DNA of 37,706 bases from Rhodothermales bacterium (GTDB lineage Bacteria; Bacteroidota; Rhodothermia; Rhodothermales; Bin80): contig JAAXGT010000210.1 of NCBI GenBank assembly GCA_012271205.1, positions 1 through 37,706 on the forward strand, read 5' to 3'. Below, piece by piece: positions 1 to 37,706 of the stretch (positions are counted from its first letter, which is position 1; every line of letters starts with the position of its first letter). The position numbers and the translations under genes are program-made. Below the pieces are notes generated by a model. The model was not told the DNA's origin. It did no database searches and worked only from the letters and a program-made list of their open reading frames with translations.

Positions 1-1
1 C

Positions 2-247
2 TTCTGGCCCTTTACACCGGCCCGTGCGTCGGGGCGGAACCGGGTCGAGCGATGCTTCGGTCCGCGGACCGAGAAGCGGCTTCGCCGTGGCGTCTTCCCT
101 TCCGGGCCGGCTCTGGATCGGCCCCTCCAAGACTCCCTCGAGACCTGCAACGAGCATCCCCGGCCCCTGGTCTGGACGAAGACGGCCGACGAGATGCTCC
201 AGAAAGTCGAGTGGAGCCGGCCGGCACTGGCCGCCGCTTCTGCATAA
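2..247 (+). pseudogene. IS630-family transposase, C-terminal fragment (cut by window edge)
   Basis: Reading the frame ending at the TAA at 245-247 gives about 81 residues resembling the C-terminus of IS630-type DDE transposases. Visible pieces are FTPARASGRNRVERCFG, TEKRLRRGVF, LETCNEHPRPLVWTKTADE and a short tail. These correspond to the family's usual FTPTSASWLNQVERWFG...LTEKR.RRGVF...NE.P.PFVWTKTADEIL block, which includes the region around the last catalytic acidic residue. There is no internal stop in the visible part, so it may be the end of a longer ORF starting outside the window. Several normally conserved residues are changed (SWLNQ to SGRNR, WFG to CFG), which suggests decay. The ORF track lists only other-frame shadows here. 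The family call is from remembered motifs, not a search. Confidence 0.72.
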
Positions 248-276
248 CCACTATTATGTTCAGGACACTACACTAG

Positions 277-707
277 GTTGTTCCGTGGACGGACATGATC
301 ACGGTTATCAACCCGCTACCAAAGGGAGAAAATGGCCGCCCGCCCATGCCGTTAGAGACCCTGCGGCGCATCTCCTTCATGCAGCAGGGGGTCGGGCATT
401 CGGCCCCGGCCATGTGAGGATGAACTGTACGACCACCGGGCTGTGCGCCTGTGGATATCAATTATGTGCCGGATGAGACAGTTCTTGGCTAGTTTCGTCA
501 TTTGCTGGAGCAAGAGAAGCTCACGGCGAGACTGTTTGCGCTGAGTCGGCCGCTGTTGGAGGATCGCGGGATCAGGGTGAAGCGGGATAAGATGGTAGAT
601 GCCCCCAAATTCAGGCGTCTCCATCGGCGAAGAACAAGGCCAAGCAGCGCGATCCTGAGATGAAACAGACGAAGAGGGGCCGATGCGCTGGATATGAGGT
701 GGCGTAG
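277..707 (+). pseudogene. IS5-family transposase remnant, multiply frameshifted
   Basis: Stitching the three plus frames recovers an IS5-like DDE transposase N-terminal half. VVPWTDMITVINPLPKGE and NGRPPMPLETLRRISFMQQ are in frame 1. EDELYDHRAVRLW follows after a shift near 414. NYVPDETVLG, an in-frame TAG, then FRHLLEQEKLTARLFA are back in frame 1. After another shift near 614 comes KNKAKQRDPEMKQTKRG, ending at TAG 705-707. This matches the order of the IS5 block PHYPK..GRPP.PLE.MLRI.F.QQW, VPDET..L.FRHLLE, KNK...RDPEM.QT.KG. At least three frame changes plus a nonsense codon make it non-functional, and the catalytic C-terminal half is gone. It starts only about 30 bases after the IS630 stop, so two unrelated IS remnants lie end to end just upstream of the receptor gene. 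Confidence 0.8.
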
Positions 708-833
708 GTTCCTCCAGCTTTCTAGACCTAAAACTGTTGAAACGGGCCTGATGAATGCTTTAACTTGCATCTTGTAAAGATTCCTGCGACGCATACTCTT
801 GGTTTGCTAAGTTCCGCTGGATACCCTGATCCC

Positions 834-3800
834 ATGGTGCGGACTATACATCTGTGCCTTCTGGTGCTATTCATGCCTGCTGGATCCGCATTTGCGCAGA
901 CCGGCAAGATAACCGGTCGTGTAACTGACGAAGCGGGAGTCCCGCTACCAGGCGTCAACTTGTTTATTGCTGCCACATCTCAGGGCAGTATTACCGACTT
1001 GGACGGCTACTACGTGATTCTGAATGTCTCTCCCGGTCTGTACAGCCTGCGCGCTTCCTTTATTGGTTTCGGCGCACAGACCGTAGAGAACATACGTGTA
1101 AATATTGAGCAAACCACAACCATCAATTTTGAGCTTCAGGAAGATGCCATCGGGCTGGACGAACTGATTGTCACAGCCGAAATGCCTGTCGTGCAGGCCG
1201 ATGTATCCAACAGCCAACTGAATCTCACGGCCGAGCAGATTGAAGCACTGCCTGTCTCCAGCGTTACCAGTGTGGTGGGCTTGCAAGCCGGGATTCAGGG
1301 GCTTTCCATTCGCGGCAGTGGCTCAGATGAGGTCTCATTTATGGTTAATGGTCTCACATTGCGGGACGAACGCAATAATGCACCCTACACCAGCATTAGC
1401 CTCTCGTCAGTGGAAGAAGTACAAGTGCAGACGGGCGGATTCAATGCAGAATATGGCAACGTTCGGTCGGGCATCATCAACGTTGTGACAAAGGAAGGGA
1501 ATCGTGACCGTTTTACCGGTAGTGTTATCGTCCGGTACAGTACTCCCGCACAGAAGCATTTTGGGCCAGGCGCCGATGACCCTGATTCCTATTGGATTCG
1601 GCCCTTTCTTGACCCGGATGTTGCCTGGGAGGGTACGGAGGCCGGTGGCTGGGATGAATTTACACAGGCACAATATCCCCGTTTCGAGGGCTGGATAGCT
1701 ATTGCTGACGAACGACTTAAGGATGATGATCCCTCAAATGATCTAACGCCCGAAGCACTTCAGCAGGCTTTTTTGTGGCAACACCGGAAGCCTATGAAGA
1801 TTGTCAATCCCGACTACAATATTGATGTTGGCTTTGGTGGACCGGTCCCCTATCTGACCAGGCGCCTTGGCGCGCTGCGCTTTTACGCCTCCGTTCGCTC
1901 TGATCAAAGCATGTACCTCATTCCATTACACACGGATCGGTACAGGGAATGGTCGGGACATCTGAAGATGACCGCGGACCTCAAACCCGGGATGAAGCTT
2001 ACTCTGGAGGGGCTGCGAGGCCGCACTACGGGCACGTCGATCAGCAGAGCTGGACAGCCGGGAATGTTTCGATCTGCCTTCAGCATAGCCAGTCAATTGA
2101 CCCGGGTGAGTTTTATTGACTCACGGATCTATTCCACGGACTACTGGACGCCAACGGAAGTCAACAATGCTATGGGGGGCGCCAAGCTTACACACTCCCT
2201 CAGTCCGGCTACATTCTATGAAATTCGCTTCAACGCATTCCGGTCAAACTATGATACCAATCCCGGACGACTCCGGGACGAAACGCCTGTAGTATTCTTT
2301 GGCGGCGTTGGTTTTGACGAAGCCCCGTTCGGGTTTCAGCCGAAGCCGACGTTTGGCGTGGATGGCATGCGTACAGGGGTGGGAATGAGCAATGCGCGAG
2401 ATACGAGCCTAGTCACGGCCTATAATATCAAAGCAGATCTTACAAGCCAGCTCAACCGGTTCCTCCAGTTCAAGACTGGAATTGAATATAATCTGACAGA
2501 TTCGAAGGTAAACTACGGGCGCTATGACGTATTCTTGCCGAGCGGTAATTCGCACTCCGAATGGGATCGCACACCTGTTCGTGGCGCCGCATACGCCCAA
2601 AGCAAGCTGGAGTTTGCCGGCATGATCACAAACTTGGGCCTTAGGCTGGATTACTTCCATGCTGGTGGTGATTGGTATGTGTTTGATCCCTTCAGCGTAG
2701 CCTTCAGTGCCCGTTTTGCACCCGGCATAGATACACTGCTAACCCAAGCACCTACCCGTCGCATTTTTGCGCTGAGCCCGAGAATGGGGGTTTCTTTCCC
2801 CATCACAGAGTACAGCAAACTCTATTTCAACTACGGGCATTTTCGATCTCTGCCGGATCCGAACAACCTTTTCCTCTTACGCGACTATACGGAAACGGGG
2901 CAAATCAGTCGCGTAGCTGATCCCAACAACCCTTTGCCCAAGACTGTGGCGTATGAACTTGGCTACGAACAGTCGCTGTTTGACCAGTTCCTTATTCGTA
3001 TGGCCGGCTACTACAAGGATGTGTCGCTTCAGCCATATCTCACAGAGTACATTAGCCGGGACGGACAGGTCAACTACGTCATCAGTGAGCCTAATTCTTT
3101 CGAAGATATTCGTGGTTTTGAGTTTACGCTTTCCCGCAACCGGGGGCATTGGGTTCAGGGATTTGTCAACTACACCTATATGGTGTTCACATCCGGGTAT
3201 TTCAGCCTGCGTCGCAACTTCGAAAATCCTACGGCACAACGTGAGTTTGCCGAAAGTGATGCCGAGCGGCGCCGGGCCTCTTCCAGGCCTGTCCCCAGAC
3301 CCTATGCCCGGCTCAACGTGGATCTGCTGACGCCGCGCAATCTGGGTCCAAGACTGGGTTCACATGCCATTCTGGGCGGTTGGCGCATAAGCCTGATTGG
3401 CAGTTGGCAACAGGGAGCGAAATACACTTGGACCGGCGGCGGGGCTGTACCCGGTGTCATTAACAACGTCTCGTTCCGAGATTACTGGAACGCAAACCTG
3501 CGTTTCACCAAGAGTGTGGTATTCGCAGGGCGGCGTGCTCAGTTGTTTGTTGATGTTTTTAATCTGTTTAACAACCGCAGACTTTCCTTCAACGGTTTTG
3601 TGGACGGTAACGACCAGTTATCGTATCTGCGGTCGCTGCATCTTCCCGAATCTGACGACTATCAGACCAATATCCCAGGTACGGACAGGATTGGTGCATA
3701 TCGCTCCTACGATGTGCCGTTTCAGCCGATGGAGCGCATCGCCGCGCGAGAGAATGTGACTGCACCGAAGGCGGGAGTCATTTATTGGGAGTACGACTCA

Positions 3801-3962
3801 CGCCAGTACTTGGAATATCGAAGTGGGGCATGGGGCGCAGCGGATGCGCAGACTGTAGATCAGGTCCTGAAGGACAAGGCGTACATCGATATGCCCAATC
3901 AAAACTTCCTGACGTTTCTCGGCCCGCGGGATATCTACTGGGGAATCAGACTGTCTCTGTAG
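834..3962 (+). CDS. TonB-dependent receptor with CarboxypepD_reg-like N-terminal domain
   Basis: Outer-membrane gated beta-barrel expected to import a large ligand using TonB energy; the ligand is unknown. The ORF opens at 765, but ATG 834 puts a clean signal peptide (MVRTIHLCLLVLFMPAGSAFAQ) at the N-terminus, giving 1042 aa. Residues about 24-105 form the carboxypeptidase-regulatory-like beta-sandwich (GRVTDEAGVPLPGVNLFI, DGYYVILNVSPG). About 120-230 is the plug, with LSIRGSGSDEVSFMVNG and GGFNAEYGNVRSGIINVV. The rest is barrel with Y/F-rich alternating strands, ending IYWGIRLSL. It leads a plus-strand cluster, with the next gene three bases after its stop. Architecture resembles SusC/Oar-type receptors, but no SusD-like lipoprotein is present. 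A weak TTGAAA-N17-TTAACT lies upstream, too poor to call a promoter. Diverged paralogue: the receptor at 33271-36036. Confidence 0.93.
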   Translation: MVRTIHLCLLVLFMPAGSAFAQTGKITGRVTDEAGVPLPGVNLFIAATSQGSITDLDGYYVILNVSPGLYSLRASFIGFGAQTVENIRVNIEQTTTINFELQEDAIGLDELIVTAEMPVVQADVSNSQLNLTAEQIEALPVSSVTSVVGLQAGIQGLSIRGSGSDEVSFMVNGLTLRDERNNAPYTSISLSSVEEVQVQTGGFNAEYGNVRSGIINVVTKEGNRDRFTGSVIVRYSTPAQKHFGPGADDPDSYWIRPFLDPDVAWEGTEAGGWDEFTQAQYPRFEGWIAIADERLKDDDPSNDLTPEALQQAFLWQHRKPMKIVNPDYNIDVGFGGPVPYLTRRLGALRFYASVRSDQSMYLIPLHTDRYREWSGHLKMTADLKPGMKLTLEGLRGRTTGTSISRAGQPGMFRSAFSIASQLTRVSFIDSRIYSTDYWTPTEVNNAMGGAKLTHSLSPATFYEIRFNAFRSNYDTNPGRLRDETPVVFFGGVGFDEAPFGFQPKPTFGVDGMRTGVGMSNARDTSLVTAYNIKADLTSQLNRFLQFKTGIEYNLTDSKVNYGRYDVFLPSGNSHSEWDRTPVRGAAYAQSKLEFAGMITNLGLRLDYFHAGGDWYVFDPFSVAFSARFAPGIDTLLTQAPTRRIFALSPRMGVSFPITEYSKLYFNYGHFRSLPDPNNLFLLRDYTETGQISRVADPNNPLPKTVAYELGYEQSLFDQFLIRMAGYYKDVSLQPYLTEYISRDGQVNYVISEPNSFEDIRGFEFTLSRNRGHWVQGFVNYTYMVFTSGYFSLRRNFENPTAQREFAESDAERRRASSRPVPRPYARLNVDLLTPRNLGPRLGSHAILGGWRISLIGSWQQGAKYTWTGGGAVPGVINNVSFRDYWNANLRFTKSVVFAGRRAQLFVDVFNLFNNRRLSFNGFVDGNDQLSYLRSLHLPESDDYQTNIPGTDRIGAYRSYDVPFQPMERIAARENVTAPKAGVIYWEYDSRQYLEYRSGAWGAADAQTVDQVLKDKAYIDMPNQNFLTFLGPRDIYWGIRLSL

Positions 3963-3965
3963 CTC

Positions 3966-6089
3966 ATGATGCAAACGGCTGTGACCAAGATGGTTCGTTG
4001 CATCATGTTTTTGGCATGCGCGCTGGCATTACGCAGCGGCATGACAGTCCAGGCGCAGTTCATCAACAAATGGCTCTCCGCAGGCTCGCTGCACAACTGG
4101 TATTCCGAAATCGGCAGCGAGTGCGAGGGGTGCGGATTTGTGGGTACGCAACAGGATGGTTTGCGGTGGCCGGGCATCTACCGCCTTACGGACATGCAGG
4201 CTGCCAAATCATTGTGGATTGGTGCCATTAATGTGACTGATGAGCTGGGCACTAATTATGCACATCGCGTAGTACACGTGGGACCACGAGTATCGGGCGG
4301 AGGAGAATTCTTCCCGGTGCGGTTTGAGCTTGTAAGCCGGATGGCACCAACAGCTGTCTTTGTGGATGGAGCTATTACTGAGCCTGAAGCGGCCATGGTT
4401 ATTGACTATTCCGATCCGTCAATTGTTAGCGACGCAATGATCGTGAACGAGGTCAATACGCTTCTGGGCATTACGATGGAGCGCAAGATTATGCAGTTCA
4501 GCCAGGAATACCATGACAACTACCACGTCCACGAATACATATTCACCAACACCGGCAATACAGATGGAGATTCGGAGATCGAGCTGCCCGGCCAGACACT
4601 GGAGGGAGTATACTTCTTTTTTCAGTGGCGCCTTTCTGTGGCCAAGGAAACCCGTTATGTAATCGGCAATGGTACAGGCTGGGGGCTTAATGCCATGCTG
4701 GATACGCGCGGAGATGGTGTCAAACCGGATCCCCCGGGAGAGGACTTTCGGGCGCAGTTTGTCTGGCACGGCAAATTTCCGCCCTTTAATGCTTATGACA
4801 ATTTGGGTGGCCCCATCCTTCCGCAGGCGCTGCCCGCGTACAATATCGCACCCACCGATACATTAGGCCGCCTCGGCGCTTCCCAGTTTGTGGGCGTCGT
4901 GACCTTGCATGCAGACACGTCGCCTACGGATCAGACAGATGACCCGAACCAGCCCACCACAACAACTTGGATTGGATCGGATGAGCCTTACACGTCACAA
5001 AATGATGCCTTCAACCCATCCAAAATGGAGGTTGAATATGGTGTCATGGCGCAAGGTCATAAATCACCCCGCCATGCGGACGTGGTTGAGCCTGCCGGAC
5101 TGGAGGGATTTTTGAACCCGGTGGGTGATCCTAGTCTGGGAACGCCCGGCGGCTTTTCCAATGCCAAAGGCTATGGTCCCTACACCTTAGCCCCCGGTGA
5201 AAGCGTGCGCATTCTGCTGGCTGAGGGGGCGGCCGGGCTAAGCCGGGAAGCCAACTTAGCTATCGGGAGGGCTTACAAGGAGTCCGGGGCCAACGATGAG
5301 GCCCTTATTACCTATGAGGTCCATGGCCAGCCTCACACAATGACCAAGAACGAGTGGGTGTTCACGAGTAGGGATTCTCTGTTCCAGATGTTTCGACGAG
5401 CTGTGGCCAATCACGCGTCCAGTTTTGCCATCCCGCGCGCCCCCGCCCCGCCCAGTATCTTTGAGGTCACCGGTGGCGGTGATCGTATAGGCCTATCTTG
5501 GAGGCCCTACGAGACAGAAGCGCTGCCAGAGAGTTGGGAAATTTATCGTGCGCAGGGCCGGTATGACAGTACATATACGCTCGTGCATACTGCCGGGGGG
5601 AGTGAGACCGGCTTTGATGACCGGACCCCCATCCGTGGAATCGACTATTACTACTATATCGTAGCGGTACAGAGCGGAAGCCTTAATGATGGCACGGGAA
5701 TGACACCTGGAGGGCGCTCATTGCGGAGCTCCCGTTATGCCACGCAGACGTATACGCCCACGCGACTGAAAAGGCCGGCCGGGACGTCCCTTTCGGATAT
5801 ACGCATTGTGCCCAACCCGTTCAATATTGAATCGAGCCCGTTTTTACGCTTTCCGGATCAGACCGACAAACTGGCATTCTTCAATATTCCGGGCCGTTGC
5901 AAGATTTCCATTTATACTGATCTGGGCGAATTGGTGGACGAGATTGAGCACACGGATGGCAGTGGAGATGAGTTTTGGGATCACACCACTTCATCCAGGC
6001 AGATTGTAGCCAGCGGTCTCTACATTGCAGTGATCACCGACTTGGACTCCGGCGAAAGGATCATCAAGAAATTCGTCATCATCCGGTAG
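3966..6089 (+). CDS. Large secreted protein with Fn3 domain and T9SS-type C-terminal domain
   Basis: 707-aa exported protein of unknown function. A signal peptide ends near MTVQAQ (about residue 31); an alternative start is Met9 at 3990. The body (about 35-480) has no family I can name; it contains SECEGCGF and aromatic-rich segments such as YHDNYHVHEYIF. About 490-590 reads as a fibronectin type III domain (PSIFEVTGGGDRIGLSW ... GIDYYYYIVAV). The last 75 residues look like a T9SS sorting domain (IRIVPNPFN-type opening, KISIYTDLGELVDEI, SGLYIAVI, ending KKFVIIR). It lies three bases behind the receptor and eight before the PorV-like gene, so co-transcription is likely. The 1076-aa product at 29955-33185 holds the same position in a second cassette and shares the C-terminal pattern. 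It may be a surface partner of the receptor; that is inference from context. Confidence 0.85.
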   Translation: MMQTAVTKMVRCIMFLACALALRSGMTVQAQFINKWLSAGSLHNWYSEIGSECEGCGFVGTQQDGLRWPGIYRLTDMQAAKSLWIGAINVTDELGTNYAHRVVHVGPRVSGGGEFFPVRFELVSRMAPTAVFVDGAITEPEAAMVIDYSDPSIVSDAMIVNEVNTLLGITMERKIMQFSQEYHDNYHVHEYIFTNTGNTDGDSEIELPGQTLEGVYFFFQWRLSVAKETRYVIGNGTGWGLNAMLDTRGDGVKPDPPGEDFRAQFVWHGKFPPFNAYDNLGGPILPQALPAYNIAPTDTLGRLGASQFVGVVTLHADTSPTDQTDDPNQPTTTTWIGSDEPYTSQNDAFNPSKMEVEYGVMAQGHKSPRHADVVEPAGLEGFLNPVGDPSLGTPGGFSNAKGYGPYTLAPGESVRILLAEGAAGLSREANLAIGRAYKESGANDEALITYEVHGQPHTMTKNEWVFTSRDSLFQMFRRAVANHASSFAIPRAPAPPSIFEVTGGGDRIGLSWRPYETEALPESWEIYRAQGRYDSTYTLVHTAGGSETGFDDRTPIRGIDYYYYIVAVQSGSLNDGTGMTPGGRSLRSSRYATQTYTPTRLKRPAGTSLSDIRIVPNPFNIESSPFLRFPDQTDKLAFFNIPGRCKISIYTDLGELVDEIEHTDGSGDEFWDHTTSSRQIVASGLYIAVITDLDSGERIIKKFVIIR

Positions 6090-6097
6090 TGGGGAGA

Positions 6098-7099
6098 ATG
6101 AAGCCATTGCTTTACATAATGCTCCTTATGCCGCTTGCTGCACCCAGTGCTACAGCGCAGCAAAAGAAGCTTGCTCAGACGGGAATGAAATTCTTGGCCG
6201 TTTCAGTGGATCCACGTGCCGCGGGTTTGGGAGATGCTTTGACTGCGGTTGAGCATGGATCGGCATCTCTGTTTTACAATCCAGGTGGGATGGCATGGCA
6301 GAAGAGCAATCTGGACATAATGTTGGGCCAGACCCAATGGATTGCCGAAATCGACTATTCAATGGGTAGCATCGCTTTTCGCCCGGGGCGAGGGCGTTTG
6401 GGGGTGATCGGCTTTTCCTTCGTGATAGTGGATTACGGCGATTTGGAAGAAACCATTCGCTTTAATAACGAACAGGGATTTCTCGATGTCGGGACCTTTT
6501 CGCCATCGGCGTGGAGCTTTGGCGTAGGGTATGCCCGCACCCTGTCGGATCGGTTTTCTGTGGGCGCACAGCTCAAGTGGGCCAACCAGTACTTGGGAAA
6601 TTCGGTGGTCGGGTTGGGTGAAAACTCGGAATACGTTCGCGAAAAGGTCGAAGAGCGCGTACTGGCGTATGACTTTGGTGTGCTCTACAAAACAGGCTTC
6701 CGGAGTCTGAATTTTGCAGTCAGCGCCCGCAACTTTGCTCCCGAATTCACCTTCAGTGAGGAAAGTGTCGCACTGCCGCTTACGCTCCGTATTGGCGTGT
6801 CAATGGACATGATGGATCTCATTGACCGGGGATCCACCATGCATCAGCTCTTGCTTTCGGTTGACGCAGCCAATCCGCGTGATTATTCCGAGCAGATAAA
6901 AGTTGGCACGGAGTACATTTTCGTGGACACGTTTGTGATTCGAGCGGGCTATACTTTTCCGACAGATGAGCAGGGCTTGAGTCTTGGTCTGGGGCTGAGG
7001 CAGTCGCTTAGGCGGTTTGGCTTTGGGGCGGATTATTCGTTTACTGATTTTGGCATTTTTTCCAATGTGCAACGTCTCGCCATCCGGTTTTCGCTGTAG
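6098..7099 (+). CDS. PorV/PorQ-like (UPF0164) outer-membrane beta-barrel protein
   Basis: 333-aa predicted outer-membrane barrel. The ORF track starts at 5975 inside the previous gene; ATG 6098 gives a proper signal peptide (MKPLLYIMLLMPLAAPSATAQ) and sits just after GGGGAG. The mature start, GMKFLAVSVDPRAAGLGDA with LFYNPGGMAW, is the signature opening of the PorV/PorQ/UPF0164 family (bacterial FadL-related barrels). Repeated Gly/aromatic strands follow (FSVGAQLKW, EYIFVDTFVIRAGY, LGLGLRQSL), ending LAIRFSL. PorV proper is the T9SS shuttle that binds C-terminal sorting domains; here the gene directly follows a CTD-bearing protein, so a dedicated export or anchoring partner is plausible but unproven. 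Paralogue: 28833-29948. Confidence 0.88.
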   Translation: MKPLLYIMLLMPLAAPSATAQQKKLAQTGMKFLAVSVDPRAAGLGDALTAVEHGSASLFYNPGGMAWQKSNLDIMLGQTQWIAEIDYSMGSIAFRPGRGRLGVIGFSFVIVDYGDLEETIRFNNEQGFLDVGTFSPSAWSFGVGYARTLSDRFSVGAQLKWANQYLGNSVVGLGENSEYVREKVEERVLAYDFGVLYKTGFRSLNFAVSARNFAPEFTFSEESVALPLTLRIGVSMDMMDLIDRGSTMHQLLLSVDAANPRDYSEQIKVGTEYIFVDTFVIRAGYTFPTDEQGLSLGLGLRQSLRRFGFGADYSFTDFGIFSNVQRLAIRFSL

Positions 7100-8285
7100 A
7101 GCTTTGCACTACCTGCCGCTAATTGGCGTCCTATGCATTTCGCTGCTTTCCGGCTGTGATTCCGGGACGGCGCCGAGTATCTACGATCCGGACCGCACGA
7201 GTCTGCCTGATCCCATCATCGACAGTGTGGCACCTGATGGCAGCGCTCTGGCTGGCGTGGATATGGTTACCATCACAGGTAACAATTTTTCATCGCAGCC
7301 CACAGAAAATCTGGTATACTTCGGCGATGCGCGGAGTGAGGTGACGGGGGCTTCTCCTACCCAATTACACTTAGTAGCACCGAACAAGCCGCTTCCGGAG
7401 TTGATGCTTCGCGTTTCGGTTATCGGAGCGGAGAACTTCAGCAACAGCGTACCCTATAAGCTGGAGCCCCCCTTCGTGGAGTTTGGAGACGTACGCGATT
7501 TTGAAAATGTGTATGGCATAGCCACGGATATGGAGGGTAACGTATATGTGTCATTTGTGGCTCATGATCTCCCCGTTGGCATTACGCGCATTACCCCGGA
7601 TGGCGAACGCAGCGAGTTCGTCAGCTCACGCTTCTTCTGGACGGACTTGGACATAGGCCTTGACGGTTACCTGTATGCCGTCCGTTCCGTCCGGGCCCTT
7701 TTTCGCTTCCAAGAGGGATCCAGTCAGGAAGTATTTGCCGTGATCCCGAATACTGCAACCAAGTTGACTACGATTGCCATCGATGAGAATGGTCGAGTAT
7801 GGGCTGCCGGTAATAATTCGGAAATCTACTCGATTTCGCCGGACAAAACCGTGTCAGCCTATGGATTTGAATCGGACATTCGGGATTTGGCTTTGTTTGG
7901 AAACCATCTTTATGTTGCTGGTTTGAGAGGTGGCAGTAGCAAGGTTTGGCGCTTTCGCATTAATTCGGACGGCGAGTTGGAATCACCGGAAGAAGTGTTT
8001 GACGTTAGCGCTTTTAGCGGAAGAGAGGCCTTGGCTCTGGCTATCACCACTTCTGGACATCTGTATATTGGTACCGATGCCGATGATCCTATAATTGTGG
8101 TAGATCCGGACGGGAAAGGGGAGGCACTATACCCTGGTGTGCTGTCACAGTCGGTCCGGCAGTTTGCGTGGGGGCCACTCGGCTATTTGTTTGCTGCGAC
8201 GAATCGCACGGGAATATCTGCAGCCGGGATTATTCGTATTACTACGCGCCGACTCGGCAGCGGGAAACTTTCCATCGGGACTTAG
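7065..8285 (+). CDS. IPT/TIG-domain beta-propeller lipoprotein
   Basis: About 406 aa, predicted lipid-anchored. LCISLLSGC is a lipobox with Cys at about residue 31 from ATG 7065. That start keeps two arginines before the hydrophobic stretch and overlaps the PorV-like gene by 35 bases; TTG 7104 would avoid the overlap but leaves no positive charge, and the track's 7017 is longer still. After the Cys, PIIDSVAPDGSALAGVDMVTITG and YFGDARSEVTG are typical of an IPT/TIG immunoglobulin-like domain (about 50-130). The remaining 270 residues are propeller-like repeats of the NHL/SMP-30 kind (GIATDMEGNVYVSF, TIAIDENGRVWAAG, ALAITTSGHLYIGTD). Likely a surface or periplasmic binding protein of the receptor cluster; ligand unknown. 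Confidence 0.8.
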   Translation: MCNVSPSGFRCRALHYLPLIGVLCISLLSGCDSGTAPSIYDPDRTSLPDPIIDSVAPDGSALAGVDMVTITGNNFSSQPTENLVYFGDARSEVTGASPTQLHLVAPNKPLPELMLRVSVIGAENFSNSVPYKLEPPFVEFGDVRDFENVYGIATDMEGNVYVSFVAHDLPVGITRITPDGERSEFVSSRFFWTDLDIGLDGYLYAVRSVRALFRFQEGSSQEVFAVIPNTATKLTTIAIDENGRVWAAGNNSEIYSISPDKTVSAYGFESDIRDLALFGNHLYVAGLRGGSSKVWRFRINSDGELESPEEVFDVSAFSGREALALAITTSGHLYIGTDADDPIIVVDPDGKGEALYPGVLSQSVRQFAWGPLGYLFAATNRTGISAAGIIRITTRRLGSGKLSIGT

Positions 8286-8344
8286 CATAGATCCAAATCC
8301 AAGACGCATTTTCTCACAGCCTTGAAACCAAACTCCTTGATACT

Positions 8345-9706
8345 ATGACTCGGAAAACGTTTCTATTCGCCTTGGCTTTCGTCATTTCTGGAACAGCACA
8401 TGCGCAGTCATGGATGGACATGGGGCCGTTTCCAGACTCAACTACTTTTTGGAGATCAACACACGGTGTAGCGGTGGATGTGCAGGACAAGGTGTGGATT
8501 TCACAATACTATCCAGAACCGTGGATTCTTCCAAACGGTGACACATTGAAAGATGCTAATGGCGAGCGTATACGGACCAGTGCCATTCACGTCTTCAATC
8601 CCGATGGTACCACAGCGATGGAGCCTATTCGTTCGTTCGCATTCGGAGGTACCACAGATACACTGTATTGGGATGCGAAAGACGGCCCGCGGAGGGATAT
8701 TCGAGGCCTTAGGCGGGATCACAATGGAGATATCATTGTGGTCGTTGGTTCGTCAGCCAGTCTAATGATGCGACTTAACCATATGACGGGTGAAGTCATG
8801 AATAAAGTCGATCTTGGCATTGGCTCTCCAGCTGCACCAGGAATCGATGGCGCGGGTAACATATATGTGGCGCCCGTAGTTGGCAGCGCAGGTCCAATCA
8901 GCTATTATAGCGCTGATTTTCAACCGTTAGGTGTTGTAGCCGAAGAAACACCAGGGATTGGAAGAACGCTGGAGGTGACGGCAGACGGCAATACCGTGTA
9001 CTGGTCGCCATTCACGTTGCTCTATACCGTTAAGTACCAGCGTCCAGACGAGTTTTCTGCGTTTGATTCGGCCGGGATCGTACATCATGGCCTCATTGCC
9101 GAGTCCAGTGTTCGCCATCCAACCACCGGACACGTCTGGCTCGGACATTCGATAGCGGGATCTCTTTCACTGATAGATACCACACGATTTGGAGATCCAA
9201 GTACATTGCTTACCTGGTACGCAATCGATCCAACAACCGACGAGATTGTGGATAGCTTGAACTTTGGCCTGCACCAAGATTTCGGGATTCAAAAGACGCG
9301 CGCGATCGGATTTTCATCGGACGGGACTGTAGCCTATGCTGGCTTATTTGATATTGAAGCAATGGATCCACGTGGATTTCCGGTCAAGAAGCTTGTGCGT
9401 AGCACTGCGGGAAACATTGAACGGGACCCATTTGAAATTCCGCAACGATTTACGCTGTCACAAAACTACCCGAACCCGTTCAACCCGCAAACCAAGATCG
9501 AATTTGAACTCAAGGATGCCGGATTGACCAGACTTACGGTTTATGACCTGCTTGGAAGAGAGGTGTCCACGCTTGTCGATGAGCACCTGAGTGTGGGCAA
9601 GTACACGGCTACATTTACGGCGGCAAATCTGCCGTCCGGAACGTACCTCTACCAGTTGGAAGTAACTGGCCAGCGGCTTACGGGTAAAATGCTGCTTGTA
9701 AAGTAG
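8345..9706 (+). CDS. Secreted beta-propeller protein with T9SS type A sorting domain
   Basis: 453 aa. The signal peptide is MTRKTFLFALAFVISGTAHAQ. Residues about 25-365 are propeller-like, with strand-turn units such as THGVAVDVQDKVWISQY, GLRRDHNGDIIVVV and GIDGAGNIYVAP, similar in flavour to the upstream lipoprotein. The last 80 residues are a textbook T9SS type A domain: LSQNYPNPFNPQTKIEFEL, LTVYDLLGREVSTLVD, LPSGTYLYQLEV and a terminal KMLLVK. The protein should cross the outer membrane by T9SS and lose or use its C-terminus for attachment. It follows the lipoprotein by 59 bases and is the last gene before a strong terminator, so it closes the first envelope cluster. Function beyond export is unknown. 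Confidence 0.88.
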   Translation: MTRKTFLFALAFVISGTAHAQSWMDMGPFPDSTTFWRSTHGVAVDVQDKVWISQYYPEPWILPNGDTLKDANGERIRTSAIHVFNPDGTTAMEPIRSFAFGGTTDTLYWDAKDGPRRDIRGLRRDHNGDIIVVVGSSASLMMRLNHMTGEVMNKVDLGIGSPAAPGIDGAGNIYVAPVVGSAGPISYYSADFQPLGVVAEETPGIGRTLEVTADGNTVYWSPFTLLYTVKYQRPDEFSAFDSAGIVHHGLIAESSVRHPTTGHVWLGHSIAGSLSLIDTTRFGDPSTLLTWYAIDPTTDEIVDSLNFGLHQDFGIQKTRAIGFSSDGTVAYAGLFDIEAMDPRGFPVKKLVRSTAGNIERDPFEIPQRFTLSQNYPNPFNPQTKIEFELKDAGLTRLTVYDLLGREVSTLVDEHLSVGKYTATFTAANLPSGTYLYQLEVTGQRLTGKMLLVK

Positions 9707-9724
9707 CGATAGTGGGTTGAGCGC

Positions 9725-9757
9725 AATGGGGGGCACCCGCGGGTGCCCTCCATTTTT
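9725..9757 (+). terminator. Strong rho-independent-like hairpin
   Basis: AATGGGGGGCACC-CGCG-GGTGCCCTCCATT forms a 13-bp stem with one G-U pair and a four-base loop, followed by a short T run. The core GGGCACCCGCGGGTGCCC is a perfect 18-base palindrome. It lies 19 bases after the stop of the propeller gene and marks the end of the first cluster. Confidence 0.8.
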
Positions 9758-10034
9758 GGAGGCTCATGGCCATGCAATCACTATATCAACTGACCCGTCC
9801 GCGCAGCCCACAGAGATAATTGCAAAGTTCCGGTCAAACAGGTTGTCTGACATGGTCACTGAGACTGCGAATCCTGAATGTCAGCAAGTGAAGTGATTTC
9901 GCACAAGACTTGCTCGAAATTGAGAAATCCATTCCTGACTTCGACGGTTTGGTGGCCATAGAATGCCGGGATTTGCCGTTTGGCGGCCGTAGGGGGCCGT
10001 TTTTGTTGGACACCCGGGAAAATTGAACACTACT
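9758..10034. other. Non-coding stretch with a hairpin and possible IS end
   Basis: No convincing gene in either strand; the ORF-track entries here are compositional shadows. CGGCCGTAGGGGGCCGTTTTT at 9984-10004 is a short stem followed by five T, terminator-like on the plus strand. The 14-base perfect palindrome AGGCCCCGGGGCCT lies at 10035-10048, beside the IS110-like remnant, so this could be the flank or end of that dead element. Confidence 0.35.
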
Positions 10035-10285
10035 AGGCCCCGGGGCCTCGAGCCGGGTGCGATGACCGTGCAGTCCCTGCCCAGTTCCGGCCGCGACCGG
10101 TACACAGCCTAGCCGCAGGAAGAGGTGTCCTAGCCGCAGCGGGGCTCGCCAAAGGGTGCCCGTACAGCGGCTATGAATCCGCGCAGCTCTTTGGCATCGT
10201 GGGCGCAAAACGCCGCGTGATAACACGGCAAACACCGGTGTGCGTCGTAGACGCCGGCCACGATGGGTCCCGATGTACATCGAAT
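10035..10285 (-). pseudogene. IS110-family transposase remnant
   Basis: On the minus strand one frame reads VAGVYDAHR, then HDAKELRGFIAAVRAPFGEPRCG, stop, DTSSCG, stop, AVYRSRPELGRDCTVIAPG. This lines up with the IS110 DEDD N-terminal region: a VGVD.HK-type opening, ELR.LI..VRA.FGE, YE.SSCGY.LYR.L..LG..CTVIAPSLIPR. Both stops are TAG and the second sits exactly where the family has a tyrosine, so simple nonsense mutation explains them. The rest of the transposase is not seen. Recognition is from memory of the family, and the outer limits are approximate. Confidence 0.55.
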
Positions 10286-10339
10286 CCAACGAAGTAACGG
10301 ATAGAAAAATCCGGTTGCATGGCTATTCAACTTTGGTGA

Positions 10340-10591
10340 ATGAGTGTCCGAGCCCAGGTACATACCCCCAGGCCCAGAATGCCATGCTATGATATCTGCT
10401 ATGCCCCCGGTCGGCACCGTGTGGAATGGAAACCCAAAAGACACGTCGGTGCTCTCTACTTTGTTCGCATGACCGCGGACGGCGCACTCGTCGGGAGCCG
10501 GCGCATGCTGCTGATGCGGCAGGCAGGTCCCGCCGGAGCCCTCTTCACATTTCCGGAACCCCCGCCGCCGTCGGGGTATATCAACACGTGA
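10340..10591 (+). CDS. Small hypothetical protein translationally coupled to the AAA+ ATPase
   Basis: 83-aa ORF, or 70 aa from the internal Met14, with no family I recognise. Its TGA (10589-10591) overlaps the ATG of the ATPase by one base (TGATG), the classic arrangement for coupled translation, and it fills the gap between the IS110-like remnant and the ATPase. The sequence is basic (GRHRVEWKPKRHVGALYF, GSRRMLLMRQAG) and ends in a proline-rich tail (FPEPPPPSGYINT). There is no signal peptide or membrane segment. Against it: the same DNA is open in other frames because it is GC-rich, so it may be chance. If real, a partner or regulator of the ATPase is the obvious guess. Confidence 0.4.
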   Translation: MSVRAQVHTPRPRMPCYDICYAPGRHRVEWKPKRHVGALYFVRMTADGALVGSRRMLLMRQAGPAGALFTFPEPPPPSGYINT

Positions 10592-11895
10592 TGGAAGACC
10601 ACACACGGGACAAGCGGCGACAGGTGGAATTGGAGTCCCCCGCGGAAAACCGGGTTCCGATCCAAGTTCGCACTCCCCACCTGCGTAACATTGAGGACCG
10701 TGGCTGGGCCATGTACTTCCATGGCCGCCGGGCGATTTTGGACGAGGTGGCGGATATCCGGGCGAAGGCCATGCGGAACGGCGACGGCACCATCTTTCTG
10801 ATCCAGGGCGCACCAGGGGCTGGCAAGACGGCACTGCTGTATCAGTGCATGGCGGAGGCCAAGGATAGGGGCTGGGAAGTGGGGAGGATCAAGAGCGACG
10901 CCTTGTACAGTCCTGCAGCCATGGCGGAAGCCTTGGGCAGAAAGTACATGACGCGCAGGGAGGTCGGTACTGGGGTGGATCTCAAGGTGGCTGCCGCAAG
11001 CAAGACGCAAGAGTACACCGGCACCACTTCCGTACACGCCCTGCTTAGTAAGGAGGCACCGGTGGAAGGGTTGCTTTTGGTATTGGACGAGGCGCAGCAC
11101 CTTGCCAAGTTCACTGGCGATCCAAATGAGCGCGTAGCGGGAGACACACTGCAGGCGATCCACAACGGCGAGCTCAAGCGTCCGGTTATCCTGTTGGCGG
11201 GTGGCCTGAGCACCTCGGGAGCCGCTTTTGAGCAGCTGGGAGTTTCCCGTTTTCGCGGCGGCTGCGTGGTCAACTTGGGCCGGCTTTCGGCTAAGAATGG
11301 GCGCGCGGTCATCCGCGACTGGCTGGTCTTGGAGGGAGGCGCCAAGGGCGACGTGACGCCGTGGGTTGATGTCATCGCTGCGGAGACGTACGGATGGCCG
11401 CAGCATATCGTGGCCTATACCGAGCCGGCCGCAGCAGTCATTCGTGAAAGCGGCGGGCAATTGGCCCCGGCGGCGTTGCAGGTGGTGGTGGAGGCTGGTC
11501 GCCGCCAGCGGAGAGATTATTACCTTAACCGGGTATCGCACCTTGTCAAAAAGGAGCGAGACGCCTTGGGTACACTCCTTCGGAGCCGCGGCCCGGAGGC
11601 CACGTTCGAAAAGGACGAGATTCAGACGGCGGTATGGCTGGGAGCTGTCGATGCAGAACAGTGTTTCAACCAGTTGCTGCACAAGGGCGTATTCACGATG
11701 ACGCACAATGGCACCTACTACGTTCCCATCCCGTCAATGCGCGACTGGTTGGTCCGGGAATATGAGCGCGGATTAGAGGATGGAAAGCAGCCCCTCGCGG
11801 CAACACCTCCGCATAACACAACTGGGGATCCTGCATCGCAGCACGGGCTGAGGATCTCCTACGACATACCGGCTAACAGGAGGACTTATGGGTGA
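10591..11895 (+). CDS. Orphan AAA+ / STAND-like ATPase with C-terminal winged-helix-like region
   Basis: 434 aa from ATG 10591; the track's 10426 start lies inside the coupled small ORF, and the segment before 10591 reads as low-quality protein. Walker A is GAPGAGKT (about 73-80). Walker B is LLLVLDEAQH (about 161-170) with the catalytic DE pair. A sensor-1-like strand is VILLAGGLSTSG, followed by SRFRGG with candidate arginine fingers. After the lid (YGWPQHIVAYTEP) comes a helical stretch and a winged-helix-like tail (FNQLLHKGVFTM...YYVPIPSMRDWLVREY). The layout resembles Orc1/Cdc6- or TniB/TnsC-type ATPases, but no transposase, integrase or effector is adjacent. The region looks somewhat more GC-rich than its neighbours and sits beside IS debris, so horizontal origin is likely. 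Function unknown. Confidence 0.85.
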   Translation: MEDHTRDKRRQVELESPAENRVPIQVRTPHLRNIEDRGWAMYFHGRRAILDEVADIRAKAMRNGDGTIFLIQGAPGAGKTALLYQCMAEAKDRGWEVGRIKSDALYSPAAMAEALGRKYMTRREVGTGVDLKVAAASKTQEYTGTTSVHALLSKEAPVEGLLLVLDEAQHLAKFTGDPNERVAGDTLQAIHNGELKRPVILLAGGLSTSGAAFEQLGVSRFRGGCVVNLGRLSAKNGRAVIRDWLVLEGGAKGDVTPWVDVIAAETYGWPQHIVAYTEPAAAVIRESGGQLAPAALQVVVEAGRRQRRDYYLNRVSHLVKKERDALGTLLRSRGPEATFEKDEIQTAVWLGAVDAEQCFNQLLHKGVFTMTHNGTYYVPIPSMRDWLVREYERGLEDGKQPLAATPPHNTTGDPASQHGLRISYDIPANRRTYG

Positions 11896-11900
11896 TGACA

Positions 11901-11937
11901 CCTAGCCTGAGTCCCCGAATGGGAAATCAGACTAGGC
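11901..11937. terminator. Imperfect hairpin between convergent ORFs
   Basis: CCTAG-c-CTGA-gt-CCC ... GGG-aaa-TCAG-a-CTAGG folds into a three-segment stem with small bulges and a short loop. It lies 6 bases past the ATPase stop and overlaps the stop of the 57-aa minus-strand ORF, so it could serve both directions. There is no T tract, so a terminator role is tentative. Confidence 0.35.
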
Positions 11938-12105
11938 GGTAGCAGTCCTGTTGCCTTCGACTTTTCGGAAAGCCTCGGCGACCCGAACCATAGCTTTTTC
12001 GGTGTGCAATAGCCGGCCGGTCCAATCCGCTACCGGCACTTTACCACCACCGGCACCCGTGATCATGCCCGACTCTTGGAAATAGGTATTCGGCTCAAGC
12101 TTCAT
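11932..12105 (-). CDS. Small hypothetical protein (57 aa), below the ORF-track cutoff
   Basis: Complete ORF from ATG 12105 to TAG 11932 with protein-like composition: MKLEPNTYFQESGMITGAGG, then VPVADWTGRLLH and MVRVAEAFRKVEGN. GGGAG lies nine bases before the ATG, good ribosome-binding-site spacing. It converges on the AAA+ ATPase, and a hairpin sits where the two meet. I recognise no domain; the second half could be an amphipathic helix. A chance ORF is possible, but the start context is better than that of most shadows here. Confidence 0.4.
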   Translation of the reverse strand: MKLEPNTYFQESGMITGAGGGKVPVADWTGRLLHTEKAMVRVAEAFRKVEGNRTATA

Positions 12106-12257
12106 ACCACGGGACTCCCACCTGCTATGTCATGCCAGTTAGCCTGGCGCACCAAGAACGGATTTGCAGCCCAATTAGGACTGGACTCGGCAGTTCTCAA
12201 CCGCAACCCGTGCAAGAGCTGCGACGTATCTTGATAAAACCAACTGTCGAGGCATTC
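12106..12257. other. Divergent intergenic region
   Basis: Separates the minus-strand 57-aa ORF from the plus-strand DUF4342 gene, so promoters for both should lie here, although I see no strong -35/-10 pair. The ORF track extends both the DUF4342 ORF and a minus-strand ORF into it, but those extensions do not look like conserved protein. Confidence 0.35.
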
Positions 12258-12620
12258 ATGATCGATAAGGAGCGAGTCAGGCAACGGATCAACCAGCTCA
12301 AGGACAGAAGTAACGAGATCATCGACGAAGGAAGAGAAGTCGCAGATGAGATGAAGGTTAGAGGGGAGCAGCTCGTCGACCGCGTCCGCGAAATCATTGA
12401 CGAGGGCAAAGCCCGCCGTATCATCATCCGTAAGGATGACCGCACTCTTGCTGAGTTTCCACTGCTGGTCGGCGCTGGCGGCACGGTAGCTGCGGTCTGG
12501 TTTATGCCTACACTCGCCGCTGTAGGTGCCATTGCCGCACTTGTTACCGAGGTGACCGTCGTAATTGAGCGCGAAGAATCCGGCCCATCCAACGATATCC
12601 AGATCCGTGACGAGAAATAG
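12258..12620 (+). CDS. DUF4342 domain protein
   Basis: 120 aa from ATG 12258; the track start at 12132 adds an implausible 42-residue leader. The N-terminal third is charged and probably helical (RVRQRINQLKDRSNEIIDEG). Then comes the DUF4342 core: KVRGEQLVDRVREIIDEGKA, RRIIIRKDDRTLAEFPLLVG, then a hydrophobic hairpin FMPTLAAVGAIAALVTEVTV and a short acidic tail. Known DUF4342 proteins are small, with this same RRI.IK...G..L.EIPL..G block and two adjacent hydrophobic segments, so membrane association is likely. Biochemical role is not known. It slightly overlaps the next gene, which suggests co-translation, but the functional link to a dehydratase is unclear. Confidence 0.75.
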   Translation: MIDKERVRQRINQLKDRSNEIIDEGREVADEMKVRGEQLVDRVREIIDEGKARRIIIRKDDRTLAEFPLLVGAGGTVAAVWFMPTLAAVGAIAALVTEVTVVIEREESGPSNDIQIRDEK

Positions 12621-13599
12621 GTCTGGACAGACCGATTGCGCGCTGCCAGTAGCGTATGACGATGTTGTAGCAGCAAGCTCGGGGCTAAGCGGCCATGTGC
12701 TTTGCACTCCCGTTATGACTTCACGTACGCTCAATGCACGTGCTAATGCCCACGTATTTCTGAAGTGCGAAAACTTCCAGCGGACCGGTTCCTTCAAGTT
12801 TCGCGGCGCCTTTAACGCACTGCGCCAAGTGCCCGTAGACGTGGCGGGTGTAATGAGCTATTCGTCTGGCAACCACGCACAGGCATTGGCGCGTGCCGGG
12901 CAAATACTGGGGATTCCGGTGGCCGTCGTCATGCCCCACGATGCACCTGGTTGCAAGCAGGTGGCTGTGAGAGCCTACGAGGCTACTATTTTTCCATACG
13001 ATCCCGATGAGCAAGTAAGAGAAGAACTGGCACGGCAACTAGCCGAGGAATGCAATTGGCCCATTATCCCACCTTATGATCATGCTCATATCATTGCCGG
13101 ACAAGGCACATGTGCTCATGAGTTCATCCAAACCAATAGTTCAATAACCGAATTGCTCATTCCGGTCGGAGGAGGCGGACTCCTGTCTGGATCCGCAATT
13201 GTCGCCAAAGCATTGTTGCCTGCCATTAATGTCGTCGGTGTCGAACCAGAGCAGGCCGATGATGCAGCACGCAGTTTTCGCCTTGGAAAGATTCAAACAG
13301 TCCGCAATCCCGATACCATTGCCGACGGTGCACGCACCCCCTATCTGGGCCAGCTGACCTTCCCCATTATTCGAGCCTTGGTCGACGATATTGTGACGGT
13401 TTCCGAAGATGCCATCAAGCTAGCCATGCGCTTCTTATGGGAGCGGATGAAACTTATTGTTGAACCCACAGGTGCGCTTGGGATCGCGGCAGTGCTCAGC
13501 GGAGCCTACTCAGCACCGGGCAAGCGAATCGGTGTAATCATAAGTGGTGGAAACGTCAACTTGGATGAGGCCGTGTGCATAATGGAGTCTCGGCTCTAG
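12607..13599 (+). CDS. Threonine/serine dehydratase-like PLP enzyme (or serine racemase)
   Basis: 330 aa from GTG 12607, overlapping DUF4342 by 14 bases; ATG 12565 is the alternative and overlaps by 56. Fold type II PLP enzyme: the lysine of GSFKFRGA (about residue 64) should hold PLP, SSGNHAQ contacts the substrate carboxylate, VGGGGLLSG binds the PLP phosphate, and IISGGNVNLD closes the fold. Length equals the catabolic threonine dehydratase/serine racemase group; there is no C-terminal ACT domain, so feedback control by isoleucine is not expected. Likely reaction is L-threonine to 2-oxobutanoate plus ammonia, or L-serine to pyruvate; racemase activity cannot be excluded from sequence. Cytoplasmic. 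It faces surE with a 54-base gap holding no clear terminator. Confidence 0.88.
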   Translation: MTRNRSGQTDCALPVAYDDVVAASSGLSGHVLCTPVMTSRTLNARANAHVFLKCENFQRTGSFKFRGAFNALRQVPVDVAGVMSYSSGNHAQALARAGQILGIPVAVVMPHDAPGCKQVAVRAYEATIFPYDPDEQVREELARQLAEECNWPIIPPYDHAHIIAGQGTCAHEFIQTNSSITELLIPVGGGGLLSGSAIVAKALLPAINVVGVEPEQADDAARSFRLGKIQTVRNPDTIADGARTPYLGQLTFPIIRALVDDIVTVSEDAIKLAMRFLWERMKLIVEPTGALGIAAVLSGAYSAPGKRIGVIISGGNVNLDEAVCIMESRL

Positions 13600-13653
13600 T
13601 GTTGTGTCTCGGAAGATTTAAAGATTATGAACATATATATCCGGGACATGATA

Positions 13654-14454
13654 CTAGCCAAGGTGTTCCGTCCAGCGCCACGTGCCTAGTACGCCGAGGC
13701 AGCCGTGCGCCGTAAGGTCAAACTGGATGGGCGTAATAGATACATACCCCTCCCCTATCGCATTTACATCTGTATCCAGGCCCTCATCCATATTCACAAA
13801 CATGCCCTTGTACAAGTAATAAGTGCCATTTTCCGGATCAGTCTTTTCAACAAAGCACTCCTCCCAACGCGAGTGTGCGAGACGAGTAACGACTACGCCG
13901 CGAATATTCTCATATGGGATGGCCGGTATGTTCACGTTTAGTACGATACCTCGCGGCAAACGGCTACGCAGGACCTTCAGCGTAATCGCCTTGGCATACT
14001 TGGCCGCCGGCTCAAAATCGGCCACTTCCTTGGTACACAGCGAAAACGCAATCGAATCCACGCCACGTATTGACGACTCCGTAGCCGCGCTCACTGTGCC
14101 GGAATAAATGACATTGATCGCAGTATTGGCTCCCATATTTATGCCGCTGACTACAATGTCCGGCTCCCGTGGCAATAAGGTGTTGAGTGCCAGCTTCACA
14201 CAATCCGCCGGGGTTCCCGTGATACCCAGCGCCCGTACATGACCAACATCGTCACTGACGTGATATGATTGCACCAGCACGCGATCGTGAAGTGTGATGG
14301 CATGCCCGATCGCACTCTGCTGTTCCATGGGCGCAACCACGACTACATCTCCCAAATCATCCATAGCCCGCGTTAGTGCAAGGATGCCGGGCGCCGAAAT
14401 CCCATCATCATTGACTACAAGAATCAGGGGGCGTTTTCTCACAAATCTGTTCAT
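13654..14454 (-). CDS. surE: 5'/3'-nucleotidase SurE
   Basis: 266 aa, the usual SurE length. The metal-binding start VVNDDGISAPGI (Asp16-Asp17), the PMEQQSAIGHAIT substrate loop and VSGINMGANTAINVIYSGTV are all present and intact. SurE dephosphorylates nucleoside 5'- and 3'-monophosphates in the cytoplasm with a divalent metal and is linked to stationary-phase survival and nucleotide salvage. It lies 26 bases after panB on the minus strand and is probably the last gene of the bamA-ompH-ompH-panB-surE run. Some homologues also cleave short polyphosphate; nothing here decides that. Confidence 0.95.
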   Translation of the reverse strand: MNRFVRKRPLILVVNDDGISAPGILALTRAMDDLGDVVVVAPMEQQSAIGHAITLHDRVLVQSYHVSDDVGHVRALGITGTPADCVKLALNTLLPREPDIVVSGINMGANTAINVIYSGTVSAATESSIRGVDSIAFSLCTKEVADFEPAAKYAKAITLKVLRSRLPRGIVLNVNIPAIPYENIRGVVVTRLAHSRWEECFVEKTDPENGTYYLYKGMFVNMDEGLDTDVNAIGEGYVSITPIQFDLTAHGCLGVLGTWRWTEHLG

Positions 14455-14480
14455 GACTGTTGGGAATCAATCCCGCTTGG

Positions 14481-15287
14481 TCAATAGCTCTCCTCGGGCC
14501 CCGGGAAACGGCCTTCTCGAACGTCGGATACGTACTTTTTCACGGCTCGGGCAATCGTTTCTGAGAGTTCTGCATAATGCCGGACAAATCGGGGGTTAAA
14601 CTCGGTTGTGAACCCCAGTGCATCATGCGTGACCAGTACCTGTCCGTCACAGCCACTTCCTGCACCTATGCCTATGACCGGAATCTTGATAGCAGCGGAC
14701 ACCGACGAAGCCAAGCTGGCCGGGATTTTTTCGAGCACCACAGCAAAACAGCCGGCTGCTTCCAACAACTCCGCATCGCGACGCAGTTCAGTGGCTTCCT
14801 CCTCCGACCGCGCTCGTACCACATAAGTGCCAAACCGGTATATACTTTGCGGTGTCAGTCCCAGATGACCCATAACTGGAATACCCGCTTCCAGTATGCG
14901 CTCTATGGCTGGGATAACCGCGGCACCGCCTTCCAGCTTGACCGCGTGTGCACCGGTTTCCTTCATAACACGGACTGCTGAAAGCAAGGCCTCCTTACTG
15001 TTTCCCTGATAGGTGCCAAAGGGTAAATCCACGACAATGAGCGCGCGTGTCACTCCACGAACCACGCACTGGGCATGATAGATCATTTGCTCCAGTGTGA
15101 TTGGCAATGTAGTCTCATGACCAGCCATCACATTCGATGCTGAGTCACCTACCAACAACACGTCGACGTCGGCGCCGTCCAGAATGCGTGCCATTGTATA
15201 GTCGTACGCCGTGAGCATGGCAATCGGCGTACCCGAGGCCTTCATGCGCCTCAGTGTCTGAGTTGTAACGCGCTTTGCGCCAGTCAT
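14481..15287 (-). CDS. panB: 3-methyl-2-oxobutanoate hydroxymethyltransferase (PanB)
   Basis: 268 aa from ATG 15287, the usual PanB length; the track's 15320 start adds 11 unneeded residues. It transfers a hydroxymethyl group from 5,10-methylene-tetrahydrofolate to alpha-ketoisovalerate, giving ketopantoate, the first committed step to pantothenate and CoA. Motifs are [34 protein letters not shown] (metal-binding Asp), [28 protein letters not shown] with the catalytic Glu, and [15 protein letters not shown]. No panC, panD or panE is nearby, so the pathway is scattered. Its presence between ompH and surE puts coenzyme synthesis in an envelope-biogenesis run. Confidence 0.96.
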
Positions 15288-15357
15288 CGAATCAGGACAA
15301 TGCCGGATGAGCCCCGTCAAGCGGAGCGAATAAAACGGGCTTGTCCCAGACTTGGTT

Positions 15358-15933
15358 TTAGGTATCTTGTGCGGCGGCGTTCACATCTATGCCGAGCTCG
15401 ACAGCAACTTCCAGTGTGATGTCGATAATTCGCTCTTCATTCGCGTACAAGATTATCGGTTGTGCCGGACCCGCCTGAATGCGCAGCACCAGATCGAGAT
15501 TCTTCTCTTCAGCAATTTTCTTGATGGCTTCGTCCACACGCGCAAAGATGGGACTCAACAGATCCGCTTCCCGTCGCGCCAACTCCTGCTCGGTCTGCTG
15601 CATCTTGTCTTGGATTTCCTGCTGCGCTGCGGCCAGCTCAGCTTCGCGTTCCTGTTGACGTTCCGCCGAAAGCAAGGACTGCTGTTTTTGATACCGTTCA
15701 AGCTTGCCGTTGAAATCGTCATACATGGACTGAATCACAGCCTGGCTGCTCTGTAGTTCGGCCTGGAGGTCCTCCTGCACTTGGCGATACTCCGGCATGT
15801 TCGAAATCAAGATTTCGTGGTCGGTGTACCCGATGCGCAGCGCAGGCACCTGCTGCGCGAATGTGGTTGCTGTAAAGCATAAAAGCAGGCCTGCCACAAG
15901 GCAGCCTGCCCGGGTTAGGGAAATACGTGGCAT
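15358..15933 (-). CDS. ompH: OmpH/Skp-family periplasmic chaperone (second copy)
   Basis: 191 aa. The signal peptide ends at FTATTFAQ. The mature start [20 protein letters not shown] is the usual OmpH opening (IGYVD...I....PE). It is followed by a long Gln/Glu/Lys-rich coiled-coil arm (about 50-140) and a C-terminal beta segment ([31 protein letters not shown]). Skp/OmpH proteins form trimeric jellyfish that hold unfolded outer-membrane proteins on the way to BamA. It follows the first ompH by 29 bases; the two share family features but clearly differ in sequence, so the duplication is old. The Gln-rich arm distinguishes this copy from the more acidic first copy. Confidence 0.92.
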
Positions 15934-15962
15934 TGAAGTGGTTTTTCGTATGTAGAAAAGTA

Positions 15963-16508
15963 CTATCGGGTTCTGATAGCGCGCTGAGTGTCAATTCCCA
16001 ATTCCTCCAGCACGAGATCGGTTATGTCGAGCCTTGCATTGGCAAAAAGTAACTCAAGATCACCGCCACGGTCAAAGACGTAGTCATAGTCTTCGGCTTC
16101 TGCTATTACCTCGATCGCCTCCAAGACCTTTTCCTGGATTGGTCGCAAGATCTGCTCCTGCTGCCTGAACAACTCGCCGTCCGGGCCAAAATACTGAAGG
16201 CGGAGCCGCTCTAGTTCCTCTTCGGCCTCAATGATTTCATGCTGCTTCCGCTGACGTTCATCGCTCGTGTACAGAAGTTCACGTGCCGTGTACTCATTAA
16301 AAAGATCATCCAAATGGCTTTGGCGTTCCTCTAAGTCCCTTTCCCATTCCTCCGCCATGCGATTGATATTCTGCTGTGCGGTGGAGAATTCGGGATAATT
16401 ATTGTAAATGATTTCCGAATCCACATAGGCAATTTTATGTTGGGCCAATACTGGTTGGGTCCCCACCACCCATACACCGCAGAATGCAGAGATCAACGTC
16501 CTTTTCAT
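15963..16508 (-). CDS. ompH: OmpH/Skp-family periplasmic chaperone (first copy)
   Basis: 181 aa from ATG 16508; the track's 16670 start lies inside bamA and would bury the signal peptide MKRTLISAFCGVWVVGTQPVLA. The mature protein opens HKIAYVDSEIIYNNYPEF, then has an acidic coiled-coil arm with EEWERDLEERQSHLDDLFNE and IEAEEELERLRLQ. It ends with YDYVFDRGGDLELLFANARL and VLEELGI, the beta strands of the trimer body. Only seven bases separate it from the bamA stop, so it should be translated from the same message and hand outer-membrane proteins to BamA. This bamA-ompH-ompH order is common in Bacteroidota and relatives. Confidence 0.93.
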   Translation of the reverse strand: MKRTLISAFCGVWVVGTQPVLAQHKIAYVDSEIIYNNYPEFSTAQQNINRMAEEWERDLEERQSHLDDLFNEYTARELLYTSDERQRKQHEIIEAEEELERLRLQYFGPDGELFRQQEQILRPIQEKVLEAIEVIAEAEDYDYVFDRGGDLELLFANARLDITDLVLEELGIDTQRAIRTR

Positions 16509-16515
16509 TTGTGCA

Positions 16516-19038
16516 TCACTGATTAAATCCCTGTCCGAGCGTGAACTGGAAATACCACTTGTTCGAGCCATCATGTTTCGACTCCTGACCGGATATGGGC
16601 GTAAACCGGTCAAAGTTGTATCCATATGCAATTTCCAACATGCCAAGAATTGGCAAGAATAGTCGCACACCCAAGCCAGCCGAGCGGTATAACTGCTTCG
16701 GATTATAGGAGCTAAACCGATCCCACGTATTGGCTGCGTCCATAAAGAGATAGGGCGCCGCGGTCAGCTGCTGTGTCTGCACAGCCAGCACGCGAAGCTC
16801 AGACGTATATTTGTTGAGCACTCGGCCTCCAACGGCTTCTTTGTCGTGTCTGGGTCCCAGAACACGGGCCGGATAGCCACGCATGTACACGATATCCTTG
16901 CCAAAATTATTACGGTAACCTTGCACATCAAAGGGCGATCCGCCCACAATGTAGCGCTCAAACAGCACGTCCTCCCCGGTCAGAGATCCGATATATCCAA
17001 AATCTCCCGTAAACCCAATCGTGAGCTTGCGAGCCAGCGGCACATTCCAACCTGTACTAAAGTGCCACTTATGGTACTGGATGAAATTACTGAATGGTAA
17101 TGCAATCTCAGTCGAAAGCAGGAATGTTGATCCAGCCGTCGGAAAAACCGGATGGTCAACCGAACTGCGTGACAGGGCTTGGCGAATGGTTACCTGCCGA
17201 CTTTGCCCGCTAGGCAAGGCGTACGTAAAGTTCTTGTTGAAATACGACTGAAATCCCAGTGATGTCGACGTGCTGAACTTGTCGTCGGGCCAGCTAAGAC
17301 GCTTTTCATAAAAGACGCGGGCCGATGAGTTAATGAACTGCGTGTCGTCATTCGTATTAAAGTCAGTCCCGTAGTAGCCGTACCCAAAGAAGCCGTAGCC
17401 CTGAAAGCGGGAATGCGACAGTGAAATGCCAACTGGAGTGGGACGACCACGAAACCAGGGTTCCGTAAAGCCCAAGGAATAGCTCTGATATGTCTGGCCG
17501 CTGGTTTGCAGGCTGATCGAAAGTTGCTGGCCGTCACCGGACGGAAGTGGCCGCCAGGCACTCCCCTTGAAGATGTCCTGCGCAGAAAAGTTGTTGAACG
17601 CAAACCGCAGCATCAGAATGAGTCCGAATCGACCGTAGGTGCCACTCAACTCCAACTGGTCACTGCCAACTTCCTCCAGATTGTACGTAAGGTTGACTTC
17701 CTTCTGTTCATTGTCAAGATCGATCGACGGCCCTGCGCCAAGTTTCTCCTGATCGAAGTAATTCAGTTGGGACAGGCGGCGGATCGTCTCCTGAATCGTT
17801 CCCCGGCTGAAGGTCTGTCCCGGAATTGTATAGAGTTCACGCCGGACCACGTGCTCCTTGGTTTTTTGGTTGCCTGCGATGTTTACCTCACCTATTCGGA
17901 AGATGTCACCCTCATAGAGGTCATAGGACAGATCCAGCGAGTCACCCTCCACGACCTTGAATTCGGGTTGGACTCTGAAGAGCATGTACCCCTGGTTCAT
18001 GTAAAGGCTGGACACGTCGCTATTCTGGCGATTGCTGTACAGATTCTGTTCGAGACGTTCCGCGTTATAAGTTTCGCCAGGCTCGATGCCCAATGCTGAC
18101 GAAAGTGCTCGATCGGTGTAGACGGTATTGCCCTCCCAGTTGATGTTGCGAATATAGTATTGCGGCCCCTCCTGCAGGTCCAGTTCGACAATCAATCCAG
18201 CTTTTTCGCTTGTGGTGTCTAACCAGACTGAATCACGTACCACACGGGCATCATAGTATCCTTTGTTGTTAAAGTGCTGGACAACGTTGACCTTATCCTC
18301 TTCGTACAACATGCGGTCAAACTTGCCCCGCCGCCAAAACATCCATGTGCCCTTTGCCTTTGTCTTTTTCAGCTTGCGCTGCACCGTTGATGTCTTGATG
18401 TTTTCATTGCCGGTAATGCGAACCTCCTTAATGCGCACTTTCCGGCCGATATCGATGATGAATTCAACATCAACGGTATTGTCCTCCCCGGACACCCGTT
18501 TAAAATCCACTTCGGTCAACAAGTAGCCCTTTTCGGCAAAGTAGCTCTTGATAGCCTGCACTGATCGAGCCAGATCCGAGGGCCGTACCCGGCCGGGTTT
18601 GATCAGGGGAACTTCATCTTCGAGCTCGCGCCGGTGCTTTTTCTTGACACCGGTAAAGATGATGTTGGCCAATCGTGGCTCTTCCTTGACGCGAATCAAG
18701 AGAAAGACTCCAGAACCTGCTCGCCGCTCCTCCAGAATCTTGACATCTGAAAAGACCTGTAGCCTGTAAATACTGTGAATGGCTTCGGCTATGGCCTGAT
18801 CGCCTGGAAGCGTAATCATTTGCCCTACAGCCAATCCGCTGCTGCGCAGAACAAAATTAGTCATGCTTTCCGACTCGACACCCTCAACAGATATGCCGAG
18901 GATTTCGAACTCGGTTGGCATTATGGTCGTCCCGGATCGCGTAGTACCCGAGAGCGCAGTACCCGACACTTGCGCCCTTGAGGCAAAGGGTGGGAAAAGG
19001 AGCACAATAGCGAAAAAGAGCTGGAAAAGGCGCGACAT
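16516..19038 (-). CDS. bamA: Outer-membrane protein assembly factor BamA
   Basis: 840 aa from ATG 19038, chosen because MSRLFQLFFAIVLLFPPFASRAQ is the signal peptide; the track start is 17 codons upstream. A short low-complexity SGTALSGTTRSGTT linker is followed by about five POTRA domains to roughly residue 430 (LRSSGLAVGQMITL, GYLLTEVDFKRV, VEFIIDIGRKVRIKEVRITG, GYYDARVVRD, GNTVYTDRALSSALGIEPG). The 16-strand Omp85 barrel fills the rest, ending WYFQFTLGQGF. It inserts beta-barrel proteins such as the receptors and PorV-like proteins seen here. The loop-6 signature reads SPFDVQGYR, with Gln where most Omp85 proteins carry the Arg of VRGF/Y. Leads the minus-strand run to surE. Confidence 0.95.
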   Translation of the reverse strand: MSRLFQLFFAIVLLFPPFASRAQVSGTALSGTTRSGTTIMPTEFEILGISVEGVESESMTNFVLRSSGLAVGQMITLPGDQAIAEAIHSIYRLQVFSDVKILEERRAGSGVFLLIRVKEEPRLANIIFTGVKKKHRRELEDEVPLIKPGRVRPSDLARSVQAIKSYFAEKGYLLTEVDFKRVSGEDNTVDVEFIIDIGRKVRIKEVRITGNENIKTSTVQRKLKKTKAKGTWMFWRRGKFDRMLYEEDKVNVVQHFNNKGYYDARVVRDSVWLDTTSEKAGLIVELDLQEGPQYYIRNINWEGNTVYTDRALSSALGIEPGETYNAERLEQNLYSNRQNSDVSSLYMNQGYMLFRVQPEFKVVEGDSLDLSYDLYEGDIFRIGEVNIAGNQKTKEHVVRRELYTIPGQTFSRGTIQETIRRLSQLNYFDQEKLGAGPSIDLDNEQKEVNLTYNLEEVGSDQLELSGTYGRFGLILMLRFAFNNFSAQDIFKGSAWRPLPSGDGQQLSISLQTSGQTYQSYSLGFTEPWFRGRPTPVGISLSHSRFQGYGFFGYGYYGTDFNTNDDTQFINSSARVFYEKRLSWPDDKFSTSTSLGFQSYFNKNFTYALPSGQSRQVTIRQALSRSSVDHPVFPTAGSTFLLSTEIALPFSNFIQYHKWHFSTGWNVPLARKLTIGFTGDFGYIGSLTGEDVLFERYIVGGSPFDVQGYRNNFGKDIVYMRGYPARVLGPRHDKEAVGGRVLNKYTSELRVLAVQTQQLTAAPYLFMDAANTWDRFSSYNPKQLYRSAGLGVRLFLPILGMLEIAYGYNFDRFTPISGQESKHDGSNKWYFQFTLGQGFNQ

Positions 19039-19416
19039 TGGGGAGCGTGCTTGGACCTGGAGGAATCTGGCCAGAGCAAAAGGATCCAACCAGCGCGTAA
19101 TGCCCGATGTTTCTGCACTCGGGTGCTGCGCAATAACGCCAACCGCGGAAGCATTATTGCACTGACATAGCGTAAACAGGATACGCTCCCCGGATCATAC
19201 CTCTGCCAAGCGCCGGCCTGACAGAGTCAGCATAAAGTAGACGCTAAATACCTTGGCTCGTCAAACACGCCGAATCAACCGGCCATTCCTTCCAGGTACC
19301 TCGGGGCGAGTGTGCTTTTTCTTGCCAATGGTGTGGAAAAGAGACCGCTGATCTTACTGCGGGCGAAGTATTCAAACTGTTTGCAACGCAATGAATTCAA
19401 AAACGTCCGTTACCAG
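19039..19416. other. Intergenic region upstream of bamA
   Basis: 378 bases with no protein-like ORF. It should hold the bamA promoter and any GDPD terminator. I found no convincing -35/-10 pair, hairpin with T tract, tRNA or riboswitch. CGGAAGCATTATTGCAC and similar AT-rich patches exist but are too weak to call. Confidence 0.4.
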
Positions 19417-20292
19417 CTATAAGTCCAAAGCCGACACGGCAAGATCCGGATAATCCGTAATGAGCCCGTCGACCCCAAGAGCTTTCAGCCGTATCATATC
19501 GGAGACCTCGTTCACAGTCCATGGGACAATGCGCATTCCACGGGCATGCGCAGCATGCACCAAGGACTCTTCAACAAGCCGGAATGCAGGCGAGAAGATT
19601 TGAGGCGTGAAGCCAAGCCGAGTGAGGATTGACGCAAGATCTGTGTCCGACAGCACCAGTAGCGCCAGCTGCCAGGGAGCCCCAAGATGGTGTGCAGCTT
19701 GAAGCGAACGCATATCGAAAGATTGGACTGTAACGCGGTCCATTACACCCGAGGAGATCACTACGTCATACACAAGCTGTAAGAATACCGGCGGAGCCGG
19801 GGTATAGACGCCGTCCCACTCCCGACGCGACTTGATTTCAATATTGTAGTGCAACGGCTTAACTCCGCGTCTTTCAGTGTGCTTTTCGACGGCCTCGATC
19901 ACATCGATCAGTCGGGGCTTTATAGCGGGTTGTTTTTTTTGGCGTGGGAAATCGGGATGTCCACGACTGCCGCAATCGTAGCGCGCAACCGCAGCGTAGG
20001 GCAGCTGAAAGATATTGTGGCTCTCGCCATGAGTGATCGCTTGTCCAGTTGTGTCGCTACAGATAGTCTCCGACATCCACGGTTCGTGAGACACGACGAC
20101 CGTAGAGTCGCCTGCGATCACGACATCCAGCTCAAGCGTAGTTACGCCAAGGTCTGCCGCATGCAGGAAACCGTCGGTAGAATTTTCGGGCAGGAGCCCC
20201 CGGGCGCCACGGTGTCCCTGAATATCGAAACGAGGCTGAACCTGGCCCGTGACCGCTTGCATTGCAAGTGCAAATATGAAAAGAACCGGCAT
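19417..20292 (-). CDS. Secreted glycerophosphodiester phosphodiesterase (GDPD family)
   Basis: 291 aa; the signal peptide is MPVLFIFALAMQAVTGQ, so it acts in the periplasm or at the surface. The TIM-barrel GDPD signature is complete: QGHRGARGLLPENS (His27-Arg28), LELDVVIA (Glu54, Asp56 for the metal), VVSHEPWM (His69), then HYNIEIKS, VQSFDM and late MRIVPWTVN and GVDGLITDYPD. It hydrolyses deacylated phospholipids to glycerol-3-phosphate and an alcohol. The gene is alone on the minus strand, with a 268-base gap to glpD upstream and 378 bases to bamA downstream. Together with GlpD it could feed glycerol-3-phosphate to DHAP, provided a transporter is encoded elsewhere. Confidence 0.94.
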   Translation of the reverse strand: MPVLFIFALAMQAVTGQVQPRFDIQGHRGARGLLPENSTDGFLHAADLGVTTLELDVVIAGDSTVVVSHEPWMSETICSDTTGQAITHGESHNIFQLPYAAVARYDCGSRGHPDFPRQKKQPAIKPRLIDVIEAVEKHTERRGVKPLHYNIEIKSRREWDGVYTPAPPVFLQLVYDVVISSGVMDRVTVQSFDMRSLQAAHHLGAPWQLALLVLSDTDLASILTRLGFTPQIFSPAFRLVEESLVHAAHARGMRIVPWTVNEVSDMIRLKALGVDGLITDYPDLAVSALDL

Positions 20293-20560
20293 GGAAAACG
20301 CTCCATTTCACTTGCGCCAACGTAGATTCTGTCGGAAGGATCCACAGTGCTGCCTCCGCGCAGGTGGCATCCTCAAACCTGTGATCCTGGCATTACAAAC
20401 CAAGTGCAAATTAACAGCACAATCCGGACTTGACTTGAGCGGCCGATCTGCTTGAACGGTACCACTATAAAATACATGCGGACTTGCATGGCTATGGCGC
20501 GGGCAATGCTTGTACCTGACTATGATGGTAGGAGTCCGGATTACCTGACCCGTGATCTTG

Positions 20561-22189
20561 CTATTCGAATCCCCGTTGTGGGCGAGCCATTGCGGCATCA
20601 GTGATGGAAGCAGCATCATGAGTACCGTATGGCGCAGGCAGGCAGGTCTCTACCTGTCGATGCATCATACTGACTTGTTCTGCCATCCAAGCTTCGTCAC
20701 GGCCTAATTCCTTCGCAAGGATGTTGGCTACGGCCGGCGCACAAGCGAGGGCCGCCTCGCGGTTCAGGTACAGGGCCGGCGTGCGACGCACCAGCACGTC
20801 GCTTACCGTGCGAGCCATCTCGTGCCGTGCCGCCCAGTGGACTTCCCCGCGGCTATATGGCAAGTCGCAATGCAACCATTCTTGCCCATGCTCTATTTCC
20901 CTCATGACTGCTTCTACGTCTTCCCGGTCAGCCCCATACACTTGTAAGGCCGTGCCATTTTCCCGGGGGGCCTGCCATCCGTGCAGTCGCAGATTTGCCG
21001 TTACGCACGGGCGGGCTTCAAGTCCGCCTACCTGGACAGCTGTGTTGGTCGTGTCCTCTGCGATCCTGCGATACGTTGTCCATTTTCCTCCCGTGACGGT
21101 AATCAGACCAGACTTCGAAATCCGAACGACATGATCACGTGAGATGGAAGCGGTGTCCCGAGTGTTGCTCACATTGACAAGGGGGCGTAATCCAGCAAAG
21201 GCACCCAGGATGTCAGATGGGCTGATGCGACGTTCGAAATAGTGAGCCGCATGATCTATCAAGTATTCGATTTCGTCAACATGCGGTAACGGTTCGAGTG
21301 CAGGTTCACGGACAGGAGTATCGGTAGTGCCCAGCAGCACTCGCTCATGCCAAGGAAGAGCGAAGAGTACGCGGCCATCTTGTGTTCTGGGGATCAGCAG
21401 CGCGTGCCGGGAAGGGAAAAACGCTCGATCCACGATAAGGTGGATACCCTGGCTTGGGCGTACAAGATTAGAACTGCCAGGCTCGTCTTGCTTCCTGATT
21501 CCGTCAACGAAGACCCCGGCGGCGTTTATGACGACTTGTCCATGCAGGTGTAACTCTTGGTCGGCTTCAAGATCATGCGCTACGACTCCGGTCACCTTGC
21601 CCTGCTTCTTCAGCAGTCCGATAACACGGACATGATTGACTACTACCGCACCGTGATTTGTGGCAGTGCGGGCCAGCGCCAAAGCAAAACGGGCGTCATC
21701 AAACTGGCCGTCGTGATAGACGACACTGCCGCGCAGGCCACCGGTTTGAATCCCGGGAAGCTCTTCCAGTGTCCGCGTGCGCGAAAGGCGGTGTGATCTG
21801 CCAAACGAGTGATGGCCCGCCAGCAGGTCATAGATCTTAAGCCCCAGACCGTAAAACGGACGCTCCCACCAGGCATAAGTAGGAAGGATGAACTTCAGGT
21901 TGCGTACCAAGTGCGGCGCATTGTGACAGAGTCGGCTACGCTCGCGTAAGGCCTCTCGAACAAGCGCAACGTTGCCTTGCCTCAGGTACCTTACACCACC
22001 ATGCAGCAGTTTCGTGCTTCGGCTCGACGTGCCTTCGGCAAAATCGGCCTGTTCAAGCAGGACCGTCCGGTATCCGCGAGAAGCAGCATCCACGGCAGTC
22101 CCCAAGCCGGTAGCGCCTCCTCCAATTATGATCACATCCCACGCAACGTCGCCCTCTTGGATTTCGTCGAGGAAGACTTCACGCCTCAT
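20561..22189 (-). CDS. glpD: FAD-dependent glycerol-3-phosphate dehydrogenase
   Basis: 542 aa from ATG 22189 (MRREVFLDEI), leaving a 37-base gap to the upstream gene; the track start at 22246 would overlap it. DVIIIGGGATGLGTAVDAASRG (about 18-39) is the Rossmann FAD motif, followed by LLEQADFAEGTSSRSTKLLHGGVRYL, the GlpD/GlpA signature. GTTDTP, AGLRPLV and TVTGGKWTTYR are the later FAD/substrate contacts, and the C-terminal helical domain (EIEHGQEWLHCDLPYSRGE...VRRTPALYLN) is the DAO_C cap. It oxidises sn-glycerol-3-phosphate to DHAP and passes electrons to quinone at the inner membrane. It lies at the end of the minus-strand run behind the parvulin-like lipoprotein; no glpK or glpF is in the window. 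Confidence 0.95.
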   Translation of the reverse strand: MRREVFLDEIQEGDVAWDVIIIGGGATGLGTAVDAASRGYRTVLLEQADFAEGTSSRSTKLLHGGVRYLRQGNVALVREALRERSRLCHNAPHLVRNLKFILPTYAWWERPFYGLGLKIYDLLAGHHSFGRSHRLSRTRTLEELPGIQTGGLRGSVVYHDGQFDDARFALALARTATNHGAVVVNHVRVIGLLKKQGKVTGVVAHDLEADQELHLHGQVVINAAGVFVDGIRKQDEPGSSNLVRPSQGIHLIVDRAFFPSRHALLIPRTQDGRVLFALPWHERVLLGTTDTPVREPALEPLPHVDEIEYLIDHAAHYFERRISPSDILGAFAGLRPLVNVSNTRDTASISRDHVVRISKSGLITVTGGKWTTYRRIAEDTTNTAVQVGGLEARPCVTANLRLHGWQAPRENGTALQVYGADREDVEAVMREIEHGQEWLHCDLPYSRGEVHWAARHEMARTVSDVLVRRTPALYLNREAALACAPAVANILAKELGRDEAWMAEQVSMMHRQVETCLPAPYGTHDAASITDAAMARPQRGFE

Positions 22190-22226
22190 AGGCACCCTGC
22201 GTAGTTGGGACGAATAACACACGAGA

Positions 22227-23603
22227 CTACCACATCGGGTCAGCAACGGGAAAGGCGGGGCGCAGGGTATGGCCTTTGAGCAGGGTCAGTCCCGTGCTGT
22301 TTGGATCTGAAAGCGTTAGAGTGTCCAGCACAGTATGGTTTATGATCAAAGGGTAACGATCGCGCAACTGCCGAATGGTCTCCTCGATATTGGAAAGTTC
22401 TTCGCGCAGCGCACGATAAACCCACTTGTCGGTCCAGAGTGCAAGTTCGTGGCGTAGCGCTGGATCTTCGTCCATCCCCTCGTCCAATGCGCGCCTGACA
22501 AAATAGTGGTCACGAAGAGTTAGGCCGATTGCATCGTACAAATCATTCTCGAAATCCTCTCGATCCTCATGGCGCAAGGGGTATCGCGCAGCCGGAAAGG
22601 TGGCGAGAAAGTCACGTACGGTCCAGTCGCCCTCGGAGGTAGTAATAAGCACCTCATCCAGCATCGAACGAAGATCTTTATCGTCGTTGGTCTCGCGCGC
22701 CCATAACGCAGCCAACAGATTTCTTGGAGGCGGCCCCTCTTGGTGCATTCGCCAGAGCTCTTCTCGCATCAACCTGTAGGGCACTGGTTTCAAGTGCACG
22801 TCTAGCGGCTTCATCATGGTGCCGATAAAGGTCCGTGCCAAGACTCTCGCCTTCTGTTGAAAGGCTACCTGCTCGTACGTAGCACGTGTAGCAGCAGTAA
22901 GCGTCAAAGGTTCGCGGCGTATATCAATGGGTTCCAGAAGAATAAATTGGCCTTGGTAAGCTACCGGTGCCGAAATCTTGCCCAATGGCAAGTCGATGAT
23001 AGCCTCCGTCAAGTCTGGATGTAGATCGGAGCTTCTTATAAAGGGGCTTTCGAAGTCAGAAGGATGCAGATTCTGCTCATCATGCTTGGACACAAAGTCC
23101 CGAATCAAAGCCGCCAATCCGTGCTTTAATGCTTCATCGCGCAATCGATGCGCCTCCGCGTGAGATTTTGCCGGCAGATATCGCAATCGGAAGGAAACTC
23201 GGTCCTTCTGCATGGCTAGGGTTATGTCTTTGGGCGTAATATTGACGCGATCGTTGACGTAGCGCTGGAACACCTTCTCGACCAGCAATTCTTCACGTAG
23301 GTCCTCAATATTCCGCTGGATCCTCTCGTGGTCCAGAAGCCCGCGACGAATTCCCTCAAGAGCAAGTAGCTTCTCGTCAATTATTCGATCCAGATATGCC
23401 AGCCGTGTTCTGTCGCCCCCGAACAGTGCCGGAAATCCAAGTTCATAATTCAGAACAAAGTCCGTGGCATAGATCGGCTCGCCGCCTACCGTCGCTACGA
23501 TCGCTTCTCCGTCGATGGATTTAGGATTGACTGAATTCGGGGGACCACAACCTGAAATCGAAAAGAGTACACCTATCAGAACAAAACACACCAATCCTCG
23601 CAT
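22227..23603 (-). CDS. SurA/PpiC-like peptidyl-prolyl isomerase-related lipoprotein
   Basis: 458 aa with a lipobox FSISGC (Cys19), so anchored to a membrane. Residues about 33-135 form the SurA-N type helical chaperone region (VATVGGEPIYATDFVLNYE, LAYLDRIIDEKLLALEGIRRG). About 140-245 resembles a parvulin rotamase domain, with FRLRYLPAKSHAEAHRLRDEA, SDFESPFIRSSDLHPD and LPLGKISAPVAYQGQFILLEP, but the GGDLG-like core is replaced, so isomerase activity may be weak or lost. The C-terminal 200 residues are helical with no clear family. It starts three bases after the stop of the T9SS gene upstream, so co-transcription is likely. Probable role: folding or escort of outer-membrane or secreted proteins. 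Confidence 0.78.
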   Translation of the reverse strand: MRGLVCFVLIGVLFSISGCGPPNSVNPKSIDGEAIVATVGGEPIYATDFVLNYELGFPALFGGDRTRLAYLDRIIDEKLLALEGIRRGLLDHERIQRNIEDLREELLVEKVFQRYVNDRVNITPKDITLAMQKDRVSFRLRYLPAKSHAEAHRLRDEALKHGLAALIRDFVSKHDEQNLHPSDFESPFIRSSDLHPDLTEAIIDLPLGKISAPVAYQGQFILLEPIDIRREPLTLTAATRATYEQVAFQQKARVLARTFIGTMMKPLDVHLKPVPYRLMREELWRMHQEGPPPRNLLAALWARETNDDKDLRSMLDEVLITTSEGDWTVRDFLATFPAARYPLRHEDREDFENDLYDAIGLTLRDHYFVRRALDEGMDEDPALRHELALWTDKWVYRALREELSNIEETIRQLRDRYPLIINHTVLDTLTLSDPNSTGLTLLKGHTLRPAFPVADPMW

Positions 23604-23606
23604 CTT

Positions 23607-25589
23607 TTAGCGCAGAAGGGTTATCAGCTCATGAACCCTGTGCCCTCCCCCTTCCAGCACCAGTATATACGTGCCGGACGCCAAATGACCGATTGCCCAT
23701 ATTTCACGGTGGTTGCCTGACACTTTCGCAGGATGGATGACGGCCTTCACCTCTCGGCCAAGCAGGTCGATCATCTGCAGATTCACAAGAGATGGCTGGT
23801 CCAGCATGTAATTGATGTAGAGCTTGTCAGCCGCCGGATTGGGGAAAACGGCCAGTTGCAGGTCTGGAGGCGGAACCTGATCGGTTTCGGTGGTGCCAAC
23901 GTGCAGCAAGATATCTGGGAGGGCGACACTGTAGATAAAAGGATAAAATGTGCCCCATCCAGCCGTACGCTGATAATAGTCCGTACCCGACTCGGAATTT
24001 GTCCACAGCGTTCCATTTGTCGAGAACGCAAGATCCTCAATGCCATGGGGAAACGTAATACTGGCTTCCCAAACAGGATCTGTATCAGGACTGAAATCTG
24101 ATCGATTAAAGCGCAGCACTTCCGCTTGCCGACTATTACGATTACGGGCCATGAATACATAAACCCTGTGACCCACAGCATAGAAGTCCACCCCCTGTAT
24201 GTAGCGAGGGATAGGATAGATGACAGGGCTCGCACCGCGTACAATCAAACCGGCCCCGTCAAGTGGATAGCCGTACAGATAGGGTGGTGTCTCTCCGTCC
24301 CTCCGGTAATCGCCTACCCAAAGCGTGTCCTGAAAAGACGAAACAAATGAGGCCTTGCTTTGGACAGCTTGTGTTCCAGACTGATCCGGTAAAAGATCGA
24401 TATACCGGCTGCCCGCCTCATCGTATGGAGGAAGAAGATAGCGCTCTAAAAGACCTTGAGAAGCAACATAAATGGCCTGATCGACGAGGGCGAGCCCTCC
24501 AACGTGTGCAGTCTTCAATTGACCATTCAGGCGAAAGGTGCGGCGCACGCGACTTTGGGCCACGTCGATCTCAACAACAATGGAATGCCTGGTTGCAAGC
24601 TGGTTGGCACGGGTCCTGTGGTAGTAGGACACATAAACCAGCCTTGCATGACCGGCCTCATCACTCAATACGGCTGTGCCCTGCGGGATAAACGCATCGT
24701 TCACATGCGGCAAGAAAATCCGCTGGACAATCGGTGTCGAATACAAGTCTATACGTTGGTCCATAGGAAGGCTAAAGCTTCCTAAACCATAGTCATGGAA
24801 AGCAGGAATGCCGAAATAGGCACTTCCGTCAAAGGGCGGAGAAGTGGAGAGATATAAAGGATGGGCCACATAATCACGGACTATCGCAGCGAAAAGCAGC
24901 CCTGTGATGGAACCCGTCAAGTTCAGAGTATCCTCGGCACCCTCGGCCTGTGTCCCCACGAAAAATGGCTGCGAAATGACGTAGGGTGATGCGATCGTGG
25001 CCGAGATCGACTCCTCAGCATCTAATTCTCCGTCGCGATATATCCTCAGAATCAAAGTGCCCACAAAGGTGTAGCTGGCTGTTGCTGCAATCCACACGTC
25101 CTGGCCAGTTACAACCTCTTTCGAGCCCGCGATTCGGTAGGCTGTTCCCCCAATGACTACCGTAAAATACGGTACACCTGCGTCCAGACCAAGGGTGAAT
25201 CCATCCAACGTTCCAATACGATTGCTGAGTAACGTGTGGTGAGAATCGCGTTCAAGCAGCCGCATCCATACCTCGGCTGTTATGCGTGGACCGGCTGGCT
25301 GGTTAATATTCGCACCGCCACCGCCCCACATCACAGACGATACTCCTTCGAATTCGGCAGCCCAGATGGGTGCGTAGCCCCACCCCCCCGGCCAGCGGGC
25401 AGGACGCTCCCGAACGTCAAGAAACGGTCCTGTCTCCACGTACCTCGTATCAACTCTTGAGGATAATTCCGCCGACCCAGGCAGATAGCGAAAAACCACG
25501 CCCGCCGCATCCGCTTGCCCGGTTGAGAGCAAGAGTGCAGCCATCGCCATCCAAGGGTGCAGTCTGCCGCGTCTGGGAGTCGTGCTCAT
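23607..25589 (-). CDS. Secreted LamG/propeller-like protein with T9SS sorting domain
   Basis: 660 aa from ATG 25589, which gives the signal peptide ending MAMAALLLSTGQADA; the track adds 13 residues. The N-terminal 230 residues look like a concanavalin/LamG-type jelly roll (ITAEVWMRLLERDSHHTLLSNR, DGFTLGLDAGVPYFTVVIGG, ILRIYRDGEL). The middle 300 residues have short strand repeats suggesting a propeller (HVGGLALVDQAIYVASQG, TLWVGDYRR, IEDLAFSTNGTLWTN). The last 80 residues are a T9SS type A domain (LQLAVFPNPAADKLYINYML, MIDLLGREVKAV, SGTYILVLEGG, ending ITLLR). Ligand and activity unknown. It lies 88 bases downstream of the lamin-tail gene and three bases before the PPIase-like gene. Confidence 0.82.
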   Translation of the reverse strand: MSTTPRRGRLHPWMAMAALLLSTGQADAAGVVFRYLPGSAELSSRVDTRYVETGPFLDVRERPARWPGGWGYAPIWAAEFEGVSSVMWGGGGANINQPAGPRITAEVWMRLLERDSHHTLLSNRIGTLDGFTLGLDAGVPYFTVVIGGTAYRIAGSKEVVTGQDVWIAATASYTFVGTLILRIYRDGELDAEESISATIASPYVISQPFFVGTQAEGAEDTLNLTGSITGLLFAAIVRDYVAHPLYLSTSPPFDGSAYFGIPAFHDYGLGSFSLPMDQRIDLYSTPIVQRIFLPHVNDAFIPQGTAVLSDEAGHARLVYVSYYHRTRANQLATRHSIVVEIDVAQSRVRRTFRLNGQLKTAHVGGLALVDQAIYVASQGLLERYLLPPYDEAGSRYIDLLPDQSGTQAVQSKASFVSSFQDTLWVGDYRRDGETPPYLYGYPLDGAGLIVRGASPVIYPIPRYIQGVDFYAVGHRVYVFMARNRNSRQAEVLRFNRSDFSPDTDPVWEASITFPHGIEDLAFSTNGTLWTNSESGTDYYQRTAGWGTFYPFIYSVALPDILLHVGTTETDQVPPPDLQLAVFPNPAADKLYINYMLDQPSLVNLQMIDLLGREVKAVIHPAKVSGNHREIWAIGHLASGTYILVLEGGGHRVHELITLLR

Positions 25590-25677
25590 TCTTGTGCACA
25601 AAGGAATGCCCGTCAGAAAACAGTTCACCGGTCATCCCTGTCGGCGGACAAAATGAGTTGCCCGCCGGCATGAAGAA

Positions 25678-28644
25678 CTACTTCAGCAAAACCATCTTTC
25701 GTACCAGGTGTGTGTTGTCGGCACGTAGCACATAGAAGTAAACCCCACTGGCAAAGCGATCGGCTTGGAAACTGGCCGTATAGGTTCCGGCAGGTAGTGT
25801 CTCATTGACCATCACCTGGACACGCTGACCCAGCACATTATATACCTCGATCCTCACATTTGCCGCGTAAGGGACGGTATAAGAAAACGAAGTGCTGGGA
25901 TTGAAAGGATTCGGATAATTCGGACTGAGGGCAAACTGTTCAGGCAGTTCGCGTGACGAAGCACTATTCACAAGTGTGGCGGCATCGACCCAAACCGGCA
26001 TGGTAGCCGCATCAAAGTTCCCATCTCTGTCAAAACCGCCAAGGTGTCCCGTAAAACCGTGTCCGGTGGCGTCCTCTGTAGTTTCACCCTGCCCCTCATC
26101 GAAGTGCCAGAGCGCAAGAGTCATTGCGTCAGGCTGGAACGGTTCCGTCTGTAGGTTGAAGGTATCGGCACCGGCATATCGGTCGACCAATGAGACACGT
26201 ACCTCGTCGATCATCCCGCGGAATCCTTCGTATCGATCATTCCAAAGGTCGGCGGCTCCGTTACCTATGGCCACTGCCATCGTCCCGCCCAGGAGTGGAA
26301 CCTGCGACTCAATTTCAGCAACTTTGATGCCGTCGATATACATCCGCATCTTGTCCGCAACATTCCACGTTACCGCCACATGATACCAGCGGGGAAAAAA
26401 TTTCGTTCGTACGTCGGTTCCCTGTTCGAGATTGGTTGTATTCTCGCCGTCCTGCATGAAGAATAGTAGGCGCCCCTCGCTACGGCGCCAGCCCAAGCCC
26501 AAGTCGCCGGGATTGTTCCCTGCCAGATTCTTGCCAAATAGGTATGTCCAGTCTGGGTCATGTGTATCATTCGTCAGAAGGGAGTCTGGCTTGAACCAGA
26601 GCTCAATGGTGCCTTCATCCATTCGGATCGGAAAGAGCTGAGGAGCGTCGCGTACTTCAACGCGGTCACGCTCCCACCAGTTGAATGCCATCACATAGCC
26701 CGTGCCCCACGGATGGGGAACACTCCTGAATTCGTCAAGCCCGCCGACACCATCAATAGTCGTGGCCGGTGACCAGGGTTCGGAGCTGGTAGTCAAATGT
26801 TGGACAAAGGGGTCCATGGCCAGGAAATTTCCGTCGGGCTCGCGCGTGATGGAGTTATCCATGTCAGCCGGAGCCGCCGTGTTCAGAGTAAACTCCCAAT
26901 CGACAGTCACTCCTCCACTCATGATGGTCGGTGCGTCTCCACCGCTGGCACTGCCGAAGGCTACGTAGGCATCGTACGCCCCGTCAGGGCTCACAAGTAC
27001 TGCGTAGTCCCCCATTTCATCCAGGCCATCGCCGAGCATGCCACTGGCTGCGAAGACCCGCGACTGCAGCGGATCCTCATTGTATCCAGGCACGGCAGAC
27101 ACATCACCGCCTCCAAAGACGGCGACCAACTTTAGCGGAGGGAGAATAAAACCTTCCGGGAACGTGAATGAGAGCCCTCCCGGATCTCCTACGCTCCAGC
27201 CGGAAAGGTCCACGGCTATCTCTTCACTAGTGTTAATGAGTTCAATGAATTCGTCCTGCAGATCACCGACCATACCATCGCCGTTGGCATCACCGGCTGC
27301 ATCGGCAAGGATCTCATTGATGACGATTGTAACGGGTGGTTGCGGGGGCGGAATTTGCGTACGGCCATCTACAGTAACGGCGGGTGAAAAGGCCCTCGTG
27401 CTTACTTCCAGATGTTGTACGAATGGATCCGGAATGCCAACGTTACCATCCGGAAAACGGGTGACGGAATTGTCCGCGTTTGCCGGCGCTGCCACATCCT
27501 GCTCAATCTCGAAATCCGTACCCGCCGGATACGTCCCGACTGCAGGTCCTCCTGTGTTGGCAAGGTCGCCGTACGCGAACCACGTATCATACGTGCCGTC
27601 ATCGGACAGGAGCATGATGATGTCGCCCCCATTACGAAAGCCGTTGCCCACGGTACTGTCAGCTTGAAATACTCGCGATACCAGCGAGTCTGCATCGTAG
27701 CCCGGTACATTGGTCACGTCGCCTCCACCAAACACAGCGATGATTCCGCGGGGCTCAACCATATATCCCTCGGGAAAGACAAACGCAATGCCTTCATCAT
27801 CTCCCAGCATCCACCCTCCAATATCAACTGCGGTTTCACCCACATTCGCCAGCTCGATGAATTCGTCCTGACTCGAACTGCGCGTTCCGTCCATATTGGC
27901 GTCACCAGCACTCCCCCCTGGTGGGTCGGCCAACACTTCGTTGATAATAATGGTGAGGGGTGGCCGGGGCTTGGGGATCACGCTTGCACCGGTGATGGTC
28001 AGTCCTGGGGAAAAAAGGGCTGAGCTTACCGTGGTATGCTGTACAAATGGATCGGGTACCGAAGTATTGCCATCAGGATTTCTTGTAACAGAGACATCCT
28101 CGTTAGCTGCCACATGCACATCCACACCATATTCGAACGTGATGTTTGCAACGACATCGGAGGTCGGTGGGCCTGTACCCGTCTTCGAGTTGTAGGCAAT
28201 GTACATATCCTCGTTGCCGTCGGGTGACTGGATGATGATATAGTCACCACCGTTGGCGAAGCCATTCCCCAGCGTGTCAGCCGCGAATACGCGAGTGACT
28301 AAGGGGTCCGGATCGTATCCGGGAACATTGGTAACATCGCCTCCCCCAAATATGACGAGTAGCACCCTGGGGGGCAATATGTAACCATCCGGGAACGTAA
28401 AGTTGATTGTCTCATCATCACCGACCTTCCAACCGGTCAAATCCAGCGGCTCGGCACTGATATTGGCCAGCTCCAGGAACTCGTCGTGCGCGCCGGAACG
28501 CACCCCGTCTCCATTGGCATCGCCGGGCAAATCTCCTGCCGGGTCGGCGAGAAATTCGTTTGCGATAAGGCGCGGTGCTTGCTGTGCCAAGGCAACGTTG
28601 GCAGACAAGCATATGCAGGTAGCAAAGAGGAGAGCCGACCTCAT
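25678..28644 (-). CDS. Secreted protein: three lamin-tail domains, LamG domain, T9SS sorting domain
   Basis: 988 aa; the signal peptide is MRSALLFATCICLSANVALAQ. Three tandem units of about 200 aa follow (about 22-225, 230-435, 436-640). Each opens IxNExLAD.xGDxNxDG, carries DEFxELxNxxxxxxDLxGWxxGD, FPxGYxLxP and FGGGDVxxVPGY, and ends PDPFVQH. The core of each is a bacterial lamin-tail (LTD) Ig-like domain with an extended C-terminal part; the DANGDG-type openings could bind calcium. Next is a LamG/concanavalin domain (about 655-880: EGTIELWFKPDSLL, WYHVAVTWNVADKMRMYIDG, ALWHFDEGQGETTEDATGH). The end is a T9SS type A domain (SPNYPNPFNPSTSFSYTVP, YNVLGQRVQVMV, SGVYFYVL, KMVLLK). LTD domains in bacteria often occur on secreted nucleases; no nuclease domain is visible here. 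Likely an adhesin or surface coat protein. Confidence 0.88.
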   Translation of the reverse strand: MRSALLFATCICLSANVALAQQAPRLIANEFLADPAGDLPGDANGDGVRSGAHDEFLELANISAEPLDLTGWKVGDDETINFTFPDGYILPPRVLLVIFGGGDVTNVPGYDPDPLVTRVFAADTLGNGFANGGDYIIIQSPDGNEDMYIAYNSKTGTGPPTSDVVANITFEYGVDVHVAANEDVSVTRNPDGNTSVPDPFVQHTTVSSALFSPGLTITGASVIPKPRPPLTIIINEVLADPPGGSAGDANMDGTRSSSQDEFIELANVGETAVDIGGWMLGDDEGIAFVFPEGYMVEPRGIIAVFGGGDVTNVPGYDADSLVSRVFQADSTVGNGFRNGGDIIMLLSDDGTYDTWFAYGDLANTGGPAVGTYPAGTDFEIEQDVAAPANADNSVTRFPDGNVGIPDPFVQHLEVSTRAFSPAVTVDGRTQIPPPQPPVTIVINEILADAAGDANGDGMVGDLQDEFIELINTSEEIAVDLSGWSVGDPGGLSFTFPEGFILPPLKLVAVFGGGDVSAVPGYNEDPLQSRVFAASGMLGDGLDEMGDYAVLVSPDGAYDAYVAFGSASGGDAPTIMSGGVTVDWEFTLNTAAPADMDNSITREPDGNFLAMDPFVQHLTTSSEPWSPATTIDGVGGLDEFRSVPHPWGTGYVMAFNWWERDRVEVRDAPQLFPIRMDEGTIELWFKPDSLLTNDTHDPDWTYLFGKNLAGNNPGDLGLGWRRSEGRLLFFMQDGENTTNLEQGTDVRTKFFPRWYHVAVTWNVADKMRMYIDGIKVAEIESQVPLLGGTMAVAIGNGAADLWNDRYEGFRGMIDEVRVSLVDRYAGADTFNLQTEPFQPDAMTLALWHFDEGQGETTEDATGHGFTGHLGGFDRDGNFDAATMPVWVDAATLVNSASSRELPEQFALSPNYPNPFNPSTSFSYTVPYAANVRIEVYNVLGQRVQVMVNETLPAGTYTASFQADRFASGVYFYVLRADNTHLVRKMVLLK

Positions 28645-28674
28645 TTTTCAGTTTCACTTGGTTACGGTGCGTAG

Positions 28675-28703
28675 TATATACATTAATCTTAACACAAAAT
28701 CAA
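28675..28703 (-). promoter_or_regulatory. Candidate sigma70-like promoter for the lamin-tail gene
   Basis: Minus strand reads TTGATT, 17 bases, TATATA, ending 31 bases before the ATG at 28644. It sits in the most AT-rich patch of the 188-base gap. Spacing is ideal, but transcription starts in this lineage were not tested. Confidence 0.5.
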
Positions 28704-28832
28704 AAAATTTCGTAACTGCGCACCGATTCTGTTCTCCATCCGGATGTGGCGTGAGTTCAACGTTTGCGAAGACAGACCCTCCCGGCAAAGTGCTCCCCCC
28801 CCGTATTTCCTGCTATCCTCAACAGTAGGAGG

Positions 28833-29948
28833 TCAACGGATCAGGGTAACCGTGAAGCGATGCGTCGTGTTCAGAATATTCCATCTCGCATGAGCATAGT
28901 CAATCATTACGCCGAGCTGACCAAGTACACGACGCTGAAGACCCATACCGAACGTGTATCCACCGGTGCGGTCCACTTCGAAGTAAGACGCCACTCCTGC
29001 CCGAAAGGAAATCGTGTCAATGAATGTGTATTCGAGCCCCGCGTTAAGGGCTTCGCTGTTGTCGGAGGGATGCAGGAGGTCGGCTGCGAGGCTTATGCGG
29101 TGCGTAGAAGACTCTAGCCGGTAAGCGACACCGAACCTGAAAAGAAGTGGCAAAGAAAATGCATCGGTCTGCAGATTAACGTTGAGCTTATCATTACTGA
29201 AATTGATCGGATCAGCGTCGTATGGCCGACGCAGATCTCGCCCTTCTAGCTTCATATCACTGCCAAAATTGGCAAGACTCGCAGCCAGACTCAAGCCTGG
29301 GAGATTGGTGTGATAAGTGATTCCCAGGTCAAACGCATATGCCGTAGCCTGCTCGTGCCACAAGGTCTCCTGAATAATCTTGCCTGAAATGCCCGCCATA
29401 AATCGGGAGGTGAGCCGAGCTGCGTAGGTTAGCGTAAGGGCCAGATCGGACGCACTATAGAATTCACCCGTCCCTTCCGGTTGCAGGATAGTGCGTACGG
29501 GTGCATTCTCCACCAAGTCGAAACTCGTAATGCTTAGTCCCAAGGCACCGATCCGGGGCAAGATCAAAACCGCTGCGACATGATCCAGCTGCGTATTGGC
29601 AAGCCATTCGGTACGGTCAAAGGATACCAAAACCGAGCCATCCAGGGCGATGGCAGCAGAGGGATTCCAAAATACGGACGAAGCATCATGAGCCAGTGCT
29701 ACGCCGGCATTGCCCATGGCTTGGGCACGACCTCCGACGCCGATTTCGAGGAACGCGGCAGAGCTTGTACCAGCGTTGGAAACGTCTTCGACAAAGTTCA
29801 CTGGCCGATCCATCTCTTGTCCCCACACAATGACGGGAAACAACAATGCCGTAACTACGGAACATAGGCCATGCCGTAACAAATGAATGCTCTCCCACAC
29901 CCGAGGGAGCACGGCGGTTGCATTACCTGATAGCAATACACAATACAT
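28833..29948 (-). CDS. PorV/PorQ-like (UPF0164) outer-membrane beta-barrel protein, second copy
   Basis: 371 aa from ATG 29948, six bases after the preceding stop. The leader is long; GTG 29900 (28-residue leader) or TTG 29882 would give a more normal signal peptide ending LLFPVIVWGQ. The mature part carries the PorV/UPF0164 signature (GTSSAAFLEIGVGGRAQAMG, ASSVFWNPSAAI) and barrel strands such as LALTLTYAARLTSRFMAG, LEYTFIDTISFRAGVAS and FGMGLQRRVLGQLGVMIDY, ending RFTVTLIR. It aligns in order and motifs with the 333-aa copy at 6098 but is clearly diverged. As in the first cassette, it is the third gene behind a TonB-dependent receptor and a giant CTD protein, so a partnership with that secreted protein is the natural inference. 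Confidence 0.87.
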   Translation of the reverse strand: MYCVLLSGNATAVLPRVWESIHLLRHGLCSVVTALLFPVIVWGQEMDRPVNFVEDVSNAGTSSAAFLEIGVGGRAQAMGNAGVALAHDASSVFWNPSAAIALDGSVLVSFDRTEWLANTQLDHVAAVLILPRIGALGLSITSFDLVENAPVRTILQPEGTGEFYSASDLALTLTYAARLTSRFMAGISGKIIQETLWHEQATAYAFDLGITYHTNLPGLSLAASLANFGSDMKLEGRDLRRPYDADPINFSNDKLNVNLQTDAFSLPLLFRFGVAYRLESSTHRISLAADLLHPSDNSEALNAGLEYTFIDTISFRAGVASYFEVDRTGGYTFGMGLQRRVLGQLGVMIDYAHARWNILNTTHRFTVTLIR

Positions 29949-29954
29949 GGCTCG

Positions 29955-32900
29955 TTACTTGATGAGCGTGAATTTTCCGATCTTGCTGCCAATACCAGGT
30001 GCTTCAACGTGGAAGATATACACGCCGAAAGCAACCGTCAGACCGTCCTTGGATACAAGGTCCCAACTCTCCGTACCATCTTCCGGGGGCGCATCGTGAC
30101 TGATCGTCTGGACGAGTTTGCCCGCCATGTTGAAAATGCGGATTGTGCACTTCGGCGGCAGGTTCACGAAATCGATGCGGCGCTCGCCGCGGCCGGTCTG
30201 ATTAAACAGAGGCCGCTCCCAGGAAGCGCTCGCCACATACGGATCCGGCACGACATAGATGTTATCCAAATCGCCTTGTGCCAGCGTTTGATCAAAGGAT
30301 GACGCCCGCGTCGTAAATGTGATGCGGTCAAGAGATGAGAAGGGTTTTGAAACCTGAAGAGCGTAAACATCGCCGGGTTGTGGCATTATCGCGTCCTCTC
30401 CCTGTGGCGCTTCAAACCTTAGCCGCCATCCCAGGCTGAAGCGCAAGCCCTCAACATCAAATACGATGGTTATGATATCTCCAGCCCCCAGTAGGCCATC
30501 TGCCTGCAAGGTCTCTTCAAACAGGAATTCGAAGGGGCGTCCGGTAGTTGTGCTCGCGATTTCAAAGTTGACGGGGATTCCCTGTTCGAAGCTAAACTGC
30601 ACGAAGCTGGTGTCCAGACCCGGCTGGCCTATTCGTATTTCGAGATCTTCAGGCAGTGCGACACTACGGCCGGACGGAACCAAATCGATTCCGGCTTGGA
30701 TATTGCTGTTTCCTTGTGTCCAGCCGTAGACAGTCGGTGCGGCGGCCTGCGGCGTAAATATCTTGAAACGCATGCCTTCCCGCACGCGAGTTACCAGATC
30801 CAAGCTATCAAAGAACACCGCCTCGTACACGATGCGCCCGGATAACAATTCCTCAATACGTATTCCCTTGGTAAGCAAAGAACGGGTGGTGTCCGTGAAC
30901 GAGATTGTATACTGCGCGCCGTCTCGGATACTGTCAGGCACGACTACCTCGAGGTCTACGCGGCCCGTACCTGGACCTTCATGCTCGATTTCTCCTGCGA
31001 TATCCCCTGCGACAAAACCCGCGCTTGGCGCATTGGGCACAACAGCTGCCGTATTCTTGTCCAGAAACGTAACGTTGCCGACCAGATCCGTCTGTATGAT
31101 TTTTGCACTTTCACTTGGAGCGATTGGCGTGAGTTTGTCTTTATCACTGAGACCTCGGGAAAAGAAATCAGTATCGTAGCCCCGGTCATACGAGACGACG
31201 GCATAGTAATATGTCCGACCGTTGTCAAGCCCCTCATCAACAAAGAAGTACCGCAGGCCCGTGTCGCTGCCAACATTGTACACTGCACCGGATTCGCCGA
31301 TTTGGATGGGGTGTGGGCCCATAAGGCCGTTTTTCAGATCAAACTGTACTATCGGCTTCCACAGAGTCGGAATACCATACGCATCGCTAATCGTCTTAAT
31401 TGAATTGAAGGAGGGGTCAGTGGACCGGTATATCAGATATCCCTCAAAGTCGCGTCCATAGATCGGATCGCGAGAGAACTCCGCCCGATTGTCCCACATC
31501 AACGTAACCTTACGATTCCCTGGAACGGCTGTCAGCTTGGGCTTGTTGGGCGGTCGCGCAAAAGAATAGTCGGCATCATAGATACGCTGCATCGTGCGCT
31601 TGTTGCGCAAGATATCATCAAAATCACGGCCGAAGAGATTGGCGATGGCAAACTTTCGGGTTTCATTCCGGGGCAATTCGAAATAGCCCGAGCCATAAAT
31701 GAAAGCCAGGTTGCTCGGCATCGAACCACCGAATCTGCCTGGCTCCATTTCCCGCCAGGTCCGAGCATCGTCACTCACGTTGCCGGCAGGACGAAGCATG
31801 AAGCTGGTAAGGCCAATCTGGTCCGACTCATCGTTGTCTGTCTTTCCAAAGTTGGGCTCACCTGCATCGGGCATCCCATTGCCTTCAGTGCCGTCGCGGT
31901 CCGGCCCCGTATAGTCTTCAGCTTCGGGGTCAAGTCCATCTGAACCCGTGTCGTCAAGAATCAGCTCACCGGGATCCTGCACGCCATTACCGTTGGCATC
32001 CTGAAATGCAACCCAGTCCATGTCTTCGTCTCCGGTCCACCAAACACCCTTCTCGTAGGCCGGACGTCGTTCGACGGCACCGAAAAAATTTTCAAAGGCG
32101 GCCCGATCATATCGGGAATCGATAAACGCATCAATCTGGTCCTGCCCTAGGAGCAGGGTTCCTCTCGGGTTGTCCTGCCGTTCGTCGGTGACGCCGTCCT
32201 GGTCACTGTCGGCGTCATCCAGCGGGTCTCCGGGGCTCTCCAGGAAGGCAAAACCGAAATAGCCTACGCCGGGACGCCCCCGGTTGTCAATTCCATCCCG
32301 ATCCCACATATAGACAATATCATCTACCTGTTCGAAATCCGCAAAGTCGTCTACTGAATCTCCCTGCCCGCCTACAGCGGGATCCACATACATGCCGAAG
32401 GCGACGCGCACAAGCGGCTTGTGGCTGACGTTCTTGATGTCATAGCGGACGATCAGTATATCTTCAGCCTGCACGGAAACCCATTGATAACCACGAACCT
32501 TTACCTCAAGGCCAAGGCCTCGCAGACCAACAGGATAGTCGGCAGAATCTTGGGCACTACTTGTAAATGGATAGTAGTCAAACTCATCATTATTGCGGTC
32601 ATCCATTACATAGTAGCTCTCCTGATCCCCACGCACAAATGCACCGAACTCTCCGTTCCACCGACCATCTCGGGAACCCGGCAGTCCCGGATAATCATGG
32701 GGCCAGCTGGCAGGCCAGGTCTCCTTCAGGTGGCTCATCGCAGGGTAGTTGAGCCGGTTGGCCTGTCCGGGATGAAAATAGCCTGACAGCGGCTCCCAGC
32801 CGTAGGTATGCGATCCGTCGGGGCTGATGTCAAACGATCCAGGGTTCGTATAATTCTCCGAGACGATCTTGATCAGGTTGTGATTGGCATCCAACACCTC

Positions 32901-33185
32901 AGCCGCTGCCATCATGATGAATTCGAAACCGTACCACGTTCCGGAACCCTTCGGCCATTCCATTTTGGGCGGCTCATACCGCGATCCCAGATTGCCGAAG
33001 TTCGAGAAGCGGGTATAGACGAGATTGCCATCATGAATGCCCGTTCGCCGCTGGTCCCTGCCAGCCTCGGGTCGTGTTTGGGCATTACCGGACCGCAAGT
33101 CCATAGTGGAAAGCAGCAGGAGCCCGATCGGCAACATTCGCCCAAGCTGAGCCAACGCCGGGCGCCGCTCCGGGATGGCGGCCAT
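29955..33185 (-). CDS. Giant secreted protein with TSP3-like Ca-binding segment, Fn3-like and T9SS-type C-terminal domain
   Basis: About 1076 aa from ATG 33185; the track start 33443 overlaps the receptor and the leader quality improves at 33185 or 33233. The signal region is MLPIGLLLLSTMDLRSGNAQ. The N-terminal 250 residues have no recognised family (FSNFGNLGSRYEPPKMEWP). About 300-500 contains Asp/Gly-rich runs such as DDADSDQDGVTDERQDN and DANGNGVQDPGE, like thrombospondin-3/EF-hand calcium repeats. About 540-690 looks Fn3-like (PPNKPKLTAVPGNRKVTLMW, GRTYYYAVVSYDRGYD). The end (FVNLPPKCTIRIFNMAGKLV...FGVYIFHVEA...IGKFTLIK) parallels the end of the 707-aa protein at 3966 (FFNIPGRCKISIYTDLGELV). 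It is the middle gene of the second cassette. Ligand and function unknown. Confidence 0.85.
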   Translation of the reverse strand: MAAIPERRPALAQLGRMLPIGLLLLSTMDLRSGNAQTRPEAGRDQRRTGIHDGNLVYTRFSNFGNLGSRYEPPKMEWPKGSGTWYGFEFIMMAAAEVLDANHNLIKIVSENYTNPGSFDISPDGSHTYGWEPLSGYFHPGQANRLNYPAMSHLKETWPASWPHDYPGLPGSRDGRWNGEFGAFVRGDQESYYVMDDRNNDEFDYYPFTSSAQDSADYPVGLRGLGLEVKVRGYQWVSVQAEDILIVRYDIKNVSHKPLVRVAFGMYVDPAVGGQGDSVDDFADFEQVDDIVYMWDRDGIDNRGRPGVGYFGFAFLESPGDPLDDADSDQDGVTDERQDNPRGTLLLGQDQIDAFIDSRYDRAAFENFFGAVERRPAYEKGVWWTGDEDMDWVAFQDANGNGVQDPGELILDDTGSDGLDPEAEDYTGPDRDGTEGNGMPDAGEPNFGKTDNDESDQIGLTSFMLRPAGNVSDDARTWREMEPGRFGGSMPSNLAFIYGSGYFELPRNETRKFAIANLFGRDFDDILRNKRTMQRIYDADYSFARPPNKPKLTAVPGNRKVTLMWDNRAEFSRDPIYGRDFEGYLIYRSTDPSFNSIKTISDAYGIPTLWKPIVQFDLKNGLMGPHPIQIGESGAVYNVGSDTGLRYFFVDEGLDNGRTYYYAVVSYDRGYDTDFFSRGLSDKDKLTPIAPSESAKIIQTDLVGNVTFLDKNTAAVVPNAPSAGFVAGDIAGEIEHEGPGTGRVDLEVVVPDSIRDGAQYTISFTDTTRSLLTKGIRIEELLSGRIVYEAVFFDSLDLVTRVREGMRFKIFTPQAAAPTVYGWTQGNSNIQAGIDLVPSGRSVALPEDLEIRIGQPGLDTSFVQFSFEQGIPVNFEIASTTTGRPFEFLFEETLQADGLLGAGDIITIVFDVEGLRFSLGWRLRFEAPQGEDAIMPQPGDVYALQVSKPFSSLDRITFTTRASSFDQTLAQGDLDNIYVVPDPYVASASWERPLFNQTGRGERRIDFVNLPPKCTIRIFNMAGKLVQTISHDAPPEDGTESWDLVSKDGLTVAFGVYIFHVEAPGIGSKIGKFTLIK

Positions 33186-33270
33186 ACCACCAGCCAAACC
33201 ATTGGAACGTAATGGGAATCCGGTCGAAGGCATCTCGGAAGTCAGAATCAGTTTTGAGCCGCCCGCATGA

Positions 33271-36036
33271 TCAAAAGTTGAACTCAATTCCGGCGATAAG
33301 ACGCCGCGGCTCCGCATAAAAGTCTGGCCGGAGATCAATCTCTTGAAGAGAAAAATTAGGGTTCTGCAGCAATACTTCCGTCTCCCCGATGGTACGATAG
33401 GGATGTGCCGGGTTGCCGGTACTGGTATACACCCGGTCTGCATTCAGCCGGTCAAGGAGATTGTAGGCCTTTGCGAACAGTCTTAGCTGCACCCTGCCCC
33501 ACTGGAGGCGCTTACTGAAGTTCAAGTCGAGGCTCAGTTGCGTGGGCTTCCGCTCGCTGTTCTCGAATTGCTCGGCGAGCGCGCTGCCAGGATCTGTTGG
33601 CGTATAGGGTTGCCCCGTATGATAGCGTCCAATCAGACTTAATGCCCAGTTACTGGCATTACCTATAATCAGCGTGCCGTTGATTGTGTGGCGCTGGTCC
33701 CAGTCAAGCGGGAGAACTTGTTTCTCGCTTTCTCTTGGCGGGTTGGTCTGGTGATCGAAGAATACTGCGTTTGGATCCGAGGCGTTGCCCCGGGCTATCT
33801 GATAGGTGTAATCCAATGTAGCCCCAAGGTTTTCCTGATACTGTCGGATGAGAGAAAGAACGATCCCGCGCGTGTTGCCATAATCTCTGTTGATGTAGCG
33901 GGCATAGATTTTCTTGTCTCGTGTGGTGATGATTTCCTGGCCCAACAGATTCTTGATGTCTTTGTAGTAAACGGTAAGCTCGAACTTCCATTTGGGTGCA
34001 AGCGCCTGCTGAAGCCCTATCTCATATGCGATCGTCTGCTCCGGCTTGAGGTTGGCGTTGCCCATCAGTGTTTCCAGGTCACCAAGCTTTACCTCGAATT
34101 CAGAATTGGTAAACATATATGAGAAACGCGGAATCTGGAAGAAATGGCCGTATGATACATGCAGGACCCCTGCCACGGAAATTGGAAACGCAAGTCCAAT
34201 TCGAGGGCTGAGCTGGAAGCTTGCCTCCGATGCTTCGAAATCGGTTGCCAGCCGAATGCCGTCTTCCGGATTCGTAATTGCCTCTGGATCCACCGGGACG
34301 CGGCTATTGGGATTCCAATGGTCGAACCGGAGACCCGCGTTCAGGATGATTTCGTCGACTTCAATTTTGTCCTGCAGATAGGCCGAGATTTCGCGAGGTG
34401 TTTGGGTGTAAGCATCATTGCCAGCCGTATTTGAGGACGGAATACGCAGGTTGGGCTCCTCGTAAACCGGACCGTCCGATATAGCCACCAGGTCGCGGGT
34501 TTTCACATTGTGATGCCGAAATTCGAATCCAAATTCGATCAGGTTGAATCGGTTGACTTGACTCGTAAAGTCTGCCTTGGCCAAATACAAGTCTTGTGTG
34601 GTCTTTGTATGCCCGTTGCTGGTCCCACCAAAGAGGAAACCGTTGGCCCCGTACGCCAGGCCCTGATAGCGCAGATCCAATGGATTCTCAAAAAGGAATC
34701 TGGTCTGCTTATCACGCTGGAACGACAAGACCATCCGGTAAAAGACGGACGGGGCCAAGGTGTGGGTGAACGACAGAATATGGTTCTGTCCCCGTTCGAA
34801 AACGGTTGGTTGTCCGTCCGGTGCAAATCTCCTGCTGTCTTGGTAGAATTTGCGTTGTTGGTTACTTAGAAACAGGGCATAGCCCACTTTCAGTGCTTGA
34901 ACCGGGCGAGTAGACAGAGACGTATGAAAAGCGTACTTCTGTCTCGGATTCATAGGTACATGCGCGCCGTCACCTGTCTGGAGCGAATCAGGAACATGGA
35001 TGCCTATCAGCGTTTCCTGGTCGCTTGATGTTTGACGTGCCTGGTGAATGAATTCTTGTATCGGAACAGTGTCCTCGATACGCATCCGACGCTCACCATA
35101 AAGCCATCCGTCAGTAGTAAATAGACGCCCGGTCGCGAAAAACGAACCGGCTGGCAGGACTGGGACCGGGCCGCCGAGGGTGAACTCTCCATTCAATTCT
35201 CCCAATTGCCGTGTTGCCCCGTGCGGAAAGATGTCACCCCTTGCACTAAGGTAGCCACCTGCATGGAGGGACCCACTACCCTCGAAGCTCGAACGTCCCT
35301 CTTTCGAGACGACGTTGATTATTCCAGACTGAGCCTGGCCGTACTCAGCGTTGAAGGTGCCACTGATGACTTGTAATTCTTGGACCCAACTGTTTTCAAT
35401 CTCAATTTTGCTACCACCACTAAACTGGTCGGTTATCGGAACGCCGTCAATCATGTAAGCCACCTCACCATGGCGCCCGCCGCGAAGGTGAAGTCGCCCG
35501 GACGCGTCATAGGCAACACCAGGCTGAAGCTGAAGCAGGTCCTGCATTTCCTGGACTGGCAGGTTTTCAATGGCCTCAGCAGTGACGTACGAGGCCGAAG
35601 TCGTACGATCCGACTCTATGAGCGGGCGTTGTGCTGTGACGACAATTTCTTCCCCTTCAATGACCGCTTCCTGTAGCTCAATATTGATACGTGTAGTCCG
35701 GTCTGCAGAGACTCCAACATTCTCCACTCGAACTGTGGCGAAACCGATCATGGACACCTCGAGTGAGTATGTCCCGGCCTTGACGTTGATTATCGTGTAA
35801 TAGCCGTCATTGTTAGCGGCCGCACCCAGCGTTGTGCCTTCGATTCTGACGGTAGCTCCGGGTAGAGGAGTACCCGTGTTTGCTTCCACGATGCGACCTG
35901 CAATCTTGCCGGAGGAGGCAGGTGTCAGATCCTCGGATATCGCCATTGCCTGGGCAGGAAGCAAAGTTGCCACCAGCAATATCCAAGCCACTGGCCCAAT
36001 TCGTTGTATTGAAACACGATGACTCAGCCTCGCCAT
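33271..36036 (-). CDS. TonB-dependent receptor with CarboxypepD_reg-like N-terminal domain, second copy
   Basis: 921 aa from ATG 36036, giving MARLSHRVSIQRIGPVAWIL and a signal peptide ending LLPAQAMA; the track's 36117 start adds a basic 27-residue leader. Then come a carboxypeptidase-regulatory-like domain (GRIVEANTGTPLPGATVRIE, NNDGYYTIINVKAGTY) and the plug (RTTRINIELQE, EIVVTAQRPLIESDRT, LLQLQPGV, LHLRGGRHGEVAYMIDGVPI, GTFNAEYGQAQSGIINVVSKEG). The barrel runs to a C-terminal Phe (LIAGIEFNF), the usual BamA recognition end. The plug is closer to standard Oar/SusC-like receptors than the copy at 834. It leads the minus-strand cassette; the next gene starts 85 bases after its stop with the chosen start. 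Confidence 0.94.
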   Translation of the reverse strand: MARLSHRVSIQRIGPVAWILLVATLLPAQAMAISEDLTPASSGKIAGRIVEANTGTPLPGATVRIEGTTLGAAANNDGYYTIINVKAGTYSLEVSMIGFATVRVENVGVSADRTTRINIELQEAVIEGEEIVVTAQRPLIESDRTTSASYVTAEAIENLPVQEMQDLLQLQPGVAYDASGRLHLRGGRHGEVAYMIDGVPITDQFSGGSKIEIENSWVQELQVISGTFNAEYGQAQSGIINVVSKEGRSSFEGSGSLHAGGYLSARGDIFPHGATRQLGELNGEFTLGGPVPVLPAGSFFATGRLFTTDGWLYGERRMRIEDTVPIQEFIHQARQTSSDQETLIGIHVPDSLQTGDGAHVPMNPRQKYAFHTSLSTRPVQALKVGYALFLSNQQRKFYQDSRRFAPDGQPTVFERGQNHILSFTHTLAPSVFYRMVLSFQRDKQTRFLFENPLDLRYQGLAYGANGFLFGGTSNGHTKTTQDLYLAKADFTSQVNRFNLIEFGFEFRHHNVKTRDLVAISDGPVYEEPNLRIPSSNTAGNDAYTQTPREISAYLQDKIEVDEIILNAGLRFDHWNPNSRVPVDPEAITNPEDGIRLATDFEASEASFQLSPRIGLAFPISVAGVLHVSYGHFFQIPRFSYMFTNSEFEVKLGDLETLMGNANLKPEQTIAYEIGLQQALAPKWKFELTVYYKDIKNLLGQEIITTRDKKIYARYINRDYGNTRGIVLSLIRQYQENLGATLDYTYQIARGNASDPNAVFFDHQTNPPRESEKQVLPLDWDQRHTINGTLIIGNASNWALSLIGRYHTGQPYTPTDPGSALAEQFENSERKPTQLSLDLNFSKRLQWGRVQLRLFAKAYNLLDRLNADRVYTSTGNPAHPYRTIGETEVLLQNPNFSLQEIDLRPDFYAEPRRLIAGIEFNF

Positions 36037-36653
36037 GCTGACACCGACAATTCTCTGTGACAATTGACGCAATCGCTTGGCCTTAATCCTGCGGAGTTTG
36101 CTGTGCGCGCTAGCCAATGGTCGCTGCCTGTATCAATTAAACTTTGTGTGCCATCAATCGCAACTGTATTCAGAAAATTCTGATCAATGGCGTTTGGGAC
36201 GCCTGAAAGATGGCATAAAGTGATGGGGAGTGCCGACGGTGACCCAAATGGAACGATATTATACGATTACAGCTGCAATAATGGGGCCGTGCAGGGCTTC
36301 AAAGCACTATACGAGGAACCTCTCAGGACTTAGGATTTATCCTTTCGAGCTCTCTTTGGACCTGAGGGTGCCAATCCCATTTCAGGAACGTTACTGATCC
36401 GGGTTGCCTGATTCGGGTTATGCGCTCTGGTGCCAGATTGGAAGCCTGAACACCCAGATTCTCACGTACTTCCGCTTTGCATTGCCCCCGACAAATCGAC
36501 ATCGCCGGGTTCGTGCACGCTCGAACATGCATAAAGGCACGAATCTGACTGCAAGGGGCTGGGGCAGGACTCATTCCAACAACGGGAGGACCAGCACCAT
36601 TAACCAAGCCGTCCAACCAGTTCCGGCCTCATGATTGTAAGTCAAAGGCACAG
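36037..36653. other. Gene-poor region between receptor and rseP fragment
   Basis: 617 bases. The minus-strand ORF 36323-36616 (QPGSVTFLKWDWHPQVQREL near its end) and the plus-strand ORF 36404-36634 overlap each other and resemble no family I know. No hairpin with T tract or tRNA was seen. The receptor promoter should lie in its lower part, where TTTAATTGATAC is AT-rich but lacks a good -35. Probably decayed sequence. Confidence 0.4.
36170..36183. repeat. Short inverted repeat upstream of the second receptor
   Basis: TCAGAA-AA-TTCTGA, two 6-base arms, 134 bases upstream of the chosen receptor start. It could be an operator, but so short a palindrome can arise by chance. Confidence 0.25.
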
Positions 36654-37050
36654 TTAGCCGCCGATTCCGGCCCAGCGCATAATGTCATTCAAGATGAGAA
36701 ACACCATGAGTAGGCCAAGCAACGCAAGACCAACCTGCTGCGGACCATTCGAAACTTGACAGATGGCTCTCGGCGAACAATCGCCTCGTAGACGAGAAAT
36801 ACCAAGTGCCCGCCATCCAGTACAGGAATGGGCAAGATGTTTACGATCGCGAGCGTAATCGATAGCACCGCCACAATGTGCCAGAAGGCCGGCGGCCCGC
36901 TGCGCGCGGCCTGGCCGATTACTTGCGCCACCATAACAGGTCCCCCGAGATTCTCTCGCACGCTCTCTCGGCCAGACGCGATCCGGGTCAAACTGGTGGC
37001 TATGGCACGTGTGTTGTCCCAGGCTGATGCTATACCTGCCTGGTTACACC
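36654..37050 (-). pseudogene. rseP: RseP site-2 metalloprotease, C-terminal fragment with frameshift
   Basis: Minus strand gives AWDNTRAIATSLTRIASG, then RESVRENLGGPVMVAQV, AFWHIVAVLSITLAIVNILP and IPVLDGGHLVFLVYEAI. This is the C-terminal membrane part of RseP/RasP with its LDG motif, which supplies the third zinc ligand. After KFRMV the frame breaks: the true continuation QQVGLALLGLLMVFLILNDI...WAGIGG to TAA 36654-36656 lies in another frame. About 140 of some 450 residues remain; the HExxH active site, PDZ domains and N-terminal helices are missing, and sequence above about 37050 does not continue the family. An intact copy probably exists elsewhere, since RseP is usually needed for envelope-stress signalling. 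The remnant likely reflects a partial duplication or rearrangement. Confidence 0.85.
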
Positions 37051-37461
37051 ACAATACTCACCTCCTGCCACTACCTCCATGAGGTACCACGGCCGCTACC
37101 AACCAGTGCAACCGTGGTTGAGCCGGTTGTACCCCTGCTGTAGAATAACGCCTTTACACGGCGCACGTTAAAGATGGGTTGAGCAAGATCTCTTACAGTG
37201 CGATGTGCTGAGCACTCGTCACCAGCGTGATCAAAGTGCGGCATTTTCAACTACTGTGCACCCCAGAATTACAGATTGATTTCGGGGATCCATGTAACAG
37301 ATTGACAAGAGACCCTTCCTTGGTGCACCGCGAACTTGAGCTTCTTAAAACAAGCCGCATTCACCACTGGACTCGTCCGGAATTGTGAAAAAGCAATGGG
37401 CAGGAGCAGAGGCTTGTTTTGGGGCTGACGGCCCCTCAGCGCCATAGCACAAAGCGGGCGA
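37051..37461. other. Intergenic stretch without recognisable gene
   Basis: 411 bases with stops in all frames except a minus-strand ORF (37269-37508) that overlaps the real C-terminal ORF and looks compositional. No RseP PDZ-like sequence, tRNA or terminator was found. The breakpoint that truncated rseP should be near 37050. Confidence 0.4.
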
Positions 37462-37706
37462 TCAGCGAAGGCGGCGTTGCTCGTACGGTACGTACTGGCG
37501 CAATTCAAGCGTTCCGGCCAGCGCTTGCGTTACCGTTTCCTGTAGTCTTTGCCTTAAGTCTGGCTCCATAATTTCCCGCTTGCCCAGCTCCGATTCATCA
37601 TAAACGATACGCTGCGCCTCCTGCAGCAACGCAGACTCCTGAAGCGAAGCCGCCAGCCGAATCGCCATTTGAAATTCGGGCCAACCGTCCCCCGATTCCG
37701 TAACCC
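37462..37706 (-). CDS. C-terminal part of an unrecognised protein (cut by window edge)
   Basis: Minus-strand frame ending at 37462 stays open to the window end (VTESGDGWPEFQ before the Met at 37668), so the track's 68-aa ORF is probably the tail of a longer protein. About 80 residues are visible, charged and helical in character (SLQESALLQEAQRIVYDESE, DLRQRLQETVTQALAG), ending QYVPYEQRRLR. There is no motif I can name, signal peptide or membrane segment. Codon and residue use look like real protein. Strand agrees with the rseP fragment, but nothing links them functionally. Confidence 0.5.
   Translation of the reverse strand, partial: VTESGDGWPEFQMAIRLAASLQESALLQEAQRIVYDESELGKREIMEPDLRQRLQETVTQALAGTLELRQYVPYEQRRLR

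Follow-up and report, generated by a model that had tools for sequence, protein, structure and literature searches.

A recurrent receptor, CTD protein and PorV-like barrel cassette as a probable outer-membrane nutrient-uptake module using T9SS parts

The SusC/SusD (RagA/RagB) glycan uptake pairs of gut bacteria couple a TonB-dependent receptor bearing a CarboxypepD_reg N-terminus to a surface lipoprotein, SusD, and lie in operons with glycan enzymes, regulators and transporters. In the type IX secretion system (T9SS) attachment complex a barrel of the PorV/PorQ family is paired one-to-one with a large surface protein whose C-terminal domain (CTD) is retained, as in the PorU:PorV and PorQ:PorZ subcomplexes (PMC5562754), and a role for cognate PorV-like barrels in protecting retained CTDs has been proposed (PMC10202324). 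PorV acts as a shuttle in Porphyromonas gingivalis (PMC5562754), in contrast to PorQ, which holds PorZ permanently (PMC5562754, PMC10202324). Cognate FadL-type barrels of the SprF/PorP-like kind serve particular type B CTD proteins such as SprB and PG1035, with many pairs per genome (PMC9143113), and in Bacteroides the BamG-BamH and BamG2-BamH2 pairs join a FadL-type barrel (PMC12578637) to a cognate surface lipoprotein in a complex that sits on BamA.

The window analysed here, 37,706 nucleotides of a Rhodothermales bacterium (contig JAAXGT010000210.1 of assembly GCA_012271205.1), holds two copies of a three-gene module in which a TonB-dependent receptor, a CTD protein and a PorV/PorQ-family barrel follow one another, copy 1 at 834-7099 on the plus strand and copy 2 at 36036-28833 on the minus strand. 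The features are as follows.

834..3962 (+), copy 1 TonB-dependent receptor (CarboxypepD_reg, Plug and barrel)
3966..6089 (+), copy 1 'short-type' CTD protein, 707 aa, with a signal peptide and no Pfam family
5793..6089 (+), copy 1 T9SS-type C-terminal domain, the last ~98 aa
6098..7099 (+), copy 1 PorV/PorQ-family barrel
7017..8285 (+), downstream lipoprotein-like TIG and beta-propeller protein (Pfam TIG), start uncertain and likely about 7065
8345..9706 (+), T9SS type A cargo following copy 1 (TIGR04183, 36 bits, cut-off 23)
33271..36036 (-), copy 2 TonB-dependent receptor (PF00593, Plug, CarboxypepD_reg)
29955..33137 (-), copy 2 'long-type' CTD protein, start uncertain, up to 33443
28833..29948 (-), copy 2 PorV/PorQ-family barrel
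25678..28644 (-), T9SS type A cargo with three LTD domains and LamG
23607..25628 (-), T9SS type A cargo
22227..23603 (-), divergent PpiC/SurA-like lipoprotein, placed by membership of the PpiC neighbour cluster and without a Pfam hit of its own
20561..22246 (-), GlpD-type glycerol-3-phosphate dehydrogenase (PF01266 and PF16901)
19417..20292 (-), glycerophosphodiester phosphodiesterase, GDPD (PF03009, 105 bits)

The earlier note had described copy 1 as a receptor, a giant Fn3 protein with a T9SS-like C-terminus and a PorV/UPF0164 barrel, separated by gaps of 3 and 8 bases and repeated in the same order on the other strand, and this observation is confirmed as to gene order, strands and gaps. 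Some of its particulars need correction. The copy 1 CTD protein is not giant and, matching no Pfam family, gives no sequence support for Fn3. UPF0164 is only a sub-threshold match, and that in copy 2. Neither CTD passes TIGR04183, the nearest models being the CTDs of PorZ and PorU (for copy 1 the PorZ CTD model NF052228, E=1.7e-5), and a profile of the cassette CTDs forms a branch of its own. The uncertain start of the copy 2 CTD protein leaves a gap to its receptor of roughly 30-135 bases. A recent tandem duplication of the two copies was considered and is rejected, since they belong to anciently diverged subtypes, with short and long CTD proteins, that are about 20-27% identical gene by gene. 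Orthologues of the copy 1 CTD protein are 80-84% identical in other genera of the family and 38-70% identical in the order.

Profile searches place the parts near, but apart from, the described systems. Both barrels belong to the PorV/PorQ family (NF033709, 196 and 186 bits for copies 1 and 2 against a cut-off of 90) yet fall below the PorV equivalog (NF033710, 90 and 65 bits against 250) and the PorQ equivalog (NF033711, 89 and 67 bits against 220), and as the canonical PorU and PorV (the latter at 288 bits, at the host sequence labelled C67) and PorQ (232 bits, at C209) are encoded elsewhere in the host genome, the cassette barrels are extra. The copy 2 barrel was modelled as a 14-strand barrel whose best fold match is PorV of the RemA-CTD-bound translocon 8gl6, 6h3i being a further PorV among the best PDB matches, and the barrel profile matches only PorV in the PDB (E=1.5e-24). 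In the copy 1 receptor CarboxypepD_reg and Plug are over cut-off, but the two receptors score only 74 and 78 bits, over the N-terminal part, with the SusC/RagA model TIGR04056 against a cut-off of 368, and the SusC of the host scores only 44 bits with the cassette-receptor profile. No SusD lies at any host cassette, the SusD matches being elsewhere, at C206, C55 and C10. Neither CTD protein has the type A cargo domain (TIGR04183/PF18962) over cut-off or any match to the type B domain (TIGR04131/PF13585), and the cassette CTD is type A-like although on a branch separate from the cargo CTD. Compared with SusC/SusD, the partner carries a signal peptide and a T9SS-type CTD and a PorV-family barrel is always added; compared with PorQ-PorZ and PorV-PorU, the unit is linked to a TonB receptor and catabolic genes, has no sortase or A-LPS role and occurs in many copies per genome; and compared with the SprF/PorP-like pairs, the barrel is of the PorV family and a receptor is part of the unit.

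The host genome carries ten such cassettes. Homologues not being neighbours in related genomes had been named beforehand as the outcome that would make the cassette a coincidence, and the comparison came out strongly in its favour. Of the best 80 loci fetched with the long CTD protein (Rhodothermales, Ignavibacteria, Calditrichota, Neomarinimicrobiota, KSB1, Kryptonium, Stahlbacteria), 71 have the triplet in order, one has it reordered and eight are truncated by contig ends but consistent, so that 72 of 72 testable loci across several phyla contain all three genes and chance is excluded. These 80 are the best hits to one subtype and many are orthologues within Ignavibacteria. Apparent exceptions (loci L104, L120, L085, L086 and L088) are artefacts of ORF overlap, their triplets being intact. 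Median gaps are 8 and 10 bases, and stop-start overlaps (-4/-1) occur in 15 of 92 and 18 of 99 junctions. Natural fusions of the genes, sought as evidence of interaction, were not found among about 1,000 ORFs.

The genes are co-inherited. Distances between nine paralogous host cassettes correlate between genes (Mantel r 0.83-0.90, p<=0.002), and the nearest cassette by one gene is the nearest by another in 49-60 of 92. However within the five long-type paralogues of the host the gene-to-gene correlation is not significant, and most of the signal is the long/short split plus shared species history. In 39 related genomes SprA is always present whereas the cassette follows PorU, with both in 37 and neither in 2, although the two genomes lacking PorU and the cassette CTD proteins are of one genus, and so the co-occurrence is effectively a single event.

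Neighbouring genes suggest function. They include sugar ABC transporters, LacI, GH3/16/81/94/130, starch, sulfated-glycan and phosphatase genes. Carbohydrate-type neighbours occur in 49 of the 80 loci, while 31 of 80 show no recognised carbohydrate cluster; in the host genome the neighbours include amylases, LacI with GH16/CBM6, two sulfatases, a heparinase and a purple acid phosphatase. Copy 2 leads into the GlpD and GDPD genes, and GlpD is conserved behind orthologous cassettes in 6 other loci. A PpiC/SurA-like lipoprotein accompanies 38 of the 80 loci, about half of the long-type cassettes.

A confident model of the long CTD protein (pLDDT 85) was obtained, but none of the listed solved structures matches the whole chain (best TM to query 0.16), the hits being Fn3-type segments with PorZ 5m11 at rank 26, and no sequence relative was found in the PDB. 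A weak SprA-like segment (SprA model positions 604-652) was not confirmed by the reverse search.

Overall the favoured reading, held as more likely than not, is that each cassette is one outer-membrane uptake unit. In this view the TonB-dependent receptor is the importer, and the CTD protein crosses the outer membrane through the SprA/T9SS translocon of the genome and stays on the surface as the binding or lid partner of the receptor. Its CTD would be collected and then kept by the private barrel, as PorZ is kept by PorQ and PorU by PorV, and so would be neither cleaved nor attached to LPS by PorU. The module would then do with T9SS parts what SusD does for SusC, each copy serving a substrate set by the enzymes and inner-membrane transporters beside it, glycans in most and probably glycerophosphodiesters for copy 2. 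The analysis itself demonstrates the conserved co-directional triplet, its co-inheritance, the family membership and fold (the latter from a model) of the barrel, the catabolic context and the co-occurrence with PorU, whereas secretion, retention of the CTD, contact with the receptor and the substrate are inferences. No physical interaction was shown or modelled, CTD cleavage by PorU was not measured and uptake was not assayed. The CTD resemblance to PorU and PorZ is only moderate, and short-type CTDs are no closer to PorU than to cargo by profile-profile comparison. The proposal of the earlier note, that a receptor with its own secreted protein and its own PorV-like shuttle is an alternative to the SusC/SusD logic, is partly supported. 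The catabolic contexts (starch, beta-glucan, sulfated-glycan, phosphate and glycerophosphodiester loci) lend it support that the note did not have, but shuttle may be the wrong word, since a one-to-one barrel better suits a permanent anchor, and the system is parallel to SusC/SusD rather than a replacement, because the same genome retains SusC/SusD.

Other readings seem less likely. The barrel may be a dedicated transient shuttle that delivers the CTD protein to the common PorU/PorZ attachment complex, the CTD protein then being an LPS-anchored or released cargo that captures substrate without touching the receptor, and the operon merely co-regulating uptake and capture. The shuttle role of PorV in P. 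gingivalis, the presence of PorU and canonical PorV in the host, and the ordinary type A cargos flanking the cassettes (a T9SS-tail gene lies directly upstream in 42 of 48) are in keeping with this possibility, which is nonetheless thought unlikely, as neighbouring type A cargos have no barrel of their own whereas this CTD class has one in every testable case, and the cassette CTD branches apart from the cargo CTD. More doubtful still is a dedicated assembly helper for the large receptor and its partner, formed by the barrel and the PpiC/SurA-like lipoprotein as BamG and the PPIases BamJ/K are in the Bacteroides BAM, and taking no part in uptake. Apart from the lipoprotein this rests on a weak BamG match of the copy 2 barrel (E=7e-5), but that barrel scores far better as PorV family (186 bits against 22), BamG comes only at rank 24 among its fold matches, about half of the loci lack the PpiC gene nearby, and the CTD of the middle protein would be unexplained. 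Least likely is a sensing role, with the receptor as signal transducer and the CTD protein as its surface ligand sensor controlling the neighbouring catabolic genes. LacI/RpiR regulators do lie upstream in some loci, but anti-sigma/ECF pairs did not stand out among the neighbour families listed, and inner-membrane sugar transporters follow in 28 loci, which suits import.

A bolder form of the uptake reading, tentative and judged slightly less likely than not, is that of a separate class of energised outer-membrane importer, widespread in the non-Bacteroidia branches of the Bacteroidota/FCB group, in which the extracellular lid of a TonB-dependent transporter is a type IX secretion substrate docked on a private PorV-type barrel, making a three-protein receptor-lid-anchor complex with, in many cases, a dedicated PpiC/SurA-like lipoprotein. 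No published description of the triplet was found in literature searches that covered few subscription journals or preprints. If true, the uptake reading explains what many surplus PorV/PorQ-family proteins and a large unannotated family of surface CTD proteins do in Rhodothermota, Ignavibacteria, Calditrichota and Marinimicrobia, and how these lineages can take up polymers with few or no SusD genes. It would also give a simple rule for finding substrate-uptake loci in these lineages that SusD-based locus predictors would miss, link type IX secretion directly to nutrient import, and make testable the published suggestion that cognate PorV-like barrels protect CTDs from cleavage.

A search for RNA elements returned none. 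The TIG and beta-propeller protein downstream of copy 1 has a homologue at the same place in the locus labelled L087, and a similar-sized gene is found in L183, L193 and L194.

The cassette occurs twice, on opposite strands, with the receptor, middle protein and barrel in the same order in each copy, and in copy 1 the genes are separated by gaps of only 3 and 8 bases.

834-3962, plus strand: TonB-dependent receptor (TBDR) of copy 1
3966-6089, plus strand: 707-aa middle protein of copy 1 (P0002)
6098-7099, plus strand: PorV/PorQ-family barrel of copy 1
36036-33271, minus strand: receptor of copy 2
ending at 29955, minus strand: long middle protein of copy 2
29948-28833, minus strand: barrel of copy 2

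The two barrels score 196 and 186 bits with the family model NF033709 (cut-off 90), but only 65-90 bits with the PorV and PorQ equivalogs. The middle proteins do not pass TIGR04183, and it is their last ~100 residues that match the CTDs of PorZ and PorU, albeit weakly (P0002 against PorZ E=1.7e-5), whilst P0002 has no Pfam match at all. The gene arrangement pointed out in the earlier note is confirmed. Between the two cassettes lie BamA (POTRA/Omp85), two OmpH/Skp-like chaperones, panB and surE (13654-19089, minus strand), and an AAA/STAND-like ATPase is found at 10426-11895 (plus strand) in a locally G+C-rich stretch (0.61) with long antisense ORFs; it was possibly acquired separately.

The host genome has 15 places of the PorV family. 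Nine of these lie in receptor, CTD protein, barrel triplets by the first annotation, although at one (C21; C numbers denote places in the host genome) the receptor is cut by the contig start, and a tenth, divergent triplet was found at C208. Canonical T9SS parts are elsewhere, with PorU and PorV at C67 and PorQ at C209. Two subtypes of the middle protein exist, a long one (1,000-1,300 aa, as in copy 2) and a short one (660-780 aa, as in copy 1). Orthologues of copy 1 are 80-84% identical in other genera of the family and those of copy 2 84-85%, and triplets are intact in relatives.

Whether homologues of the three genes are neighbours in related genomes had been set in the earlier note as one test that could refute the cassette, and here the outcome is strongly in its favour. 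A scan of named genomes with the alignment of the long middle protein gave at least 508 relatives, of which the best 80 were fetched with their flanks (L numbers denote fetched loci); these come from Rhodothermales, Ignavibacteria/Melioribacteraceae, Calditrichota, Neomarinimicrobiota, KSB1, Kryptonium, Stahlbacteria and unplaced Bacteroidota. After three exceptions were checked by hand, 71 loci have the receptor upstream and the barrel downstream, L100 has all three genes with the order changed, and 8 are cut by contig ends with everything present being consistent. Together with the host and relative loci there are 99 CTD-barrel pairs, 92 of them with the receptor in the same run; median gaps are 8 and 10 bases, with -4/-1 overlaps in 15 and 18 cases. 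In an even sample of the phylum, 51 of 118 genomes have the long protein at E<=1e-20.

For the nine host paralogues the pairwise distances correlate between the three genes (Mantel r 0.90, 0.83, 0.86; p<=0.002), but for the five long-type ones alone they do not (p 0.06-0.47). Over 92 cassettes the nearest relative by one gene is the nearest by another in 49-60 cases, against about 1 expected, although species history contributes to this. When compared with a related complete genome, three host cassettes find the same partner cassette with all three genes (L071 with L082, L069 with L081, and window copy 2 with L080). Among 39 relatives SprA is universal and PorU passes its cut-off in 37, and the two without PorU are the two without either middle protein, but these two share a genus. 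The two, G028 and G038, are of the same order as the host and keep SprA and SusD but lack PorU over cut-off and both cassette CTD proteins.

Genes flanking the cassette in the 80 loci include binding-protein-dependent permeases (26+3 of 152 scanned), solute-binding proteins (14+3), GH3 (6+7), LacI (9), GH94 (1+3), GH16 (3), GH81 (1), SSF symporters (5) and ROK kinases (3+2), and GH130 was also found. When the flanking genes are grouped by clusters, sugar ABC components occur at 28 loci, GH130-type genes at 19, GH3 at 12, SSF at 14 and LacI at 12, and 49 of the 80 loci have at least one and 35 at least two carbohydrate-type clusters. In the host genome the neighbours are two alpha-amylase-type genes and a T9SS protein with a sub-threshold CBM20 match at C188, LacI and a T9SS GH16/CBM6 enzyme at C214, two sulfatases at C63, a heparinase-like enzyme at C93, purple acid phosphatase at C218, an amidase at C21, and an SSF symporter and three FG-GAP/ASPIC proteins at C23. 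At L075 (10685-15931) three consecutive FG-GAP/ASPIC (UnbV) proteins lie behind a short-type cassette with an SSF symporter upstream, and genes of similar size lie at the same place in L191 and L196, which a family search did not identify.

Window copy 2 runs on the same strand into two T9SS cargos, a PpiC/SurA-like lipoprotein, GlpD (20561-22246) and GDPD (19417-20292), the last three together spanning 19417-23603 (minus strand). GlpD stays behind the orthologous cassette in six other loci, and GlpD, and in L092, L093, L098 and L099 an FGGY (GlpK-like) kinase, lie near related cassettes. Glycerophosphodiesters are therefore predicted to be the substrate of copy 2, although this is an inference. 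The PpiC/SurA-like lipoprotein cluster is present in 38 of the 80 loci, which makes it a frequent fourth member.

The barrel is modelled as a 14-strand structure (pLDDT 88); PorV is its only sequence match in the PDB, and the best fold match is PorV in the translocon with bound RemA CTD (8gl6). In Porphyromonas gingivalis PorU and PorZ, CTD proteins themselves, are anchored by PorV and PorQ (PMC5562754), their CTDs are retained, and a review suggests that cognate PorV-like barrels protect CTDs from cleavage (PMC10202324), whilst type B CTD proteins use cognate PorP-like barrels (PMC9143113). The cassette fits this logic of one barrel for one CTD protein, here joined to a receptor. The cassette CTDs of both subtypes form one family (hhalign probability 100%, 57% identity) separate from cargo and PorU CTDs, with the long-type CTDs being somewhat nearer PorU and the short-type ones not. 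The body of the long protein is confidently modelled but matches no solved structure as a whole. SprA model positions 604-652 ring weakly inside several long CTD proteins (for example L071:973-4368), near an N-T-x-V-x-x-P motif, but a reverse search did not confirm this.

Overall the conservation of the triplet, the family membership and fold of the barrel, the distinct CTD branch, the co-inheritance, the catabolic context and the presence of SprA, PorU, PorV and PorQ in the genome are established by these analyses, whereas export of the CTD protein by T9SS, its retention on the barrel, its contact with the receptor and the substrate of each copy are inferred. The suggestion in the earlier note, that a receptor paired with its own secreted protein and PorV-like shuttle would be an alternative to the SusC/SusD logic, is thus supported in part. 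The parts belong to known families, and the logic resembles SusC/SusD on one side and PorQ-PorZ or SprF-SprB on the other. No description of the combined unit was found in the literature searched, which took in few subscription papers or preprints, and so its novelty is likely but not certain. The host also keeps SusD genes (two over cut-off), and so the cassette stands beside SusCD and does not replace it.

Other arrangements of PorV-like barrels were also seen. At L073 (7299-10826) a 527-aa CTD protein is followed by two tandem PorV-family barrels without a receptor, and at L180 (6554-11520) a PorV2-like barrel lies directly downstream of a 1263-aa PVC-type CxxCH heme-binding protein.
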